A stretch of DNA of 64,000 nucleotides from Gammaproteobacteria bacterium (GTDB lineage Bacteria > Pseudomonadota > Gammaproteobacteria > SZUA-152). The notes beneath the pieces are model-generated. The model did not search any database and was not told where the DNA came from. It was given only the letters and a program-made list of their open reading frames with translations. Within the stretch, counting starts at the first letter, position 1, and every line of letters begins with the position of its first letter. The position numbers were made by a program, and so were the translations under genes. The stretch lies in assembly GCA_011321815.1 (NCBI GenBank), contig DROS01000046.1, forward strand, positions 1 through 64,000, written 5' to 3'. Below, one piece after another: positions 1 through 64,000 of the stretch.

Positions 1-278
1 ACGTGCTGCTGCGCGTACCGCCGGAACTGCGTTTCTACTTCACCACCGATGCCGAGCCGGATGCGGCGGGCTGTCCCGGCGGGTGGTGTATGGATGGTAT
101 GGAAGCCCTCTGGGCACTGGGTACCCTGGCCGCAGGCGAAAGCCGTACCATCACCATCAACGCCCCGGTGGTGGCGGGGGCAATGGCAGGCAGCCTGATC
201 ACCGCCCCGGTGCGGGTCACGTCAAGCGATGTTATTGATATCATCAATGTGGGCAAGACCACAGCTGTCGGAAACTAA
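1..278 (+). CDS. C-terminal end of a large secreted/surface protein (5' truncated by window edge)
   Basis: The reading frame is open from the first bases and stops with TAA at 276-278, so the true start lies outside the window. The visible 91 residues include the stretch TLAAGESRTITI and the ending VGKTTAVGN. This is the pattern of DUF11-like or Ig-fold repeats in bacterial surface proteins, where a domain closes with a 'gesrtitv' strand. Two cysteines (GCPGGWC) could form a disulfide outside the cytoplasm. No anchor or sorting signal is visible. A strong terminator follows about 30 bases later, so this is the last gene of its transcript. The family assignment is an inference from strand pattern. 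Confidence 0.5.
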   Translation, partial: VLLRVPPELRFYFTTDAEPDAAGCPGGWCMDGMEALWALGTLAAGESRTITINAPVVAGAMAGSLITAPVRVTSSDVIDIINVGKTTAVGN

Positions 279-686
279 GTGTTTTTCTGTCGGGTTTGGC
301 ATTAACGCGCAGCGAGGGTGGCTTTACGGCCGCCCTCGCTGTTTACATTTTCAGGCATTTAACAAGCTATGGCGATGTACTGATTGATTAAGTTGAATGC
401 CACGTGGAATTGATTGCGCACCTCTATCTTTGCTCTGTTCACTTTTCCGTTAATGGCACTTCTTCATGCGGTAAGCGCACTTCTTCCACTTGACCCGCAG
501 CAGGGTCATTGAAGGTTTCCTGGACATTTTATCTTAGGTGGCGCCAGCAATGCCGCCAGACCCGGTAAAGAATGGGCTGAGTTTTAAAAACCGGATAAAA
601 AAGGGTAACTGGCCAATGGGTGTCACGGGTGCCGTGGGATCCCGTTCGCCTTAAGCGCCGACTGTTGGTGCTGCGGGGCAGTTTGT
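279..686. other. Non-coding gap between convergent genes
   Basis: Apart from the terminator at 310-350 and a repeat core at 641-688, no credible gene is visible. Short open frames here lack a ribosome binding site and recognisable sequence. Confidence 0.6.
310..350 (+). terminator. Rho-independent terminator
   Basis: GCGAGGGTGGC pairs with GCCGCCCTCGC around a short loop (310-341), followed by GTTTACATTTT. It sits just after the truncated surface-protein gene. Confidence 0.75.
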
Positions 687-688
687 TT
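641..688 (+). repeat. Core copy of the dispersed TGTTGGTGCTGCGGGG repeat
   Basis: CGCCTTAAGCGCCGACTG followed by TTGGTGCTGCGGGGCAGTTT is nearly identical to segments at about 20060-20100, 31355-31394 and 54384-54426. This copy runs into the stop codon of the minus-strand gene that ends at 687. GCGCC and GGTGC could form a small hairpin. Confidence 0.7.
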
Positions 689-3590
689 AAAGCAGCGGCA
701 CGCGCGCCTCAACGTAAACCTGTTCTTCGCCGCCAAAGTCAAAACCTTTGGCGTAGCCGGCGCGCAGGTTCATGGGCAGCCAGTAGCCGAGTACGAATTC
801 GCTGGTGATCTCAATGCCTGCGCCGCGCCGCAGGGCTGGCACATTGTTGCCCTGGTCCCAGCTTTCGCCCCAGTTATAAATCAGCTTGCCGTGGATTTGA
901 TGCAGGCCGATGGGTGGCGTCATAAAACCACGCTCGATCAGTGCGATGGGGAAGCGCCATTCGGCTTCGATCAGTGCCATGCGCCGGCCCTGCAAATCGG
1001 TGCGACCCTGTTTGTAGCCGTGCAAGGGATAACGGCGCTGGCCAAAAATATTTTGTGTCAACGCAAGGGCGGCTGCTTGCGGGGCGAGTGGTGCGCTGGT
1101 TTCCAGTGTGCCGCCAAGGCGGAAGTTTCGCGGATTTTCTGTGCCCCAGCCGAGCACTGCACGGGTGGCGATGACGTGCTGACCCGGCAGATCAATGAGT
1201 TCCCGCCAATCGAGGGTATAAACCTGACCACTGAAATCGCTGCTCAGGACCTCGTTGTCTTCGGCGATCAGACGCAATTGCCGTCCGTAGCTGGGGCTGA
1301 TAGACCGGGGATAGGCTCGTGCGGAGTTGTAACTGACGGCGAGTCCTGCAATGCGGTCATACAATGTGTCGATGGAACCAACATTGGAGAAAATCTTTTT
1401 GTCGGACTCTGATTCGTCGACCATGCCAGCATGTAGCAACCATTGGCGTTCATAACGGAAGAATGGCCAGATGGCTTCTGCGGAAACAATATCCGAGTTG
1501 CGGTAGCGCTCTATCCTCCCTGTGTTGTCTGTATATGCCAGTATTTGTCGATTGAGGCTGAGTTTCAGAGTGGGGTTCCAACGGTCATAAACATAGTTGA
1601 ACTGGCCCGACAGCCATTTTCTGTCGGTATCGTATCCCAACAGGGCAGTATAGGAATGCCGACGTAACGGGTCTGAGCCGAAGGTGGTGAAACCGATTTC
1701 GCTGCGTACATCATCAGATAAAAAGTAGGGAAACCATGATGTGGGTGCAATATTGGTGAGTGCATTATAGGGTTTGATGTTGGTATCTTGAACGGGCGTA
1801 TATTGCCGTGGCAGGTTGTTATCAGCCGTGTTTATTCTGTCGCTGTTTATATGAACAGTAATAGGTGCAGTTTTCTTGAGCCGGAACAAGTCATAGCCAG
1901 TAGTGCCCAGGCTGATATAAACGAGCTGTTCACCTGTGGCGGTGTGATGCAGGGCAGGTGCGGTTGCTTCACCAATGACGTTGGTGAGTTTTTTCAGCTT
2001 ACCGCTGGCCAGGGTTAGCTGATAGATATTGAACACGCCATCGTAATCAGCACTGAATACGATGGACTGGCCATTAGCGCTGAAGCGTGGACTGTTTTCG
2101 ATGTCGGTGTTGTGGGTCAGGAAGGTCCACTGGCGTGTTTTGATGTCGAAGCGCTCAAGGTTCCACAGGGTCCTGGCTCGCCATACGGCCATTACCAGGC
2201 TGGCGCCATCAGGCGACCAGTCGAGAGAGCTGATAACGGTGTTGTCTGTACCCTGCCAAAGTGTATCAATTTTGGCGCCGTGTTCATCCAGCAGGTGCAG
2301 CGCATGCTGACCGAGCCGGTTGTGAACGGCGATTATGTTTTTTCCGTCAGGGCTCCAGGTGGCTTGCAGGTAACGTTTTCCGTACGTCAGACGGGTCTTG
2401 TTTCCGTTGGCCAGATCAAAATGATAGAGGTCAGAAAAAAAGTTGGTGTTATTTATGGTGTCAATTTCTGCACCAATGATTCCCGCTGTCGGATGCAGAT
2501 CAAAACTGTTGCCACGGACATCAGCGAGTATGTCAGGCTTGCTTTTTCCTTGCCGGATCACCATCAGTCGGGGTTCCGTTTGTAAGTCATCCTCCAGGTA
2601 ATAGATATCACCGTTGTCCAACGTCTGTGGTGAGCGGGTAAAATAACCTGTGTGAGTGATTTGTGCGCCGGTAATTTCTCCGGCTTGCCGGATATTGTTT
2701 ATTTCTTTGGAAAATATTTCTTGCAGGTATTCAGTAAACTCACCCCACAAGGCCGTCATGTCTTTGCCCAGTACACGCCGGCTGTTGTTGTTGATGGCAA
2801 AAGGCAGCAGGTTGTTACTGTATTGCTCAACCAGTTCAGTGATTTTTTCCGGGCCATAACGTTCAGCAATAAATTGATAAAAATATACACCGTAAAGATA
2901 GCGCACGGTATTCAATGGCCAGCTGTCCAGTGGTTGGTTGATCTGGCGGATGGGTTTGATGCCGCCAATAACCTCCTGGCGCATCAGGCCACGAAACAGC
3001 GTGCTTTGACCACGGCCGATGCCGCGCGCCTTGTCTGTTTCTTCATAGGTGGCCAGGCCTTCGATAAGCCAGGGGGGCTGTAAGTTGTTTGGAAACAAAA
3101 ACAGATTACGCCCAAGCAGTTTGCGCAGACTGGCGGGAAAGCCACGGACTTTGTCAAGTTGCAGGATGTGGGTGTATTCATGGATGATGAGCAGTTCCAG
3201 CCAGTTATCATGGTCCGAAACCACGCTGGTGCCGATAGGCGGGGTTACCAGCAAATATATTTTATTACGGGGTATGGGTGAGGCTGAGCCGTTGGCAAAG
3301 TCATAACGATCGCTCAGGATGATTTGTGTGCGCTCGCGGGGCATCCAGTTAAGTTCCGGAGCGAGTTTTGTATGCACAGACTCAGCAATGCCGCCTACTT
3401 TCCGTGCCAGCGATTCTTCGCCATCGTGAAAATGAATTTCAAAATGTTGTGTGGAAAGTGTTTGCCAGTTCAGAGAAGGGTCTTGTGAGAGGGCAGCGAA
3501 CAGATTGCCAGACAAACTCATTAACATGTTGATAAAAATTAAGCGGGCGATGTGCGAGGCTGCCTGCGCTTTAACGATTTTCTGCATCAA
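687..3590 (-). CDS. Metalloprotease-like / TolB-type propeller / outer-membrane barrel protein
   Basis: A 967-residue exported protein. An N-terminal hydrophobic segment (about residues 14-32) looks like a signal peptide. HEYTH at 137-141, followed by WLIEGLATYEE with Glu177, gives a gluzincin-type zinc site (HExxH plus downstream Glu), as in peptidase MA-like domains. The middle third carries repeats such as ATWSPDGKNI, LDWSPDGASL and PRFSANGQSI, typical of a TolB/WD40-like beta-propeller. The last 300 residues are rich in alternating aromatic strands and end VYVEARVPLL, like a BamA/surface-antigen barrel. The likely role is an outer-membrane-anchored protein acting on surface or periplasmic polypeptides; substrate unknown. 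It lies 38 bp downstream of the RND pump gene on the same strand and may be cotranscribed. Confidence 0.75.
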   Translation of the reverse strand: MMQKIVKAQAASHIARLIFINMLMSLSGNLFAALSQDPSLNWQTLSTQHFEIHFHDGEESLARKVGGIAESVHTKLAPELNWMPRERTQIILSDRYDFANGSASPIPRNKIYLLVTPPIGTSVVSDHDNWLELLIIHEYTHILQLDKVRGFPASLRKLLGRNLFLFPNNLQPPWLIEGLATYEETDKARGIGRGQSTLFRGLMRQEVIGGIKPIRQINQPLDSWPLNTVRYLYGVYFYQFIAERYGPEKITELVEQYSNNLLPFAINNNSRRVLGKDMTALWGEFTEYLQEIFSKEINNIRQAGEITGAQITHTGYFTRSPQTLDNGDIYYLEDDLQTEPRLMVIRQGKSKPDILADVRGNSFDLHPTAGIIGAEIDTINNTNFFSDLYHFDLANGNKTRLTYGKRYLQATWSPDGKNIIAVHNRLGQHALHLLDEHGAKIDTLWQGTDNTVISSLDWSPDGASLVMAVWRARTLWNLERFDIKTRQWTFLTHNTDIENSPRFSANGQSIVFSADYDGVFNIYQLTLASGKLKKLTNVIGEATAPALHHTATGEQLVYISLGTTGYDLFRLKKTAPITVHINSDRINTADNNLPRQYTPVQDTNIKPYNALTNIAPTSWFPYFLSDDVRSEIGFTTFGSDPLRRHSYTALLGYDTDRKWLSGQFNYVYDRWNPTLKLSLNRQILAYTDNTGRIERYRNSDIVSAEAIWPFFRYERQWLLHAGMVDESESDKKIFSNVGSIDTLYDRIAGLAVSYNSARAYPRSISPSYGRQLRLIAEDNEVLSSDFSGQVYTLDWRELIDLPGQHVIATRAVLGWGTENPRNFRLGGTLETSAPLAPQAAALALTQNIFGQRRYPLHGYKQGRTDLQGRRMALIEAEWRFPIALIERGFMTPPIGLHQIHGKLIYNWGESWDQGNNVPALRRGAGIEITSEFVLGYWLPMNLRAGYAKGFDFGGEEQVYVEARVPLL

Positions 3591-3628
3591 ATATCCTTTG
3601 TTCGGGCTTGATTATGCCTGCCTGCTTA

Positions 3629-6600
3629 TTAAGCGGGCGCGTTTTTTATTTTTTTGCGCCGCATAAATGTGCGATACAGCAAGGGTATAACAAAAAGTGT
3701 CAACACGGTGGAAAAAGCCAGACCCCATACAATGGCCGAGGCTACCGGTCCCCAGGTCAGGGATTCACCGGCCAGCCCGGTGGCCAGTGAAAACAGCCCG
3801 GCGATAGTGGTCAGTGAGGTAATAACAACAGGCACCACCCGTCGGCGTGCGGCATAAATTGTTGCATGTAATACACTCATGCCCGCATTTAATCTCTGAT
3901 TGGCGGCATGGATCATCACGATGGCAGCGTTCACCGCAATGCCGACCAGCGCCACCACACCATACAGAGTGAACAGGCTCAATGGGTTGCCTGTCGTCAG
4001 CAGGCCAAAGGTAACACCTGTGAAAGCCAGGGGTACAGTGGCGAGAATCATGAATGGTTGCCAGTAGCTTTTGAATTGAGTGCCGATGATCAGATAGATC
4101 AGCCCGAGACCAAACAGGAATAATACCAGCATAGAATCCAGGCTTTCCTGGATGTCGGCCAGTTCACCGGAATAATCCAGGTCTACGTTGGGGTGTTGCA
4201 GGCGGATTTTTTCCCAGCTTTCTTTGACCAGCTTGTTGGCCTGAAGGGTATCCATTTTCTGTTTGTCGATATCGGCTTCCACTGTGATAGAGCGGCGGAA
4301 ATTATAGTGGCGGATATTACTGCGGCTGAGCCCGGTTTTTGTGGACACCAGTTGGCCTAACGGTATTTCACCACCCTGCGGCAGGGTAAGCGGTATTTCC
4401 AACAGCTGCTCAATGCTGTACAGGTTGGTGCGCTTTGCCTGCACGCGCACTTCTACACGTTCGGATTCATATTGCATGGAGGCGACCACATCGCCCTCAA
4501 ATAACAAACGTATGGTATTGCTGATATCCGCAGGGCTGAGTCCGCTACGGCGCACTGCATCACTGTCTAATTGCAGTTTGAGCTCGTGTTTTCCCGGACT
4601 GTCGTTATCGGTGATGTCTGTGACCGCCGGGATGTTTGCGAGGATATTCCGCAGGGCGTCGGTTGCCGCGCGTAATTCAGCAAAATTATCACCACGGGCC
4701 TTGATGCTGATCGCTTTGGTGACCGGTGGTCCTTTGGAAAGTTTAAAGAAAGTGATCAGGCGTGGAGCGGCGGTGGCCATTACATCGGCACGCATGGATT
4801 CAATGATGTCACTGATACCACGCATGTTATCGCTTTTTGGATTCAGGCTGATAAATACCTGGCCATAATTATCACCAAAAAATGGCGCGACTTCGGTGAA
4901 CATTTGCCCCGCGGTGGAACTGACGGCACGGGTTTCATCGTCGTTTAAGTGCATACGTGCCTTGTTGGCAATGGATTCCACCGTATTTATGGTTTCCTGT
5001 AGAGTACTGTCGGGCGGCATTTCCACATTAATGTAAAAGGCGCGTATCGGGTCAAAGGCAAAAAACTCGACACGCACCATGCCGCTGCCAATGGCGCTTA
5101 TTGCGGCCAGAAATAATACCAGCACCACGGCCAGAGAACGTTTGGGCTTGCGTAATACCCGGACCAGTAACTTGCCATACCTGAGACGCAGTTTGTGCAG
5201 GAAACGTGTACGCCAGCGTTGCAGTTTGCCCGGTGACGATATGTCAAGGTTGGTCATGGAAATATGGACCGGCAGCATCCAGTAGGCTTCAATCAGGCTG
5301 ATGAGCAGCGCCACGGATACTACAAAAGGTACCGTGAACATAAATTTACCGACGATGCCGGGCATTAACATCAACGGCAGGAAGGCTGCCATGGTGGTGG
5401 TGACTGAGGCGGTTACCGGGGTAAACACTTCTTTTAAGGCATTAATAGCGGCCTGCATGCTTTGTGCGCCGCGCTGAATGCGGTAATAAATCGCTTCCAC
5501 CACCACTACCGCATCGTCTACCAGCATACCCAGCACAATGACTACACCGAGCAGGATATTTTGGTTCAGAGTCTGCCCTGTGGCGCTGAGAATCCAGAAG
5601 GTACCTGCCAGCGTAAAGGGAATGCCAATACCAATAAAAAAGGCAATGTGCGCACCGAGAAACACCCAGGTGATCAGTGCCACCAGCAGCAGACCGAGCA
5701 GGGCATTACCCTGCATAATGCTGATAGCCTCACGGGTACTTTCGGTCTGGTCATCCAGCAACGTAAGTTTCAGACCGGTTGCCGCCAGTACGGTATTTTT
5801 TTGTTCAAGATATAGGTTGATGCGTTCGACCAGATCAAGAATATTGGCTGTGGCCTGTTTGGTAATTGCGAAAGTAACGCCGGGTTGATTGTTGAAGCGC
5901 GATAGTTTGTTGAATTTGTCGTGGCTCCAGCTGACCTCTGCCACATCACTGATGATAATATTCTGCCCGGTGCCGGTAATGGGTAGGCTGGCCAGATAGC
6001 CGGGGTCGGCATCGGTGCCGATTACGCGCACTACCCATGATTGTCGGCCAATATGCATATCACCCGCGACCACATCACGAAAATAACCGCGTACTGTGTT
6101 GGCCAGTTGTGCGGGGGAAATACCTTTTTCACGCAGGGCAAACGGGTCAAAGGCGACGTTTAATTCGGGATCGGTTAATCCGGCCTCCATGACGCTGTTA
6201 ACACCGTTAATACGCTCCAGGTCCTTGCGAATATTGAATGCGGTTTTACGTAACAACTCATCGTTAGCTTCACCAGTGAGAATCAATGTGGCGATGGGAA
6301 AATTATTGGATGTTGTGATTTCCAGTATTACCGGGTCTATGGCTTCATCCGGCAGCTCGGCATTGGCCTTGTTTTGAATTTCACGGCGCAAATCATTAAT
6401 GCGTTTGTCGAACAGGCGTTCGCTGATGTCTTCAAAACGCACCAGGATATCGGCAATGCCCTCACGACTGGTGCTGGAGACAAATTTGATATCCTGCACC
6501 TTGCGAATGGCGTCTTCCAATGGATCGACAATCAGCTTTTCCACGTCCTCCGTCGAAGCGCCGGGTAACATGGTGACAATGCTGATCCAGTTGAAATTAA

Positions 6601-6715
6601 CCTCCGGGTCCTGTGCGCGAGGTAGTTGAAGATAACTGAGCGTGCCGATCAATAACACCACGGCAAAAGTGGTATTGGCCAGCACATGGTTACTCAGAAA
6701 AGACTTTAGCCACAT
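3629..6715 (-). CDS. RND-family efflux transporter permease subunit
   Basis: A 1028-residue AcrB/MexB-superfamily inner-membrane pump that would use the proton gradient to expel small molecules through a trimeric complex. The N-terminus has TM1 followed by LPRAQDPEVNFNW, an HAE-type start. TM4 has GMLVDDAVVVVEA with the paired Asp residues of the proton relay. The two halves show the expected duplication, with a second set of membrane segments near residues 840-1015 and a basic C-terminal tail. Length matches the family (about 1030). No adaptor lies directly upstream; the nearest adaptor gene is at 8552-9640, same strand, on the far side of the ion-channel gene. Substrate cannot be told from sequence. 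Confidence 0.92.
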   Translation of the reverse strand: MWLKSFLSNHVLANTTFAVVLLIGTLSYLQLPRAQDPEVNFNWISIVTMLPGASTEDVEKLIVDPLEDAIRKVQDIKFVSSTSREGIADILVRFEDISERLFDKRINDLRREIQNKANAELPDEAIDPVILEITTSNNFPIATLILTGEANDELLRKTAFNIRKDLERINGVNSVMEAGLTDPELNVAFDPFALREKGISPAQLANTVRGYFRDVVAGDMHIGRQSWVVRVIGTDADPGYLASLPITGTGQNIIISDVAEVSWSHDKFNKLSRFNNQPGVTFAITKQATANILDLVERINLYLEQKNTVLAATGLKLTLLDDQTESTREAISIMQGNALLGLLLVALITWVFLGAHIAFFIGIGIPFTLAGTFWILSATGQTLNQNILLGVVIVLGMLVDDAVVVVEAIYYRIQRGAQSMQAAINALKEVFTPVTASVTTTMAAFLPLMLMPGIVGKFMFTVPFVVSVALLISLIEAYWMLPVHISMTNLDISSPGKLQRWRTRFLHKLRLRYGKLLVRVLRKPKRSLAVVLVLFLAAISAIGSGMVRVEFFAFDPIRAFYINVEMPPDSTLQETINTVESIANKARMHLNDDETRAVSSTAGQMFTEVAPFFGDNYGQVFISLNPKSDNMRGISDIIESMRADVMATAAPRLITFFKLSKGPPVTKAISIKARGDNFAELRAATDALRNILANIPAVTDITDNDSPGKHELKLQLDSDAVRRSGLSPADISNTIRLLFEGDVVASMQYESERVEVRVQAKRTNLYSIEQLLEIPLTLPQGGEIPLGQLVSTKTGLSRSNIRHYNFRRSITVEADIDKQKMDTLQANKLVKESWEKIRLQHPNVDLDYSGELADIQESLDSMLVLFLFGLGLIYLIIGTQFKSYWQPFMILATVPLAFTGVTFGLLTTGNPLSLFTLYGVVALVGIAVNAAIVMIHAANQRLNAGMSVLHATIYAARRRVVPVVITSLTTIAGLFSLATGLAGESLTWGPVASAIVWGLAFSTVLTLFVIPLLYRTFMRRKKIKNAPA

Positions 6716-7284
6716 TGTTTGTTTTGTCCGTTGATTCTTTCAGACTGCCGGGTGCCTGCTGTTGGCAGGAAGTCGCTGTTAAACCTGGAAAATAAATCAA
6801 AATGCGGGAAATAATAACTTGTGTGCCCAGGTAAAACTATACCCGCAGCGATAACGATTGAAATTCAGGCTGATTGCATGCCCTGTCTGCCTTATGGCTG
6901 CGTTGTTGTTCTTGTATTACCATCCTGTGCGCTATTTCACCTCCCCTAAGGGCGCCTGCTATGGGTTTGGAGTACCTGCTTTGGGGATGGTAGCCATGCG
7001 GAAGCTATGACATACATTTAAACCTGAATCCCAGCCGCCACAGGTATATTTTGTGAGGGGGGGATGCTTTCATCCGGTTATTTCCTGACTGGACCGAGTA
7101 TTTTATGGTTTTCATCCGGGTTTTTCCGTTCCCCGGCCGGTATAGCTGTTTTAGGATACTTGTCCGGTATACTGTACGCGCCATTTTGCTTTCGTCTGTC
7201 GTTACTATGGGTTATGGCGTATGGGGCTGCTTTATTTAATGCACCATAAAACAATCGTGAAAATTTTATGATGATGAGAGTTCG
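6716..7284. other. 569-bp divergent intergenic region
   Basis: Separates the minus-strand RND gene from the plus-strand channel gene and must hold both promoters. A short stretch ACTATACCCGCAGCGATA at about 6836 resembles ACTATACCCACAGCGATT at about 13279. The 61-aa open frame at 7064-7249 has no recognisable features and I do not treat it as a gene. Confidence 0.5.
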
Positions 7285-8121
7285 ATGAAATCTGAAATAT
7301 CTTTACGTTCCCGCGCTGGTATGTGGGTTGAATCCAGGCCGATCCAGTATTTGATTATCAGCCTGATTGTGTTGAATGCAATCAGCCTGGGAATGGCTAC
7401 TTCGGATGCGCTTGATGCGCAATATGGTTATTGGCTGAATTTTTTTGATAACGCCGTACTGGTGGTGTTTGTTATTGAAATAGCGATAAAGTTATTTGCG
7501 TTTAGAGGGCGGTTTTTTTACAGCGCGTGGAATGTGTTTGATTTCCTGATTGTGGCGGTTGCGCTTATTCCTGCCAGTGGGCCACTTGAAGTGCTGCGCG
7601 TGTTGCGTATCTTGCGTGTATTACGTCTTATCTCGCTCATTCCGCAATTGCGTGTGGTGGCCGAGGCGCTGTTGGGGGCTATACCCGGCATTGCGTCAGT
7701 GGCAGGCTTGATGTCCATCATCTTTTATGTGTTTTCGGTAATGGCGACAGAGCTGTTTGGTGGTGACCACCCTCAGTGGTTTGGCTCACTGGGCGATTCG
7801 ATGTATACCTTGTTTCAGGTGATGACTCTGGAAAGCTGGTCGATGGGTATTGTCAGGCCGGTGATGGAGACTCACGCTTATGCGTGGGCGTTTTTTATTC
7901 CTTTTATTCTGATCGCTACTTTCACTATGTTGAATCTGTTTATCGCGATCATTGTTGATGCGATGCAGAGCGTGCAATTGAGTAAAGCTGAACAGGATAA
8001 AGAAGCTATAGAGGATGTGGTGCAGATCGAGCATCAACAGTTAAGTAAAGAAATCCAGGATTTAAAGCAGGACATTAATGAGCTGAAATTTCTGTTACAA
8101 AAAGACCATAAGGCGACTTAA
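7285..8121 (+). CDS. Bacterial voltage-gated sodium channel (NaChBac/BacNav family)
   Basis: A 278-residue six-transmembrane ion channel subunit expected to form a homotetramer in the inner membrane. S4 is at about residues 101-123, with Arg every third position (EVLRVLRILRVLRLI). The pore loop has TLESWSM at 181-187, matching the TLESWAS selectivity filter of NaChBac and predicting Na+ selectivity. S6 ends near residue 225 and is followed by an acidic neck and a coiled coil (QLSKEIQDLKQDINELKFLL), the usual C-terminal tetramerisation helix. Members are common in marine and alkaliphilic bacteria. Start ATG at 7285; GATGAGAG just upstream may be a weak ribosome binding site. It sits alone between minus-strand efflux genes. 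Confidence 0.93.
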   Translation: MKSEISLRSRAGMWVESRPIQYLIISLIVLNAISLGMATSDALDAQYGYWLNFFDNAVLVVFVIEIAIKLFAFRGRFFYSAWNVFDFLIVAVALIPASGPLEVLRVLRILRVLRLISLIPQLRVVAEALLGAIPGIASVAGLMSIIFYVFSVMATELFGGDHPQWFGSLGDSMYTLFQVMTLESWSMGIVRPVMETHAYAWAFFIPFILIATFTMLNLFIAIIVDAMQSVQLSKAEQDKEAIEDVVQIEHQQLSKEIQDLKQDINELKFLLQKDHKAT

Positions 8122-8338
8122 ACCTGAACCCGTACCTCCATGCCGGTGTACAGTCAGTTGCTGAAGCCTCTGGACCCTGGCTTTTATCGGGATGGTATGA
8201 TGTTAACGCCTCACAACAAACGGATCTTCTTACTACCTCCCGAGATAAATTCACAGAAAATTCATACAATCGCAATGAAAGGTTCATACGCTATCTCCAA
8301 AATCGGCTGCGTTACTACAGCGGAAAGGAGAATGAAAA

Positions 8339-8530
8339 ATGACTTTTTTTATCAGGGAATGGCCGAATAAAACGGCAACATTGATGGCGGACAATGGTGC
8401 GGTACTGTGGACGTTTCCCAGTGTCGAGGAGGCGCAGCAGGTGTGTCGGGACTGGTACCTTCTTCAGATTCAGGGAAACGAATCGGCTGACCCTATCGCT
8501 TGCCGTGATCCAGAAGTGAAAGTTGCGTAG
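8339..8530 (+). CDS. Small conserved-looking hypothetical protein (63 aa)
   Basis: AAAGGAG lies about 8 bases before the ATG, and the protein is composition-balanced with a compact-domain look: strand MADNGAVLWTFPS, then helix VEEAQQVCRDWYLLQ. No signal peptide or membrane segment is seen, so it is probably cytoplasmic. It has two cysteines. It follows the sodium channel by 217 bp and converges with the RND adaptor gene. I do not recognise the family. Support is the ribosome binding site and plausible composition only. Confidence 0.55.
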   Translation: MTFFIREWPNKTATLMADNGAVLWTFPSVEEAQQVCRDWYLLQIQGNESADPIACRDPEVKVA

Positions 8531-8551
8531 TCGTTGAGTTAAACCGGGTGT

Positions 8552-9640
8552 CTACGGTGTAGCAGCGTCTGTGTTGGCCGGGGAAACCGTATCGCCGTCC
8601 TGTAGGCGGTAGCGGCCTCTGGTGATGATGAGGGTGTCCGGTTCGAGCTTGCTCACCACCGGCTGGCCGGTTTTGGCCCGGGGCAGTTCCACAAAGCGGG
8701 CTTTGTTGCCTGCCTGAATAAATACGCCGAGTTTGCCGTTGCGTTGGCTGATGAGGTCTGCTGGCAGGCTGGCCTGCTGTGGTGTCCAGACCAGTTGCCC
8801 GGCGGTGCCCGGCAAAGGCTTGTTGCTGGTGAAAAGCAGACGGGCCTCCTGGGTGCGGGCCTGGGTAGCCAGCACTGGGGTGATCGTGCGCAATGTTACT
8901 GCATAACGTTGTCCTGAGCTGACAAATTCCACAGTGCTGCTAACCGTGCGGTTATTTTCTGTTGCGAATAAGCGCGTTAAATCACGGGTTTGCGAGGGGC
9001 TTAATTTGGCGGCCAGCTCAAGGTTGTCGATGTCGATGATGCTCAGCAGGGCGGTGCCGGGATTGGCCAGTTCACCCATCTGGGCAAGGCGCTCAACCAC
9101 CACGGCATTAAAGGGTGCACGGATTTGCGTTTTGTCGATTTGTCGTTGAGCCTGGGCATAGGCGGCTTGTTGCCCCTGTTGTTCTGCCAGCAGGGCGTCG
9201 CGTTCGGTTTCCCGCTGTTTGAGTAATTGCTCGGAAACGGCCTGTTTTTTTGATAACGACCGGGCCCGTTTGAGTTCATATTCGGCCAGATCCAGTTTTG
9301 CTTTTACGGCTGCTAACGCGGCCTCCTGGCGCATCAGCGCCAGTGTAGAGTCCTGTTGGTCAAGACGCACCAACACCGTCCCCTGTTTTACGTTGTCGCC
9401 CACGCGCACGGGGATATCGAGGATGCGGGCACTCACTTCGGCACTGATGCGGCTCTGGTTGTCGCTCACCACCGTGGCTGGCGCGCTGCGCGGCGGGTAA
9501 ATCGCCAGCGCAGAATACGGTTGACTGATGACCGGGATGGGGGCGGCTATGATCGGGTGCGCAAAAAGCATTGTGCCCAGTGTCAGCACCAGGCATGCCG
9601 GCATCCCTGACGGCATCGTTTTGCCTCGCATCAGGGCCAT
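8552..9640 (-). CDS. RND efflux periplasmic adaptor (membrane fusion protein)
   Basis: A 362-residue HlyD/AcrA-type adaptor. Residues 14-33 form a signal peptide. A lipoyl-like half follows (SARILDIPVRVGDNVKQGTVL), then an alpha-helical hairpin (residues 110-165, rich in A, E, Q, K), the second lipoyl half (IRAPFNAVVVERLAQMGELA) and a barrel domain. It would bridge an inner-membrane RND pump to an outer-membrane factor. Its ATG overlaps the hemL stop by one base (TAATG), so it is translationally coupled to hemL. The likely pump partner is the RND gene at 3629-6715, same strand but about 1.8 kb away behind plus-strand genes. No outer-membrane factor gene is in the window. Confidence 0.88.
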   Translation of the reverse strand: MALMRGKTMPSGMPACLVLTLGTMLFAHPIIAAPIPVISQPYSALAIYPPRSAPATVVSDNQSRISAEVSARILDIPVRVGDNVKQGTVLVRLDQQDSTLALMRQEAALAAVKAKLDLAEYELKRARSLSKKQAVSEQLLKQRETERDALLAEQQGQQAAYAQAQRQIDKTQIRAPFNAVVVERLAQMGELANPGTALLSIIDIDNLELAAKLSPSQTRDLTRLFATENNRTVSSTVEFVSSGQRYAVTLRTITPVLATQARTQEARLLFTSNKPLPGTAGQLVWTPQQASLPADLISQRNGKLGVFIQAGNKARFVELPRAKTGQPVVSKLEPDTLIITRGRYRLQDGDTVSPANTDAATP

Positions 9641-10920
9641 TACAAAGTGGCGAACACTTTTTGTGCCGCGTCCAGTGTGGCGGTGATTTCGGCATCACCG
9701 TGGGCGGCGGAGACAAACCCGGTTTCGTAGGCAGAAGGCGCCAGATACACACCTTCGCCCAGCATGCCATGGAAGAATTTTTGAAACCGCTCGATATCGC
9801 AGGTGGAGACCTGCGCAAAGTTGGTAACGGTTTCCGCTTCGGTGAAAAAGAAACCGAACATGCCGCCCACCTGATTGGTGGTGAGCGGGATACCGGCGGC
9901 TTTGGCGCGCGTTTTCAGTCCTTCACAAAGCTGGGTCGCTGCATCGCTGAGTCCGTCATGAAAACCGGGTGCGGAAATCAGCTCCAGGGTTTTGAGGCCC
10001 GCCGCCATGGACACCGGATTGCCGGATAATGTACCGGCCTGGTACACCGGCCCCAATGGGGCAATGTGTTCCATGATCGAGCGTTTGCCACCGAAGGCGC
10101 CCACCGGCAGGCCGCCACCGATGACCTTGCCCAGCGTGGTGAGATCAGGCGTGATGCCGTAATGCTGTTGCGCACCGCCCAGCGATACGCGAAAGCCGGT
10201 CATCACCTCGTCGAGAATCAGTACACTGCCATAATGGTCACAGATTTCGCGCAGTCCTTCGAGAAAACCGGGTACGGGCGGAATGCAGTTCATGTTGCCC
10301 GCCACCGGCTCGACGATGATGCAGGCCACATCTTTGCCCACTTCACAAAAGGCTTCTTTTACCGAATCGATGTCGTTGTAGGTGAGGGTGATGGTCTCCG
10401 AAGCCAGTGCAGCGGGCACGCCCGGCGAAGTGGGCACGCCGAGGGTCAGTGCGCCCGAGCCTGCTTTCACCAGCAGTGAATCGGCATGGCCGTGATAGCA
10501 GCCTTCAAATTTGACGATTTTATCGCGGCCGGTAAAACCGCGAGCCAGACGGATGGCGCTCATGGTGGCCTCGGTGCCGGAGCTGACCATGCGCACCATG
10601 TCCATGGAGGGCACCAGCTCACAGACCCGGTCAGCCATGACCGTTTCGATAGCCGTTGGCGCACCAAAACCCAGGCCGTTGGCCACCACATCCTGCACGG
10701 CCTTGATCACCTCGGGGTGGGAATGACCGACAATCATCGGTCCCCAGGAACCGACGTAATCCACATAACGCTTACCGTCTTCGTCAGTGATATAGGCACC
10801 TTCGCTGGATTTGAAAAACACCGGATCGCCGCCCACGCCACGGAAGGCTCGCACGGGCGAGTTGACTCCGCCGGGGATGTGGGTTTGGGCTGCAACGAAA
10901 AGGTCGTGAGAACGTGTCAT
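9640..10920 (-). CDS. hemL: Glutamate-1-semialdehyde 2,1-aminomutase
   Basis: Converts glutamate-1-semialdehyde to 5-aminolevulinate with PLP in the C5 haem pathway. The protein shows [15 protein letters not shown] near the start, [28 protein letters not shown] and [17 protein letters not shown] with the Schiff-base lysine. I choose the ATG at 10920 (426 residues, family length). The open frame extends 53 codons upstream, but that extension has low-complexity, non-conserved sequence, and the usual family N-terminus begins [12 protein letters not shown] lies before this start. The adaptor gene follows with a one-base overlap, an unusual partner for hemL. Confidence 0.95.
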
Positions 10921-11508
10921 GGGATTACCTGTGTTATTTTTTGGCCGGTTTAATGAAATCTGTGCAAACGGGGTGATATTTTGGCGGGTTTTGAAGATGC
11001 TGGCAACTGATGGGGAGTTGCCATGAAATTGGAGGTGGGTTTTAGGGCTGTGGGTGAATTGTGGCGGTGATTGCGACATTCATTGCGTGCGTTCTTCTAC
11101 TGATGTTTAATTTTTTACCTCCTCTGTGTCTTCGCGTTGGATATTCTGAGTGTCGGAGCGGCTCACTTTTTAGCCCTTGATGCACAAATCAGTGCTCAAT
11201 ATTCCGGGAATATTGCCAAGTGTACAGTGGGCAGCGTCATCATTACTGTACAAATTATTCCATGCGCGCGCCTTGTGTTTTTGGGCTTGGCAGGAACGTT
11301 ATATCCCCTTCCTTCACCGCTTTGTATGCCTTTTTGCCGGGTTTGCAATGCTTTAATTCTTTATTAAATGCTGGTATAACGTCCCACGATTTGTTTCGCG
11401 GCTTAAAGATTGTGTGGTTATTCCTCCCTCCCCCGTCGTGCATGAAAAACGATTTCAGACACATCGTCTCATATTACCCACATACTTACTGATAAAAGGA
11501 TATAACTA
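10921..11508. other. 588-bp divergent intergenic region with half-repeat
   Basis: Lies between hemL (minus) and the betaine genes (plus). At about 11106-11142 it holds TTTACCTCCTCTGTGTC then TTCGCGTTGGATATT, a degenerate half of the CGCAAAGG palindromic family found at 42303, 44717 and 49393. The rest shows no convincing gene; it should contain the promoter of the osmolyte operon, which I cannot place. Confidence 0.5.
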
Positions 11509-12318
11509 ATGAATGAAGGGCAGTCATATGGAACTGATCCGGTTTCCGTTCGAGATACGGACCAATACAAGTCTGAATACATTGACAGCTTTGTTGACAA
11601 GTGGGACCAGCTTATAGATTGGGATGCACGTGAAAACAGCGAAGGCCGTTTTTTTATTGATGAGCTGCGTAAAAAAGGTGTCAAGCGAGTCCTGGACGTT
11701 GCAACCGGAACAGGCTTTCATTCTGTACGTTTACTGCAATCAGGTTTTGATGTTGTGAGTGTTGACGGCAGCCCTGTTATGCTGGCAAAGGCTTTTGAAA
11801 ACGCCAAGAAGAGAGAACTGATTCTGACGACAATACAAGCAGACTGGCGATGGCTGACTCGTGATGTTCATGAGAAGTTTGATGCGATTATCTGCCTGGG
11901 AAATTCGTTTACCCATTTATTTTCAGAAAATGATCGTCGTAAAGCGCTTGCCGAATTTTATGCAGCACTCAAACATGATGGCATCCTGGTTATTGATCAG
12001 CGCAACTACGGCAGCATTATTGATAATGGATTCAAATCCAAGCATACCTATTACTACTGTGGGGACAACGTAAAGGCTGAGCCGGAATATACCGATGCTG
12101 GCTTGGCGCGGTTTCGTTATGAATTCCCTGACAAGTCGGTGTTTCACCTCAATATGTTTCCCCTGCGGCAAGAATATACACGGAAGCTTTTGACCGAAGT
12201 CGGGTTTCAATGTATTTCAACCTACGGTGATTTTAAAGAAACGCATCATCAGGATGAACCTGATTTTTTTGTTCATATCGCTGAAAAAAAATATATGCAA
12301 GAAAGTGGGACGGAGTAA
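11509..12318 (+). CDS. Glycine/sarcosine N-methyltransferase (betaine synthesis step 1-2)
   Basis: SAM-dependent enzyme that methylates glycine to sarcosine and on to dimethylglycine in de novo glycine betaine synthesis, as in Ectothiorhodospira. At 269 residues it has the family length. VLDVATGTGFHSVRLLQSGF is motif I, VSVDGSPVML motif II, and DAIICLGNSFTHLF motif IV; the N-terminal region DTDQYKSEYIDSFVDKWDQLIDW is typical of GSMT. AAAAGGA precedes the ATG. The next gene starts 6 bp after its stop and encodes the second enzyme of the pathway, which supports the assignment strongly. Product: a compatible solute for salt stress. Confidence 0.9.
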   Translation: MNEGQSYGTDPVSVRDTDQYKSEYIDSFVDKWDQLIDWDARENSEGRFFIDELRKKGVKRVLDVATGTGFHSVRLLQSGFDVVSVDGSPVMLAKAFENAKKRELILTTIQADWRWLTRDVHEKFDAIICLGNSFTHLFSENDRRKALAEFYAALKHDGILVIDQRNYGSIIDNGFKSKHTYYYCGDNVKAEPEYTDAGLARFRYEFPDKSVFHLNMFPLRQEYTRKLLTEVGFQCISTYGDFKETHHQDEPDFFVHIAEKKYMQESGTE

Positions 12319-12324
12319 TAAACA

Positions 12325-13167
12325 GTGACAAGCACGTATTCAGATGTTGTTGAAACCGCACGTACATATTACAACAGCGATAATGCAGACAGTTTTTATT
12401 CCCTCGTTTGGGGGGGAGAAGATATTCATATTGGCACGTACCAAAAACAGGATGACTCAATATTTGAAGCGAGCCGGCGCACTGTGCAAGAACTCGCGAA
12501 GTTGCTCTCGTTGGACAGCCATACAAAATTGCTCGACATCGGCTCCGGTTATGGAGGCACCGCACGCTATCTGGTTAAGGAATACGGATGTCATGTTGAT
12601 TGCCTGAATCTAAGTGAGACACAGAATCAGCGAAACAGGGACCTTAACCAAGCTGAAGGAATGGCGGATAATATTACGGTTATCGACGGCAGTTTTGAAT
12701 CGATCCCAGCCAAAGACGGTGTGTATGACATCGTTATTTCACAAGATGCGATACTGCATAGCGGGAACCGCATACAGGTCTTCCGGGAAGTTGAACGGGT
12801 TCTGAAGCCCTCGGGGGAATTTTTATTTACGGACCCCATGGAACAAGGCAATTGCCCTAAAAGTGTGTTGCAGCCGGTATTGGATCGTATCCATTTGGAT
12901 TCTATGGGGTCATTTGATTTTTATATAAAAACAGCTGAGAGTTTAGGTCTCGAAACGGTGCAGGTGGTCGATCTGTCTGATCATTTAGTTGCGCATTATC
13001 GCCGTGTGGGGCAAGAGATAGACTCAAAGCTGGAGGCGCTGCTCACAGTGTGCAGCAAAGAGTATATTGAAAAAATGAAGATGGGCATTGGTCATTGGGT
13101 AACGGGTGGAGAAGCGGGTCACTTGACTTGGGGGATTCTTCATTTTAAAAAACCGTGTCCGGTTTGA
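12325..13167 (+). CDS. Sarcosine/dimethylglycine N-methyltransferase (betaine synthesis final step)
   Basis: SAM-dependent enzyme that finishes betaine synthesis by methylating sarcosine and dimethylglycine. It has 280 residues; motif I is LLDIGSGYGGTARYLVKEYG, followed by DCLNLSETQNQRN and DIVISQDAILHSG, characteristic of the SDMT group. It starts with GTG, with GGAG 9 bases upstream, and follows the glycine methyltransferase by 6 bp as a two-gene operon that ends at the terminator at 13205-13229. Together the pair makes betaine from glycine with three SAM. Confidence 0.9.
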   Translation: MTSTYSDVVETARTYYNSDNADSFYSLVWGGEDIHIGTYQKQDDSIFEASRRTVQELAKLLSLDSHTKLLDIGSGYGGTARYLVKEYGCHVDCLNLSETQNQRNRDLNQAEGMADNITVIDGSFESIPAKDGVYDIVISQDAILHSGNRIQVFREVERVLKPSGEFLFTDPMEQGNCPKSVLQPVLDRIHLDSMGSFDFYIKTAESLGLETVQVVDLSDHLVAHYRRVGQEIDSKLEALLTVCSKEYIEKMKMGIGHWVTGGEAGHLTWGILHFKKPCPV

Positions 13168-13204
13168 CCGGGTGTATATGCGGGGGCGTGAATAACGTTG
13201 ATAC

Positions 13205-13229
13205 AGGCGGCCATCTGGCCGCCTTTTTT
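13205..13229 (+). terminator. Rho-independent terminator of the betaine operon
   Basis: AGGCGGCC-ATCT-GGCCGCCT stem-loop followed directly by a run of T. Confidence 0.92.
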
Positions 13230-13346
13230 CGGCTAAAAATAACTATTCAGTCTTAGGCTCTCGTTGATATTTCAACGTAACTATACCCACAGCGATTTAG
13301 GTCTGGCTTCACGCTTTGACACGGTCCTTAGAAAAATAGTCGCGTA

Positions 13347-14900
13347 TTACAATGAAGGCTTCCGCTCTTTCTCAAATTCACCGCCTTTAAATTTTTTCAT
13401 ATAATCACGCAGTGCTGACCTTACTTTTCCATGAAGAAAATAAAGTCCCATCAGGTTAGGGATTGCCATGAGTAAAATCATTAAGTCACTGAAGTTCAGA
13501 ACATTGGGGGCACTGGCTACTGAGCCTAATAAAACGAATAGTAGAAACAGTAATTTATAAATAATGGACGATTGATCTCCAAACAGGTATGACCAACAAC
13601 GTTCACCGTAAAAAGACCAAGCGATCATTGTGCTAAAAGCAAACAAGGTGACACACAGGGTCAATATGATGGGGAACCATGAAATGACACTGCTAAAAGC
13701 TGCGCTGGTAAGTGCTGCGCCTTGTTTGTTTGCAACCAGCTCAGCAGTTTCAGGGCTGTTGTAAACACCGGTAATGATGATGACCAGCGCTGTCATTGTG
13801 CAGATAACGATAGTGTCGATAAAAGGCTCAAGCAGCGCAACAATACCTTCTCGTACGGGATATTTTGTTTTTGCGGTGGAGTGAGCGATTGCGGCAGAAC
13901 CAATGCCAGCTTCATTGGAAAACGCAGCACGCTGAAAGCCGACAATCAAAACACCGATTACGCCACCCAATCCTGCTTCAGGTGAAAAAGCACCTGTGAT
14001 AATGGATGAAAATGCAGCAGGAATTTCAGGCATATTGGTCAGGATAACCCAAAGGCAAGCGGCCACATAAATACCACACATTGTAGGTACAACGGCTTCG
14101 GTAACATGGGCAATACGTTTAATTCCACCAATAATAACTGTGCCGACCAACGTCATCATGACAAGCCCAAAAATCCAGGGGCTGCTTTCCAGCAATGGAA
14201 TGTTTTGCTGTATGATTCCGAGGGACTGGTTGACCTGAAATGCGTTTCCTCCGCCGAAAGAGCCTAAAATACAGAGAATACAAAACAACACAGCCAATAC
14301 TTTACCTAGCCTGGCCCAGCCCATTTCAGCCAGTCCCTGACTTAAATATTCCATGGCTCCGCCCATGATATGACCATCAGGACGAACTTTTCGATACATT
14401 TGCGCTAAAGTGCATTCCGTGAATTTAGCCGTCATTCCAAAAAAACCGGCCACAATCATCCAAAATGTTGCACCCGGACCACCGATACTGATGGCGATAG
14501 CAACGCCAGCGATATTGCCTAACCCTACAGTGGCAGAAAGTGCGGTTGTCAGTGCCTGAAAATGACTGGTTTCACCTAAATCATTTGGGTCGTCATAACG
14601 GCCGCGTACACACTGAACGGCATGTATGAAGGCTCTTATATTAATAAATCCCATACGGAATGTGAAAAAAACTGCACCAACAACGAGCCATGCAACAGCA
14701 AAAGGAAGTTTGTACTCGTCGGTAAAAAATAGAATATCAAAAAATGAAATGGCAGCAATGTAACCGACCAATACCCCAAACCATGTATCAATTATTCCAT
14801 TAAAACCTGCTGTACCCTCAGTAGCAAAAGATTGGCTTGACATCAATAGACTGGAAAACAGTGTGCCGAAAATGAGAGGCCAGTGTATTTTTTTATGCAT
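13347..14900 (-). CDS. AGCS-family sodium:alanine/glycine symporter
   Basis: A 517-residue multi-pass inner-membrane carrier. It has family signatures FQALTTALSATVGLGNIAGV and GGPGATFWMIVAGFFGMTAKFTE, and GFQRAAFSNEAGIGSAAIAH later. It would import alanine or glycine with Na+. Residues 7-27 look like a cleavable signal-like segment, seen in some members. Placed next to betaine-from-glycine genes on the opposite strand and converging with them, it is a plausible glycine supplier, but that link is inferred from position only. A short cytoplasmic tail FKGGEFEKERKPSL ends the protein. Confidence 0.92.
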   Translation of the reverse strand: MHKKIHWPLIFGTLFSSLLMSSQSFATEGTAGFNGIIDTWFGVLVGYIAAISFFDILFFTDEYKLPFAVAWLVVGAVFFTFRMGFINIRAFIHAVQCVRGRYDDPNDLGETSHFQALTTALSATVGLGNIAGVAIAISIGGPGATFWMIVAGFFGMTAKFTECTLAQMYRKVRPDGHIMGGAMEYLSQGLAEMGWARLGKVLAVLFCILCILGSFGGGNAFQVNQSLGIIQQNIPLLESSPWIFGLVMMTLVGTVIIGGIKRIAHVTEAVVPTMCGIYVAACLWVILTNMPEIPAAFSSIITGAFSPEAGLGGVIGVLIVGFQRAAFSNEAGIGSAAIAHSTAKTKYPVREGIVALLEPFIDTIVICTMTALVIIITGVYNSPETAELVANKQGAALTSAAFSSVISWFPIILTLCVTLFAFSTMIAWSFYGERCWSYLFGDQSSIIYKLLFLLFVLLGSVASAPNVLNFSDLMILLMAIPNLMGLYFLHGKVRSALRDYMKKFKGGEFEKERKPSL

Positions 14901-15560
14901 GATAAATCTCCATATAACATCGATTAGTGATGATGATTTTTCATCACGGCGGCCTTCTTAGCTTTATATCATCATGCTGGACTTGTTTTGGGATTCAGGA
15001 AATCGTTGAACCCAGTGAATTCCATGACAAGCCTGAAATGGTGGAAGAGGTTGCTCAATTTCATGTATCAAACAACATTATTGTTCTATTTTTCCTCTCA
15101 TATAGGCCATTTCACCACAGCGATATGTTGTTAATGGGGCAGCATTGATTTGTAACTTTAGTGATTTTAAATGTGGCCGGAAATACAAATAAAACGAGAG
15201 GTTGAAATAGCCGTTAGGTGGTTGTTATATTCTGCTGAATGGGTTTTGGGTGTCCCTGCGAGTCATCCATTTGTAACAAATTCATGGCATGTGATTGAAG
15301 GCCGGATGGCCATAGTTAATCTGATGGAGAGCGGCTTTTGCGTTAGGGTGAATAAGGGACAGACCACAATTAAATTGTAACAATTGTAGTCTGTTGCCTA
15401 TTTTTCTGGAAACCTTGTCCTATGTACCATTGTGGTACGAGAATCATGTGTTTGTTTCAAGTAAGGGAATTAGCGGTTACTACCTTGGGCTGGACGGGAG
15501 TTATGGTGGCCTGCGAACAGTTCAGATGGTTGTTGATTATCTTATGTTTTGGAACTTCTC
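14901..15560. other. 660-bp intergenic region without a convincing gene
   Basis: Three short open frames (60-75 codons) lack ribosome binding sites and recognisable sequence. The only structure I see is the inverted repeat at 15359-15394. Confidence 0.55.
15359..15394. repeat. Imperfect inverted repeat with GGGACAGACCACA end
   Basis: ACAGACCACAATT (15359-15371) and AATTGTAGTCTGT (15382-15394) are inverted copies with one mismatch, with 10 bases between them. The GGGACAGACCAC start resembles hairpin repeats I associate with IS200-like transposases, but that link is from memory. Confidence 0.5.
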
Positions 15561-17447
15561 TTATAGTTGCGGTATCTTTTTAATCTTCAGCTCTTCCGCC
15601 TGATGTAAATCTTTACCAAACAATATTGGGTGTTCAGACCTGTTAACTTTGTTGACTACTCCCGATCTTTTCTGGCTGGAAGGCACCAGGGAATCCCACC
15701 AACTAATCCCGGCGTCCAATAACATCGGCGTTGCCAGTGTTGCAGATGCTGCTTGCACATCAATTGATGGAAGAATACGCGAAATAACAAATTCAGCCCG
15801 TGGTTTAATTCTGTCGTGGCCTACCCGTCCTCTTTCAGCAGTACTGATAATATAATCTGGGGCAAGGCCGGTGATGCCCTGGTCGTACTGGATACCATGG
15901 CGGTATCCCATTAAATACTCTTCTGCCAACATTGCGTAATCTTCAGCAATGTTGCTGTAGTTGTAAGAGCTAGTGGCAGAAAAAGGAAAGAAAAAATCAC
16001 TCACCTGAGGTGGCGTATAATTTTTTTGTGCCCCGGTTGCCGTATCTCCCCGAAACATGACGCCACCCAACTGATGCATTTCTTGTGAGTTCAAAGCGTA
16101 TACTGCCGCCAATTTTTCAGAATCCGGCTGGTTGGAAAATGAATAGCTCCAGGGAAAGTCTGAAGGAGTGGTTGAGTTCCAGACTCTCGGCGGGAAAAAA
16201 TCATTCGCATGCGCAAGCTCATGATAAAGGACTCTCAGGGTATAAAACCGGGATTCCTGTGTTGTTCTCGTTGCTCTCGAAACGATTGATGGCGTAGTGT
16301 AGGCATAATTATTATCTTTTACTATTCGCCAGGGGTCTTGAAACTTAAGGTCAGTACCAAAATTTATTCTAAAGTCCGGAGTTGTGTTCAGCGTGTCTCT
16401 TTCCTGGGGTGTAACCCAAAAATATTTGGCATTTATATAAATGGCGCCAGTTCTGACCCAAAAAAATGATGGTTTTATATCGTACGATATGACGATACTT
16501 CTTGTTGCACCGAACAGGTTTTTTATATCGTTGTTGACATCAATCTGTTCAAGAAAATATTTGAAACGACCCCCCATCCAGTCATGAGAAACCAGGACGC
16601 GATCCATAATGTCATTCACCGAAGGTGTCGCATTTTGAGTTCCGATAAAAGGCAATTTATCCAGGTTGCAGTCAGTGGTCGTAGTATTGGAATAAATACA
16701 TTCTTGCAGGCTGTCTGCATAAGCACTATCAGTATTGTAAGGGTAGGTGTCAGCTAACGAAATGTTGGCGAAACGACCGGATTCAAAAAAACTTTCGGGG
16801 GCAACCGGCTCGGGTTCCAACAGTATATTTACAATATCATTGGCAGAATTACCCAGGTCATCACTGGCTTCAACCCGGAATTGTAGAAGTGTATCTTCAG
16901 TCACGAATGGCGCGATAAAATGTATGATTCTTTTATTGTTGTCAGGAATTGTGGCTGTTGGACCTGTTATTTGGGCCCAGCTGACACTGGTTAGTTTTCC
17001 CGGAAAGTTGTCATAGGCGTAAAGCGTTATTTTAGCCTCAGAATTCGCTTCATGATCGAGACGCGCATTAAGATAGACAGTGGAATCATTCATAGCGGTA
17101 AAGGAATAATTTACAGAGCGTACACCACCCGTAGAATCTTTGAAGTTAACACTGAAACCGTAAGTACCGATTGCAGGCACATCAAATCCAATCACCTTTC
17201 TGTTGGCGCCAGTAAAAGTGACAGAAGGACCACTGGTTTGTTGCCATGATATTTGGCTGATATCGGATTCTGGCGTTTCAAGGATCAACCCAATTGATTC
17301 ACCAACTAATGCAGTATCGCCATCAGGCCCTTTAAGAGAGACATCATATTGAACAGCTAAAAGAGGATTGACACCATCTCTCCCGTTTTCGCCACATGCT
17401 GTTATTAAAAACAAGCCTGAAATAACCAGGAAAATTGTGCGATCCAT
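15561..17447 (-). CDS. Lipoprotein with PKD/Ig-like N-terminal repeats and HExxH site
   Basis: A 628-residue protein with a lipobox LITAC (Cys18), so probably lipid-anchored in the envelope. Residues 30-120 and 121-212 each contain a WQQTSGP / WAQITGP-type core with T and F positions, like PKD or cadherin-like Ig folds. The C-terminal part has LYHELAHANDFF with His409, Glu410 and His413, a zincin-type motif, and a later AEDYAMLAEEYLMGYRHG segment that could give the third ligand. Possible role: envelope metallohydrolase. No protease family is recognised, and catalytic activity is an inference from one motif. It stands alone with gaps on both sides. Confidence 0.65.
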   Translation of the reverse strand: MDRTIFLVISGLFLITACGENGRDGVNPLLAVQYDVSLKGPDGDTALVGESIGLILETPESDISQISWQQTSGPSVTFTGANRKVIGFDVPAIGTYGFSVNFKDSTGGVRSVNYSFTAMNDSTVYLNARLDHEANSEAKITLYAYDNFPGKLTSVSWAQITGPTATIPDNNKRIIHFIAPFVTEDTLLQFRVEASDDLGNSANDIVNILLEPEPVAPESFFESGRFANISLADTYPYNTDSAYADSLQECIYSNTTTTDCNLDKLPFIGTQNATPSVNDIMDRVLVSHDWMGGRFKYFLEQIDVNNDIKNLFGATRSIVISYDIKPSFFWVRTGAIYINAKYFWVTPQERDTLNTTPDFRINFGTDLKFQDPWRIVKDNNYAYTTPSIVSRATRTTQESRFYTLRVLYHELAHANDFFPPRVWNSTTPSDFPWSYSFSNQPDSEKLAAVYALNSQEMHQLGGVMFRGDTATGAQKNYTPPQVSDFFFPFSATSSYNYSNIAEDYAMLAEEYLMGYRHGIQYDQGITGLAPDYIISTAERGRVGHDRIKPRAEFVISRILPSIDVQAASATLATPMLLDAGISWWDSLVPSSQKRSGVVNKVNRSEHPILFGKDLHQAEELKIKKIPQL

Positions 17448-17654
17448 GCTATGCCCTGTTTTGATTATTAAAATTTTATGCTTATGCCTTGATTTTTTAG
17501 TTTATTTTTTACAAATCCGCAAGCTTTTTGTTCAAAATCAGGTGTTATAATTTATATCGACTATGCTTGATACAACCAGAATAATATTCTTTATTTCACT
17601 GCATGGCTACTTATGGAGTTACAGCGGAATACGCATTAAGTTTACCGGTTAATG

Positions 17655-17954
17655 TGTCATTTTTGTGGGTGCCGAAATATCGACATTGTTACGTTGATGA
17701 TACCTGAAGGTCATATTCATATGGTCGTACGTGGCGAACCCAAGAAATCATCAAGTGATGTTATACCGCTGATAAAGAGAATCTTGGTCAGAGAGTTTTT
17801 TCGGTGATTTCCACCGATCAAGCGGTGTTGTTTTTGGGGAGGAAAATTGCGGGTACAAAGTTATTTTGTTAAAACGATGGGCAACGAAAATGAGGAGATG
17901 ATATGAAAGTATGTCCAAAACCAGATGGCGGAGAACGATAAGAAAGAAATATAA
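17655..17954 (+). pseudogene. Decayed IS200/IS605-type Y1 transposase
   Basis: One frame reads the IS200-like core: MIPEGHIHMVVRGEPKK with the HUH metal motif (His-Ile-His, 17712-17720), DVIPLIKRILVREFFR, then FPPIKRCCFWGGKLRVQSYF, NENEEMI and KYVQNQ with the catalytic Tyr at 17910-17912. Two in-frame TGA codons interrupt it (after EFFR and before KYVQNQ), each where CGA (Arg) would be expected, so both are explained by C-to-T changes. The expected N-terminal segment WVPKYR is present at 17666-17683 but in another frame, indicating an indel. Upstream sequence is too degraded to place a start. The element is inactive as a coding unit; no clear ends were found. Confidence 0.8.
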
Positions 17955-18106
17955 TCAAAGCCGCTGAATTTGTTCTGGTAAAACCCGGTCGTTTGTGGTC
18001 GAGTTTTTTATTACGAGAAGATTAACGGTTATCACCCCCGGGATGAATGGGAGCCGCAAGGGCCTGCAAACGGTTCAGGTCGTTGTTGAGTAAATCCAGC
18101 GGAATA

Positions 18107-19360
18107 TTAAGCGCTCCATTTCATCCACGCCATTCCGAGAAAAAAGATCACCGTGACACTGAGTGAAACATGGCTGAGCCAGCTGTTACTGTATTGCCCC
18201 AATCGTGCACGGCTGCTGTTCATGATTAATAATGCAACAGCGAGTAACGGTAAAAATGCAGCGCCAACAATACCGTAAAACTGCTGGACTTGTTTAAAGT
18301 CCATCATCAGCCCGAGCATGGGGACAATGGACAGGGCAAATAAATAACCACGATAGGGCCATGCCCGCGTATCAACCGTGACAGCATCAGCCTGTCGTTT
18401 AATAAATAAACGGTAAATGTCAGCAAATAAATAGGGCACTGCCTGCCATACACCAAACAGGCTGCTGAACACTGCGCCAAAGGCGCCGATCAGGAATAAC
18501 CAGCGCCCGGTTTCTCCCAGTGATTGCGCCAGGGTATTGGCCAGCGTGACCATTAATCCGGCACCTTTGCCGCTTAAATCCAGTTGGCTGCCAATGATCA
18601 CCATGGCAATGCCAAACACCGCCGTCAGTAAATAACCTGTTGCCAGATCAATGCGGCAGGTGCGGATATGTTCAACAGAGTCACGGTTTTTTTCCCGTAT
18701 CCAGTAACCGTAACAAAGGATTGTCAATGTGCCGCCCACGCCACCAATCAGTGCAACCGTCCACGCAACACCTTTGCCGTCTGCGTCAGGAATGCCGGGC
18801 ATAACAAGTCCTTGCAGCACCCCGTCAATTCCTGGCCACAACAGGGCGGCGGTGACCAGTACAACCGCGAACATGACGGCGATACTGAAAGCCATGATTT
18901 TCTCAAATAATTGAAAACCACCCAGCAAAACCAGCCCCAATCCCAATAAACTGCTGGCGATGCCGAATATGATTTTGGCCTGAGCGCCATCTTCAAACAG
19001 GGGAAACAAGGCATGTAGTGTCACGCCGCATGCGCTCATCAGCGCCGAACCGACAAAGAATGACCATAGCAATAAATAGGGCAGGAACAGCCAGGCGAAA
19101 ACCGGCCCCAGATTTTGTGCCAGCCCTTCTAACAAAGATTGTCCGGTGGCAAGCTGCCAGCGTGCCAAACCTTCGGTGAGTACCAGTTTGAAAACTGAAC
19201 CGATAACGACAGCCCACAAGATAGCCAGCCCCAATTGGCTTCCAGCAAAACTGGCGGTAGCCAAATCACCGGCTCCGACGCCCGTAGCGGCAATGAGAAT
19301 ACCGGGGAGAATGATTGCGAACAGGCTGGGTTGGTTGTTTTTTATGGTTGTTTTCAGCAT
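18107..19360 (-). CDS. NRAMP-fold transporter with non-canonical TM1 motif
   Basis: A membrane protein of about 417 residues and 11 transmembrane segments with the NRAMP/MntH layout. TM1 reads LPGILIAATGVGAGDLATAS where canonical metal transporters have DPGN; here the aligned residues are GAGD. The TM6 metal-binding MPH-type motif is also not evident (GGVGGTLTILCYGYWIREK). Substrate specificity for Mn/Fe is therefore doubtful; another cation or an organic substrate is possible. I prefer ATG at 19360; an ATG at 19387 in the same frame would overlap the upstream gene by 17 bp. It lies directly downstream of the PH-like gene, same strand. Confidence 0.75.
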   Translation of the reverse strand: MLKTTIKNNQPSLFAIILPGILIAATGVGAGDLATASFAGSQLGLAILWAVVIGSVFKLVLTEGLARWQLATGQSLLEGLAQNLGPVFAWLFLPYLLLWSFFVGSALMSACGVTLHALFPLFEDGAQAKIIFGIASSLLGLGLVLLGGFQLFEKIMAFSIAVMFAVVLVTAALLWPGIDGVLQGLVMPGIPDADGKGVAWTVALIGGVGGTLTILCYGYWIREKNRDSVEHIRTCRIDLATGYLLTAVFGIAMVIIGSQLDLSGKGAGLMVTLANTLAQSLGETGRWLFLIGAFGAVFSSLFGVWQAVPYLFADIYRLFIKRQADAVTVDTRAWPYRGYLFALSIVPMLGLMMDFKQVQQFYGIVGAAFLPLLAVALLIMNSSRARLGQYSNSWLSHVSLSVTVIFFLGMAWMKWSA

Positions 19361-19370
19361 TATAATTTTC

Positions 19371-19877
19371 TCAGAAGTCCCGGCCATAGGCTAATTTATC
19401 TAATAAATCCCCCACTTTGTTGACGTCGTTAACCCCTATAAGGCCAACTTTTTCTACGGAATCATTTTGTAGATTATTTATAAAGGAGTTTGTTGTAAAC
19501 ATTATATTCCCTGAGCCATCATCATTTATCTGTTTTTCAAGGTTTTGTAAATGATAAGGATAATAAGAAGTGAACGATTTAATGCTCATGTCATCCAAAA
19601 TAAGTACTCTTGTATTTGTTATTAAATAGATGGAATTTTTGGATTTGCGGTTCCCTTTTGTGGATATAAAAAATAATAAGGTGAAAAATACGGTATAAAT
19701 TCCAAAATTCAAAGGAACCAGCGATATAAAAAGAACAACCACAACAATAATGAACAATAAATTAAATCTTAAGCTAAAAGACTTTTTTGAAAAAGATTGT
19801 CCAGCCCATGTTACAATTTCACCATTTTCAAGTTCATCCTGTATCCAGGTGAAATTTTTCTTTGATAAGTTAATCAT
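19371..19877 (-). CDS. Small membrane protein with bacterial PH-like domain
   Basis: 168 residues. The start ELENGEIVTWAGQSF matches the opening of bacterial PH/DUF304-like proteins (LxxGExxxWxGQ). Two adjacent membrane helices (about 37-70) follow, then SIYLITNTRVLILDD, the first PH strand pair, and a soluble rest. Biochemical role unknown. Low GC, like the island that follows it. The stop lies close to the start of the NRAMP-like gene, suggesting cotranscription. Confidence 0.65.
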   Translation of the reverse strand: MINLSKKNFTWIQDELENGEIVTWAGQSFSKKSFSLRFNLLFIIVVVVLFISLVPLNFGIYTVFFTLLFFISTKGNRKSKNSIYLITNTRVLILDDMSIKSFTSYYPYHLQNLEKQINDDGSGNIMFTTNSFINNLQNDSVEKVGLIGVNDVNKVGDLLDKLAYGRDF

Positions 19878-19945
19878 AAGATTTATCTTTAGTGAAGTTG
19901 ATTTAAATGTTTTTTTAGCGGGAGGTTATAGATAATGTTTTAATC

Positions 19946-20101
19946 TCTTTGGGTTTAATTCCCCGCTGCTCGCAGCGACTGCCCCGCCCGCGAAACGCTT
20001 TGGGTATTCCGGCATGTTTTTAGCCGGGGAGACGTTATAAATGTTAATACCCCGTCAGCTCGCCTTAAGTGCCTACTGTTGGTGCTGTGGGGTAGTTTAT
20101 T
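19946..20101 (+). repeat. Full copy of the ~160-bp dispersed mosaic repeat
   Basis: Aligns over its whole length with 54259-54426: shared blocks are CTCTTTGGG, CCCCGCTGCTCGC, ATTCCGGCATGTTTTTAGCC, AATGTTAAT and the core TACTGTTGGTGCTG. TCCGGCAT...AGCCGG can form a hairpin. It separates the PH-like gene from the 116-aa gene. Confidence 0.85.
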
Positions 20102-20120
20102 CGGGTGGTTTTTTGGTTGA

Positions 20121-20471
20121 TTATCCGGCTGACACACCAGCCCATAAAAATAAAAGAGATGATTTAGCCAGGGACTCCTGAATGGTTTTTATTGCTGACT
20201 TGTGGTCATCAGTTACTTCAAGGCGAACAATGTCAGGCATGTTTTGTTTATTCCATGTGAATTTTTCACCTAGATAATGAATAAATCCTTCACCTTCCCC
20301 GTTGATGAGTATAACAGTCTCTATTTCTTTATCTGCTTCGAATAGACTAAAGGCTTCTTCGACAGTAATGCAACGAGATGCTGACAGTGAATTTTCAGGA
20401 TCGTTGTTATAGGCATCGGCTAGCTGTTTGTTATCGGTAATAATGATTCGGCATGGGTATACTTCAATCAT
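20121..20471 (-). CDS. Uncharacterised 116-aa protein, last gene of the biosynthetic-type operon
   Basis: I do not recognise this family. The protein looks soluble and alpha/beta: RIIITDNKQLADAYNN, VEEAFSLFEADKEIETVILI, IVRLEVTDDHKSAIKTIQES, with a hydrophobic C-terminus LLFLWAGVSAG. It contains two cysteines. Its ATG overlaps the stop of the asparagine-synthetase-like gene by 8 bp (ATGATTGA), so it is translationally coupled and likely belongs to the same pathway. It could be a partner, carrier or regulator of the synthetase; nothing in the sequence decides. Confidence 0.7.
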   Translation of the reverse strand: MIEVYPCRIIITDNKQLADAYNNDPENSLSASRCITVEEAFSLFEADKEIETVILINGEGEGFIHYLGEKFTWNKQNMPDIVRLEVTDDHKSAIKTIQESLAKSSLLFLWAGVSAG

Positions 20472-21984
20472 GATTTTTTCCTTCTCGATTTAGCAGCCAG
20501 TTATTCAAAGTAATTAACCCATAAAAAAGTAGTGGTGAATCAGTAGCGCTTAGAAAATCAGTATGTTCAAGTATTTCTTCGTTAAAATAACCGGTTGATT
20601 TTAATTCTGTAATATTGATCATCTCAGCTGGCATATTTTCAATAAAATGTTTAAGTGGAATAATAGTTCCAGATTTTTTACGCTTTATGATGCTTTCAGG
20701 TATTTTGCGCTTAAATAATTCATTTAACACCAGTTTTCCGTTGGGATAAGTATATCTTTTTTCATCTTTAAGATGAAATGCAGATTGATAAACGCTCAGG
20801 TTCGTCAATGGATGGTGTACCGATACGCCATATCGTTTTCCAGGATAATAAGATTGCGGAAAAATCATGCCTCCCTGTTTTTCAATAGTGTTGAGATAAA
20901 ATAATTTTCTAAGAAGCTCCCCGGGATAAAATTCGATTTTTTTATTTAGATATTCAATGACATAATCTATCAATTCATTGCCATGGATAAAAATATCATT
21001 TAGCCGGTTGAAAAAACGGCAGTGTGTATAAGCATAAATCCATCCAAGAGATATTTGAGGATGCTGGGCATGCGCGAATAATACACTGGTATTTTTTACG
21101 CCGCCAAAAACAGGGTCTCCTCCCTCACCGGTAATTGCCGTGTTGGATGTTGCCTGCGCCAGAGCATATTTGGCAATAACACAGGTATCAATAACCGGAC
21201 CACTATGTCCCCGGGTAAATTGTTTGTGTTGACGTATAAAATTATCCGGTGAAAGTTGTGCATAGCGCAATGGTACCTGGCAATGTTCAGCTATTTCTCG
21301 GGCATATTGAATCTCTCCATCGCCATATTTACTTAATGCGTCATCATCATAACCCATCGTTAATATTTCAGCAGTTCCGCCATTACGGTTAAAGCAATGA
21401 GCCATGGCGGAAGAGTCAATACCTCCCGAGCACCATATGTCAAAATGCTGATGATTCTTTTGCAGCTTTGATGCTTCTTCAAAAATACATTTTTCAACAT
21501 CATTTATATGGGCATTGTCTGTTTCTTCTATGGGAGTGAACACGCTTTCTTCAGTGATTTTATTGTTTTTGTAATGATAAAGCGTAATATTTTTGCATGA
21601 TTTAATCTCGTTAAATGCAGTCATACCCTGCGGTATATAACCCAATGAAAAATATAATGCCAAAGCTTCTTCAGATAGACTCAAGTTGATGTCATTTTTT
21701 TCAATCCACCAGTCAATATGTAAAATATCATTTGTTAAAAATAATTTACTGTCAGTGTGTATGAATAATAGAGGATATTGTCCAAGATAGTCACGGCCAA
21801 AGGTAATTTGTCGATTTTTTATGTTGACTTCAATTGCAATCCCACGTTCCCGATTAATTAAATCACGGGATGACTTTAAATCTTCAAACCCGGGAGATAC
21901 ATATAAAATATTGTTGGAATACTTTTTTTCAACAAACCCACGCATTTGTATTTTAAAAATATCTAGTTCTATTTCCAGCCACAT
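20464..21984 (-). CDS. Asparagine-synthetase-like ATP-dependent amide synthetase lacking the glutaminase Cys
   Basis: 506 residues. The C-terminal PP-loop synthetase has WCSGGIDSSAMAH (SGGxDS at 186-192), TGEGGDPVFGG (286-296) and a C-terminal IKRKKSGTIIPL segment. It should adenylate a carboxylate and form an amide or C-N bond. The N-terminal half keeps the late glutaminase-fold motif GRDYLGQYPLLF but starts MWLEIELD, without the Met-Cys nucleophile of class II amidotransferases, so it cannot hydrolyse glutamine by the usual route. This recalls beta-lactam synthetases and lasso-peptide cyclases, which use an internal or peptide amine. Start at ATG 21984, 4 bp after the methyltransferase stop. 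Low-GC sequence compared with the housekeeping flanks. Confidence 0.85.
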   Translation of the reverse strand: MWLEIELDIFKIQMRGFVEKKYSNNILYVSPGFEDLKSSRDLINRERGIAIEVNIKNRQITFGRDYLGQYPLLFIHTDSKLFLTNDILHIDWWIEKNDINLSLSEEALALYFSLGYIPQGMTAFNEIKSCKNITLYHYKNNKITEESVFTPIEETDNAHINDVEKCIFEEASKLQKNHQHFDIWCSGGIDSSAMAHCFNRNGGTAEILTMGYDDDALSKYGDGEIQYAREIAEHCQVPLRYAQLSPDNFIRQHKQFTRGHSGPVIDTCVIAKYALAQATSNTAITGEGGDPVFGGVKNTSVLFAHAQHPQISLGWIYAYTHCRFFNRLNDIFIHGNELIDYVIEYLNKKIEFYPGELLRKLFYLNTIEKQGGMIFPQSYYPGKRYGVSVHHPLTNLSVYQSAFHLKDEKRYTYPNGKLVLNELFKRKIPESIIKRKKSGTIIPLKHFIENMPAEMINITELKSTGYFNEEILEHTDFLSATDSPLLFYGLITLNNWLLNREGKNHD

Positions 21985-21988
21985 TTGT

Positions 21989-23530
21989 TTACACCCTTTG
22001 TGCTTTTATTCGTTTATTTTTCTGTATCAGGAAAGTAACAAACATAGAGTTGGCATTTATAATGTCTACAAAACCAAACCCTGTTTTTTTAAAGGTATCC
22101 AGATACCAGAGTAAAGATCGTGGTGTTAATACATTTTTTAACTGGGTGTATTTTTTAAATATTTCATTATCAGTCATTCCACTGTTACGTTTAAAATCAT
22201 CATATAATGAATAAGAGAGTGGAGATGATGTCAGTTTTTCTGTTAAAATAAAAATCCCGTCTTGGTTTAGTGAATGTTTTATTTCCTGTAAATATTGTTC
22301 TCTCTGGTGAATAAAGTGTAATACCCAGTTGGCGATAATGACGTCAAATGGTCCATGCGCTACTGGAAATTCTTCGGAGCATATCAATGTTGCTTTTTTA
22401 AATGATCTATCAAGCATTTTCTGAGAATTATCAACACCAAAGAGGTTGCGGTATCCCTCATTGTGGAGCCGCTTCAATGTTTCCCCTGTTGCACTACCAA
22501 TATCAATAATTTTTGGATTTCTGAAGCCGCACTTATTAACTACTTCTACCGTTTTATCAATAACACGCTGGTAGTCAGGGATTTCCCGCTTGGCTATCGT
22601 TGAGAAATTTTTTGCAACTTCTTCATCAAATTTCCATGATCCGGTTTCCATGCCGAACTGTTGAGATATTTTATTTCTCTCAACCGTGCGTTTTTTACTA
22701 AGAGGGTCGTTTTCCCATGAGCGTCTGAATCCTTTCTTGTCAGGAAGATTGTCTTCAAGACTGCTCAATTTTTTTGAGTCATCTTTCACATAACGAACAG
22801 CAAGCCTCAAGGGGATTTTTGAGTCAGAAATATTTTCATTTGAATAATTGAGCATATGCCTGGTTTTTGGAAATTCGAGTGTGGGTTCATTTTTCCCAAA
22901 ACCATTTAAGCTAAACATAAGGTCCAGTGCCCGAAGGGATGATGTGGCACATATGCCGAGCAAAGATTCCTTTCCATCGGGAAGATTGACTTCCTGTCTG
23001 TGTGTGTATTCCGTTATCAGGGCAGAGGGCGGTAATTTTCCATTACGTATGATTTGTGGATATGTGGTTTCGATGACAATGGTTTCTTTAGCGACTCGAC
23101 ATATTTCATCAATAATATTTTTTGGATCAACAAATAAGTAGATAACGCCAGCCATTAATATGACATCATATGAATCTTCATTTTTTTCTTTGATAAAACT
23201 TCGGATGTCTTGCTGGTAAATATGGGCGCGATTTTTCCAGGGAGTTAGCAGTTTTTGTGATTGTGCTGCATACTCTTTTTGTAATTCGACACCTGTATAA
23301 GATGCTGCACCATGATGCAGCGCCCATTGACCAGCGGCCCCCATGCATGAACCAAGATCCAGAATATTTTTATCCTGAATTAACCATTGGGGCAGCAGCA
23401 CATGTAATTTATCTTCCAACATTTCTTTTGACACAGGGTTGAAGCTCCTGTTTTGTCTGTTATCCAGAAGATAAAATTCTGGGCAATTGTCAAAAACACA
23501 ATGGTTTTTGTGGTTATCTATCATATTCAT
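21989..23530 (-). CDS. Two-domain SAM methyltransferase with CmoA-like C-terminal half
   Basis: 513 residues, two Rossmann methyltransferase domains in tandem. Domain 1 (about 30-260) has ILDLGSCMGAAGQWALHHGA and VILMAGVIYLFVDPKNII. Domain 2 (about 285-510) opens GSWKFDEEVAKNF, matching the GDWTFDERVAEVF opening of E. coli CmoA, then IIDIGSATGETLKRL, and ends with LTEKL, LYDDFKRNSGMTDNEIF and LKNVL, again CmoA-like. CmoA makes carboxy-SAM; the residue aligning with E. coli Arg199 (carboxylate binding, from memory) is Tyr here, so ordinary methyl transfer is also possible. The gene follows the cupin across a 46-bp palindrome and precedes the synthetase by 4 bp. Confidence 0.8.
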   Translation of the reverse strand: MNMIDNHKNHCVFDNCPEFYLLDNRQNRSFNPVSKEMLEDKLHVLLPQWLIQDKNILDLGSCMGAAGQWALHHGAASYTGVELQKEYAAQSQKLLTPWKNRAHIYQQDIRSFIKEKNEDSYDVILMAGVIYLFVDPKNIIDEICRVAKETIVIETTYPQIIRNGKLPPSALITEYTHRQEVNLPDGKESLLGICATSSLRALDLMFSLNGFGKNEPTLEFPKTRHMLNYSNENISDSKIPLRLAVRYVKDDSKKLSSLEDNLPDKKGFRRSWENDPLSKKRTVERNKISQQFGMETGSWKFDEEVAKNFSTIAKREIPDYQRVIDKTVEVVNKCGFRNPKIIDIGSATGETLKRLHNEGYRNLFGVDNSQKMLDRSFKKATLICSEEFPVAHGPFDVIIANWVLHFIHQREQYLQEIKHSLNQDGIFILTEKLTSSPLSYSLYDDFKRNSGMTDNEIFKKYTQLKNVLTPRSLLWYLDTFKKTGFGFVDIINANSMFVTFLIQKNKRIKAQRV

Positions 23531-23548
23531 GAATACACCCCGATTTTT

Positions 23549-23594
23549 ATATACCGTGTCGTTTGAGATTTAAATCTCAAACGACACGGTATAT
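23549..23594. repeat. Perfect 46-bp palindrome inside the operon
   Basis: ATATACCGTGTCGTTTGAGA plus TTT is followed without a gap by its exact reverse complement (AAATCTCAAACGACACGGTA plus TAT), centred on TTTAAA. It fills the spacer between the cupin stop and methyltransferase start. On the plus strand the hairpin is followed by TTTTTGA; on the coding (minus) strand it is followed by AAAAATCGG, so it is not a classical terminator for the operon. It may act as an RNA hairpin stabilising or separating transcript segments, or as a protein-binding site. Confidence 0.95.
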
Positions 23595-23609
23595 TTTTGA
23601 TAAAATAGT

Positions 23610-24281
23610 TCATCCTGTTAAATATGTTCCATGGTACATAGGATGGTTATTTTCAAGATTTCCAACTGAGCTGAAGATATGCAACGGCAAGACAAGTAAA
23701 TGATCACCATCGGTTTCAAAATGATGTGGACACATTTTTTGGAGGATGAGTGATTTCCCAGGGTGAAGTTCTTCAGTTATACAGTTTTCCCCCATTCCAA
23801 CAATACAGTTCCCTGTACCGGAAAGTATGTAAACCACTCGGGCCGTTGAATGAATATGATGTGCTTGCTCTGATGAATAGGGCGGAATATCCAGCAATTG
23901 TAATGTTGGGTCTCCCGGTCTTTCTGGTGGAAATATTTGCTTTGTTGAGCAACCATTAACATAAGGCAGACTGGTTTTTTTTGTTATCGTTGATGATTTT
24001 TCCTCTGGCGTATATCCACGAATAATTGTGGCAATATGCTGACTTGTTGTGCTGTCAGGACCACATTTTATGTGTGCAGTTGTTTTGTCTTCTGATAAAT
24101 AAAATAGTGAGTCACCTTTTTCTACTGTAATATGATTGCTGCCAATAAATGTCTTAAAATGATATAAGTCATCAGGTCTTGATTCCACTATCGTGCTTGT
24201 TTCTGCGTCAAAATAATCAACACCATAAAAATGGGCGGTTTTTTTGATATTGTCCGGGTTATTATTCATTGGTATTTTCAC
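23610..24281 (-). CDS. Cupin-domain protein
   Basis: 223 residues. The C-terminal half has a cupin metal site: EQAHHIHSTARVVYILSG (motif 1, His pair) and CPHHFETDGDHLLVLPLH (motif 2). The N-terminal half (residues 35-75, with YHFKTFIGSNHITVEKGDSL) may be a second, degenerate barrel. Cupins in biosynthetic operons serve as dioxygenases, isomerases, hydrolases or ligand sensors; the sequence does not decide. It lies between the NRAMP-like transporter (41 bp) and the methyltransferase, same strand. Confidence 0.75.
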   Translation of the reverse strand: MKIPMNNNPDNIKKTAHFYGVDYFDAETSTIVESRPDDLYHFKTFIGSNHITVEKGDSLFYLSEDKTTAHIKCGPDSTTSQHIATIIRGYTPEEKSSTITKKTSLPYVNGCSTKQIFPPERPGDPTLQLLDIPPYSSEQAHHIHSTARVVYILSGTGNCIVGMGENCITEELHPGKSLILQKMCPHHFETDGDHLLVLPLHIFSSVGNLENNHPMYHGTYLTG

Positions 24282-24322
24282 TCCCTAATATTGCTTCTGT
24301 TTTCACAGAGATACTTTCATTT

Positions 24323-25615
24323 TTATCGGGTAATGATCAGCCACAGGTAAGCAATACTGAACAATGTCATAATTGTGATGCCGAAACGACTCCACAAGGT
24401 CATTAAATTATTCGGCCTGTCGGTTTTCTGAATGGTGTTTCCGTGCATTACCTTGAAGTTGATATAGGCAATAATGGGCGCTGAAACGAAAGAAACAATG
24501 GTGGCAATGGTAACGATCATTCCCATGGCTCCTGACACGTTTTTGATGATCAAAAATACACTGATGGTGCCAATGACTGCTGCGAGCAATATGGTGCGGT
24601 ATACTACTGTTGAAGTATTTCCCGGCAGCTCATGGTTACCTTTGTTTTTCCAGATGCAGTAGCTTTCCTGCAAGGTTCGAGGATACGCATCCAGGCAGGT
24701 CAGGGTGGTGCTGAACATCGTCGCCAGGGCTGCTATGCCAATCAACGGATACGCCCAGCTCCCCAACGAATCCGTATACATATTAATGAGCTGACCCGCA
24801 AAAACCGACCCGATTGCTGAAGGCGGTTCATTGCTGCCAAACATGACCAGTGCGCCGAGTGATAAAAAGGCCATGGCTAAAAGGGCGGTACCAAAGAAAC
24901 CTACCCGAAAATCCAGCATTGCCTTGCGCAGAGAGGCGCGGGTTCCATTGCTTCGGTTGGCTTCTTCGGACCAGACCGAATGCCAGATGCTGACGTCCAT
25001 TGGTGCGGGCATCCAGCCAAGAAAAGCCGCTAAAAAAATAATGTCTGCATATTCATAAAGGCTGAAAAGGGGCGTTGCATCGGGATGAATGCCACCAGGG
25101 GACACTAATAATACAGTGGTCAGTGCGGTGATGGTGGTCAGTGTTAAAATGATAATTACCGCTTTCATTACCTTGTCCAGCATGCTGTATTGCCCAACAT
25201 ACAAAATAATTGCTGCGGCAAGGAGGACCATCATCGCAGGAAGGTGGGGCATATATTCTACGGGCACCTGAAGACCAAAAAAATGTATGGCGATTGAACT
25301 GGTGACAATGGTCACCGCAGCTTGAATCAGGCACATGGACAATACTGTCATGACAACATAAACCGCCAATGCCCATTTTCCAAGGTCGTAGTATCCATGC
25401 AAAATATTACGCCCGGTCAGGGCGGTATATTGAGGGCCAAACTTATAGAATGGATACTTGATAAGATGGATCAAAGGGATCAGCAAAAGAAAAATATACT
25501 GATAGCTTGCGCCCGCTTTGGTGGACATGACCAGGTGTGACACGCCGACCGCCGCACCGGCATAAAGCAATCCAGGACCCAGTGCGGATAAGGTTTTTGT
25601 CAGATGGTTTACCAT
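24323..25615 (-). CDS. NRAMP-fold transporter of the 'GVSHLV' type
   Basis: 430 residues, about 11 transmembrane segments, NRAMP layout. TM1 is LGPGLLYAGAAVGVSHLVMS, lacking the DPGN metal motif. TM6 is LGWMPAPMDVSIWHSVWSEE, retaining MP and HS but with PMDVS in place of the usual metal-coordinating stretch. Such proteins are annotated as NRAMP-like metal transporters, but the changed ligands make another substrate plausible. As first gene of the operon it may import a precursor or export the product. A pair of LytTR-type operator repeats lies about 100-130 bp upstream of its start. Confidence 0.8.
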   Translation of the reverse strand: MVNHLTKTLSALGPGLLYAGAAVGVSHLVMSTKAGASYQYIFLLLIPLIHLIKYPFYKFGPQYTALTGRNILHGYYDLGKWALAVYVVMTVLSMCLIQAAVTIVTSSIAIHFFGLQVPVEYMPHLPAMMVLLAAAIILYVGQYSMLDKVMKAVIIILTLTTITALTTVLLVSPGGIHPDATPLFSLYEYADIIFLAAFLGWMPAPMDVSIWHSVWSEEANRSNGTRASLRKAMLDFRVGFFGTALLAMAFLSLGALVMFGSNEPPSAIGSVFAGQLINMYTDSLGSWAYPLIGIAALATMFSTTLTCLDAYPRTLQESYCIWKNKGNHELPGNTSTVVYRTILLAAVIGTISVFLIIKNVSGAMGMIVTIATIVSFVSAPIIAYINFKVMHGNTIQKTDRPNNLMTLWSRFGITIMTLFSIAYLWLIITR

Positions 25616-25711
25616 GTAATTTCTCTCTTGAATGTGTAACTTCCCGCTAAAATTTCAACCGGGTTACATAAAGATTATCTGGAGAAACAGAAAACCACAG
25701 CTACTATCTGG

Positions 25712-25745
25712 CAAATGGTGGTATGTTGGTACAAGTGGTTGTTAT
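25712..25745 (-). promoter_or_regulatory. Paired LytTR-type operator repeats upstream of the NRAMP/cupin operon
   Basis: On the minus strand ATAACAACCACTTG and ATACCACCATTTG are direct repeats whose CC pairs lie exactly 20 bp apart (25738 and 25718). The half-sites ACCACTTG and ACCATTTG match the repeats at 28372-28426 and 30152-30207. They lie about 100-130 bp before the 25615 start, a normal activator distance. Confidence 0.6.
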
Positions 25746-25825
25746 CCGGGGGTGGGAGGGGAGGTGTTGGGAATGTATAACCAGGTGTGGGTTCCCATGG
25801 AGCATGGGAACCAGGGGCAGGCGTA

Positions 25826-26542
25826 TCAGGCAATCGAGGGAAAATTATCCATAAAATTCCGGCTGACCGGTATGGTGTGATTGCCGTAGGTGGAGATTTG
25901 TCCCAGGCCATTATCCAGTTTTTCGATATATTTTATATAGTCTGGGTTTATCATATGTTGCCGGTGGCAACGTTTTAACTGGCTGTTGTCATCAAACACC
26001 TTGAGTGGCAAATTGGTTTGAAATTCCTGGTCACTATCACCCGTGACAAGGTGTACACCCGTTGTCGGGCTGGAATAGGCGTGAATGATTTCTTTGACGT
26101 TGATCAGGTAATACCGGTTTCCCTGATAACAAGGGACAAATTTCAGTTCGGTGGGAAATGCTTCGGTAATAACCGGCTGTGGCTGGTGGTTTTCTTTCAG
26201 GCGTGAGAGCGTTATATTCAGACGGTCGGTTTTTACCGGTTTAAGTAAAAAATCGATGGCATTTTTTTTGAATGCCTCAATGGCATATTCACCATGGGCG
26301 GTAACAAATACAATCCGGGGCATATTGTCTTTGTCCAGCATGCTGAGCATTTCGATGCCGGATATTTTGGGCATGTTGATATCAAGAAATATAACATCAG
26401 GATGTTTGCTGTTGATGTCTCGTATTGCCTCAAATGCATTGGCGCATGCGCCGATGATATCGAAGGCCTGGTCGGCGCCGATTTTCTTTTCCAGGTCTTC
26501 GCGGGCATTGGGTTCATCATCAACAATCATTGTGCGGATCAT
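25826..26542 (-). CDS. LytTR-family response regulator (BtsR/YehT-like)
   Basis: 239 residues. Receiver domain: MIVDDEPNAREDLEKK (acidic pair), DVIFLDINMPKISG (phospho-accepting Asp), FVTAHGE and FLLKPVK (conserved Lys). The C-terminal LytTR DNA-binding domain (about 135-235) contains YLINVKEIIHAYSS and CHRQHMINPDYIKYIEKLD. Start at ATG 26542, overlapping the kinase stop by 4 bp (ATGA) with AGGAGC just upstream; a 15-codon upstream extension is inside the kinase gene and unlikely. It is the probable ligand of the 20-bp spaced repeats in this region and the probable activator of the neighbouring operon. Confidence 0.92.
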   Translation of the reverse strand: MIRTMIVDDEPNAREDLEKKIGADQAFDIIGACANAFEAIRDINSKHPDVIFLDINMPKISGIEMLSMLDKDNMPRIVFVTAHGEYAIEAFKKNAIDFLLKPVKTDRLNITLSRLKENHQPQPVITEAFPTELKFVPCYQGNRYYLINVKEIIHAYSSPTTGVHLVTGDSDQEFQTNLPLKVFDDNSQLKRCHRQHMINPDYIKYIEKLDNGLGQISTYGNHTIPVSRNFMDNFPSIA

Positions 26543-28266
26543 GCTTGCTCCTTGCTTTTTGGCAGGTGAATATTGACCCGCGTCCATTGTTCAGGTTCAC
26601 ATTGTATATCAATACCATAGTGGTCGCCGTAACGTATCTTGATGCGTTCGTCTATTTTCAGTCCGATGCCGTTTCTATTGGTTTTTTCATATAAACCGGC
26701 ATTGTCTGCAACGGTCAGGGTAAAACTGTCATTGTGTTCGACACAGGTGATGTTGATAATACCGGTATTCAGTAATTCACTGGTGCCGTGCTTGATTGCA
26801 TTTTCAACAATGGGTTGTAATGTAAAAGCCGGTACAGTTTGTGTCAGCAGGTGATCAGGAATGTCTATCTGAACCTGCAAGCGGTCTTCAAACCGCGCTT
26901 TTTCTATTGCCAGATACGATTTTACATGTTCAAGCTCATCGCCCAACATTGTTATGTCATTTGATGTTTCCAGGTTTTTCCTGAAATAATCAGACAGGTA
27001 ATGTAATAAATTGCGTGCCCTGTCAGGTTGTTTTCCCACAATGTGGCCAATGGTGGTTAGCGTATTGTAAAGAAAGTGCGGGTTAATTTGTGTTACCAGT
27101 ATTTTGTATTGGTCCTGAATACGCAGCTCCCGCTGCAACTCATAATGCCCTGCCAGTATTCTGTTGGATAACAAATGCGCCAGATTTTCTCCCAGTTTCC
27201 GGTTGATATTGCGGAATAACTTATTTTTGGGCTCATACAGTTTAATGGTGCCAACCACTTCATTATTGGCGTCGTCTCTTAGTGGAATAATCAGTGCTGA
27301 TCCCAGTTCGCAGGATTTTCGCAGTTGGCACTGGTAGGTTCTGTTAATTCCATCGGCAAACAGCACCTTGTTTTCTCTGATGACTTTAAATGTGTCATCG
27401 GAGGAAATAAGTGATCCGGGGCGATGATGATCTTCACCCAGTCCGGCGAATGCCAGCAGTCTGTTCCTGTCGGTAATTGCAACGGCACCCACCCGGGTTT
27501 CGTGTTGAATGATGTCGGCGATTTTTTTGCTGGATTCCTGATTAAACCGGCCGTAAATAATGCTGGCGGTTTTGTCGGCAATACGCCACGCGGCTGCACT
27601 GCTACTGAGTTCATCGCAGGCCCGTTTTTGTTCTTTGATCATATACATGATCAGGGCAGCGCCAGCAGAGTTGGCAATCAGCATGGGCAAGCCGATTTCT
27701 TTTTCCAGATTCCAGGCTTCCACTCCATTGCCTGTATACACCCCGAATAACAGAATGATGGTGATATGTCCCAGTCCGACAACGAATGCGATGAGCCCGA
27801 CAAAACGAGGAGAGAACAGTGTTTCGGTTTTACCTTTACGCGACAGGTAATGATGCACGCAGCCAGCAAACAGCCCTTCAAAGGTTGTGGCAACCGCACA
27901 GGCTATGTCTATGTAATTGATAGGGTCATTGATGGACGACATGCTGAAAACCCGGTGAATACCGCCAGTAATCCCCACCAAAAAACCGACGACAGGGCCG
28001 CCCAGCAAGCCACCCAGAACAGCACCGATTGCCCGTGTGTTGGCGATGGCGTCATCTGTTTGAATGGAGGGTTCGCTGAGGGTTGTTCCTAAAATACAAA
28101 AACCGGAAAAAACCAGATAAATAATTGCTTTGTCCGGCAGTGAGAGCGAGTTGTTTACCAGGGCAGTGAACACCGGTGTCCTGGTGAACAGATAGGCCAG
28201 CCCCAGAAACACCAGCATGTGCTGTAACAGGGGAGCGATGTGTTCCAGAAACAAAATGTCTTGCAC
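26539..28266 (-). CDS. LytS/BtsS-type sensor histidine kinase
   Basis: 575 residues. The N-terminal 5-6 transmembrane helices (about 10-215) contain the 5TM-LYT signature TRAIGAVLGGLLGGPVVGF and TGGIHRVFSM. A GAF-like domain (about 235-365) follows, then the His_kinase domain with ILVTQINPHFLYNTLTTIGH (phospho-His) and a catalytic domain with LQPIVENAIKHG and NGIGLKIDERI. BtsS in E. coli senses pyruvate; the ligand here is unknown. It is coupled to the LytTR regulator by a 4-bp overlap. Operator-like repeats lie 106-160 bp upstream of its start, suggesting autoregulation. Confidence 0.93.
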   Translation of the reverse strand: MQDILFLEHIAPLLQHMLVFLGLAYLFTRTPVFTALVNNSLSLPDKAIIYLVFSGFCILGTTLSEPSIQTDDAIANTRAIGAVLGGLLGGPVVGFLVGITGGIHRVFSMSSINDPINYIDIACAVATTFEGLFAGCVHHYLSRKGKTETLFSPRFVGLIAFVVGLGHITIILLFGVYTGNGVEAWNLEKEIGLPMLIANSAGAALIMYMIKEQKRACDELSSSAAAWRIADKTASIIYGRFNQESSKKIADIIQHETRVGAVAITDRNRLLAFAGLGEDHHRPGSLISSDDTFKVIRENKVLFADGINRTYQCQLRKSCELGSALIIPLRDDANNEVVGTIKLYEPKNKLFRNINRKLGENLAHLLSNRILAGHYELQRELRIQDQYKILVTQINPHFLYNTLTTIGHIVGKQPDRARNLLHYLSDYFRKNLETSNDITMLGDELEHVKSYLAIEKARFEDRLQVQIDIPDHLLTQTVPAFTLQPIVENAIKHGTSELLNTGIINITCVEHNDSFTLTVADNAGLYEKTNRNGIGLKIDERIKIRYGDHYGIDIQCEPEQWTRVNIHLPKSKEQA

Positions 28267-28371
28267 TGAATGGGCTCTCCTTAAACCGGTGTTACATGGA
28301 AGGCATATATAAAAACAGAATATTGGGGTCGAAATACAGGGTGGATCAAGGGTAATATTTATCGTTTTGGT

Positions 28372-28426
28372 TGTACATACCGTTCAGGCAGTATAACAAC
28401 CGTTTAATCACTATAACGACCACTTG
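28372..28426 (+). promoter_or_regulatory. Three LytTR-type operator repeats upstream of the sensor kinase
   Basis: ACCGTTCA (28379), ACCGTTTA (28399) and ACCACTTG (28419) repeat at exactly 20-bp steps, each preceded by an ATAAC/ACAT-type stretch (ATAACAACC, ATAACGACC). The array lies in the 375-bp gap between kinase start and symporter end; nothing else is recognisable in that gap. Orientation is opposite to the kinase gene. Confidence 0.6.
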
Positions 28427-28641
28427 CCGGATTCCCGCTTTATATGCCCGCTGTCATGCAATAAATATGATGATACCCAAATTTTAGCTTTAGCCTTAAG
28501 TGTCACAGGTATATTGACGGATATAAACAAATAATTACTGTGGTTGCGAAAGGTTTGTAAATCATCGTAAAAATCAGATTGATCAAAATGCGCTCAACTT
28601 TTCCGCAAAATCAATGAACTTTCGTACAGGTGTGGTGCATT

Positions 28642-29922
28642 TCATGAAGAAGGGAGATGTATTTCTTCCTGGCCTGCATCGGGATCATTAAAAATATCCA
28701 TCGAAAGATTGTTTTCGCTGCAAGCAATAATCGTGGCGATGGTGATATCGCCTGTAACGTTTACTGCTGTGCGTATCATGTCCAATATACGATCTACCCC
28801 CAGAACCAAAACAACACTTTCAACAGGCAAGCCGACCTGATTGAATATCATTGTCAACATCGCCAGCCCAAGTCCGGGCACTCCGGCAGTGCCAATGGAT
28901 GCCAGTATGGTCATGGCTATGACGGTAAGATAATCAATGATGCCAAGGTCGATTCCATAAATATTTGCAATAAATACTACGGCAACGCTGTGAGTAATGG
29001 CCGTGCCGTCCATATTAAGGGTTGCGCCAAAAGGAACGACAAACGAGGCGGTTGTATTGTCAATACCCAAACGCTTTTCTGCGGTGTGCAGTGTGACGGG
29101 AATAGTTACATTTGAGCTTGAAGTGCTGAACGCATAAATTTGTACTGAGCGGATTCTTTTCATAAAGGTCGCAGGGCTGACATGACTCAGCAGTTTTAAT
29201 AAAAACATCAATGTTCCCGTGGCGTGAAGAATCAATATAACAGCCACAAGTATAAAATAGTGGAGCATAGGTAAAATTAATTCTATTCCTTGCTCTGAAA
29301 ATGTTTTGGCCATTAATGAAAATATACCGATAGGCGCCACTTGCATTACCACAGCGATGACTTTCATCATTACTTCATTCATTTTTTTGGAAAATTCAAT
29401 AATAGGTTTCCCACGATCTCCGGTTATTAATATACAAATGGAAAATAAAATAATAAAAAATATGATCTGCAACATATTTCCTTCCACATGGGCTGCAACA
29501 GGGTTTTGTGGTATCAAATCAATAAAAATCTGCGTCCATGACGGCGCAACTTGTGAGAGGGGAGTGCTGGGGGATATTTGCGTTATATCAAATCCCTGTC
29601 CCGGTTTGATAATGACTGACACAGTTATGGCCAGCGTCGTTGCCAATGCCGTAGTCAGCATAAATAACAGAAACAGTTTAATGCCGATACGTCCCAGAAT
29701 ATCAATATCTCTTAATCCACCAATACCGCAAATAAGGGAAAATGTCAGTAATGGAACCACCAGCATTTTCAGTATGCTGATAAAAATACTGCCTATGACA
29801 TGAAAAACCCCATTAACCAGATATTGTTGGAAAAATGCTATATCGCTGGCAAGTGTGTTGATTAAAATGCCAGTTAACAAGCCGCAAATCATCCATATCA
29901 CAATCCTTGTTGTCATGCTCAT
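28642..29922 (-). CDS. DAACS-family dicarboxylate/amino-acid:cation symporter
   Basis: 426 residues of the glutamate/aspartate/C4-dicarboxylate symporter family (GltP/DctA/SstT). The signatures are AFSTSSSNVTIPVTLHTAEK (serine-rich re-entrant loop HP1), PFGATLNMDGTAITHSVAVV (TM7 NMDGT) and DRILDMIRTAVNVTGD (TM8 substrate-binding Asp and Arg). RTAVNVTGD with Arg nearby favours an acidic or polar amino acid; I cannot choose further. It follows the same direction as the kinase operon and shares the operator-bearing gap at its 5' side, so it may feed the same pathway. Confidence 0.92.
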   Translation of the reverse strand: MSMTTRIVIWMICGLLTGILINTLASDIAFFQQYLVNGVFHVIGSIFISILKMLVVPLLTFSLICGIGGLRDIDILGRIGIKLFLLFMLTTALATTLAITVSVIIKPGQGFDITQISPSTPLSQVAPSWTQIFIDLIPQNPVAAHVEGNMLQIIFFIILFSICILITGDRGKPIIEFSKKMNEVMMKVIAVVMQVAPIGIFSLMAKTFSEQGIELILPMLHYFILVAVILILHATGTLMFLLKLLSHVSPATFMKRIRSVQIYAFSTSSSNVTIPVTLHTAEKRLGIDNTTASFVVPFGATLNMDGTAITHSVAVVFIANIYGIDLGIIDYLTVIAMTILASIGTAGVPGLGLAMLTMIFNQVGLPVESVVLVLGVDRILDMIRTAVNVTGDITIATIIACSENNLSMDIFNDPDAGQEEIHLPSS

Positions 29923-30151
29923 TTGTTTGTGCCTTCCCTGCTGAAATAATTATTCTTTATGCTCTATAGGGGGGGTGCGTGTAGCTTGCGTAATGAATAA
30001 AGGTGTAATAAGCGTTTTCATTGAAGTAACTTTACTTTAGTTGGTGTCACAGGGAAAGTTTACAGTATATATCCAGGATGGTTGATATTTAGGCCTGGTT
30101 TCACGCTTTATTTACTTCATGGCTTCATTGTTATCCTTTCAGTAGGCCGAA

Positions 30152-30207
30152 GGTACATACCGTTTAACGGGTATACCAACCACTTAATGGCCGTGACCAC
30201 CACTTAT
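30152..30207 (+). promoter_or_regulatory. Three LytTR-type operator repeats between symporter and barrel genes
   Basis: ACCGTTTA (30159), ACCACTTA (30179) and ACCACTTA (30199) are spaced at exactly 20 bp and preceded by GTACAT, GTATACCA and GTGACC. They lie 150-200 bp before the plus-strand gene at 30360 and 230-285 bp before the minus-strand symporter, so either could be the target; orientation matches the plus-strand gene. The remainder of the 437-bp gap (29923-30359) holds no gene that I see. Confidence 0.6.
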
Positions 30208-30359
30208 GTGATTTTCTCTTTACGAAAATGATCAAACCATTATTGTGTTTGCTGAGGACTTTGTGATCAGAGATATCGGATTGTTATGGCAACAATTTAT
30301 CTGATTGATAAAAAATCATATTTTTTATCACAAATTTTTATCAGGGAGAAATATAAAAA

Positions 30360-30935
30360 ATGTATAAAAACAGTCATTCAGCCGTAAATTTTACAACATT
30401 AATCGTGCTATTGCTGTTAAGCGGTGCGGTGCATTCTGCGGGAAGCATAAGTGTTATTTCCGGGAATAAAACGCTCGACTGGCGACAGGTGGAGTCACAG
30501 AGAGAGTCTGGTTTTGGTTTCGAGCTTAACGATCCAGGTTGGGATACGGCTATGGTAGTAACTTATTTAAGCTCAGAGGAATCGACAACGCTTGAAGGAT
30601 TTGGCGGTGCTATAAAAGCAACGGGCAAAACCACCGAGATCGGTTTTGGTGCGAGAAAATATTTAACAGAAGACAGTGTGCGTTTTTTTCTTGAAGGTGG
30701 GGCGGCAGTTATCTCTGGAAGCCTTGAATTAGCGATTCCTGGTGAATCAGTTTCCGATTCTGCTTCAACCATAGGGTTTTGGTTTGGTGCAGGAGGGGAA
30801 ATTATGTTGGAGGATATAATGAGCGTCGGATTCTTCAGCCGTGTATCGAGTGCGCCAGTGACATTGTTTGATATTGATAGTGATATTGGCGGTACACATT
30901 TTAATCTTTATGTGTCGTATCATTTCGGCCGGTAA
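30360..30935 (+). CDS. Small outer-membrane beta-barrel protein (191 aa)
   Basis: An N-terminal signal peptide (about 1-27, ending SGAVHSAG) is followed by alternating amphipathic strands: TEIGFGARKYL, RFFLEGGAAVIS, TIGFWFGAGGEIML, MSVGFFSRVSS and a final NLYVSYHFGR. This is the pattern of an 8-stranded OmpA/OmpW-like barrel. No enzymatic motif is seen. GGGAG precedes the ATG by about 11 bases. The operator-like repeats upstream suggest that it belongs to the LytTR regulon, where it could be a porin or adhesin. Family not identified. Confidence 0.65.
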   Translation: MYKNSHSAVNFTTLIVLLLLSGAVHSAGSISVISGNKTLDWRQVESQRESGFGFELNDPGWDTAMVVTYLSSEESTTLEGFGGAIKATGKTTEIGFGARKYLTEDSVRFFLEGGAAVISGSLELAIPGESVSDSASTIGFWFGAGGEIMLEDIMSVGFFSRVSSAPVTLFDIDSDIGGTHFNLYVSYHFGR

Positions 30936-30994
30936 AATTTAAGGAGAAAAACTGGAGGCTTAACGTTATTAAATTCACATTTCTTGGGGGCATT

Positions 30995-31207
30995 ATGGAA
31001 ACTTTAATATTTATTATAATTATTGTTATCATTTTCTTTGTTCTTGGCAGTGGAGGTAGGGGTGGCGGCGGTGGTGGCGGTTGGTATGGAAGTGGTGGAG
31101 GACATGGTGATGGCGGAGGCGGAGGCGGTGGTGGTGGTTGCGGTGGAGGTGGAGGTGGAGGTGGAGGTGGTTGTGGAGGCGGAGGTGGTGGTTGCGGTGG
31201 AGGGTGA
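30995..31207 (+). CDS. Single-pass membrane peptide with Gly/Cys-rich tail (70 aa)
   Basis: Residues 4-18 are a hydrophobic helix (LIFIIIIVIIFFVLG); the rest is almost pure glycine with scattered W, Y, H, D and three cysteines in GGGCGGG contexts. GGGGG lies 6 bases before the ATG. The DNA is a GGN-rich low-complexity tract, so the frame could be open by chance, but the non-Gly residues and membrane segment at the correct end argue for a real short protein, possibly surface-exposed or metal-binding. It follows the barrel gene by 59 bp. No family assigned. Confidence 0.55.
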   Translation: METLIFIIIIVIIFFVLGSGGRGGGGGGGWYGSGGGHGDGGGGGGGGGCGGGGGGGGGGCGGGGGGCGGG

Positions 31208-31281
31208 TCATTTTGATGATTGAATTCCCAGCCGCGTGCTGCTGATGTTGCCAGATTTTGCCCGCGTAGCATTTGGGGTGT

Positions 31282-31394
31282 TCTGACATGCTTTCAGCCG
31301 GAGCCCAGGGGGCTGGACTCCGGTCTTCGTCGGGGTAATACCCTGCCATTTTTTACCTCAAGCGCCTACGGTTGGTGCTACGGGGCAGTTTAAT
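31282..31394 (+). repeat. Partial copy of the dispersed mosaic repeat
   Basis: Starts with a diverged hairpin (TGACATGCTTTCAGCCGGAG) and ends with CAAGCGCCTACGGTTGGTGC then TACGGGGCAGTTTAATC, aligning to the core at 54390-54426. Confidence 0.65.
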
Positions 31395-31409
31395 CTTTCC
31401 GCTTGTTGT

Positions 31410-32045
31410 TCATGTTTTTTCAGCAAAGAGTTTTTGATAGCGGCATGCGGTGGCTTTGATATCAGTTTGTGAAAAAATATCACTGATCACCGCAAGCATG
31501 TCGGCGCCGGCATTGATGAGTGTATTCGCATTTTCTGTGGTAATGCCGCCAATGGCAGTGATGGGAATATCCAGTTCATGTTTGGCCATTTGCAGTGTCT
31601 CTATACTTGCCTGTATTGCATCGGGTTTGCTGCGTGAAGGAAAAAAACGCCCAAAGGCAATGTAATCAGCACCGTTATGGACGGCTTGTTTTGCCAGTGA
31701 CAAATCGTTGTAGCACGACATGCCGATAATGGCCGCAGAGCCAAGTTGTGCGCGCGCTGTGGATATTGACGGGTCATTCCGGCCGAGATGCACGCCATCG
31801 GCACAGCTGTTGCCGGCGAGGGTTATGTCATCATTGATGATGAACAGGGCATCATACCGTCGGGTGAGTGCACGCAGTAATCTGGCGGTGTTGTGACGCT
31901 GCTCGTATTGCGTGGTTTTATCCCGGTATTGAATGATACGGGCTCCACCCATAAGTGCCTGTTGAACATCATTGATGAGTTGTTGTTGATCCGTTTGTGT
32001 TGTATCGGTGATGGCATAAAGGCCTGTCAATTTGCGGTTATACAT
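31410..32045 (-). CDS. thiE: Thiamine-phosphate synthase
   Basis: Joins HMP-pyrophosphate and thiazole phosphate to thiamine phosphate. 211 residues from ATG 32045: LTGLYAITDTTQTD at the start, ARIIQYRDKTTQYE, LFIINDDITLA, GVHLGRNDPS, IIGMSCYND, YIAFGRFFPSRSKPDA and ITAIGGITTENANTLINAGA, all standard ThiE motifs. The open frame extends 65 codons upstream into thiD, but ThiE normally begins as chosen here. It follows thiD by 16 bp on the same strand, forming a thiDE unit. Confidence 0.93.
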   Translation of the reverse strand: MYNRKLTGLYAITDTTQTDQQQLINDVQQALMGGARIIQYRDKTTQYEQRHNTARLLRALTRRYDALFIINDDITLAGNSCADGVHLGRNDPSISTARAQLGSAAIIGMSCYNDLSLAKQAVHNGADYIAFGRFFPSRSKPDAIQASIETLQMAKHELDIPITAIGGITTENANTLINAGADMLAVISDIFSQTDIKATACRYQKLFAEKT

Positions 32046-32061
32046 TGTTACTTTGCAGGTG

Positions 32062-32892
32062 TCAGTGCAGTTGTTGTGGCTGTTCTTTTTCGTCATTATT
32101 ATCTCGTGCCCAGAATAGCCGGTTGGGGATGTTTTGCCCCATGCCAATACGGTAACTGTTGTTAAGTGTTTCCCAGGTGAATTCCTGTGCTTCATGCACG
32201 GCGGAGGTGATGGGCAGGTCTTGCGCCAGCAATCCGGCAATGGCAGCAGCCAGGGTGCAGCCGGTACCGTGAAATGTGCCGGGCAGGCGGTCCCATGTGT
32301 AGCTTTCCAGTAAGCGGCCTTCGTTATAAAGATTATTTATCACATGTGGTGTGTTTTCGTGGCTGCCGGTGATGAGAATAAACTCACTGCCCAGCTCCAG
32401 CAATTCCTGTGCACAGGCATCCAGTGTATCGGCCTCGGGTGCGAAAGAGCGGGCCTCTTCGCTATTGGGGGTAAGCACTGTGGTAAGTGGAAACAAAAGG
32501 TTGACCATGGCGTCGATGAGTTCGTCATTCGCCAGTTCGCCGCCACCACCTGCGCTGATCAACGGGTCCATTACCACCGGTACATCGGGGTAGTCAAGTA
32601 AAACACTCTGGATGGCCTCGGCATTTTCTGCGCTGCCAATCATGCCAATTTTGAAGGCAGAGACTGGCACATCTTCCAGTACGGTGCGCGCCTGTTCAAT
32701 AAGCATGGTGGGGCTCATGGCCTGGTAGCGAAACAATTGTTGGGTGTCTTGCACGGTGACGGCAGTGACCACCGATGAGGCATGGCAGCCCATGCTGATC
32801 AGGGTTTCGATATCAGCTTGAAGGCCGGCGCCACCGCTGGGGTCCGTACCGGCAAAGCTCATTACCACAGGTGTGCTGGTGATTTCGTTCAT
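32062..32892 (-). CDS. thiD: Hydroxymethylpyrimidine/phosphomethylpyrimidine kinase
   Basis: Phosphorylates HMP twice to supply the pyrimidine half of thiamine. 276 residues: SFAGTDPSGGAGLQADIETL at the N-terminus, VTVQDTQ, FKIGMIGSAENAEAI, VVMDPLISAGGG, LTPNSEEA and the anion hole/catalytic motif GTFHGTGCTLAAAIAGLLA. Upstream gene of the thiD-thiE pair. I looked for a TPP riboswitch upstream and saw none. Confidence 0.94.
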   Translation of the reverse strand: MNEITSTPVVMSFAGTDPSGGAGLQADIETLISMGCHASSVVTAVTVQDTQQLFRYQAMSPTMLIEQARTVLEDVPVSAFKIGMIGSAENAEAIQSVLLDYPDVPVVMDPLISAGGGGELANDELIDAMVNLLFPLTTVLTPNSEEARSFAPEADTLDACAQELLELGSEFILITGSHENTPHVINNLYNEGRLLESYTWDRLPGTFHGTGCTLAAAIAGLLAQDLPITSAVHEAQEFTWETLNNSYRIGMGQNIPNRLFWARDNNDEKEQPQQLH

Positions 32893-33252
32893 GACTGCGC
32901 TCTCCTCGGTGGCTATTGGCTGCTTGTGTCAAAGTGTAACACCTCTTGCAAGGGGTGATGGTTATTACCCACGAGACACACTTCGCCTAAAACGTTTGCT
33001 GTTGGTGTCATAAGTGCGTCGCCACAAATTTATGTGGGCAGGCTCAGCAGATGGATAAGGCTTCGACTACACTTGTTTTGGAATGGGTCTGGATTCCGCA
33101 GTTAACCGCTTGAAGGGTTATGCTCAAAGTTGCCATTCGCTCTACGAATCAATATCCAGTCTACTATGCCCATATGTTGGTGTGTCGCGCGAGCACGAAC
33201 ATTCACGGGTTATAGGCTTAACTTGATAATTGCGCGGTTGTGGAGAAGCCTT
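32893..33252. other. 360-bp intergenic region
   Basis: Contains CACCTCTTGCAAGGGGTG (imperfect palindrome near 32940) and TCGCCTAAAACGTTTGCTG then TTGGTGTCA at about 32987, a remote copy of the dispersed-repeat core. No gene is apparent; an upstream extension of the next open frame lacks family-like sequence. Confidence 0.45.
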
Positions 33253-33795
33253 ATGAAAAAGATGCCTTTGCAGTGCGCTCGTATGGTGTCTGTGGCGCGG
33301 GAGTATTGCGCGCTGATTGATAGTGAAAGAGACGCTGGTTGGGTTCAGCGGCTCGCAAAGTTATTGCCGCGTTTGCATGTGGCGGTAACGGCGTTGTCAG
33401 CACCATCGAATGAGGGCCGTGCGCCTCTTGTTTATGATGATGAAAAGCGCTGCGAAATGTTTTTATGTCTGAATGCTGATTTGCAGGCAGACCGTGAGCT
33501 TTATGCTGCTTACGTAGCAATATCGGTGGCGCCGTACCTGTGGCCACAGCTTTGTGAGCGCATGGCCGATAATCTTGCCGATATGTATTTTGATCTTCAG
33601 TACGGGCTTGATCTGTTGTGGGACAGCCCACAACGTGCATCTGAAAACTGGCAATACAGTTTTTACTCGCACTGGGGCAAGCACTTGCTGGATGCCGAAT
33701 GTTGGTTGCGTGCTGTAGAGTCTGGCAGTGAGCCGGCTCTTTTGCCGGAGTGGTGGTGGCCTGATGCCAGCCGGCTGGCTGCTAACCCGGCCTGA
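33253..33795 (+). CDS. DUF5063-like protein
   Basis: 180 residues from ATG 33253, with GGAGAAG 5 bases upstream. All-helical soluble protein: VSVAREYCALIDSERD, WVQRLAKLLPRLHVAVTAL, LADMYFDLQYGLDL, YSFYSHWGKHLLDAECWLRA. The pattern fits DUF5063 proteins (function unknown) of gammaproteobacteria. The open frame starts 41 codons earlier, but that part looks non-coding. Its last 14 bases overlap the end of the convergent hemJ-like gene. Confidence 0.7.
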   Translation: MKKMPLQCARMVSVAREYCALIDSERDAGWVQRLAKLLPRLHVAVTALSAPSNEGRAPLVYDDEKRCEMFLCLNADLQADRELYAAYVAISVAPYLWPQLCERMADNLADMYFDLQYGLDLLWDSPQRASENWQYSFYSHWGKHLLDAECWLRAVESGSEPALLPEWWWPDASRLAANPA

Positions 33796-34207
33796 CGATT
33801 ACCAGAATCACAATGGCTATTAACAGAATCACCGGAAATTCGTTAAACCAGCGGTAGAATACGTGGCTTTTCCGGTTGCGGTCGAGCTTGAAGTCTTTCA
33901 CCAGCTTGGCACAGTAAATATGATAGACCACCAGTAGGGCCACTAATCCCAGCTTGGCGTGCAGCCATGCCTGACTGGAATAGGCTTCCCACGCATAACC
34001 CTGCAACATGATGAGGCCGAAAATGATGGTAAGTATGCCGCCGGGCGTCATGATGCCAAAAAAAAGTTTTCGCTCCATAATCTTGAAACGTTCATTGCTG
34101 ATCTGGTCATTGCTTGCGGCGTGATATACAAACAGCCGTGGCAGATAAAACAACCCGGCAAACCAGGTCACCATAAAGATAATGTGAAAACTTTTAATCC
34201 ATAACAT
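33782..34207 (-). CDS. hemJ: Protoporphyrinogen oxidase HemJ-like membrane protein
   Basis: 141 residues from ATG 34207: LWIKSFHIIFMVTWFAGLFY, LPRLFVYHA, FKIMERKLFFGIMTPGGI, WLHAKLGLVALLVVYHIYC and WFNEFPVILLIAIVI. This is the HemJ pattern of four helices with conserved His and Lys; HemJ oxidises protoporphyrinogen IX in haem synthesis. An upstream 22-codon extension inside the clc gene is less likely. It lies just downstream of the clc gene on the same strand. Confidence 0.88.
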   Translation of the reverse strand: MLWIKSFHIIFMVTWFAGLFYLPRLFVYHAASNDQISNERFKIMERKLFFGIMTPGGILTIIFGLIMLQGYAWEAYSSQAWLHAKLGLVALLVVYHIYCAKLVKDFKLDRNRKSHVFYRWFNEFPVILLIAIVILVIVRPG

Positions 34208-34241
34208 ATATTTTTTCCGTTTGGCGGGTGAAACTGTATTG

Positions 34242-35996
34242 TTAAATATTGCCTCGATAATGGGCCTCAACACTTTCCCGTGTTAAGACACCAATGATTT
34301 CCATTTTTTTGATATTACTGTTTACAGGCGTGGTGTTGACACACAAAACGTCAACATTTTTTTCATTCATCAAGTCCAGCGCTTCCTGTAATGTGGCCTG
34401 TTGCTGGATGCCGATCACGTTTTCACGTTGTGCGGGTATTTCCAGTAAATCAATATTGTCATCAAAATCCTCTTGTTGAGAGCTGATGAACAATGCCAGG
34501 TCTGCCGCGAGCAGTAAAACCGGTTTTTCGTCCTCTTCGTCGTCAGTTTTTTTGTCGACGATAATCCACAGTGGCTGACGGGCCAATAACTTTTCTGCCG
34601 CAGTTCTGGTCAATTCGCGTGGCGCATGTGTAAACGACAGGTCAAGCACACTGACGACGCCGACGCGGCGCAGTGATTGTGCCACCGGGTCGTTACGCAT
34701 ATCCAGTCCGCGTGCTTTTAACAGGGTCAGAAACACTGATTCGCGGCCAAACAGGTGGCTGCTGGTAATGCCGGACACCACCACGGCCAGCATGCCGGGC
34801 AAAATGATATTCGGATTGGCGGTCAGTTCCAGCATGGCCAGCAATGCGGCGAGCGGAGCCTGTAATGTAGCCCCCATCATCGCGCCCATGCCCAGCATAG
34901 CGTAAAAACCCGGTGAGGCGACCTGGCCAGGAAAAAGCATCTCGGCAAAATGACCGAGCATGCCGCCGGCAGCGGCGCCAATGACCAGTGTGGGGCCGAT
35001 CAAGCCGCCGGGCAGCCCCAGACCCAGGCCTACGGTTGTGGCCAGCATTTTAAACAGTACAACCATAAATAGTAAACCAAGCCCTATCTGTCCTAACATG
35101 GCTTGATTAACGGTATCGTAACCCACGCCCATGACTTCTGGTACGATTAATGCGCATACGCCGGTTAGCGCACCTGCCAGAGTCATGCGTTGCCAGATGA
35201 TGATTTTGCTGCTGGCTTCGGTAATCCATTTCAGCGCAGCAATAAATCCTGCCGCCAACGCGCCAATAACCAATCCCATCAGCAGCAGGTAAGGCAGCTC
35301 ATACAGCGATGCGAGTTGCAGTGCGGGTACGGAGAAGGCGGGTTCGGTGCCGAATACAAAACGGGTCAGGGCTGTGGCACTGACGGCGGCGAGAATCACC
35401 GGGGCAAAACCGGCAATGGTGTATTCCATGACGATTACTTCCATGGCAAACACCACCCCTGCGACCGGTGTGTTAAACGAGGCGGCAATAGAAGCAGCTG
35501 CGCCACATGCCACCAGGGTCTGAATGCTGTTGTTGGGCAGGCTCAGGCTTTGGCCCAACAGGCTGCTGCTGGCTGCACCGAGATGCACGCCAGGGCCTTC
35601 GCGACCCACAGAGTGTCCACTGACAAGGCTGATAGTGGCGCCTACAAATTGCAAAACAAGATTGCGCAGCGGCAGGTGGCTTTGGTGGTAAGCCAGCCGT
35701 TCCAGTACATGCACAATGCCTACCTGTATGCTGCCGCCACCCGCAGCGTTGAGCGCATGAAAAATCAGGCCAATGAGCAAACCACCTGCGGTGGGCAGCA
35801 AAAAACGCATCGTGTTCGACAGAGCTTCATAATTTTCAGTATTACCGCCGGGCAGAAAACCGGTCTGGATGTATTCAATAGTAAGGCGAAATAAAATAAT
35901 TACACCACCCGCCAGCAGGCCGCTGAGTAAACCCAGTATGGCCAGTTGTGGTAAAGCATCGACATCAGCAAGTCGTGCACGAAAGCGCTTTAACAT
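34242..35996 (-). CDS. ClC-family chloride transporter with C-terminal CBS pair
   Basis: 584 residues. The ClC core (1-420) has SGHSVGREGPGVHLGAASS with the gating Glu, CGAAASIAASFNTPVAGVVF followed by AMEV (inner-gate Glu position), and LGLPGGLIGPTLVIGA. The first selectivity motif reads GGGSIQ in place of GSGIP. Both gating glutamates are present, which favours a Cl-/H+ exchanger over a passive channel. Residues 440-584 are two CBS-like modules (VVSVLDLSFTHAP and QQATLQEALDLMNEKNVDVL), likely nucleotide-sensing. Confidence 0.9.
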   Translation of the reverse strand: MLKRFRARLADVDALPQLAILGLLSGLLAGGVIILFRLTIEYIQTGFLPGGNTENYEALSNTMRFLLPTAGGLLIGLIFHALNAAGGGSIQVGIVHVLERLAYHQSHLPLRNLVLQFVGATISLVSGHSVGREGPGVHLGAASSSLLGQSLSLPNNSIQTLVACGAAASIAASFNTPVAGVVFAMEVIVMEYTIAGFAPVILAAVSATALTRFVFGTEPAFSVPALQLASLYELPYLLLMGLVIGALAAGFIAALKWITEASSKIIIWQRMTLAGALTGVCALIVPEVMGVGYDTVNQAMLGQIGLGLLFMVVLFKMLATTVGLGLGLPGGLIGPTLVIGAAAGGMLGHFAEMLFPGQVASPGFYAMLGMGAMMGATLQAPLAALLAMLELTANPNIILPGMLAVVVSGITSSHLFGRESVFLTLLKARGLDMRNDPVAQSLRRVGVVSVLDLSFTHAPRELTRTAAEKLLARQPLWIIVDKKTDDEEDEKPVLLLAADLALFISSQQEDFDDNIDLLEIPAQRENVIGIQQQATLQEALDLMNEKNVDVLCVNTTPVNSNIKKMEIIGVLTRESVEAHYRGNI

Positions 35997-36117
35997 AATG
36001 TTGTCCGCAGGGTGTGAATAAACGTTTTGTGAAAGTCAAATGCAATGAATGTCATTGTGCAGTATCGGTTGCAAATGAAAATTGTTGCTTGACTCTGTTA
36101 AGAGCTTGCATTAAATT

Positions 36118-36214
36118 CCCATGCACTTGTTGAGTGGATCTCTGAATCAGCCAACGGGTGCTTTATAAAAATAATCATAAAATATTTGAAGGCGGCTGCG
36201 GCCGCTTTTTTTTT
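36118..36214 (+). ncRNA. Candidate small RNA ending at an orphan terminator
   Basis: A strong plus-strand terminator at 36191-36214 has no gene in front of it; both flanking genes are on the minus strand. TTGACT (36089-36094), then 17 bases, then TAAATT (36112-36117) could be its promoter. The predicted transcript is about 90 bases with no good open frame. The RNA is an inference. Confidence 0.35.
36191..36214 (+). terminator. Orphan Rho-independent terminator
   Basis: GCGGC-TGCG-GCCGC stem followed by nine T on the plus strand. Confidence 0.85.
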
Positions 36215-36272
36215 CATCGTTTTTTGCTGAGCTCCCTCACTTGTTAAAACGCTAATAATGCAGGGCGCGCTT

Positions 36273-37628
36273 TCATCTGGTTAATGTTTTAATAAATACT
36301 TTTGAATTACGCCGGTAGTTGTACAGTGCCCGCCGTTTCATGGGCAGGGTTTTGATGTCTGCTTTTTTGAAACCACGTTCCAGAAACCAATGCGAGGTTT
36401 TGGTGGACAATACAAACAGTTGCCGGATACCCCGTTGCGCAGCATTTTGTTCGACGAGTTGCAGCAGGGTATTGCCGCGTGCAGCACCCCGGTAATCCGG
36501 ATGTACGGCAAGACAGGTCAGTTCCGCCATTTTGTTTTCGCTGAATGGGTTGAGTGCGACACAGGCGATAACCATGCCATCACGCTCGATGATGGTAAAA
36601 CGGTCAATCTCCATTTCGATGTGTTCGCGTGAACGGCGTACCAACACATCGGCCTGTTCCAGTGGACTGATTAATTCCAGGATGCCACCCACGTCGTCAA
36701 TATTCGCCTGACGGATACCCTCATAAGCGTCGGCGCTGATTAATGTGCCCACACCATCGCGGGTGAATAATTCCTGCAACAAGACGCCATCAATTTGCCG
36801 GTCAAGAATATGCACGCGCGGAATGCCATTAAGACAGAGGTTTACCGCGCTGCGCAGAATGCGCCGCATGTCATCAGGTAAGCGCCGCCGCGAATCGAGC
36901 AATTGCTGCGCTGCGTTGAAAGTAAGCTCGCGGGTCAGGCGTTTGCGCGTATCGCGCAACCCCGGACCCTCGGCCAGATAGATCACCTTGTGCGCATGCA
37001 GTGCGATGGCCACCGAGGTGGCTACATCTTCAGCGCTGAGATTGAACACTTCACCGGTGGGCGAATATCCCAGTGGCGACAGCAATACCACAGCGTTTTG
37101 ATCAAGCTGGTGACTGATGGCCTCGGCATCAATGCGCCGCACTTCACCAGTGTGCAGATAGTCCACACCCTCGTGCACACCCAGTGGCCGTGCAGTGACC
37201 ACATTGCCTGATGCCACGCGGATGCGCGCCCCAGCCATGGGAGACTGGGCCAGCCCCATGGAAAGCAGCGCTTCGATTTCCACACGCACGGTGCCCACGG
37301 CTTCTTTTACGCAGGCCAGTGCAGTGTCGTCGGTGATGCGCAGTCCTGCATGAAAGGCGGCCTTGCCTGCTTGTGTCTTGAGACGGGCCTCCACCTGCGG
37401 ACGACTGCCATGTACCAGTACCAGCCGGATGCCCAGGCTGTTGAGCAGGGTGAAGTCATGAATCAATCCGGCGAAATTTTTGTCCTGCACCGCCTCGCCA
37501 CCAAATACCACCACAAAGGTACGTTTACGAAAGGCATTGATGTACGGTGCGGCATTGCGGAACCACGACACAAAATGTTTGCCGTTATGCGCATTATGGG
37601 AGGCTGGTTTTTTGTCGGGTGCTGTCAC
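36273..37628 (-). CDS. argA: N-acetylglutamate synthase
   Basis: Acetylates glutamate with acetyl-CoA, first step of arginine synthesis. 451 residues: an amino-acid-kinase-like domain (about 20-290; RTFVVVFGGEAV, RLVLVHGSRPQVE, VVLLSPLGYSPTGEVFNL) and a C-terminal GNAT domain (MVIACVALNPF, ELTCLAVHPDYRGAARGNTL). This is the classical ArgA layout of gamma- and betaproteobacteria. Start is GTG at 37628, with AGGAG about 9 bases upstream. Arginine feedback via the kinase-like domain is the known mode of control. Confidence 0.95.
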   Translation of the reverse strand: MTAPDKKPASHNAHNGKHFVSWFRNAAPYINAFRKRTFVVVFGGEAVQDKNFAGLIHDFTLLNSLGIRLVLVHGSRPQVEARLKTQAGKAAFHAGLRITDDTALACVKEAVGTVRVEIEALLSMGLAQSPMAGARIRVASGNVVTARPLGVHEGVDYLHTGEVRRIDAEAISHQLDQNAVVLLSPLGYSPTGEVFNLSAEDVATSVAIALHAHKVIYLAEGPGLRDTRKRLTRELTFNAAQQLLDSRRRLPDDMRRILRSAVNLCLNGIPRVHILDRQIDGVLLQELFTRDGVGTLISADAYEGIRQANIDDVGGILELISPLEQADVLVRRSREHIEMEIDRFTIIERDGMVIACVALNPFSENKMAELTCLAVHPDYRGAARGNTLLQLVEQNAAQRGIRQLFVLSTKTSHWFLERGFKKADIKTLPMKRRALYNYRRNSKVFIKTLTR

Positions 37629-37957
37629 TACAGGTGCTCCTGAAACACATTTACGAATTATTTTTTAGCGGCCAGGTTTTTCATCCATTGAGATTTGCCG
37701 CCACAAAGTTGCTGTTATGCATTGTAACCCACGCTTATCTTTATGACAGCAAAGGATATTTTTCCGGCTGATGGGCTATTCCCTGCAAATATTAGGCGTA
37801 TAAAATACAGGGCCAATACTTGACTAAATTGCCTTGATAAATATCTGGGTAATTTGCTAAGGTTTGACCTCGCATTAATTTCCGTCCGGTTTCGGCCGTG
37901 ACAAAGGGCAAATTGGATGCGTTTACTTCAAAACTTTTTCCAAGGGGGAGAATTATC
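37629..37957. other. Gap upstream of the small membrane protein gene
   Basis: Holds the promoter side of both argA (minus) and the small gene at 37958. Several TTGACT/TTGACC hexamers (about 37818 and 37862) could be -35 boxes, but I cannot settle a promoter. No other gene seen. Confidence 0.4.
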
Positions 37958-38041
37958 ATGGAACTGAAAACAACATTAGTGGCAAATGTGATTGCAATTG
38001 TAGTTATGGTTGGCTTTATGATTGATGCCGCCAGCATCTAA
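37958..38041 (+). CDS. 27-residue single-helix membrane protein
   Basis: The frame reads MELKTTLVANVIAIVVMVGF then MIDAASI and stops. A near-ideal ribosome binding site AAGGGGGAG sits 7 bases before the ATG, and a strong terminator begins 14 bases after the stop, so this is a self-contained monocistronic gene. Residues 7-22 form one transmembrane helix with a short charged N-terminus (ELK) and an acidic C-terminal side (D23). It resembles small membrane proteins that modulate partner complexes, but no partner is visible. It is shorter than usual gene-calling cutoffs. Function unknown. Confidence 0.75.
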   Translation: MELKTTLVANVIAIVVMVGFMIDAASI

Positions 38042-38054
38042 AGACGGATTTTCA

Positions 38055-38080
38055 AACGGGGTGCCTTGCACCCCGTTTTC
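38055..38080 (+). terminator. Rho-independent terminator of the 27-aa gene
   Basis: AACGGGGTGC-CTT-GCACCCCGTT stem followed by TTTC; 10-bp perfect stem. Confidence 0.92.
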
Positions 38081-38270
38081 CGTTCAACAGGTTGTTTTCC
38101 CTCTGTCACGATTCCTGCGTGGCAACGTGCTTAAACCCTCCGCCGTATTCACGGTATACTTCGCTCCTGATGGTAGTGCCTGCTGGCCATAACGTGGCCT
38201 GATATCGTGGTTGAATGCCACCCGTTGTTCCAGGAACTAAAAGAATGACACACAGTTTGGGAGAGGATGT

Positions 38271-39068
38271 TTGAATTTCTGGGGCAAACTAATTGGCGGT
38301 GTGCTGGGCTACATGATGGGTGGCCTTTTCGGGGGACTCATCGGGGTTGTATTAGGACATCAATTTGATCGCGGACTGGCGAATTTCAGAGGTGACTTTT
38401 CAGCAGGCCTGAGTGGCCTCAGCCATGAAGAAACTCAACGCGCTTTTTTTGAAGCCACTTTTTCCGTGATGGGGCATCTGGCCAAGGCTGATGGGCGGGT
38501 TTCTGAAGAGGAGATAGCCCTGGCCCGCCACATTATGGCGCGCATGGGATTGTCCGAGCCGGCGCGTCACGAGGCCATCGCGCTTTTTTCCAAAGGCAAA
38601 GAAAACGATTTTGCTCTGGACCCTGTACTGACCCGTTTTCGTAATGCAACACAACGTGCACGCAATCTGCAACAGATGTTCATTGAGATTCAGCTGCATG
38701 CTGCCTATGCTGATGGTGAGCTGAACCCTGCTGAAAAAAAACTGCTGCTGGTTATTTGTGACGCGCTGGGTTTTTCGAGCGCCGATTTTGACCGCCTGGA
38801 GGCTATGGTGCGCGCCGAGCAACATGCGGCAACAGGCGGCAGGGTCGAACAGGTGTCGCTGGATGATGCTTACGCGATTCTCAATGTCACCAGCCAGTCC
38901 AGTGATGCAGAGATAAAGCGTGCCTACCGTAAACTCACTAACCAGCATCATCCTGACAAGTTGGTGGCCAAAGGTCTGCCGGAAGAAATGATGAAACTGG
39001 CAGAAGAAAAAACGCGCGAAATTCGGGCTGCCTATGAGCGGATACGCGCAGCACGAGGGACTAAATAA
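38271..39068 (+). CDS. djlA: DjlA-type membrane-anchored J-domain co-chaperone
   Basis: 265 residues. The N-terminal membrane segment (about 3-28) is rich in glycine (GVLGYMMGGLFGGLIGVVLG), a TerB-like helical domain follows (about 50-165; VMGHLAKADGRVSEEEIALA, AYADGELNPAEKKLLLVICD), and a C-terminal J domain has YAILNVTSQSSDAEIKRAYR and the HPD tripeptide. It stimulates DnaK at the inner membrane. The start is a TTG at 38271 preceded by GGGAGAGG; no ATG gives the full N-terminus. The next gene overlaps its stop by one base. Confidence 0.93.
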   Translation: MNFWGKLIGGVLGYMMGGLFGGLIGVVLGHQFDRGLANFRGDFSAGLSGLSHEETQRAFFEATFSVMGHLAKADGRVSEEEIALARHIMARMGLSEPARHEAIALFSKGKENDFALDPVLTRFRNATQRARNLQQMFIEIQLHAAYADGELNPAEKKLLLVICDALGFSSADFDRLEAMVRAEQHAATGGRVEQVSLDDAYAILNVTSQSSDAEIKRAYRKLTNQHHPDKLVAKGLPEEMMKLAEEKTREIRAAYERIRAARGTK

Positions 39069-40033
39069 TGATTTCTGTGCCGTGCCCGCGTTATGTTTTT
39101 TTGTTTGCCTTGTTGGGGCTTTCTCCAGCAGTGGTGCTGGCTGAACAGGCAGGTGGCTCAGTGAGCCTGGGATACCGTGTGGATTCGCTGGACTGGAATA
39201 TCAATGGTGGAAGTGGTGGCCCCAATATTCTTTCCGAACTTGAGTGGAAAGACCTGGATATTTTACAGTTTCGGGGTGAATTGTCGGGCAGCAATTACAC
39301 GGGTATCTATTTTCGTGGCCAGGTGAACTACGGTTGGGTGCTGGACGGCGTCAACCGGGATTCGGATTATGCTGGCAACAACCGTACTTTGGAGTTTTCA
39401 CGTTCGGTTAATAGTGTGGACGATAGCAAGGTGCTGGATTTATCCGGCGGGCTGGGGCTGACGTTTTATGCCGGTGAAGCCGAGCAATGGCGGATCATAC
39501 CCATGGTGGGTTATTCCTACCACCAACAGGATTTACGCATGAGCAATGGTAATCAGGTGCTATGGGATTCCGCTAACGCGGATTTGCTGGGCGTCGGGGG
39601 TGGCCCTGTCCCATTGGGCCCCTTTGGCGGGCTCAGCTCAAGCTATGATGCAGAATGGTACGGCCCCTGGCTGGGGGCGGACATTTTTCTGGATTTACCG
39701 GCAAGAGGCACGGTATTTATGCGGCTGGAAGCCCACCGGGTGAGTTATTTTGCCCAGGCCAACTGGAATCTGCGTAGTGATTTTGCCCAACCCGTGAGCT
39801 TTGAGCACGAAGCCAATGCCTGGGGCGGAGTGTGGGAACTGGGCTGGCAGGGGGTGCCTTCCTCAACACACTGGGTATGGGGTGCGAGTATTGTTATCCA
39901 ATCCTGGGCAACAGGTTCTGGCATTGGCCGGATTTTTTATGCCGATGGCGGTGTTGGTGTGGCTACCCTCAATGAAGTCAACTGGTCGTCAAGCAGTGTT
40001 AATTTCACCCTGCGTAAAGCCTTGGATAACTAA
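39068..40033 (+). CDS. Outer-membrane beta-barrel protein, omptin-like pattern
   Basis: 321 residues with a signal peptide (1-25, LLGLSPAVVLAEQ). Strand pattern throughout: SVSLGYRVDSLDWNI, SELEWKDLDILQFRGELSG, YTGIYFRGQVNYGWVLDGVNRDSDY. The repeated acidic and glycine-rich turns resemble omptin or 'Protochlamydia outer-membrane protein' families. I could not confirm omptin catalytic residues, so activity is not claimed. It is translationally coupled to djlA (one-base overlap), which suggests an envelope role. Confidence 0.6.
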   Translation: MISVPCPRYVFLFALLGLSPAVVLAEQAGGSVSLGYRVDSLDWNINGGSGGPNILSELEWKDLDILQFRGELSGSNYTGIYFRGQVNYGWVLDGVNRDSDYAGNNRTLEFSRSVNSVDDSKVLDLSGGLGLTFYAGEAEQWRIIPMVGYSYHQQDLRMSNGNQVLWDSANADLLGVGGGPVPLGPFGGLSSSYDAEWYGPWLGADIFLDLPARGTVFMRLEAHRVSYFAQANWNLRSDFAQPVSFEHEANAWGGVWELGWQGVPSSTHWVWGASIVIQSWATGSGIGRIFYADGGVGVATLNEVNWSSSSVNFTLRKALDN

Positions 40034-40571
40034 AGGTCTTGGCAATACAAATGAATACAAAACCATTATTCATTTGGCCTTGTTGGTTTTTGTAAAAGCC
40101 GAATTTCATGTGGAATGATCACGCGATTGCAGGCCGCATTATCGGCCTGACGCGCAGTTTATAGGGCGTATCGGGGCAGTGAAGGTTTTATCCTGGGGGT
40201 GCTACCGTGCTGTTGCAGTTAGTTGCGAGAAGTGCTGAGCAACTGGGCAAGGCCTCACGCTATTCATCAGTTGAATCTACTGCGAACGCCGATGGTGCAG
40301 AATCCAAAAAAATCTTTTATCTTCAGCATTATAGCCGCTCTCGCTACGGTCCAGCTGAGTAATTTAGGTTAACCCGCCAGCCGTTTTTCATCCCTACACA
40401 GGCATTCCGCCTTATTGGGAATGCCTGAAAAATTAAAGCAGCGGACCAATCCCTTTAACACCATTCCCGAGGCATCATGCCGCAAGTGAGCGGTCGAGCA
40501 AGATTGACTGCTCCAACGGGGGAGTTCTGAAATGTATTCCTTCGGTCGTTGGCAAAATAGGTCAAAGAGGC
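40034..40571. other. 538-bp intergenic region
   Basis: Contains an inverted repeat CAGGCATTCC (40399) / GGAATGCCTG (40418) with a 9-base loop but no T-run behind it, so I do not call it a terminator. No convincing gene. Confidence 0.45.
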
Positions 40572-41417
40572 CTATGGGGCCGTTTTTGCTGTATTTTCCA
40601 CTTCCACGCCGGATGTGTTGCGGCTCAACCAGCTGGACACCCGCTTCACCAGCGTGGCATCCAGCCCCCGAAAAAAATGATCGGCGCCGGCGATGGCAAG
40701 CTGCCGGTAACCGGGGTTAGCGGCCTGGCTGGCTGCCCGCGCCTTGATGGAGCCCAGTACGCCGCGCAGGTCCTGTGTTCCATATAAATCCAGCACCGGC
40801 AATGCGATTTTGGCCAGTGTATCCGGTGTGTGCGCCACCGTACCTGGTGCCAGGCTCATGCCGATGCCCACAAAGGCGCGAACAGCTTCGCTGCCCGGCG
40901 CTTTTTGTGCCAGAAAATAGGCCCCCATGGCTGCGCCCAGGCTGTGTCCCACCAATGCAATATTGCGCACGCCTTGTTTTTGCAGAAAACGAATGGCGGC
41001 GGAGATACGTACGTTGGCTTCGGGAAACAAGGGAGGGTAGTCCGTAAAATCGGCTTCATTGGGGCGTATGGGCAGCTGGATCGAGAGGGTGCTCCAGCCC
41101 GTCTCGGGCAGATTTTGGCGCAGGGGGGAGATGACATCAGGCCAGTCAGGGTGTGCCCCCAGACCATGCAGCAGAATAACGCTGCCACGCTGCAATTTGC
41201 CGGCGGCGGGTGTGTACAGGGCAAAAAAATTCTGTTGCCCGGCAGTGAGTTGCAGTGGCTCACCCACCACCAGCTGGTCTTGCAATTGTGCTGCCCAGCG
41301 CCGTTCTTTGTCGATATCCGAGGCCTGCGTTGCGTTTATGAAGGCAAGCGCCAGCAGGGTCATCAGTCCTGTTCGAAATGTCAGCAATAATGGAAAACCG
41401 GCTCGCATGGTGCGCAT
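40572..41417 (-). CDS. DUF3530-type alpha/beta hydrolase, exported
   Basis: 281 residues with an N-terminal hydrophobic signal (about 8-32, ending NATQAS). SVILLHGLGAHPDWPD, the nucleophile elbow VGHSLGAAMGAY (GxSxG), LDLYGTQDL (acid) and GADHFFRG (catalytic His) give a complete alpha/beta-hydrolase triad. The pattern matches DUF3530 proteins of the periplasm; substrate unknown. AGGAG sits just before the ATG at 41417; a second ATG at 41408 is possible. It is transcribed away from rpe. Confidence 0.78.
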   Translation of the reverse strand: MRTMRAGFPLLLTFRTGLMTLLALAFINATQASDIDKERRWAAQLQDQLVVGEPLQLTAGQQNFFALYTPAAGKLQRGSVILLHGLGAHPDWPDVISPLRQNLPETGWSTLSIQLPIRPNEADFTDYPPLFPEANVRISAAIRFLQKQGVRNIALVGHSLGAAMGAYFLAQKAPGSEAVRAFVGIGMSLAPGTVAHTPDTLAKIALPVLDLYGTQDLRGVLGSIKARAASQAANPGYRQLAIAGADHFFRGLDATLVKRVSSWLSRNTSGVEVENTAKTAP

Positions 41418-41604
41418 TTCTCCTGAAAGTCGTTATTTTGAGCATATCGGCTCTGCCCTTCGAGACCAAGTCCAGGTAAGCAATATGGCTGAAATATCAT
41501 CGCCAATAGGGTACAGTCCCCGATCCTGACAATTTGTCCCGTGCGGCAGTGGCCGCAGGGCCAGAATATATTTTTGAAAGACGAAAGTATAAGAGACCAA
41601 AACT

Positions 41605-42297
41605 ATGCCAGATTTTAAAATAGCCCCGTCCATTTTATCTGCGGATTTTGCCCGTCTCGGCGAAGAAGTCGATAATGTGCTCAAATCCGGCGCCGACGTG
41701 GTGCACTTTGATGTGATGGACAACCACTACGTGCCCAATCTCACCATCGGCCCGCTGGTGTGTGATGCGTTGCGCAAGCATGGTGTGACTGCCGACATTG
41801 ATGTGCATCTGATGGTCAAGCCCGTGGACCGTATTATCCCTGATTTTGCCGCTGCCGGTGCCTCGTACATCACCTTCCACCCGGAAGCCTCTGAGCATAT
41901 TGATCGTACGTTACAGCTGATTCAGGGCGAAGGCTGTAAATCCGGCCTGGTATTCAATCCCGCCACGCCATTGGCTGTGTTGAAACATGTTATCGACAAA
42001 GTGGATATTGTATTACTGATGTCGGTCAACCCCGGCTTTGGTGGTCAAAGTTTTATCCCTGAAACGCTGAACAAGCTGCGTGAAGCCCGCAAAATCATTG
42101 ATGCCTCCGGTCGTGATATCCGTCTGGAAATCGACGGTGGTGTGAAAGTGGATAATATTCGTGAAATCGCCGAAGCCGGTGCTGACATGTTTGTGGCCGG
42201 TTCCGCCGTATTTGGTGCGAAGTCTGACGCTGATGCCAATGCTTACGATTCTGTCATTGCGGCCTTCCGTGGTGAGTTAGCCAAAGCCGGGAAATAA
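41605..42297 (+). CDS. rpe: Ribulose-phosphate 3-epimerase
   Basis: Interconverts ribulose-5-P and xylulose-5-P in the pentose phosphate pathway. 230 residues: [97 protein letters not shown]. All catalytic Asp/His motifs are intact. First gene of the rpe-gph-trpE-G-D-C arrangement known from pseudomonads. Confidence 0.96.
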
Positions 42298-42302
42298 CAA
42301 GC

Positions 42303-42392
42303 TAACGCAAAGGCGTGGAGATGCAGAGGCCGTAAAGCTTTACCGATTTGTGCCTCTGCGGTCTTCGCGCCTTTGCGTCTTTGCGTTGGATT
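42303..42392. repeat. Non-coding CGCAAAGG-family palindromic element between rpe and gph
   Basis: TAACGCAAAGGCG near the left end and CGCCTTTGCGTCTTTGCGTT at the right end form long inverted arms, with inner arms GCAGAGGC / GCCTCTGC. The same words border the 44717-45164 element and the 49393-49559 element. The right end reaches within 10 bases of the gph start. Confidence 0.85.
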
Positions 42393-42396
42393 TTTT

Positions 42397-43080
42397 ATGA
42401 AACTGAATAAAACCGTTGTTAAAAAACCAGAGATGATTCTCATTGATGTTGATGGCACCCTTGTTGACAGCGTGCCTGACCTTGCGTACTGCGTTGATGA
42501 AATGATGAAAGCACTGGATATGCCCGTGCATGGCGAAGCCGCTGTACGTAACTGGGTGGGCAATGGTGTGGAACGGCTCGTGCGTCGTGCGCTTATTGGT
42601 CAGCTCGATGGTGAGCCGGAAGACGCATTGTTTGAAAAGGCTTATCCGCTGTTTCTCGACCTGTATGCCGTCAACACCAGTCAGCGCAGTTGTCTGTACC
42701 CCGGTGTGCGCGAAGGTCTGGATTACATGAAAGCATCCAACTATGTACTGGGCTGTGTGACCAACAAGGCGGCGCAATTCACCATTCCGTTGCTCAAGGA
42801 TCTGGGTATTCACGATGATTTTGTGAACATCGTTTGTGGTGATACTCTTACCAAAAAGAAACCGGACCCGTTGCCATTGCTGCATTCGGCTGAAGTGCTG
42901 GGTGTCTCGCCGGAAAAATCCCTGATGCTGGGTGATTCGGTGAGTGATGTGAAAGCGGCGCGCGCTGCCGGTTTTCAAATTGTCTGCATGAGCTATGGTT
43001 ACAATCATGGCGTGGATATTCGTGAATCCAGTCCTGATGCGGTGATTGACTCCATGGTTGAATTGAAAAATCTGTTATAG
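42397..43080 (+). CDS. gph: Phosphoglycolate phosphatase
   Basis: HAD-superfamily hydrolase that removes 2-phosphoglycolate, linked to rpe and trp genes in many gammaproteobacteria. 227 residues from ATG 42397: MILIDVDGTLVDSVPDLAYC (nucleophile DxDGT), a cap with VRNWVGNGVERLVRRAL, LGCVTNKAAQF, KKKPDPLPLLHSAE and MLGDSVSDVKAARAAG. The first aspartate motif lies slightly later than in E. coli. The start region directly abuts the palindromic repeat, so translation signals may be disturbed; no good ribosome binding site is visible. Confidence 0.93.
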   Translation: MKLNKTVVKKPEMILIDVDGTLVDSVPDLAYCVDEMMKALDMPVHGEAAVRNWVGNGVERLVRRALIGQLDGEPEDALFEKAYPLFLDLYAVNTSQRSCLYPGVREGLDYMKASNYVLGCVTNKAAQFTIPLLKDLGIHDDFVNIVCGDTLTKKKPDPLPLLHSAEVLGVSPEKSLMLGDSVSDVKAARAAGFQIVCMSYGYNHGVDIRESSPDAVIDSMVELKNLL

Positions 43081-43211
43081 GGTACGCTGGCAAAAAAGAG
43101 TTCATATGTTTTACACCACACAAGTCAATTGGCGAAAGGAACGATGGCGCGGCTGAGGCCGCTGTCTATGGAATGCCCTGTCCTGTCCGTTTGACTTTGT
43201 AGGTGATGAAC

Positions 43212-44717
43212 ATGAATGAAAAACAATTTGCTGTCCTTGCGGCACAAAGTGCAGCACAAAAAATCAATCGCATCCCGCTGATGCGTGAAGTGCTGGCCGA
43301 TCTCGATACCCCGCTGAGCACCTATCTCAAGTTAGCCAATGGCCCTTATTCCTATCTGTTCGAATCTGTACAGGGCGGTGAAAAATGGGGGCGGTATTCC
43401 ATTATTGGTTTGCCCTGCCGTACCCTGCTCAAGGTATCGGGCAATCTCATCGAAGTGGAAACGGATGGCGAAGTCGTAGAGTCATTGCACAGCGAAGACC
43501 CCCTGGCCTGGATCGAGGCCTTTCAGGCACGCTATCAAGTGGCCGGGGTGAAAGGTTTGCCGCGTTTCACCGGCGGGCTGGTGGGTTATTTCGGTTACGA
43601 CACCATTCGTTACATCGAACCGAAATTATCGGATTGCCCTAATCCGGACGAGCTGAACACACCGGACATTCTGTTAATGGTGTCCGAAGAAGTGGTGGTG
43701 TTCGATAACCTCAGTGGTAAATTGCATCTCATCGTACATGTGAATCCTGCGCAGCCCGACGCCTTTGTCTCTGGTCAGCAACGTCTTGATGAGCTGGAAG
43801 CACGATTACGTGAAGCGACACCGCGTGCTGATCTGCGAACAGGCAATGACGTCAACGAAGCCGATTTTATCTCCGGTTTCACCGAAGCAGGCTTCAAACA
43901 GGCAGTGGAAGCCGCGCGGCAATACATTGTTGATGGCGATGTCATGCAAGTGGTCTTGTCGCAGCGTCTGTCAGTCCCTTATTCTGCACCGCCACTGGAT
44001 TTATATCGAGCTCTGCGCAGTCTTAATCCATCACCGTACATGTTTTATCTCGACCTGCATGATTTTCATATCGCAGGTTCTTCACCGGAAATTCTAACGC
44101 GGCTGGAAGGTGATGTGGTGACCGTGCGCCCCATCGCCGGCACCCGTCGCCGTGGTCACGACGAAGCCGAAGATCGTGCCATGGAAACAGAATTGCTGGC
44201 CGACCCCAAAGAACTGGCCGAGCATTTGATGCTCATTGATCTGGGCCGTAACGATGTGGGCCGCATCAGCGAAACCGGCAGCGTTGAACTGACGGAAAAA
44301 ATGTTAGTGGAACGTTACTCCCATGTCATGCACATCGTCTCCAACGTCGAAGGCAAACTGAAACCCGGCATGAGTGCGATGGACGTGTTGCGGGCAACCT
44401 TCCCCGCAGGCACCGTGAGCGGTGCGCCGAAAATTCGAGCCATGGAAATTATTGACGAACTGGAACCTGTGAAACGTGGCGTGTATGCCGGTGCTGTGGG
44501 GTATCTCGGTTGGAATGGCAACATGGATACGGCGATAGCGATTCGTACGGCGGTGATCAAATCCGGCACACTGCATATTCAAGCAGGGGCCGGTGTGGTT
44601 TGTGATTCACAGCCGAAACTGGAATGGAAAGAAACCATGAACAAGGGACGGGCCGTGTTTCGTGCGGTAACCATGGCTGAAGCCGGGTTGGATGGCTCGG
44701 TGGATGTGCATAGATAG
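43212..44717 (+). CDS. trpE: Anthranilate synthase component I
   Basis: Converts chorismate plus ammonia to anthranilate. 501 residues from ATG 43212 (AGGTGAT 5-10 bases upstream; GTG 43203 and ATG 43206 also in frame). The feedback motif near [24 protein letters not shown]-like [61 protein letters not shown] and [15 protein letters not shown]-type core identify it. The partner trpG lies 460 bp downstream; the GxxExxY element sits between them, with its first base in the trpE stop codon. Confidence 0.96.
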
Positions 44718-45164
44718 AGTATTTAACGCAAAGGCTTTATGGATGAGAATGTTTTGGCAAACCGGGTTATTGGCGCGGTTATTGAGGTGCATAAATACCT
44801 TGGGCCAAGCTTGATGGAATCGGCGTATCATGCCTGTCTAATGCATGAACTGGAACTTGGGAGGTTACATTTCGAAAGTGAATTTTCCGTTGTGGTGGAC
44901 TATAAGGGTTTGGCGGTTGCGGATGCATATAGAGTGGATTTAATGGTAGAAAATAAACTGATTGTAGAATTGAAAACGGTGGCCAGTCTGGGTGATATTC
45001 ACAAGGCCCAATTATTAACATATCTGCGCTTGACAAAACGAAAGTTGGGTTTGTTGATCAATTTCAATGAACTGCTGTTGAAGCATGGAATTCAAAGAGT
45101 AGTGAACAGCTTATGATTTACCTTTGCGTCCTTCGCGCCTTTGCGTCCTTTGCGTTAAATACTC
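44717..45164. mobile_element. 448-bp element with perfect 18-bp terminal inverted repeats, inserted between trpE and trpG
   Basis: GAGTATTTAACGCAAAGG (44717-44734) and CCTTTGCGTTAAATACTC (45147-45164) are exact inverted copies. Inside lies one gene (GxxExxY protein, 44739-45116), followed by CGCAAAGG-type tandem words (CCTTTGCGTCCTTCGCG then CCTTTGCGTCCTTTGCG). No target duplication is evident. No transposase is encoded, so mobility, if any, would need a partner or the nuclease-fold protein itself. Confidence 0.75.
44739..45116 (+). CDS. GxxExxY-family PD-(D/E)XK-fold protein
   Basis: 125 residues. The opening [20 protein letters not shown] with Tyr following is the family motif (here SLMESAY, Ser in the usual Gly place). 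The nuclease-like core follows: [16 protein letters not shown] with Asp, then Glu-x-Lys, as in PD-(D/E)XK enzymes, then [19 protein letters not shown]. Biochemical function of this widespread family is not established to my knowledge; nuclease or recombination activity is inferred from the fold. It is the only gene in the inverted-repeat element and is co-oriented with trp genes. Confidence 0.9.
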
Positions 45165-45177
45165 CGGGGCATGCTCA

Positions 45178-45768
45178 ATGCTGTTAATGATCGACAACTA
45201 CGATTCCTTCACCTACAACCTGGTGCAATACTTTGGTGAGCTGGGCACCGATGTGTGTGTGTATCGCAATGACCAAATCACCCTGGACGAGGCGATTAAA
45301 CTGAACCCCGAACGCATCGTTATTTCACCCGGGCCCTGTACACCCAACGAAGCAGGTGTTTCACTGGAAATGATCAAACACTTTGCCGGTAAAGTGCCGC
45401 TACTGGGTGTGTGTTTGGGCCACCAGAGTATTGGCCAGGCATTTGGAGGCAAGGTTGTGCATGCGGGCAATATCATGCACGGCAAAACCTCAATGATGCA
45501 TCATAAAAACAAAGGTGTATTTGCCGGTCTGGATAATCCTTTTGAAGCCACGCGCTACCACTCACTGGTGATCGAAAAAGACAGCCTGCCGGATTGTCTG
45601 GAAGTGACGGCATGGACGGAAACCGACAATGGTGAACGGGATGAGATCATGGGTGTGCGGCATAAAACACTGGATGTGGAAGGCGTGCAGTTCCATCCCG
45701 AATCCATTCTCACCCGGCACGGCCACGATCTGTTGAAGAATTTTTTACAGCAAAAAAGGGGAATCTGA
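45178..45768 (+). CDS. trpG: Anthranilate synthase component II (glutamine amidotransferase)
   Basis: Supplies ammonia from glutamine to TrpE. 196 residues from ATG 45178: [50 protein letters not shown] with the catalytic Cys, and [13 protein letters not shown] with the His-Glu pair. The open frame extends 18 codons into the repeat element, an extension I reject. Its TGA overlaps the trpD ATG (TGATG). Confidence 0.96.
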
Positions 45769-46793
45769 TGGATATGCCATCCGCCATTCACGCCGTTACT
45801 GAACGCCGCAATCTCACACGAGACGAAATGCAATCGGTGATGAACACCATCATGACCGGCGAGGCCACACCGGCACAGGTCGGAGGTTTTCTGGTCGGCC
45901 TGCGCATGAAAGGCGAAACCATTGATGAAATTACCGCTGCTGCACAAGTGATGCGCGAACTGGCCACTAAAGTGACGGTGAGTGGTGAGCACATTGTGGA
46001 TATTGTCGGCACAGGTGGAGACGGCAGCGGTACGTTTAATATTTCCACCGCGAGCTGTTTTGTGGTGGCCGGTGCCGGTGGCAAGGTGGCAAAGCATGGC
46101 AACCGTTCTATTTCCAGCAAATCCGGCAGTGCCGATCTGCTGGAAGCCGCCGGAGTGAATCTGGATCTCGGCCCCGAGCAGGTCGCGAAGTGCGTGCACG
46201 AAGTGGGTGTGGGTTTTATGTTTGCACCCAAACATCACGGTGCGATGAAACATGCCATCGGCCCACGCAAGGAAATGGGTGTGCGCACTGTTTTTAACGT
46301 GCTGGGGCCGCTCACCAACCCTGCCGGTGCCCCCAATCAATTGCTGGGAGTGTTCAGCAAGGAGCTGGTGGAGCCTCTGGCCCATGTGCTGGCCAACCTC
46401 GGCAGCCACCATGTACTGGTGGTGCATTCGGAAGATGGAATGGATGAAATCAGCATCGGTGCGCCAACCTTTGTGGCGGAATTGAAAAACGGTGAAGTGA
46501 CTACGTACACCATCCAGCCGGAGGATTTTGCATTGACTCGCGCTGATCTTGCCTCACTGAAAGTAGAGGATGCAGCGCAGTCCTTAACGGTGGTGAAAAG
46601 CGTATTGGAAAACCAGCCGGGTCCAGCGCGCGATATTGTGCAATTAAACGCCGGTGCCGCACTGTATGTGGCGGGGCTGGCTGATTCCCTGGCAGCAGGT
46701 GTGGCAAAAGCTGATGAAGTACTGGCCAGTGGCAAGGCGCTCGCCAAACTGGATGCTCTGGTGAAGGTATCTAATTCCGGTTCGTCAAATTAA
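45768..46793 (+). CDS. trpD: Anthranilate phosphoribosyltransferase
   Basis: Transfers phosphoribose from PRPP to anthranilate. 341 residues: [20 protein letters not shown] (PRPP loop), [68 protein letters not shown] and [11 protein letters not shown]. Coupled to trpG by a one-base overlap. Confidence 0.97.
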
Positions 46794-46814
46794 GTCAGGT
46801 AATACACGTTGATC

Positions 46815-47612
46815 ATGAGCAACACTCCCGATATCCTCAAAAAAATCATTGCCCGCAAGCATGAAGAAATCACTGAGCGTAATCAGCAGGTCAGTTTGGT
46901 GGAAATGATCGAACGCGCAAAAACAGCAGACGCCTGCCGTGGTTTTGTGGCTGCGATGAAAAGCAAAATTGTTGCGGGGGACGCCGCCGTGATTGCGGAA
47001 ATCAAAAAAGCCTCGCCCAGCAAGGGTGTGATACGCGAGCATTTTATACCGGCTGAGATTGCCGTTTCGTATGAAAAGGGCGGTGCAGCCTGTTTGTCAG
47101 TGCTCACCGATGCAGATTTTTTTCAGGGGTCTGAAAAATATTTGCAGCAAGCCCGTGTGGCCTGTGCGTTGCCAGTGATTCGCAAGGATTTTATTGTTGA
47201 TCCGTATCAGGTCTACGAAGCCCGCGCCATTGACGCCGATTGTATTCTGTTGATCGTTGCCGCATTGGATGACAGGCAGCTGCATGAGCTTGCGATGCTG
47301 GCTACAAAGCTGGGCATGGATGTGCTGGTGGAAGTGCATGACGCAGATGAACTGGCACGGGCGCTGCCGCTTGATTTGCCGTTAATCGGCATCAATAACC
47401 GTAATCTGCGTACTTTTAATGTGAGTCTGCAAACGACACTGGATATGCTGGAAATGATTCCCGATGACCGTATTGTGGTTACCGAAAGTGCGATTCATTC
47501 TGTGGAAGATGTGTCCCTGATGCGCAAACATGCCGTGCATGCGTTTTTGGTGGGGGAAGCGTTTATGCGGGCGGATGATCCCGGGGGGCAGTTGGCGACA
47601 CTTTTTTCCTAA
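46815..47612 (+). CDS. trpC: Indole-3-glycerol phosphate synthase
   Basis: Ring-closing step of tryptophan synthesis. 265 residues from ATG 46815 (TTG 46809 in frame is an alternative with AGGT at better spacing). [14 protein letters not shown] start, [67 protein letters not shown] and [12 protein letters not shown] give the complete catalytic set. Last gene of the trp group; converges with crp, 11 bp apart. Confidence 0.96.
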
Positions 47613-47623
47613 ACAGCGATTGA

Positions 47624-48262
47624 CTACCGTGTCCCAAACACCACGATGGTTTTCCCCTGAGCAGTGATCAGCCCTTGTTCTTCCAGATTTTTTAACACAC
47701 GTCCCACCATCTCCCGAGAGCAGCCCACAATACGTCCCAATTCTTGTCGAGTGATACGGATTTGCATGCCATCGGGATGGGTCATGGCATCAGGCTCTTT
47801 GCTGAGGTCCATCAGGGTGCGGGCGATGCGGCCGGTAACATCCATGAAGGCAAGATTACCGACTTTCTGGCTGGTTTTGCGCAGGCGCAGGGCCATTTGC
47901 GAAGCCAGCTCAAAGAGGATGTCCGGGTCTTTTTCGCTGAGCTGACGAAAACGGTTGTAACTGATTTCCGCCAATTCACATTTGGTTTTGGCACGCACAA
48001 AGGCGCTGCGGTTGGATTCACCACCAAACAGACCCATTTCGCCGAAGAAATCGCCAGGATTCAGATAAGCCAGCACAATTTCACGCCCGGTTTCATCCTC
48101 GATGAGCACAGACACCGAGCCCTCGACAATGTAATACAGCACATCAGGCTTGTCGCCAGCGTAAATAATCAGGCTTTTGGCCGGATACTGGCGTCGGTGG
48201 CAGTGCTCCAGAAAGCGCTCGATGGTGGGTGGAATCTGGACAACATTGGGTATTGTGCTCAT
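47624..48262 (-). CDS. crp: cAMP receptor protein / Vfr-type regulator
   Basis: Global transcription factor of the CRP-FNR family. About 212 residues from ATG 48262: [20 protein letters not shown], the cAMP pocket [12 protein letters not shown] with [20 protein letters not shown], and the [23 protein letters not shown]. High similarity to E. coli CRP throughout, including [20 protein letters not shown] and KTIVVFGTR. The exact start is uncertain: in-frame ATGs at 48277 and 48289 would add 5 or 9 residues. Confidence 0.94.
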
Positions 48263-48429
48263 GGTTTTTTTACTCATGAAAGGCTGCATAATGACTCGTT
48301 TAGCCCACACTTCCGGGCGTGGCACAGTCTCTATCGGCAGGCTGTTGTAAATACTTAACCATCAGGAGGGTATATGTGCAGGTGCTGTGCCGGTTTATAA
48401 TCGCGGATTAACATTAGGGAGCAATATGG

Positions 48430-48846
48430 ATGAAAGCCAGAATCAAATGGGTGGAAGAGGTAATGTTTATTGGTGAGTCCGGCAGTGGCCACAGTGTGGT
48501 GATCGATGGACCGCCGGAACACGGCGGACGCAATCTGGGCATTCGTCCCATGGAATTGTTGTTACAGGGCTTGGGTGGTTGCACAGCATTTGATGTGATG
48601 ATGATTCTGAAAAAAGCGCGGCAGCCAGTCAAGGATTGTGTGGTGGAGCTGGAAGCGCAACGGGCTGAAACCGAGCCAAAGGTATTCACCAGAATTCATA
48701 TTCATTTCATTGTTACTGGTGCAGGAGTGAGCGAAAAACATTTGCAACGGGCGATTAAATTATCCGCCGAAAAATATTGTTCCGCTTCCATTATGCTGGG
48801 TCAGGTGGCGGAAATTACCCATGATTACGAATTGCGCGAGGATTGA
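48430..48846 (+). CDS. OsmC/YhfA-like protein
   Basis: 138 residues of the OsmC/Ohr fold. MELLLQGLGGCTAFDVMMIL holds the first Cys; LSAEKYCSASIMLGQVAEI the second, the redox pair in peroxide-detoxifying members. The short YhfA-like subgroup often sits next to crp, as here (divergent by 168 bp). Peroxidase activity is plausible but YhfA function is not established. Confidence 0.88.
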   Translation: MKARIKWVEEVMFIGESGSGHSVVIDGPPEHGGRNLGIRPMELLLQGLGGCTAFDVMMILKKARQPVKDCVVELEAQRAETEPKVFTRIHIHFIVTGAGVSEKHLQRAIKLSAEKYCSASIMLGQVAEITHDYELRED

Positions 48847-48850
48847 AAGT

Positions 48851-49240
48851 ATGATTAAACCGAACCCCACTACTGGCATGCGCCATGTTGCGCTGTTCGT
48901 GAAAAATTACGAAGCCACAGAACAATTTTATGTGGAATTACTGGGCATGATTGTGGAATGGCGGCCGGATGCCAATGCTGTCTATTTAACGTCAGGTAAT
49001 GATAATCTTGCGTTGCACCGTGTGGTGCATGATTTTGCTGAGGAGCAGCATCTGGGACACATCGGGTTTTTTCTCAATACGCCGGAAGATGTCGATCAAT
49101 GGTTTGATTTTTTACGGGGCCATGATATTAAAATGAAAACTGAACCACGCACCCATCGTGATGGCGCGCGCAGTTTTTATTGTCTTGATCCTGATGGCAA
49201 TACGGTGCAGATGATTTTTCATCCGCCGCAACAAGTTTAA
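48851..49240 (+). CDS. VOC-family (glyoxalase/dioxygenase-fold) protein
   Basis: 129 residues from ATG 48851: MRHVALFVKNYEATEQFYVE, VEWRPDANAVYLTSGNDNLALH, LGHIGFFLNTPEDVDQWFDF, and DGARSFYCLDPDGNTVQMIF with the metal-site Glu replaced by Gln-Met region. A two-module vicinal-oxygen-chelate fold; substrate unknown. It starts 4 bp after the OsmC-like stop, same strand. Confidence 0.85.
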   Translation: MIKPNPTTGMRHVALFVKNYEATEQFYVELLGMIVEWRPDANAVYLTSGNDNLALHRVVHDFAEEQHLGHIGFFLNTPEDVDQWFDFLRGHDIKMKTEPRTHRDGARSFYCLDPDGNTVQMIFHPPQQV

Positions 49241-49290
49241 TGTGAATTAAGGGCTATCATTCTGTAAGCGCTTTTGCCTGAAAATACCGT

Positions 49291-49328
49291 CATTCCGGCA
49301 TGGTGTTAGCCGGAATCCAGAGGTTTAA
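49291..49328 (+). repeat. Short hairpin repeat (TTCCGGCAT...AGCCGGAA)
   Basis: CATTCCGGCATGGTGTTAGC then CGGAATCCAGAGGTTTAAA; near-identical to 50498-50536 and to the hairpin inside the 19946 and 54259 repeats. Confidence 0.75.
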
Positions 49329-49392
49329 ATCCCCAGGATAATCGTTCCAGCACATTGGGTGCTTATGTTGTCGTGGTACTGACAAGTGATGT

Positions 49393-49559
49393 GTTATAAA
49401 CGCAGAGTTCGCAAAGGTGCAGAGGACGCAGAGAAAAAAGGTTTAAGTGTTCAGTGTGCGTCGCAGAATGTGGAAACAGGAAACATTGGGTCTGTAGCAC
49501 ATAAGGACGAAGAGTTTTTCTCTGTGTTCTTCGCGTCTCTGTGACCTCTGCGTTTACAA
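49393..49559. repeat. 167-bp non-coding CGCAGAG-family inverted-repeat element
   Basis: GTTATAAACGCAGAG at the left matches CTCTGCGTTTACAAC at the right (one mismatch), with inner arms GGACGCAGAGAAAAA / TTTTTCTCTGTG. Same word family as the 42303 and 44717 elements but without a gene; looks like a miniature derivative. It fills much of the 464-bp gap before coq7. Confidence 0.8.
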
Positions 49560-49704
49560 CACCGAGTTTGAAAAGACTATATATTATCCAGGTAGGCACT
49601 GGATTTTTTCAGTACATATACCCATGGCGTTTTGGTTTTTTCCCGCTCTGATTGGCACACAGGTTCGGTCGAGTACGTTGAGGAATGGCATTGCTTCCCG
49701 TTTC

Positions 49705-50364
49705 TTATAACCAGAAGGCAGTGCGTGTCATAACTTTTGATGTGAGTCCCATAAGTTTTTTCACAGGGAGAGGTAACTCTGTACCCCCAGCTTCCAGCGC
49801 CACCGTCGCGTGGTGACCTTCATCCTCTTTCATCTGTTCGAGAATAGCGCGGCTTTTGTCATCATGTTCGGGCAATTGTTCGAGATGTTCTTCGAGGTGT
49901 TTTACCACTTGCTTTTCAGTTTCCGCAACGAAACCTAAACTCCATTTGTCACCCGCCAGACCGGCCAGTGCACCGATGACAGCGGAGCCTGCATACCAGA
50001 CAGGGTTAAGTACGCTGACGTGGGTGCCCAGTTCTTTGGCGCGTTTTTCACACCAGTCGAGATGATCGTTTTCTTCCAGTGCAGCGCGCTCCATCTGCTG
50101 GCGAACCTGCGGCAACCGGGCAGTGAGTGCCTGCCCCTGATACAAGCCCTGTGCGGCCACCTCACCGGCATGGTTGATGCGCATCAGGCGACCGGCCAGT
50201 TGCTGCTCGGCTTCACTGAGTTCAGCCTCGGTTTCGTTATGGGCAGGGTTTGTTCGTTCGGTGGTTTTCGGTTGGCCGAACAGGGTGCGCATGCCCACAT
50301 CGACACCCATCAGCAGTTGATCCAATGGGGAATATTGGCGGTTTGTGCGATTGGACTTGTTCAT
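49705..50364 (-). CDS. coq7: 2-polyprenyl-3-methyl-6-methoxy-1,4-benzoquinone hydroxylase (demethoxyubiquinone hydroxylase)
   Basis: Di-iron monooxygenase of ubiquinone synthesis. 219 residues: [20 protein letters not shown] (first Glu), [18 protein letters not shown] (ExxH), [17 protein letters not shown] and [18 protein letters not shown] (second ExxH). The N-terminal 50 residues are less conserved, as in other bacterial Coq7. Its presence indicates an aerobic ubiquinone chain. Confidence 0.95.
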
Positions 50365-50493
50365 GCAGGAAGTTTAGCGCGTTTTGTGTGAATGTGTCTC
50401 GTTGGCTATTGTGTGGGGGAAATGTTCGCAATTGCCACGGACACATATCGCTATGATGTTGTGTGTGCCGAGTCGTTAACATTTGTTAGCGGC

Positions 50494-50625
50494 GGCCGTC
50501 ATTCCGGCATGTTTTTAGCCGGAATCCACAGGTTTAAACCCCTGGGCCCCGGCTACCGGATCAAGGTCGGCACAGGCTTTGCCGGGGTGGTGTTATTAAT
50601 GTTAATACCCCGTCAGTTTGCTGTG
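50494..50625 (+). repeat. Diverged copy of the dispersed mosaic repeat
   Basis: CATTCCGGCATGTTTTTAGC, AGGTTTAAACCCC, then GTGGTGTTATTAATGTTAAT and ACCCCGTCAG: both hairpin and spacer blocks of the 54259 copy. Its end overlaps the stop region of the minus-strand glcF-like gene. Confidence 0.75.
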
Positions 50626-51843
50626 GGATAACTTATTGAGTTTCAACTGTCTGACCAATAACACTACCGGGTGAGTAACAGTGATAGCCTCTTCGCGTTC
50701 GCGCAATCCGGCAGCAAGGTGCAGTGCACAACCAAGGTTGCTGGTCACCAGGGTATCTATTTTTTGCCGGGTTTTTTCAGTCGGGGAAATGTTATCGAGG
50801 GCATCCAGTGTTTGCTCACGCAGTTGCCGGGCAAAATCGGCTTGTTCCAGCATGTACTGGCCAGCACCACCACAGCAACGTGTGTTTTGCGCCAGGGGTA
50901 CTATTTCCAGTTCTGGAATGCGTTGCAACAAATGGCGTGGTGCATCGGCTTGACGCAATACATTTTGCAGGCTGCACGGGGTGTGCAAGGCAACGGTTTT
51001 GTGCAGCGGAGCGATGGGCAGGTCGGCGGGCCATTTGAGTCCGCTGAGAAATTGGCTGATATCTTTGACCTTGCTTACAAAGCTTTGTCCGTCCCGAAGC
51101 TGTTGTGAATATTCACTGAGATGAGCAGTGCAACCGCTGGCGGTGTGTACGATGGCTTGTATGTCCAGCTTGCTGAAAGCATCAAGGTTTTGTTGTGCGA
51201 GTGCTGCGGCTTCGTCCGCCCGGCCGCTGTGCCGGGCCATGGCGCCACAGCAGCCTTGCGTGGTTGGTACATGCACGCCATAGCCCAAGGCATTGAGCAG
51301 ACGACGGCTGGCATCCAGTGCTTCGCGATCAAAAATATTGGCAATGCAGCCGGTGAACAGGGCAATGTCTCCACAGTGTTTACTGTCGGGCACGGCCGGG
51401 TAATAACCTTGCCAGTTTGGTGTATCAGGAATGTGTGGCAGCAGATTTTCTTTTTGTTCCAGACCTAATGGCTTCAGCAGGCCACTGGCGCGGGTGATTT
51501 TTTGCAGCCCGGAGCGTTGATAAATACGTAGCCAGCGGGTCGTTTGTGACGAAAGCGTCGATGGTGCCGGCTGGCTTGGCAACAAAGCCCTGGCTTCATC
51601 CATGATAGCGCCGAAGTGTACCCCGGACGGACAATAGGCTTCGCAGGCGCGGCAGCCGGTGCAATGTTCGAGGTGGGTTTGCACGGTGGCGTCGGTGGTA
51701 ATCTGGCCTGTGCTGAGAGCGGCTATCAGAGCAATACGCCCGCGTGGTGATTCATTTTCATCAGCAGTGAGTTGGTAAGTGGGGCAGTGCTGGGAACACA
51801 TACCGCACATGACGCAGCGATCAAGTTCATCAAAAAGGTTCAT
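50602..51843 (-). CDS. glcF: Glycolate oxidase iron-sulfur subunit GlcF-like
   Basis: 413 residues. Two ferredoxin clusters near the N-terminus, CVMCGMCSQHCPTY and CTGCRACEAYCPSG, then two CCG domains (FTGCIANIFDREALDASRRL with TQGCCGAMARHSG; HTPCSLQNVLRQADAPRHLL with NTRCCGGAGQYM). It would pass electrons from glycolate (or lactate) oxidation to quinone. The GlcD and GlcE subunits are not in the window, so the exact substrate is open. Consistent with a gph-containing glycolate salvage route. Confidence 0.88.
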   Translation of the reverse strand: MNLFDELDRCVMCGMCSQHCPTYQLTADENESPRGRIALIAALSTGQITTDATVQTHLEHCTGCRACEAYCPSGVHFGAIMDEARALLPSQPAPSTLSSQTTRWLRIYQRSGLQKITRASGLLKPLGLEQKENLLPHIPDTPNWQGYYPAVPDSKHCGDIALFTGCIANIFDREALDASRRLLNALGYGVHVPTTQGCCGAMARHSGRADEAAALAQQNLDAFSKLDIQAIVHTASGCTAHLSEYSQQLRDGQSFVSKVKDISQFLSGLKWPADLPIAPLHKTVALHTPCSLQNVLRQADAPRHLLQRIPELEIVPLAQNTRCCGGAGQYMLEQADFARQLREQTLDALDNISPTEKTRQKIDTLVTSNLGCALHLAAGLREREEAITVTHPVVLLVRQLKLNKLSHSKLTGY

Positions 51844-51947
51844 AAAAGGCAGGGGGCAAGAGAAAGAGAAGGAAGATAAAAGAAAAACCCGAAAAGTGAA
51901 ACATGCACATCCTTTTATATTTCTTCTTTTTTCTTTACCCTGCTGCT

Positions 51948-52262
51948 ATGTCCTATTACCAGCGTCACATCTTTTTTTGCACCAATCAACGCACTGATGG
52001 CAGCGCCAGTTGCCAGCGGCACGGTGCGCAGGCTTTACGTGATTATGCCAAACAACGTACCAAGGAGCTGGGTATCGCAGGCAGAGAGGGCTGTGTGCGC
52101 GTGAATTCGGCGGGTTGTCTCAATCGCTGCGAACTGGGGCCGGTGGCCGTAGTGTATCCCGATGATATTTGGTACACCTTTGTCGACAAGGAAGATATCG
52201 ACGACATTATTGAAGAGCACCTGCTGCACGGACGGGTAATTGAACGGTTGCAGATAAAATGA
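51948..52262 (+). CDS. (2Fe-2S) thioredoxin-like ferredoxin
   Basis: 104 residues from ATG 51948; HIFFCTNQRTDGSASCQRHG, then GCVRVNSAGCLNRCELGPVA, the four-Cys pattern C-x(8)-C ... C-x(3)-C of thioredoxin-like 2Fe-2S ferredoxins. VVYPDDIWYTFVDKEDIDDI ends the domain. An upstream 15-codon stretch is not needed. It overlaps the next gene by 4 bp (ATGA), a tight operon; an electron carrier of unknown partner. Confidence 0.9.
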   Translation: MSYYQRHIFFCTNQRTDGSASCQRHGAQALRDYAKQRTKELGIAGREGCVRVNSAGCLNRCELGPVAVVYPDDIWYTFVDKEDIDDIIEEHLLHGRVIERLQIK

Positions 52263-52978
52263 CACAGGTTTCTGATGCAAGCCATTCGCGGCTACCGCTT
52301 TATAGTGATCCGACCGTCAGCCTCTCAAATCGTGGCAACCGTTTTCTGATTCCTGGCGCTGAACCGGGTTGGGTGCTTGAGGCTCAGCTGGATACCGCCA
52401 AAACGCCGCGTTCCGCTGACACCCCTGTTGCTGTGGTTTGTCACCCGCATCCGCTGCACGGTGGCACGTTTACCAACAAGGTGGCGCATATGGTGGCTAA
52501 AGCCTTTGTTGAATTAGGGGCGGAGACGTTGCGCTTCAATTTTCGGGGTGTAGGGCAATCATCAGGCGCGTTTGATCACGGTGCTGGTGAAATTTGTGAT
52601 CTGCAAGCTGCGGTGGACTGGTTGCGTGCCCGCCATCCAGCGGCCCCACTATGGTTGGCCGGCTTCTCTTTTGGTGCCTTTGTTGCGTTGAGTGCTCAGG
52701 CGCAGCTGAAAGCAGCCCGGCTGCTATTGGTGGCACCGCCAGTAGCGATGTTTGATTTTCCGGTTGAGAGTGGTGTGACGGTCCCCTGGCTGGTAATACA
52801 GGGCAGTGTTGATGAGATTGTCGACCCTGCACTGGTTTCGGCGTGGGTGGAGCAGCAAGCCAGTGCGCCAGAGTATCGTTGCCTGGAGGGTGCCGGGCAT
52901 TTTTTCCATGGCCGCCTGATCGATCTTCGCCAACAAATTTGTGCCGCCTGGGCGGGTGAAAATTGCCCAATGGAATAA
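52259..52978 (+). CDS. Alpha/beta hydrolase of the YfbK/'HPHPLHGG' type
   Basis: 239 residues: CHPHPLHGGTFTNKVAHMVA, AETLRFNFRGVGQSSGAFDH, WLAGFSFGAFVALSAQ (nucleophile GFSFG), VIQGSVDEIVDP and GAGHFFHGRL, a full Ser-Asp-His triad. Cytoplasmic, substrate unknown. Translationally coupled to the ferredoxin gene. Confidence 0.85.
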   Translation: MTQVSDASHSRLPLYSDPTVSLSNRGNRFLIPGAEPGWVLEAQLDTAKTPRSADTPVAVVCHPHPLHGGTFTNKVAHMVAKAFVELGAETLRFNFRGVGQSSGAFDHGAGEICDLQAAVDWLRARHPAAPLWLAGFSFGAFVALSAQAQLKAARLLLVAPPVAMFDFPVESGVTVPWLVIQGSVDEIVDPALVSAWVEQQASAPEYRCLEGAGHFFHGRLIDLRQQICAAWAGENCPME

Positions 52979-53092
52979 TGTCGGTCTGCGTGGATGTATT
53001 ATCGAGCCACCCCGGCAGCTTGACAGTCAGGTACCTACACCTTATTATTCCGCGCCTTTTCAAGACAGATCTTTTTTGGAGTAGTGGCTGAG

Positions 53093-53521
53093 ATGAAAAC
53101 GTTTAGTGCGAAACCCGCTGAGGTCAAGCGTGACTGGTTCGTGATTGATGCGACTGACAAAACCCTGGGTCGTATGGCGACCGAGATTGCCCGTCGTCTG
53201 CGTGGCAAGCACAAGCCCGAATATACCCCGCATGTTGATACGGGTGACTATATCGTGGTGATTAATGCTGAGAAAGTGGCCGTTACCGGCAACAAGGCGG
53301 CAGCTAAACAATATCATCGCTACACCGGTTATGTCGGTGGGCTGAAAACCACCACGTTCGAAAAACTGGTGAAAGAAAAGCCTGAATATATTATCCAGAC
53401 AGCTGTAAAAGGCATGCTGCCCAAAAACCCATTGGGTCGCGCAATGTTCCGCAAATTAAAAGTGTACGCCGGTGCCGAGCATCAGCACATCGCCCAGCAG
53501 CCCAAGCCGCTGGATGTTTAA
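53093..53521 (+). CDS. rplM: 50S ribosomal protein L13
   Basis: 142 residues from ATG 53093, exactly the E. coli length; [20 protein letters not shown] start, [20 protein letters not shown], and [24 protein letters not shown] lies 11 bases upstream; an in-frame GTG at 53084 is only 2 bases from the GGAG and is rejected. rpsI follows 38 bp later. Confidence 0.98.
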
Positions 53522-53559
53522 TCCTTACCTCCAGCCTTTCAACGAGACAACAAACCATC

Positions 53560-53952
53560 ATGGCAGATAAACAGTACTACAGCACAGGCCGCCGCAAGAG
53601 TTCCACTGCGCGGGTATTTATGAAAGCCGGCTCTGGCAACATCACCGTTAACTCGCGTGCGCTGGATGAATATTTTGGTCGGGAGACCTCTCGCATGGTG
53701 GTGCGCCAACCGCTGGGCGTGGTTGATATGCTGGAAAGCTTTGATTTTAACATCACGGTCAAAGGTGGTGGTAATAACGGGCAGGCCGGTGCTATTCGTC
53801 ACGGTATCACCCGTGCATTGATGGAGTACGACGAAACTTTACGCCCTTCATTGCGTAACGCAGGGCTGGTTACCCGTGACGCCCGTGAAGTCGAGCGCAA
53901 AAAAGTGGGTCTGCACAAAGCGCGCAAACGTCCGCAGTTCTCCAAGCGTTAA
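53560..53952 (+). CDS. rpsI: 30S ribosomal protein S9
   Basis: 130 residues, the E. coli length; [39 protein letters not shown] and the basic tail [17 protein letters not shown]. The C-terminal SKR contacts tRNA in the P site. Cotranscribed with rplM and ended by the terminator at 53975. Confidence 0.98.
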
Positions 53953-53974
53953 CCAGTATTTTGTATTTTGGCAA

Positions 53975-53998
53975 GGCCCGCGTTCGCGGGCTTTGTTG
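53975..53998 (+). terminator. Rho-independent terminator after rpsI
   Basis: GCCCGCG-TT-CGCGGGC stem followed by TTTGTTGTTT. Confidence 0.8.
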
Positions 53999-54094
53999 TT
54001 TATGCAGGCGGTAGAGGATAGTTGTTTCGCGGTTTGCAGATTGTTTTGCGCACGCTACAATCCTGTCAGTTGGCAGTGCGGAATGTTTGAATTT

Positions 54095-54168
54095 TGGGAG
54101 ATCGTCTAACGGCAGGACAGAGGACTCTGACTCCTCTAATCTAGGTTCGAATCCTAGTCTCCCAGCCA
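54095..54168 (+). tRNA. tRNA-Gln (anticodon CTG)
   Basis: Acceptor TGGGAGA (54095) pairs with TCTCCCA (54158-54164); discriminator G and encoded CCA follow. Anticodon stem GAGGA/TCCTC encloses CTCTGAC with anticodon CTG, decoding CAG. T arm CTAGGTTCGAATCCTAG is perfect. 74 bases including CCA. Confidence 0.97.
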
Positions 54169-54177
54169 CATTACAAA

Positions 54178-54206
54178 AGGCTCGCTTGTTTAAGCGGGCC
54201 TTTTTG
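54178..54206 (+). terminator. Rho-independent terminator after tRNA-Gln
   Basis: AGGCTCGCTT-GTTT-AAGCGGGCCT stem (G-T wobble) followed by TTTT. Confidence 0.85.
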
Positions 54207-54258
54207 GGTTTTCAGGGAATGGGGATTTGTTGGCCATCGGGTAAGATGAGTGTTTGCT

Positions 54259-54426
54259 CTCTTTGGGCTTGATTCCCCGCTGCTCGCGGCGACTGCCGCC
54301 AGAGCCTGTCCCGCGAAGCGCTCTGGATATTCCGGCATGTTTTTAGCCGGGGTGACGTTATTAATGTTAATGCCCCCCCGTCAGCTCGCCTTAAGCGCCT
54401 ACTGTTGGTGCTGCGGGGTAGTTTAT
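54259..54426 (+). repeat. Full copy of the ~160-bp dispersed mosaic repeat
   Basis: Block order equals that at 19946-20101: CTCTTTGGG, CCCCGCTGCTCGC, CCCGCGAAGCGC, ATTCCGGCATGTTTTTAGCC, AATGTTAAT, CGTCAGCTCGCCTTAAG and TACTGTTGGTGCTGCGGGG. Lies directly downstream of tRNA-Gln, a common integration neighbourhood, although no att site was seen. The rest of the 384-bp gap before the porin has no gene. Confidence 0.85.
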
Positions 54427-54590
54427 TGTTTGCCTTTGTTGTTGTTTAGCAACAAAGCATCATCCAGGTCGGCGCTTGTGATAGAAAAGTGTTGCGATTT
54501 TACCTAAAGCTGTTATAAATACCGGCGTCAATTAAAGACAGTTTTGGATAAAATCAGATCTTAAATAACTATTATGGAGCGCTCTCTCTC

Positions 54591-55679
54591 ATGAATAAAA
54601 AATTATTAGCAGTTGCTGTAAGTGCTGCTTTGGTTGCCCCTGCGGCAGCCATGGCGGGTGATGTATCCGTGTACGGTAATGCCCAGGTGGAAGTCGCCAG
54701 CTACTCTGAAGACTCTGCTGGTAGTGGCAAGGACGGTGTGGCGATTGAAGATAATGCCCGTGGCCGGGTGGGAGTAAAGGCCTCTGAAGATCTGGGTGGC
54801 GGCCTGAAAGCAATTGCCCAGTTTGAGTGGCAGGTGGATACCACGGATAACAATGTGGGCAAATGTTCTACTACTGCCACGATTGATGAGACAGTTACTG
54901 GTACTGATGTTAATGGCGATGGCGACGCAACAGACACAGCAGCGAAAGTGGGCTGCTCCAGCAGCCTTTCTTTGTCTGGTCGTGTTTCCCAGGTTGGTCT
55001 GACCGGTGGTTTTGGTACGGTGGTTTTGGGTAATCTGAAATCGCCTTATAAATACACCGGTGGTGTAAAGTATGACCCGTTTGTCACGACGTCACTACAG
55101 GCTCGTAGCAATGGCGGCATGTCGGGTAAAAACCTTGACCCGACGGGGACAGGTGCTTTGGGGCACCACAGCTTTGTGAGCAATCTGGTTGCTTATGCTT
55201 CGCCAAAAGGCCCTGTGACAGCCTCCATCGGCTATGGGGCTGCTGAGAATGATGGTTTGGTGGTGGCGGACCTGAAATACAGTGCGGGTGGTGTGGAAGC
55301 ATTTGTTGTTTACCTTGATGCGGGTGACCGTTTGGTGACTACGGCTGCACCCAATGCTGAATATTCTGCCACTAAAATTGGTGGCCAGTGGAAGTCGGGT
55401 GCGCACAAGGTCTCGGGTCAGTACGAGATGATCGATAATGGCACAGACAAGCCTACCGTGCTGTTCCTGGGCTACCAGATGAAGATGGGCAAAAATACCT
55501 TTGCAGCCCAATATGGCCAACTTAACTGGGATGTGAACACCATAGACGACACCACATATATGGCGTTGGGTGTGATCCACAAAATGTCTAAAATGACCCG
55601 CGTGTTTGCTGGTTATCGCGATACCAGTGATGTCGAAAGCGTTGTGACCGTTGGTCTGCGTAAAGACTTCAAGTCTTGA
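54591..55679 (+). CDS. General porin (Gram-negative porin family)
   Basis: 362 residues. Signal peptide 1-22 (ALVAPAAAMA) followed by GDVSVYGNAQVEVASYSE, the typical first strand. RGRVGVKASEDLGGGLKAIA and FEWQVDT are hallmark blocks of 16-strand porins; QVGLTGGFGTVVLGNLKSPY starts the loop-3 region. Ends TVGLRKDFKS, so the usual terminal Phe is displaced by two residues. A loop at about 88-115 (DVNGDGDATDT) looks like a Ca-binding or acidic insert. Forms passive diffusion channels. GGAG lies about 15 bases before the ATG. Confidence 0.93.
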   Translation: MNKKLLAVAVSAALVAPAAAMAGDVSVYGNAQVEVASYSEDSAGSGKDGVAIEDNARGRVGVKASEDLGGGLKAIAQFEWQVDTTDNNVGKCSTTATIDETVTGTDVNGDGDATDTAAKVGCSSSLSLSGRVSQVGLTGGFGTVVLGNLKSPYKYTGGVKYDPFVTTSLQARSNGGMSGKNLDPTGTGALGHHSFVSNLVAYASPKGPVTASIGYGAAENDGLVVADLKYSAGGVEAFVVYLDAGDRLVTTAAPNAEYSATKIGGQWKSGAHKVSGQYEMIDNGTDKPTVLFLGYQMKMGKNTFAAQYGQLNWDVNTIDDTTYMALGVIHKMSKMTRVFAGYRDTSDVESVVTVGLRKDFKS

Positions 55680-55719
55680 GATAAAGTCAAATAACAACAA
55701 CGTTTTTAGTTGTCATTGA

Positions 55720-55747
55720 GCGGGGCCTTTGGGCCCCGTTTTTTTAT
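55720..55747 (+). terminator. Rho-independent terminator after the porin gene
   Basis: CGGGGCC-TTT-GGGCCCCG stem followed by seven T. Confidence 0.93.
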
Positions 55748-56116
55748 GAGCGCAAAAAAACCGGTTTTCCCCTCTGTTTTTCGCCTTGCACCTTGCGTTG
55801 GGAAAAGTTTTCGCCCACCATTCGCATCTTCTGTTAAATGCGGATGACCTTGGTATATTGCTCATGTTATTTCGTTGGGTTCAATGGATCTGTCAGTGTT
55901 CATGGCAAGGTACGCCTCGCAGCGAATGGCCTGCTTTTGCAAGAGGTGCAACGCGGCCATGGGCGCTGACAGGCCAACCCTTCGGGCACTCCCGTGGTGT
56001 TTCGCTACGGTGTCGCCTAAAGTGCCAACTGTTGGTGCAGTGCTTGACAAGGACTCAGGCCATTGCCTGCGCCTTGCAGCGAAACATCACAGGAACGCTG
56101 AACCTGACAAAATAAC
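55748..56116. other. 369-bp gap with remote repeat core
   Basis: TCGCCTAAAGTGCCAACTGT then TGGTGCAGTG at about 56018 is a remote relative of the dispersed-repeat core. GCCTGCGCCTTGCAGCGAAA and CCTCGCAGCGAATGGCCTGC are loosely inverted. Short open frames here are not credible genes. Confidence 0.45.
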
Positions 56117-57229
56117 ATGGGCAATGTACTCGTCTTGCGAATGAATTTACGAAAAACAGGGTATTGGTCATGTTTGCTGTTGATGACTGTGTTAGGTGGG
56201 TGTGCTTCGCCGCCGCAGTTGTCGAAAGACCAGCCTATCTACTGGCCCAAGCCGCCAGCTGCGCCACGCTTTGTGTATGTGACTACGCTGGTGTCGGGGG
56301 AAAGTATCCGCAGGGAAAGCACGGAAGACCGGTTTTTCAAGGCCTTGACGGGAGCCAAAGGTGAAGCCCGCGTTTTTGTCAAACCGTTTGGTGTGGCTGC
56401 CAAAAATGGCGTGGTGGTGGTGACAGATACTGTGTTGCGACAAGGGTTTATTTTCAATCTGCGACGCCAGAAGCTGTATCCTTTGGGGCGAGTGGGTAAA
56501 CAAGGTTTGTTAAGCAAGCCGCTGGGGGTGGCAATTGGCACGGAGGGCCAGATTTATATTGCTGATGCGAGCGCAAAAAAGGTGATTGTCTACGATACCT
56601 TTGGGATGTATCTCAGGGATATTGGTGGTTTCGGTGAGCTGGATCGCCCTGTCGATGTGGCGATGTCACCGGATGGAAAGCGGGCATATGTCATGGATGC
56701 GGGAGGTATTGACAGCAGGCGTCACCGGGTGGTGGTGTATTCCTCAGAGGGGGTGAAACTGTTCGAGTTTGGCGCGCGCGGCAGGGGGGCGGGGGAGTTT
56801 AATCTGCCTACGCAAGTGGAGGTTGCGCCGGACGGCACGGTTTATGTGTTGGATGCGGGTAATTTCCGGTTGCAGGCATTCTCAGCCGACGGTCAGTTTC
56901 AGCGAGCCTGGGGTAAAGTAGGCCGGAATTTTGGTGATTTTGCCCGGCCACGAGGCCTGGCAGTGGATGGTGATGGTAACATTTATGTTTCTGATGCAGC
57001 CTTTCGTAACGTGCAAGTGTTTAACCCCAAGGGTGAATTGTTGCTGGCAATCGGTAGCAAGTCGCTTGTGGGCAAGCCGGGAGATCTGGCGATGCCTGCA
57101 GATGTGGCGGTGGACGAATTACAGCACATCTATATTGTGGATCAGGTTTTCAAGAAAGTTGAGGTATTGCGTCGACTGAGTGAGCAGGAGATGAAGGCGA
57201 TTGTTGCCAAGCGAAAGAATGACGAGTAG
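56117..57229 (+). CDS. NHL-repeat lipoprotein, first gene of the cytochrome locus
   Basis: 370 residues. Lipobox VLGGC (about residue 29) predicts an envelope lipoprotein. Repeated beta-propeller blades: VKPFGVAAKNGVVVVTDT, LSKPLGVAIGTEGQIYIADA, LDRPVDVAMSPDGKRAYVMD, LPTQVEVAPDGTVYVLDAGN, ARPRGLAVDGDGNIYVSDAA, MPADVAVDELQHIYIVDQ: six NHL blades. In porin-cytochrome loci such proteins accompany secreted cytochromes, probably as a scaffold. Start uncertain: ATG 56141 (residue 9) is equally plausible. Confidence 0.85.
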   Translation: MGNVLVLRMNLRKTGYWSCLLLMTVLGGCASPPQLSKDQPIYWPKPPAAPRFVYVTTLVSGESIRRESTEDRFFKALTGAKGEARVFVKPFGVAAKNGVVVVTDTVLRQGFIFNLRRQKLYPLGRVGKQGLLSKPLGVAIGTEGQIYIADASAKKVIVYDTFGMYLRDIGGFGELDRPVDVAMSPDGKRAYVMDAGGIDSRRHRVVVYSSEGVKLFEFGARGRGAGEFNLPTQVEVAPDGTVYVLDAGNFRLQAFSADGQFQRAWGKVGRNFGDFARPRGLAVDGDGNIYVSDAAFRNVQVFNPKGELLLAIGSKSLVGKPGDLAMPADVAVDELQHIYIVDQVFKKVEVLRRLSEQEMKAIVAKRKNDE

Positions 57230-57698
57230 TGTGCCATGGACGTAAAGATATGTGGACATAAAATATTTTTTTAGTGTGTAAAGGTGAGTATAATCACATT
57301 CGTTGTACGTAAATGAGATTAAGCAATGTGCAATAGTCAATCTGAATTTGTGTGAACCGGGTCACACTTCTGCGAAGCAATTTTGCGCATAGCGTGGCGA
57401 GAGGCGAGCGCCAAAGTTGTGGCTTTTTGTGCACCCTGTTGATTCTTCGCCGTTTTTCTGTTGTGATAAAGGCTTGAGTGTGAAAGTTATGGTTTGCCCG
57501 TTTGTTGGTTCAGGGCATTGTTGAAATTGACATCTTGTTGTTAGGCATGTTAAAAAGTGTCTTCAGTGAGGGAGCAGTTCGTTTACCTTGGGTGTTGTAG
57601 CAGACCCCGGGTTTACGTAGCAGTAGTAAGCCCGTCTTGGGCGAACAGTAGGAAATATATTTATTAATTCTCGTGCACGAGACCATTATGGGGGTTTC
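57230..57698. other. 469-bp leader region before the tetrahaem cytochrome
   Basis: Contains GCGCCAAAGTTGTGGCTTTT near 57408, a weak terminator-like stem, and GGGTTTACGTAGCAGTAGTA then AGCCC near 57608, a hairpin (GGGTTTAC/GTAAGCCC) about 80 bases before the start. I looked for a GEMM-type riboswitch and did not see one. Confidence 0.4.
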
Positions 57699-58724
57699 AT
57701 GATGAAACATTTTGTAAAAACGTCGGTAGCGACGGCAGTGGTGCTAGGGGCGACTCTGGTGGCGACTGGGGCATTTGCCAGTATAGCGGGTTCAATTGTT
57801 AATACGCGTCACAATATGGGTTCCACAGGTCAGGGTCCTAACACTGCCGACGCTGCCAATACTGCTGAAATCTGTATCTTTTGTCATACACCTCATGGTG
57901 GTAGTACGACGGATGCAAATGGTAACAAGGTGGCGGTTCCTTTATGGAACAAGCAGCTTAGCACAGCAGTCTTTTCCACTTACGACCAATTGGGCACTTC
58001 GACTCTGGATGCCGCAGTGGGCACGGTGGGTTCGGTGTCGCTGGCATGCTTAACCTGCCATGATGGCACGCAGGCTATCGATAATATCATCAATGCCCCG
58101 GGTTCCAGTGGTTATGACAGTACCGGTGGTGGTGTTGATGGGTTGACCTGGACATGGAACACTGATGGGTCTTTGAATACCCAAGGCCGGTTTGTGAATT
58201 CTGTGGATGTAGGTGGTGCTAATATTTGGGCGATTGGTACCGATCTGACCAACGATCATCCGGTCAGCATGCAATACGGTGGTGGTGGTTATTCCTCGCC
58301 TTCCAATCTGAATGGTGGCGCGTTTAATTCGATTGCCCCGACTCGTGATATGGACTTTTTGCCTGCGGTGAATATTGCTGGTACCGCCCGTTGGTACGTT
58401 GAGAACACAGTGATGGCAGAGACAGGTGCCGGTGGTGAAGCGCAAAATGGTGTGCTTGATAAGTGGGACTTCAAGCTGTACACCCGCGATACTTCACTGG
58501 AGACTTACACTTCCGAAAATGGTGCAACCTTTACCGGTGAGCTGGAGCCTTTTGTGGAGTGCGGTTCCTGTCATGATCCACATTTCCAAACCACTACTTT
58601 CCTGCGTATGGAAGGTGTGACGGACGTGAATACTGACCTGCAAACTGGGGGGATTTCTCCGGATGCGGGCAACCTCCAGTCAAACCGGGGGAGTCGTGTT
58701 TGTTTGGCTTGCCATGCCAAATAA
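57699..58724 (+). CDS. Tetrahaem c-type cytochrome (doubled-CXXCH type)
   Basis: 341 residues. Signal peptide 1-28 (VLGATLVATGAFA). Four haem-binding sites: CIFCH (59-63), CLTCH (117-121), CGSCH (288-292) and CLACH (335-339). Between sites 2 and 3 lies a long Gly/Ser/Asn-rich region with few charges. The N-terminal block VNTRHNMGSTGQGPNTADA and SFVIHLM-like spacing before the first haem resembles doubled-CXXCH proteins found next to NHL and PpiC genes in metal-reducing bacteria. Secreted or outer-surface electron carrier. GGGGG precedes the ATG. Confidence 0.9.
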   Translation: MMKHFVKTSVATAVVLGATLVATGAFASIAGSIVNTRHNMGSTGQGPNTADAANTAEICIFCHTPHGGSTTDANGNKVAVPLWNKQLSTAVFSTYDQLGTSTLDAAVGTVGSVSLACLTCHDGTQAIDNIINAPGSSGYDSTGGGVDGLTWTWNTDGSLNTQGRFVNSVDVGGANIWAIGTDLTNDHPVSMQYGGGGYSSPSNLNGGAFNSIAPTRDMDFLPAVNIAGTARWYVENTVMAETGAGGEAQNGVLDKWDFKLYTRDTSLETYTSENGATFTGELEPFVECGSCHDPHFQTTTFLRMEGVTDVNTDLQTGGISPDAGNLQSNRGSRVCLACHAK

Positions 58725-58756
58725 GCTGAACCAGCTTTTGGTTTGAAGACTTGATG

Positions 58757-58799
58757 GGCTGGTAGTCTGGCGGCGACGCTTAGGCTACCAGCCTTTTTT
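58757..58799 (+). terminator. Rho-independent terminator after the tetrahaem cytochrome
   Basis: GGCTGGTAG (58757-58765) pairs with CTACCAGCC (58785-58793), then TTTTTT. Confidence 0.88.
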
Positions 58800-58953
58800 A
58801 TTGGCCAGGAAAAAGTTAAATTTGGGAACTTCTGATAAATTCAGGCGAAATTTGTAATGAATAACAAGGGCCGCCGATATTTTGAATCAGGGTTTTTTGC
58901 TGATGATTCAGCTGGCAGGAGTTTCTTGATATTTCTTTGTTAAATAGCGTTGC

Positions 58954-59970
58954 ATGGGGTGTTGGGTGGAAAAACAGACATTTTTGAGAGCAGGCGTGTT
59001 GCTGCTGATTTTGTGGGCCGGGAGCATTTTAGCGGCGCCGCAGCCGGATGAAGGCGTGACAAAGAAAGACGAGAAAAAGCCGCCGGCGCTTGATTATATC
59101 GCGATCGTGAATGGACAAAAAATTTCCATGGGCGAGTATGTTTCAGCGTTGCGTCGAGGTATCAGAGACCGCTTTTATCATGGCAAGATCGAAGAGGATG
59201 AGGCAAAAAAGTTTCGCAAGGAGATTGCCGATGAACTTGTTGAGAGGGCTCTGCTGATCCAGGAGGCCAAACGACGCAAATTAAAGCCGGATGTGGATGA
59301 AGTTGAAGCGGGTGTGAAAGCATTTGACGCAAAATTTCAGGCCGATCCGGAGTGGGCGGAGGCGCGCGATAAAGTGTTGCCACAGGTGCGTGAAAAACTA
59401 AATGGTGATAGCTTGGTCAAAGTGCTTAAAGTGGCAGTGAAAAAAATAAAGGCGCCAACAGAAGATGAGCTGAATAAATATTATCTGGAACATACAGACC
59501 TGTTTACGACACCACCTCGTGACCGGGTTTCTTTGATATTGTTACAGGTTGACCCCGCTTCATCCTCGGATGTATGGAAGCAGGCAAGTGATGAGGCAAG
59601 AACGATTGTCGAACGCCTGGATGCGGGGGCTGATTTTGCGGAATTGGCAAGGATTCATTCCAGCGATAAATCAGCTGAAAATGGTGGGGACATGGGGTTT
59701 ATGCATAAAGGTATGTTGGGGGAAAATGCGCAACAGGTGCTGGATATTATGGAGCCGGGAGAAGTTTCCGCCCCAGTAGTGTTGTTGGAAGGGGTGGCGA
59801 TATTTCGACTGAATGAGCGCACCAAGCCGGAATTGAACAGTTTTGAGTCGGTAAAGGAGCGGGCGCAGCAGCTGTATCAACGGGAGAAAGGTGAGGAGGT
59901 GTGGCGAGCTCTTTTGGAGCAGTTGCACGCGAAGGCTACAGTCGAAATCAACGACGCGCCTTGGCGCTAA
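58954..59970 (+). CDS. PpiC/SurA-type periplasmic peptidyl-prolyl isomerase
   Basis: 338 residues. Signal segment about 10-28 (LLLILWAGSILAAP). SurA-N-like helices with IVNGQKISMGEYVSALRRGI and IADELVERALLIQEAKRRKL (35-130), then a parvulin domain (about 190-300): RVSLILLQVDPASS, ADFAELARIHSSDKSAENGG, GDMGFMHKGML and APVVLLEGVAIFRLNE. It would fold outer-membrane proteins or cytochromes; its site between cytochrome and barrel genes suggests it serves the neighbouring barrel. Confidence 0.92.
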   Translation: MGCWVEKQTFLRAGVLLLILWAGSILAAPQPDEGVTKKDEKKPPALDYIAIVNGQKISMGEYVSALRRGIRDRFYHGKIEEDEAKKFRKEIADELVERALLIQEAKRRKLKPDVDEVEAGVKAFDAKFQADPEWAEARDKVLPQVREKLNGDSLVKVLKVAVKKIKAPTEDELNKYYLEHTDLFTTPPRDRVSLILLQVDPASSSDVWKQASDEARTIVERLDAGADFAELARIHSSDKSAENGGDMGFMHKGMLGENAQQVLDIMEPGEVSAPVVLLEGVAIFRLNERTKPELNSFESVKERAQQLYQREKGEEVWRALLEQLHAKATVEINDAPWR

Positions 59971-60159
59971 ACTCTTGCGAGACATGTATTTGCGCACATT
60001 TGGTGGCTGACATACACTGATTTTGGGTGTGGAGCCTGAGGGGGGCCCAGATGTTGAAGTGTATTTGGGGCTGGGTGTTATCTGAACTTAGAGTGGGGGC
60101 TTGTTTCGTGTAATGCGGGGGAGGTAAAGTTCGTTTGTCCGTGTTTCAGCACGAATCTG

Positions 60160-61941
60160 ATGTATATGATATCTTGGGGTGCTATTTTGCGGCGACAAGT
60201 GTGGTTTGCTGTCGCCTTAGGGGTTTTTGTGCCGTTTGAGGTGTATGCCGCCTTCAATGGCCTTGTGCCGTTATCGTATTCCGGGCGCGTTTCCTATATG
60301 TATGGTTATGTGGACAGTGCTGGCAATCAGTCGGAATTGACCAATCTGTTGTTTGGCTGGAGTGCGGGAGGGTATATTTGGCGCCCTTGGTTTGCCACAA
60401 CCTCTTTGGCGTTGAATGTCGGTTTGACAAGCACAAATTCAACATCCAGTAGTTCTGAGGGGACCATGGGTACGGGTAATTTTAGCCTGGGAGTATTTCC
60501 CCGAAGCCGTTTCCCTTTTTCGCTGGACTATGCGCGAACGGATAGTCGTTCGCAGCAGTTTTATGATGTTACCCAGGTATCCGGCGAAACCAGTTTCCGG
60601 ACAACACGTCTGACTTTGCGGCAGAGTTACCGCCCGCGGAAACATAACCAGCTATTTAATGGCTGGTATAATTTAACGCAGTTTGATGGCGGGACCTTTG
60701 GCTCGAACAGCCAAGTCTATGGAGTGGATTATCAATTGCGCGTACCGCAACAAGCAGTTGCCGTGAGTGCATCGCATTCAGCAGTCAGTAGTCGTGGCAT
60801 TTCGGGTGAGTCGACAGTGGACGTTGTTTCAGCCAGTCATGTCTATACACCAAGTGTGGAGTTGGGTGTTACCAGTCTGTTTTCATACGTGGAACTTAAC
60901 CCGATCGGGGCCGAGTTAACAACGACTAACTCACAGGCGTTCAGCTCTTTTTTCTGGCGGCCGGAGCATCGGGCAGTCAATGTGTCGGGTGGTGTTCGAT
61001 TGTCAGAAAATGAAAATAAAGCAGCCACATCGCGTAGTTTGAATACAAATTTGGCGCTGGGTTATCGGATAACCCGCTCGTTAAACATGAACGCAAGTAT
61101 GTCGTTAGGCACTTCTTCTAGTGGCGGGGGGAGCCAGACGCTGTCAACATCACAAACAGTAAATGTTTCATACACGGGCAGGCGGCGACAATGGCGGGGG
61201 ATTTCGTACTTCTGGCAGTGGGGGGCGAGCGGGACAAATTCGGCGGCCAGAACTGAGCCAGCCGGAGGGAAGTCTGAATCGACAGAGCAGCAAAGTGTTT
61301 CAGCAAGTCTTGGGCATAATTTCAACAAATCCTGGGTGACGGGACGGGCCTCCTCCCTGTCGGCGACTTTTTCTCAGTCAGGTTCTGGCAGCAAGTCCAC
61401 CCAAGCAGACGAGGTTAGTAAAACGCTCAACCATGGTATGAGTGTCGGCTGGAATACAAGAGGACGAAGGGGGGCGAGCTATATTAATGGCCGGTTGTCT
61501 GATTCCAGGAGTTTTGGTGTTAACGAAACTGTTTTTAACAGTTTCAATTTGAGTTATGCGACAGACCTGACGATCAATAGACTGAGTAGCATGACGGGCA
61601 ATGTAAATTATCAGGCAAGTCGAAACACTTCGGATATCAATTCGTCGGGGGCAGCGGTGCCGGAGGCAACGGGGAAAGTTACGAGTACCACAAAAAATCT
61701 GACGGGTGGGATGGCGTACAGCAATAATAGACCCTTTGGAATATATAATCTTACTTTTACTTCACTGGTGCAGGGGAGTAAGCAGATTGACAGTCCCGTG
61801 CCATCAACGACATTGCGATGGGAGTCGGTTTTCCGTTATCAGCTGGGATTGCTGTCAACCACATTGAGCTTTCGGGTTTCCGAGAGTGCCGGAGGAAATT
61901 TGGCGAAATCAATGAATTTTCAGGCTACCCGTACTTTTTAA
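60160..61941 (+). CDS. Large outer-membrane beta-barrel (candidate conduit porin)
   Basis: 593 residues. An N-terminal hydrophobic segment (about 9-30, ending FVPFEVYA) as signal, then alternating strands to the end: VSYMYGYVDSAGNQ, TSLALNVGLTSTNS, RVSYTG-type repeats, LNMNASMSLGTSSSGGGSQT, SLSFRVSES and a terminal ATRTF with C-terminal Phe, the outer-membrane sorting signal. About 22-26 strands can be counted, similar to MtrB-like or Pcc barrels that hold cytochromes in the membrane. No metal or catalytic motif. Role in electron transfer is inferred from the neighbours. Confidence 0.8.
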   Translation: MYMISWGAILRRQVWFAVALGVFVPFEVYAAFNGLVPLSYSGRVSYMYGYVDSAGNQSELTNLLFGWSAGGYIWRPWFATTSLALNVGLTSTNSTSSSSEGTMGTGNFSLGVFPRSRFPFSLDYARTDSRSQQFYDVTQVSGETSFRTTRLTLRQSYRPRKHNQLFNGWYNLTQFDGGTFGSNSQVYGVDYQLRVPQQAVAVSASHSAVSSRGISGESTVDVVSASHVYTPSVELGVTSLFSYVELNPIGAELTTTNSQAFSSFFWRPEHRAVNVSGGVRLSENENKAATSRSLNTNLALGYRITRSLNMNASMSLGTSSSGGGSQTLSTSQTVNVSYTGRRRQWRGISYFWQWGASGTNSAARTEPAGGKSESTEQQSVSASLGHNFNKSWVTGRASSLSATFSQSGSGSKSTQADEVSKTLNHGMSVGWNTRGRRGASYINGRLSDSRSFGVNETVFNSFNLSYATDLTINRLSSMTGNVNYQASRNTSDINSSGAAVPEATGKVTSTTKNLTGGMAYSNNRPFGIYNLTFTSLVQGSKQIDSPVPSTTLRWESVFRYQLGLLSTTLSFRVSESAGGNLAKSMNFQATRTF

Positions 61942-62033
61942 TGTAGGGTAGTATGTGCGCTGCACGTGGCATAACAAAATCACAGGCGGCGCGTGTTTTG
62001 GTTTTTTTTGGTGAATTTATGGAGGGAGGCTCT

Positions 62034-62441
62034 ATGTTCAAGTCAGCGATGGTCGGCTTGTTGAGTATGTTAGCAGTCTTGATGCTGCCGCAGGCGGCGC
62101 AGGCTGAATATGCTGATGTAGTTATCAACAATTATGCTGATGCGGCGGGTATGCGTCCGGCGGTTTTTCCGCATTGGTACCACCGCATCCGTTTCCGCTG
62201 TAAGGTTTGTCATGCGGATCTTGGTTTTAAATTTAAGGCCGGTGGCAACAAAATCACTATGGCAAAAATTATCGACGGCAAGTTCTGCGGAGCCTGTCAT
62301 AACGGTGAGATTTCATGGTCGGTTGAAAACTGCGGTATGTGTCATTCAGGGGTGCCTGGCACACCAACGCAAATCCACGGTAGTACCGTACAGCGATTGG
62401 TTGCGCCGACATATAAGTCTTTGGGCAAGCCAGCTAAATAA
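62034..62441 (+). CDS. c7-type trihaem cytochrome
   Basis: 135 residues from ATG 62034 with a textbook GGAGGGAGG upstream; a 27-codon upstream extension is rejected. Signal peptide 1-24 (LPQAAQAE). Three haem sites: CKVCH (56-60), CGACH (85-89), CGMCH (100-104), with FPHWYH supplying likely axial histidines. Pattern of the triheme 'nanowire' c7 domain. It starts 92 bases after the barrel gene. Confidence 0.92.
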   Translation: MFKSAMVGLLSMLAVLMLPQAAQAEYADVVINNYADAAGMRPAVFPHWYHRIRFRCKVCHADLGFKFKAGGNKITMAKIIDGKFCGACHNGEISWSVENCGMCHSGVPGTPTQIHGSTVQRLVAPTYKSLGKPAK

Positions 62442-62462
62442 CGACAAAGGAGGAGGGTAAAA

Positions 62463-63125
62463 ATGAAAACAAAATACTTCTTCTTGAGCGTACTGGCGAT
62501 AACGGCGTTATTGGTCGTTGGTTTTAATGCTCAGGCAGCTCAAGCACCGATGAAGGAAGTTAAATCAGCGAAGGGTAAGGTGAGCGGGGCGAACATTTTT
62601 AATCGCCTGCTCAAAAAAGACAAACAACGTAATGCGCCACCAGCGGAAGATGGTATTCATGACCCGGCCAATGATGGTACGCATGTGTTGCAACCGCCAT
62701 TGATTGCTTATGACGGATTGCCTACGACTGAATTTGGTAATTATGTGGACTGGGTGAAATCACTGGATGATGGTCTGTTGAAACCACGTTATGACCGCTT
62801 TGATCCCACCGTGGAGCCATTGGTAATGGATCTGGATATCGTTCGTGAAGTGCGTGCATCGATGCCTGATGTGGTATTTCCGCATAAACCACATACTCAG
62901 TGGTTGCATTGCTCTAACTGCCACCCGAAAATCTTCATTCCGCAGCGTAACGCTAACGTGATCAGCATGTCGGCAATTTTGTTGGGACAGAAGTGTGGGG
63001 TGTGTCACGGTAAGGTGTCTTTTCCGATTACTACAAAATCATGTACCAAGTGTCACTCCAAGCCGAAACCGGCTGACTGGAAGCCGCCGAAAAGTGAAGC
63101 CAGTTTGAAAAACCCGTGGCGGTAG
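62463..63125 (+). CDS. Second trihaem c-type cytochrome with N-terminal extension
   Basis: 220 residues. Signal peptide 1-26 (LLVVGFNAQAAQ). A haem-free N-terminal region (40-130, rich in Pro and Asp) precedes three haem sites: CSNCH (150-154), CGVCH (178-182) and CTKCH (194-198), with VVFPHKPHTQWLH giving axial histidines, as in c7/c3 cytochromes. AAGGAGGAGG lies 7 bases before the ATG. It follows the previous cytochrome by 21 bp. Possibly periplasmic partner of the first. Confidence 0.92.
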   Translation: MKTKYFFLSVLAITALLVVGFNAQAAQAPMKEVKSAKGKVSGANIFNRLLKKDKQRNAPPAEDGIHDPANDGTHVLQPPLIAYDGLPTTEFGNYVDWVKSLDDGLLKPRYDRFDPTVEPLVMDLDIVREVRASMPDVVFPHKPHTQWLHCSNCHPKIFIPQRNANVISMSAILLGQKCGVCHGKVSFPITTKSCTKCHSKPKPADWKPPKSEASLKNPWR

Positions 63126-63174
63126 TTTTTGCTGCAGTGAGTAGTCGTTGATGGGTTTGATGTTGTAAAGCCGG

Positions 63175-63206
63175 GATGCGGTGCAGATAGATGTCTGTGC
63201 CGCATC
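63175..63206 (+). other. Strong hairpin after the trihaem cytochromes
   Basis: GATGCGGTGCAGA pairs with TCTGTGCCGCATC with two mismatches and a short loop; no long T-run follows, so transcription may continue into the next gene. It could be an mRNA-stabilising or partial terminator hairpin. Confidence 0.6.
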
Positions 63207-63273
63207 TTGGTATCCCGTATTGTCTTTATTATATGCCAGTGGTTTCTTCGAATTTTGTTGAGGGTGAGTCAAA

Positions 63274-64000
63274 ATGTCAAAGCTCCGCGCTAGAATTGCG
63301 CTATTTTTCTACATGGCAACAGTGTTGAGTCTGGTGGCTTGTGGTGGTCAAACGGTCAAACCTGAGGGGAATGCCGTCGTTGATACAGTGGAGCCGAAGG
63401 CAGTAGAAGCTGCATCAGCAGTAACTCAGAAACCTGTTGTTGTTGAGGATAAGCCGGAATCACTGGTTGAAGTTATGCCACAAAAGCAAGAGGGCAGAGT
63501 GTCGATTGGCGTGGAGCCCATTCCTGCTAAGCAGGATATGTTGGCCGCAGAGGAAGTAAAATCAGCAGCCGATATTCCTGTGCCCAAAAAACCGGTTGTT
63601 GTTTCGGCCGCGCCAGGTAAACCTGAACCGACAGTTGCATCAGGGGTGGCGGCATCTGAAGCAGAGAAAAAAGTAAGACCGGTTTCCGCAGGACCAAACC
63701 GGTTTGTGGTGACCGTTGGTCCCAAAAAGTCCACTCATCCGGCGTATGGCAAAGGGCATGCTATGGGTTTTTTGGTGGATGGTGTTTCAGGTAAGGAGTT
63801 GGTGATTGAACGCGGGAAAGTTTATACGTTCGAAATTGTTACCAACCCAAAACATGATGTGTATTTGTCAAAAAAAGCGGTGGGCTGGGGGGGGGCGCCT
63901 TTTGCGGCTGGTGTGGAAGGGGCATATACTTACAAAGGCGAAATGACGCTTAAAGCGGACAAAGAGACACCAGATCAATTATTCTATGCTTGCCGTAATC
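63274..64000 (+). CDS. Lipoprotein with cupredoxin-like C-terminal domain (3' truncated)
   Basis: Open from ATG 63274 to the window edge without a stop, at least 242 residues, so it was missed by stop-to-stop calling. Lipobox SLVAC (about residue 22) follows a signal segment. Residues 23-145 are a Pro/Val/Ala/Lys-rich disordered linker. From about 147 the domain FVVTVGPKKSTHPAYGKGHA, LVDGVSGKELVIERGKVYTF, EIVTNPKHDVYLSKK, VGWGGAPFAAGVEGAYTYKG is cut at ADKETPDQLFYACRN. It looks like a cupredoxin- or DOMON-like beta sandwich with possible Cys/His ligands. Family not certain; belongs to the cytochrome locus by position. Confidence 0.7.
   Translation, partial: MSKLRARIALFFYMATVLSLVACGGQTVKPEGNAVVDTVEPKAVEAASAVTQKPVVVEDKPESLVEVMPQKQEGRVSIGVEPIPAKQDMLAAEEVKSAADIPVPKKPVVVSAAPGKPEPTVASGVAASEAEKKVRPVSAGPNRFVVTVGPKKSTHPAYGKGHAMGFLVDGVSGKELVIERGKVYTFEIVTNPKHDVYLSKKAVGWGGAPFAAGVEGAYTYKGEMTLKADKETPDQLFYACRN

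Follow-up and report, generated by a model that had tools for sequence, protein, structure and literature searches.

Direct repeats of an ACCRYTYR half-site occur in register at three places in the window (the whole 64-kb stretch of gammaproteobacterial DNA analysed here). Judged by sequence comparison, they are very probably the operators of the adjacent BtsR-type LytTR response regulator, which would activate a small regulon of transport and envelope genes. Such a regulon had been proposed in the initial annotation, and the reading is supported by the score of the regulator against the BtsR model, by the BtsS-like kinase, by the likeness of the arrays to the one at E. coli btsT and by the conservation of the arrays with the two-component system. 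The two genes of the system and the repeats are located as follows.

25826..26542, minus strand: LytTR response regulator of the BtsR type, 238 aa, with Response_reg and LytTR domains
26539..28266, minus strand: LytS-type histidine kinase, BtsS-like, with a 5TM-5TMR_LYT sensor and a His_kinase domain
25712..25739, minus strand: operator pair, ACCACTTG / ACCATTTG, 20-bp step
25753..25760, minus strand: third half-site position of the NRAMP array, degenerate (CCCTCCCA), 21 bp upstream of the pair
28379..28426, plus strand: triple operator array, ACCGTTCA / ACCGTTTA / ACCACTTG, 20-bp steps
30159..30206, plus strand: triple operator array, ACCGTTTA / ACCACTTA / ACCACTTA, 20-bp steps

All eight half-sites that had been claimed are found in the sequence at their given positions and in an exact 20-bp register, with the CC at 25738/25718 on the minus strand and at 28380/28400/28420 and 30160/30180/30200 on the plus strand. 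The form ascribed to them, ACC(A/G)(C/T)TT(A/G/C), holds apart from the half-site at 28379 (ACCGTTCA), which deviates slightly from TT. ACCRCTYA is the BtsR half-site consensus and was derived independently of the window. Three half-sites had been said to match it fully or with one change: the match stands, while the count was too low, as two of the eight are full matches, five have a single change and one has two, so that seven lie within one change of the consensus. In the window, just two half-sites of the NRAMP array are good; at the counterpart of 25753-25760, likewise 21 bp upstream, the relatives carry CCCGCTCA, CCCGATCA, CCCGTTCA or CCCGTTCG. The functional unit appears to be an array of three half-sites at 20- or 21-bp steps.

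The claim that the shared register is hard to explain by chance was borne out by pattern searches of the whole 3.58-Mb genome, in which ACCRYTT-N13-ACCRYTT occurs four times, always within the three arrays. The outcome named beforehand as speaking against the proposal was an equal frequency at random genomic sites; the genome matches are confined to the three arrays, and the reversed-pattern control gave one match. Across the 64-kb window, pairs of ACCRYTT at steps of 8-40 bp are found only at step 20 and its double, 40. In 24 related genomes, the reversed pattern matched 34 times (mean 1.4 per genome), which gives a chance expectation of ~0.002 in a 4.5-kb stretch. With ACCRCTYA, allowing at most one mismatch per half, four pairs lie at step 20, whereas other steps average 0.24. 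The two triple arrays reach matrix scores of 36.7 and 33.0, against a best score of 23.7 among 200 dinucleotide-shuffled windows, with a matrix trained on the same half-sites that it scores.

The class sample comprised 369 genomes, with the first places listed for genomes with many matches. Among the matches listed, the exact 20/21 triple is found in the two arrays of the window, at one site in genome G252 and in 7-bp satellite DNA. The G252 triple, the sole other non-satellite among the listed matches, lies away from any LytTR locus and was taken as a chance occurrence. Heptamer satellites (e.g., ACCATTC and ACCGCTT; genomes G140, G164, G270, G272, G365 and G387) mimic LytTR patterns with a 21-bp step and need filtering in scans.

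That the regulator is BtsR-like was confirmed with the NCBIfam model PRK11697 for BtsR (score 272.9 bits, cutoff 246). Its domains are recognised at E-values of 1.9e-24 (Response_reg) and 7.7e-15 (LytTR), and it shares 40% identity and the LytTR motifs CHRQ, N and PVSR with BtsR of E. coli. The kinase is 49% identical to BtsS and keeps R72, R99, C110 and the phosphorylated histidine H382 of the latter, with Ala in the place of S113. In BtsS, the pyruvate site includes R72, R99, C110 and S113, and changes at the Cys and Ser positions may alter specificity (PMC10653868). By analogy, the S113 to Ala change may shift the ligand of the kinase away from pyruvate. A class-wide search with E. coli BtsR at E ≤ 1e-55 returned three matches in two genomes only, with only weak array-like scores around them, and three matches in the class are too few for a general survey.

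Published accounts of BtsR describe two half-sites with a 13-bp spacer (a 21-bp step) rather than triples at 20. At the E. coli btsT promoter, we found GCCGCTCA, ACCGCTTA and ACCACTCA at -184, -164 and -143 from the start codon, i.e., at steps of 20 and 21 and reading toward btsT; the copy at -184 adds a third half-site to the two of BtsR, 20 bp farther upstream. The stretch corresponds to the "yjiY YehT bs" oligonucleotide (PMC4847170), and BtsR activates btsT (PMC10653868). The half-site spacing had been called similar to that of BtsR; the step is 20 in the window and 20 or 21 overall (21+20 in relatives, 20+21 in E. coli). A step of 20 does not separate the arrays from BtsR, because E. coli btsT itself has a 20-bp step. 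With BtsS/BtsR (YehU/YehT), the system shares the NCBIfam equivalog of the regulator, the kinase similarity and half-sites at 20/21 steps. It differs in that the arrays of the window are 20+20 (or 21+20) and flank the kinase operon itself, in the residue at S113, and in that BtsS/BtsR targets btsT, whereas the predicted targets here are the NRAMP-like/cupin operon, the barrel gene and perhaps the SDF symporter. The triple arrays suggest that the third half-site at btsT deserves attention.

For sites of LytTR proteins, a repeat length of 9-11 bases and a spacer of 11-13 bases have been described (PMC4847170). A comparable layout is seen in the established operators of the CO-metabolism LytTR proteins RcoM1, with triplets of 8-bp direct repeats separated by 12-13-bp spacers, and CoxC, with three repeats (PMC11347149); their half-site is however TTCNNGCA, both are single-protein sensors outside any two-component system, and CoxC represses. 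HdrRM/BrsRM of Streptococcus mutans likewise use direct repeats upstream of the -35 box, with half-sites such as ACCACTTAT and ACCGCTTAT (PMC6193735), but there are two half-sites 21 bp apart, and the regulator lacks a receiver domain and is held by a membrane inhibitor. YpdA/YpdB is also a LytS/LytTR pair binding direct repeats (PMC4847170), with a different half-site, GGCATTTCAT.

The kinase is carried by seven related genomes, four of the same genus (G003, G006, G007 and G009) and three of another genus in the same family (G019, G020 and G021), and a homologue of the NRAMP-like gene was present in all seven kinase-bearing relatives searched. In scans of their loci, arrays turned up beside the kinase, and also at the NRAMP-like promoter in those relatives for which this stretch was available. 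The array at 28379 is conserved in G003, G006, G007 and G009 (partly degenerate) and at locus L018, the operator at 25712-25739 in five relatives, and the array at 30159 has a partial counterpart in G003, upstream of the symporter and a broken barrel gene. Within the genus, kinase arrays have 20+20 and NRAMP-like arrays 21+20 steps; in G019-G021, the steps are 21+20 at the kinase and, at the NRAMP-like promoter, 21+20 (G021) or 20+20 (G020). Zero-mismatch 20/20 triples were sought in 20 relatives, and all nine found lie at the kinase, in the barrel/symporter region or at a transporter gene; none was found in nine relatives without the system. An array precedes the gene of a DASS transporter at L019, and arrays lie close to the local SDF copies of the window, G003 and G002; around the distant SDF paralogues scanned, no convincing array lies near the gene. 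L018 keeps a good kinase-side array, and a barrel homologue was not found in its genome; in G001, which has a barrel homologue and no kinase in its assembly, there is no array at that homologue.

The genome encodes exactly two LytTR proteins, the second one on contig C23, and LytTR proteins can share half-sites; it is nevertheless very unlikely that the arrays bind this second protein instead of the adjacent BtsR-type regulator. They occur in genomes with the BtsR-type pair, adjoining the pair or at its neighbours, and the C23-type protein is also found in G010 and G011, two genomes of at least 95% completeness that have neither the kinase nor a perfect triple array. The exception to clean co-occurrence is G002, which has arrays and in which the C23-type protein was the only LytTR protein found; its assembly, in which the kinase was not found, is 73% complete.

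Pairwise identity among the kinase arrays of six genomes is 81% in the half-sites, 69% in the spacers and 45% in the flanks, and nearly all changes in the half-sites fall within R/Y-tolerant positions; in the alignment of the NRAMP-like promoter, the contrast is weak (half-sites 79%, spacers 76%, flanks 72%). That the half-site letters and the register are kept while the flanks have diverged argues against repeats conserved for some other reason, be it bent promoter DNA or the remnant of a duplicated intergenic segment, and against chance. Like arrays are found ahead of the E. coli target, too, and of NRAMP-like, DASS and SDF genes, which are unrelated to one another. A duplication of one intergenic segment on symporter entry may indeed have given rise to the arrays on the kinase and barrel sides, yet taken as a whole this account is barely credible, and we retain the operator reading.

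The genes around the arrays, and a candidate promoter recognised by sequence comparison, are the following.

18107-19387, minus strand: second NRAMP family protein, clear Pfam NRAMP match
20464-21984, minus strand: asparagine-synthase-like protein, presumed operon
21989-23530, minus strand: methyltransferase with a double methyltransferase domain, presumed operon
23610..24281, minus strand: cupin-domain protein, after the NRAMP-like gene in the presumed operon
24323..25615, minus strand: NRAMP-like transporter, very divergent, first gene after the operator at 25712-25739
28642..29922, minus strand: SDF-family (Na:dicarboxylate) symporter (PF00375, 6.3e-115)
30219..30246, plus strand: candidate promoter TTTACG-N16-TATTGT
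30360..30935, plus strand: outer-membrane beta-barrel-like protein (PF13505, E = 1.8e-5, below the curated cutoff)
30996..31208, plus strand: short glycine/cysteine-rich ORF after the barrel gene

The name NRAMP given to the product of 24323..25615 is weakly supported: a Pfam search relaxed to E 0.5 yields no match, and the NCBIfam Nramp score is below cutoff. A PDB sequence search with this protein returned noise only, and a structure prediction from six close homologues (mean pLDDT 36) was unusable. In the presumed operon (18107-25615, minus strand), two divergent NRAMP-family transporters enclose the cupin, methyltransferase and asparagine-synthase-like genes. This inner cassette looks like a variable, possibly biosynthetic insert, because it is present in L053 and L054 and was not detected in L052 and L055.

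Because the half-sites are asymmetric, their orientation is informative. They read toward the NRAMP-like gene (the pair lies 96 bp upstream of its ATG), the barrel gene, the DASS transporter gene of L019 and the SDF copy of G002, as they do at btsT. The array at 28379..28426 had been described as upstream of the sensor kinase, which is correct in position (112 bp from the kinase start); it is oriented away from the kinase, as are the kinase-side arrays in every genome examined. Where barrel homologues adjoin the kinase, in G019 and G021, the kinase-side array faces the barrel homologue, which is followed by a gene for a glycine-rich protein. For the array at 30159..30206, the earlier placement upstream of a symporter/barrel pair holds for the barrel gene and is doubtful for the symporter, whose start lies on the opposite side, 236 bp off; orientation, the candidate promoter and synteny all point to the barrel gene.

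The first base of the candidate promoter is exactly 20 bp downstream of that of the third half-site in the 30159 array, and TTTAC(G/A)-N16-TATTGT recurs at an equal 20-bp offset downstream of the kinase arrays in G003, G006, G007 and G009; it is plausibly a sigma-70 promoter fired from the array. Its -35 box would begin 12 bp past the end of the third half-site. This absence of overlap bears on whether the sites, as operators, could serve repression (or mere bending of DNA), as with CoxC, whose three repeats act in repression by overlapping the -35 box (PMC11347149). As btsT is moreover activated by BtsR from a like array (PMC10653868), we consider repression unlikely and favour activation.

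From these comparisons, we infer an ancestral unit in which one array lay between the divergent kinase and barrel genes and faced the latter. The array at 28379 would be a remnant of that control region, and a later entry of the symporter into the kinase-barrel gap, in the window and in G003, would have placed it between two arrays. In G007, fragments of SDF, barrel and glycine-rich genes lie at this place. Control of the kinase and the symporter by the arrays beside them is uncertain, because the adjacent arrays read away from both. In G021, a glycine-rich protein comes after the barrel, and the ORF at 30996-31208 may be what is left of it in the window. At L057:11021-11677, a protein with a glycine/cysteine-rich tail and no Pfam match follows the barrel, with homologues in L053, L054, L056 and L058.

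In the mechanism that we propose, the BtsS-like membrane kinase would sense a small extracellular metabolite and phosphorylate the regulator. The phosphorylated regulator would bind side by side on three direct ACCRYTYR half-sites, spaced by roughly two helical turns (20 or 21 bp) along one face of the DNA, and would recruit RNA polymerase to the sigma-70-type promoter just downstream. Its targets would be the NRAMP-like/cupin operon, the barrel operon (with the glycine-rich protein in relatives) and, in some relatives, SDF or DASS-type transporters; across the relatives, the predicted targets encode transporters or envelope proteins. A further probable target is the kinase-regulator operon; it starts next to the divergent kinase/barrel array. 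The sites, their register, their conservation, their occurrence with the system and their match to the btsT array are observed; from these, we infer binding by the regulator, an activating effect in place of repression, control of the kinase operon by its own product and the ligand.

The whole is very probably a BtsR-type operator set, kept in relatives, with a small regulon and a changed list of predicted targets. Between E. coli and an uncultured, distantly related lineage of Gammaproteobacteria, the target genes differ but the operator word of the pyruvate-sensing BtsR family appears conserved, and three ACCRYTYR half-sites at 20/21-bp steps make a readable code for predicting BtsR-type targets. 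Through that code, an unassigned cassette of transporter and biosynthesis genes is tied to a sensor whose ligand-binding site is known. Only tentatively do we entertain the bolder proposition, that a BtsSR-type system has been re-wired, through the triple 20-bp operator code, from pyruvate uptake to NRAMP-like transporters, the cassette, the barrel and exchangeable organic-acid symporters, with S113A marking a non-pyruvate ligand.

One further site in the window was kept as a weak candidate only.

15195..15243, minus strand: weak candidate fourth array, CCCATTCA / ACCACCTA / ACCTCTCG, steps 21+20

It lies upstream of a Na:alanine symporter gene (13347-14900). As a firm fourth array it was rejected, its score of 17.4 being reached by about one-sixth to one-twelfth of shuffled windows, and it was not found upstream of the 66-67% identical Na:alanine symporter orthologues.

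In the relatives, a short contig of G006 (C98, locus L013) carries a second copy of the 5′ end of the kinase gene (94% to the window protein) together with a perfect array, representing either a duplicate locus or a strain mixture. In G003 (L052:8026-8583) and G007 (L054:11255-11803), a gene for a PEP-CTERM protein is situated between the regulator and the NRAMP-like gene; half-site-like repeats at 21-bp steps precede it in both genomes, and it is a possible extra target.

Follow-up and report, generated by a model that had tools for sequence, protein, structure and literature searches.

Gene content and extent of the locus

The window analysed is a stretch of 64,000 nucleotides from a gammaproteobacterial contig (DROS01000046.1). 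Its final part, positions 56117-64000, comprises seven ORFs in one shared orientation, with a porin gene upstream. The features, labelled with the uet gene names assigned below, are:

54591..55679, + strand: Porin_4-family general porin, outside uetA-J (PF13609, E 3.8e-29)
56117..57229, + strand: NHL-repeat (propeller) lipoprotein, an extra gene upstream of uetA (PF01436, E 4.7e-25; lipobox Cys29)
57699..58724, + strand: uetA, tetrahaem cytochrome, homologue of the OmcE nanowire protein (four CXXCH; OmcE match)
58954..59970, + strand: uetB, periplasmic SurA/PpiC-type protein (PF00639, E 4.8e-16)
60160..61941, + strand: uetC, outer-membrane beta-barrel of 593 aa with roughly 26 strands (amphipathic segments, C-terminal Phe, synteny)
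61953..62441, + strand: uetD, trihaem c7-type periplasmic cytochrome (TIGR04257 'nanowire_3heme', E 1.5e-17, above cut-off)
62463..63125, + strand: uetE, trihaem c7-type periplasmic cytochrome (TIGR04257 'nanowire_3heme', E 8.9e-17, above cut-off)
63274..64000, + strand: uetF, lipoprotein, ending outside the window at contig position 64908 (lipobox Cys23; cupredoxin-like ligands)

An earlier, sequence-only reading had described seven consecutive, co-oriented genes of these types, and all of the ORFs were found in place. It had also proposed at least ten haem sites, in agreement with the ten CXXCH motifs counted in the window (4+3+3). The Porin_4 gene, which that reading did not mention, is conserved, and a homologue adjoins the locus in about 15 loci of the same bacterial family. 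The NHL lipoprotein gene at 56117..57229 is kept in the family and in some other lineages. Gaps of 469 and 229 bp flank uetA, and the true start of uetD is probably 62034. Promoter and terminator scans of the locus gave no sites above those in shuffles.

The window cuts the locus, and the source contig, which reaches 73358, completes the gene set. Beyond 64000 the contig encodes a third trihaem cytochrome, two further lipoproteins with NHL repeats, a cytochrome with 11 haems and a propeller of the lactonase type, and the complete locus has 24 CXXCH motifs in total. The locus probably continues past 73358 onto another contig (C91), which opens with the end of a second uetJ and carries ccs/ccm genes. 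A nitrogen or sulfur oxidase, raised earlier as a possible continuation, did not appear past 64000, where the locus runs into uetG-J and the cytochrome c maturation genes.

Identification as the Uet cluster

The Uet set has been described as an undecahaem UetJ, a tetrahaem UetA, a PPIase UetB, a barrel UetC, the trihaem UetDEG and the NHL proteins UetHI (PMC10734462), and its cluster has been named uetABCDEFGHIJ (PMC12575090). All ten genes are present here in exactly the Uet order A-J. CXXCH counts are 11 for UetJ, 4 for UetA and 3 each for UetD, UetE and UetG, a pattern conserved in the relatives. Tenderia has trihaem cytochromes Tel_16515, 16520 and 16530, the TPR-domain protein Tel_16525 between them and the undecahaem Tel_16545 (PMC5371394), and these gene numbers and types agree with the gene order here. 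Our gene-to-uet mapping was based on secondary descriptions and the Tenderia gene numbers. In 'Ca. Tenderia sp. BWSM_60', genes A to F occur in order up to the contig end, with UetD 78% identical, and a biocathode bin (L144) is among the relatives with matching synteny and haem numbers. A chance arrangement is excluded because the whole gene order is conserved in many families. The order is identical to that of 'Ca. Tenderia electrophaga' Uet, and the locus is therefore not a new system; we regard it as almost certain that it is the uet (undecahaem electron-transfer) cluster uetABCDEFGHIJ.

The present cluster shares its ten genes, their order, the haem numbers (4, 3, 3, 3, 11) and the PPIase, barrel and NHL proteins with the Uet of 'Ca. 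Tenderia electrophaga' and the Tenderiales, which is also found in Gallionella and Leptothrix. Compared with the Tenderia cluster, however, the genes here have a porin gene and one additional NHL lipoprotein gene in front, and a lactonase-type propeller gene plus a second uetJ behind. These four genes, together with the ccs/ccm genes on another contig, are family-specific additions. The MHCR cluster of 'Ca. Thiomicrorhabdus electrophagus' (ISEC-1), which has been called highly homologous to that of Tenderia, likewise combines 3- to 11-haem cytochromes, a barrel and 6-bladed propellers with Ccm and Ccs genes. It belongs to a different genus and holds ccm/ccs within one 30-gene cluster, whereas here they sit on a separate contig.

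Comparison with other conduits

MtrCAB/MtoAB and PCC3 share with Uet a barrel, multihaem cytochromes and a probable role in trans-outer-membrane electron transfer. However, the Uet core lacks the decahaem MtrA-type gene of MtrCAB/MtoAB, and none of 76 UetC proteins matched TIGR03509 (MtrB/PioB) at E 0.1. UetC also had no sequence match in NCBIfam, Pfam or PDB, and membership of its barrel in the Mtr or Pcc families was rejected, in line with the earlier view that the locus is neither a standard Mtr nor a standard Pcc system. An MtrB search of the genome gave no match, as did its search controls. The four-gene porin-cytochrome set of Methylobacter (PMC13322032) is an MtrAB-type set and was rejected as a match. 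By description rather than by sequence, Uet can be likened to two systems of Desulfobacterota: the Osc operon, with nanowire-type cytochromes and folding/secretion helpers, and the OetABI conduit, with a porin and multihaem cytochromes.

UetC is labelled a barrel because of its amphipathic segments (25-28, against 11-17 in column shuffles) and the C-terminal Phe found in 69 of 76 homologues, not because of a family match. It is syntenic across the family and the class.

UetA and UetJ resemble the nanowire cytochrome OmcE

A comparison of UetA with OmcE of Geobacter sulfurreducens (PDB 7TFS) gave E 1.2e-16 with the single sequence and 9e-33 as a profile; the second-best PDB match was 9YUQ. Both proteins have four CXXCH motifs, the distal-His motifs T-x-H, TPH, NDHP and x-x-H after CxxCH, and a C-terminal CLxCHxK. 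UetA is about 110 residues longer than OmcE (341 versus 232 aa), with a long variable middle. All eight haem-ligand His residues, including the distal ligands His38, 66, 187 and 295, are invariant in 64 UetA sequences, suggesting that the haems are bis-His ligated. Residues 8-283 of UetJ align to UetA (BLAST E 3e-26), so that UetJ starts with a UetA-like four-haem module in which the same four distal His are conserved.

In OmcS and OmcE filaments, one haem ligand is common to neighbouring subunits (PMC9473688). Homology to OmcE does not by itself prove that UetA polymerises, and we give about even chances to UetA being a filament-forming, candidate extracellular subunit. More tentatively, UetJ may act as an adaptor between such a filament and the cell.

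UetB, UetD and UetF

The catalytic His of parvulins falls in an [AS]-H-I-L motif. This His is absent from UetB in an alignment to 60 homologues: position 194 is Leu here and Leu, Ile, Thr or Met in 56 of the 60 (residues of the other four not listed). Because the catalytic His is replaced, UetB may be a chaperone. UetD, with a median identity of 74% over 54 loci, is the most conserved Uet protein. In UetF, His194 and Cys240-x2-His243-x2-Met246 are invariant among 60 sequences and fit the type-1 copper pattern His ... Cys-x2-His-x2-Met, so the N-terminal domain is probably cupredoxin-like with a predicted copper site. Against cupredoxin profiles and structures, UetF reached only E 0.6 (pseudoazurin 3TU6), and PF25489 matched weakly in 24 of 28 UetF members and fell below cut-off in the window protein. 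The C-terminal region is helical and partly TPR-like.

The OmcE homology of UetA and UetJ, the UetF ligand set and the loss of the UetB His were not found in the literature searched.

Distribution and genome context

A total of 484 relatives were found in public genomes, and the loci examined are strictly syntenic. Of 99 complete UetA copies, 98 have four haems, and each of 69 UetJ copies has 11. Among the 369 genomes sampled in the class, 50 gave a UetD match, and the cluster also occurs in Magnetococcales. No uetJ was found on plasmids in PLSDB. RuBisCO was present in 40 of 42 uet genomes of the class versus 136 of 327 others (raw counts, ignoring phylogeny). The host genome encodes two RuBisCO large chains and SoxB and is probably that of an autotrophic sulfur oxidiser. 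The three trihaem genes were among the most highly expressed at the cathode in Tenderia (PMC5371394), and a Thiomicrorhabdus enriched on a cathode has a cluster of this kind alongside ccm/ccs genes, which accompany the uet cluster here as well.

Proposed function

In the following model, locations, complex formation, polymerisation and direction are our inferences; what was observed directly is the identity of the genes and their order, the conservation of haems and ligands, the OmcE homology and the genome context. UetA would be exported to the cell exterior and there probably polymerise in the manner of OmcE, each subunit donating a His to the next. UetJ, with its UetA-like module and seven further haems, would join the UetA array to the cell, and UetC would be the outer-membrane pore. 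UetD, E and G would serve as periplasmic c7-type carriers, the lipoprotein UetF would contribute a probable copper site, and UetB, H and I would help in assembly or secretion. Electrons from a mineral, an electrode or another solid donor would thus reach the periplasm and then the respiratory chain, supporting CO2 fixation.

That the locus mediates trans-outer-membrane electron transfer is very likely, and the explanation as a whole, a uet cluster with family-specific additions working as this conduit, is probable. Its gene content agrees with the porin-cytochrome electron-transfer locus suggested by the sequence-only reading, whose conduit type and non-Mtr/Pcc assignment held; that reading missed the named Uet/MHCR systems, the OmcE homology and the uptake context. 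The most specific version, in which a UetA polymer outside the cell is capped by UetJ and joined via UetC to the trihaem carriers for nanowire-based uptake, is possible but tentative.

The cluster might instead mainly fold, secrete and anchor a cytochrome nanowire, as Osc would for OmcS in Geobacter, with electrons crossing along the filament. UetB would then fold the UetA cargo, UetC would be its export pore and the NHL propellers would guide assembly. This would suit an OmcE homologue encoded beside propellers, a barrel and a PpiC-type protein (UetB) that lacks the catalytic His, as a chaperone might. For the osc genes, roles in the folding (OscH), the secretion (OscE-G) and the morphology (OscD) of OmcS have been proposed (PMC13194489). 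However, a secretion device would not need three conserved trihaem carriers plus a protein with 11 haems, and the trihaem UetD is more strongly conserved than any other protein in the set. We therefore consider this reading rather unlikely.

Porin-cytochrome conduits can run both ways, and sequence does not reveal direction. The anatomy of the locus would accordingly also suit the dumping of respiratory electrons on minerals or partner cells, and in Geobacter and sulfate reducers OmcE- and OetABI-type systems are tied to electron export or to exchange between species. Yet uet carriers overwhelmingly bear RuBisCO, the host combines SoxB with two RuBisCO large chains, and the best-studied carriers came from cathode enrichments, which makes outward transfer unlikely. 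The metal or interspecies exchange suggested by the sequence-only reading is likewise disfavoured, as the published context and the autotrophic, probably sulfur-oxidising genome point to uptake; on balance, we favour electrons running inwards. Although the host is a likely sulfur oxidiser, service of the cytochromes to a periplasmic sulfur or nitrogen enzyme is highly improbable, since the conserved 10-gene core lacks an oxidase or reductase subunit and the locus goes on into NHL genes, uetJ and ccm genes.

Significance

Among uncultured Tenderiales-like bacteria, Uet is a leading candidate for the route by which cathode- and mineral-oxidising autotrophs acquire electrons. Its relation to OmcE in sequence, through UetA and UetJ, turns the problem into a concrete structural prediction. 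If the nanowire-uptake reading is true, cytochrome nanowires would be a widespread means of electron uptake among autotrophic gammaproteobacteria. The breadth of occurrence, in 50 of 369 class genomes and in Magnetococcales, suggests that the trait is far commoner than its few described carriers. Uet is known yet little studied, and it is probably the system with which CO2-fixing gammaproteobacteria pass electrons across the outer membrane.

Extent and identity of the cluster

The seven genes that the sequence-only reading had interpreted as a probable porin-cytochrome conduit at 56117-64000 are real and share one orientation, as judged by ORFs, haem motifs and profile matches. Contig C46 has 73358 bases and the window covers its bases 1-64000, so contig and window coordinates are identical. 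Extension past 64000, which the same reading had proposed as a check, revealed the end of the lipoprotein gene followed by five further genes:

Genes of contig C46 beyond the window
ends at 64908, remainder of the uetF lipoprotein
64914-65534, trihaem cytochrome (UetG)
65512-66588, NHL lipoprotein
66509-67726, NHL lipoprotein
67846-70545, cytochrome of 899 aa with 11 CXXCH motifs (UetJ)
70598-72787, lactonase-type propeller of 729 aa

The whole locus, in the window and the rest of the contig, contains 24 haem motifs. Elsewhere in the window, the tryptophan genes trpE and trpD lie at 43203-46793, and the other ORFs scanned were ordinary housekeeping and transport genes with nothing remarkable.

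The Uet pathway of Tenderiales comprises the tetrahaem UetA, the PPIase UetB, the barrel UetC, the trihaem UetD/E/G, the NHL proteins UetH/I and the undecahaem UetJ (PMC10734462), encoded by a cluster named uetABCDEFGHIJ (PMC12575090). Tenderia locus tags are known for three trihaem genes, an intervening TPR-domain gene and the undecahaem gene (PMC5371394), and their order agrees with the order D, E, F, G, (H, I), J found here. The cluster of 'Ca. Thiomicrorhabdus electrophagus', which includes Ccm and Ccs genes, is of the same kind (PMC9751133). Its gene content and order fit these secondary published descriptions and the Tenderia locus tags, and the window locus is assigned as a uet cluster, another member of an already described system. 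Four leads are new: UetA and UetJ are linked to OmcE, UetF has a copper-ligand motif, UetB has an altered active site, and the cluster is broadly distributed. The first three have no mention in the Uet literature examined; key papers lay outside that scope, and no priority is claimed.

UetA and UetJ resemble a nanowire cytochrome

Among solved structures, the top match of UetA was 7TFS (E 1.2e-16; 9e-33 with a profile of 19 sequences), followed by 9YUQ. We take 7TFS to be the OmcE filament subunit; the structure record itself says only cytochrome c. Mature UetA has exactly eight invariant histidines (64 sequences), four in CXXCH motifs and four outside them, namely His38 (T-x-H), His66 (TPH), His187 (NDHP) and His295 (DPH), and OmcE has the same four distal-histidine motifs in the alignment. 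Eight histidines are just the number that four haems with bis-His ligation would require. In OmcS and OmcE, a neighbouring subunit supplies one haem ligand (PMC9473688).

UetJ aligns with UetA over residues 8-283 (E 3e-26), also matches OmcE (E 9e-25), and keeps the four distal histidines of UetA at positions 39, 74, 176 and 241. We infer that UetJ might be able to continue or end a UetA array.

Further OmcE-like loci were observed in the same genome. A second nanowire-type locus, L177, lies on the 4031-bp contig C109, with genes at 3236-3928, 1265-3088 and 149-1234, all on the minus strand. Its 230-aa tetrahaem cytochrome aligns to OmcE over almost its full length (E 4e-31); it also has a possible 607-aa barrel that differs from UetC, alongside an NHL protein and the beginning of another OmcE-like cytochrome. 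Near the ccm genes of contig C91 (17658-20831, minus strand), loci L175/L176 encode two five-haem proteins, one of them an OmcE-like cytochrome, together with an NHL lipoprotein that is a relative of the one encoded first in the window locus.

UetB, UetC and UetF

The sequence-only reading's description of UetF as a cupredoxin-like lipoprotein has weak profile evidence and is supported by an invariant ligand set resembling that of type-1 copper: His194 and Cys240-x2-His243-x2-Met246 are kept in 60/60 homologues. TPR models match its C-terminal part in a few members, which agrees with the TPR domain annotated in Tenderia. In UetB, leucine replaces the parvulin catalytic histidine, so the protein may act as a chaperone and not as an isomerase. 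UetC had zero matches in Pfam, NCBIfam and the PDB. Its amphipathic segments (25-28, versus 11-17 in shuffles) and the C-terminal Phe of 69/76 UetC proteins support a predicted large barrel.

Distribution and neighbourhood

The whole gene order recurs within the window's bacterial family, where the barrel is present in 20/24 genomes and a Porin_4 porin precedes the cluster. The order cyt4-PpiC-barrel-c7-c7-F-c7-NHL-NHL-11-haem was found across many families of the class, 50/369 genomes of which have a UetD match; the cluster also occurs in genomes from a different class of the phylum, and a Magnetococcales record (L154) has the same order. A genome-collection scan gave 484 UetD relatives. Among the loci compared, with some genomes counted twice, four haems occur in 98/99 complete UetA copies and eleven in 69/69 UetJ copies. 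Median identity to the window protein is 74% for UetD, 67% for UetE, 60% for UetG, 57% for UetJ, 51% for UetA, 41% for UetB, 39% for UetF and 31% for UetC; the periplasmic carriers are conserved and the UetC barrel is the fastest to diverge. Some genomes have a separate short uetD-/uetE-/uetF-like gene set with no adjoining barrel (L069, L070, L073). On one contig (L068), a group of six related c7-type multihaem genes, with both orientations represented, may be a uetD/E/G relative that has expanded.

In several relatives, a second uetJ and propeller follow 3' of the propeller, and then ccs and ccm genes. Contig C46 ends in an apparent start of a second uetJ (73216-73358), and contig C91 starts with the end of a uetJ (2-565; 63% identical to UetJ 693-877), followed by CcsB/CcsA-like, TlpA-like and Ccm-like genes. 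These ends are probably the start and end of one second uetJ copy, and we infer that the two contigs adjoin in the genome. Relatives have uetJ and propeller genes repeated in tandem, which may be why the assembly breaks here.

Direction of electron transfer

The anatomy of the locus by itself leaves the electron direction unfixed. The genome encodes SoxB and two RuBisCO large chains; Ca. T. electrophaga is likewise reported with two RuBisCO forms (PMC12575090). Among genomes of the class, RuBisCO is present in 40/42 that match UetD strongly and in 136/327 that do not (Fisher p 3e-12, uncorrected for kinship). This association, the genome content and published cathode enrichments favour electron uptake as the direction.
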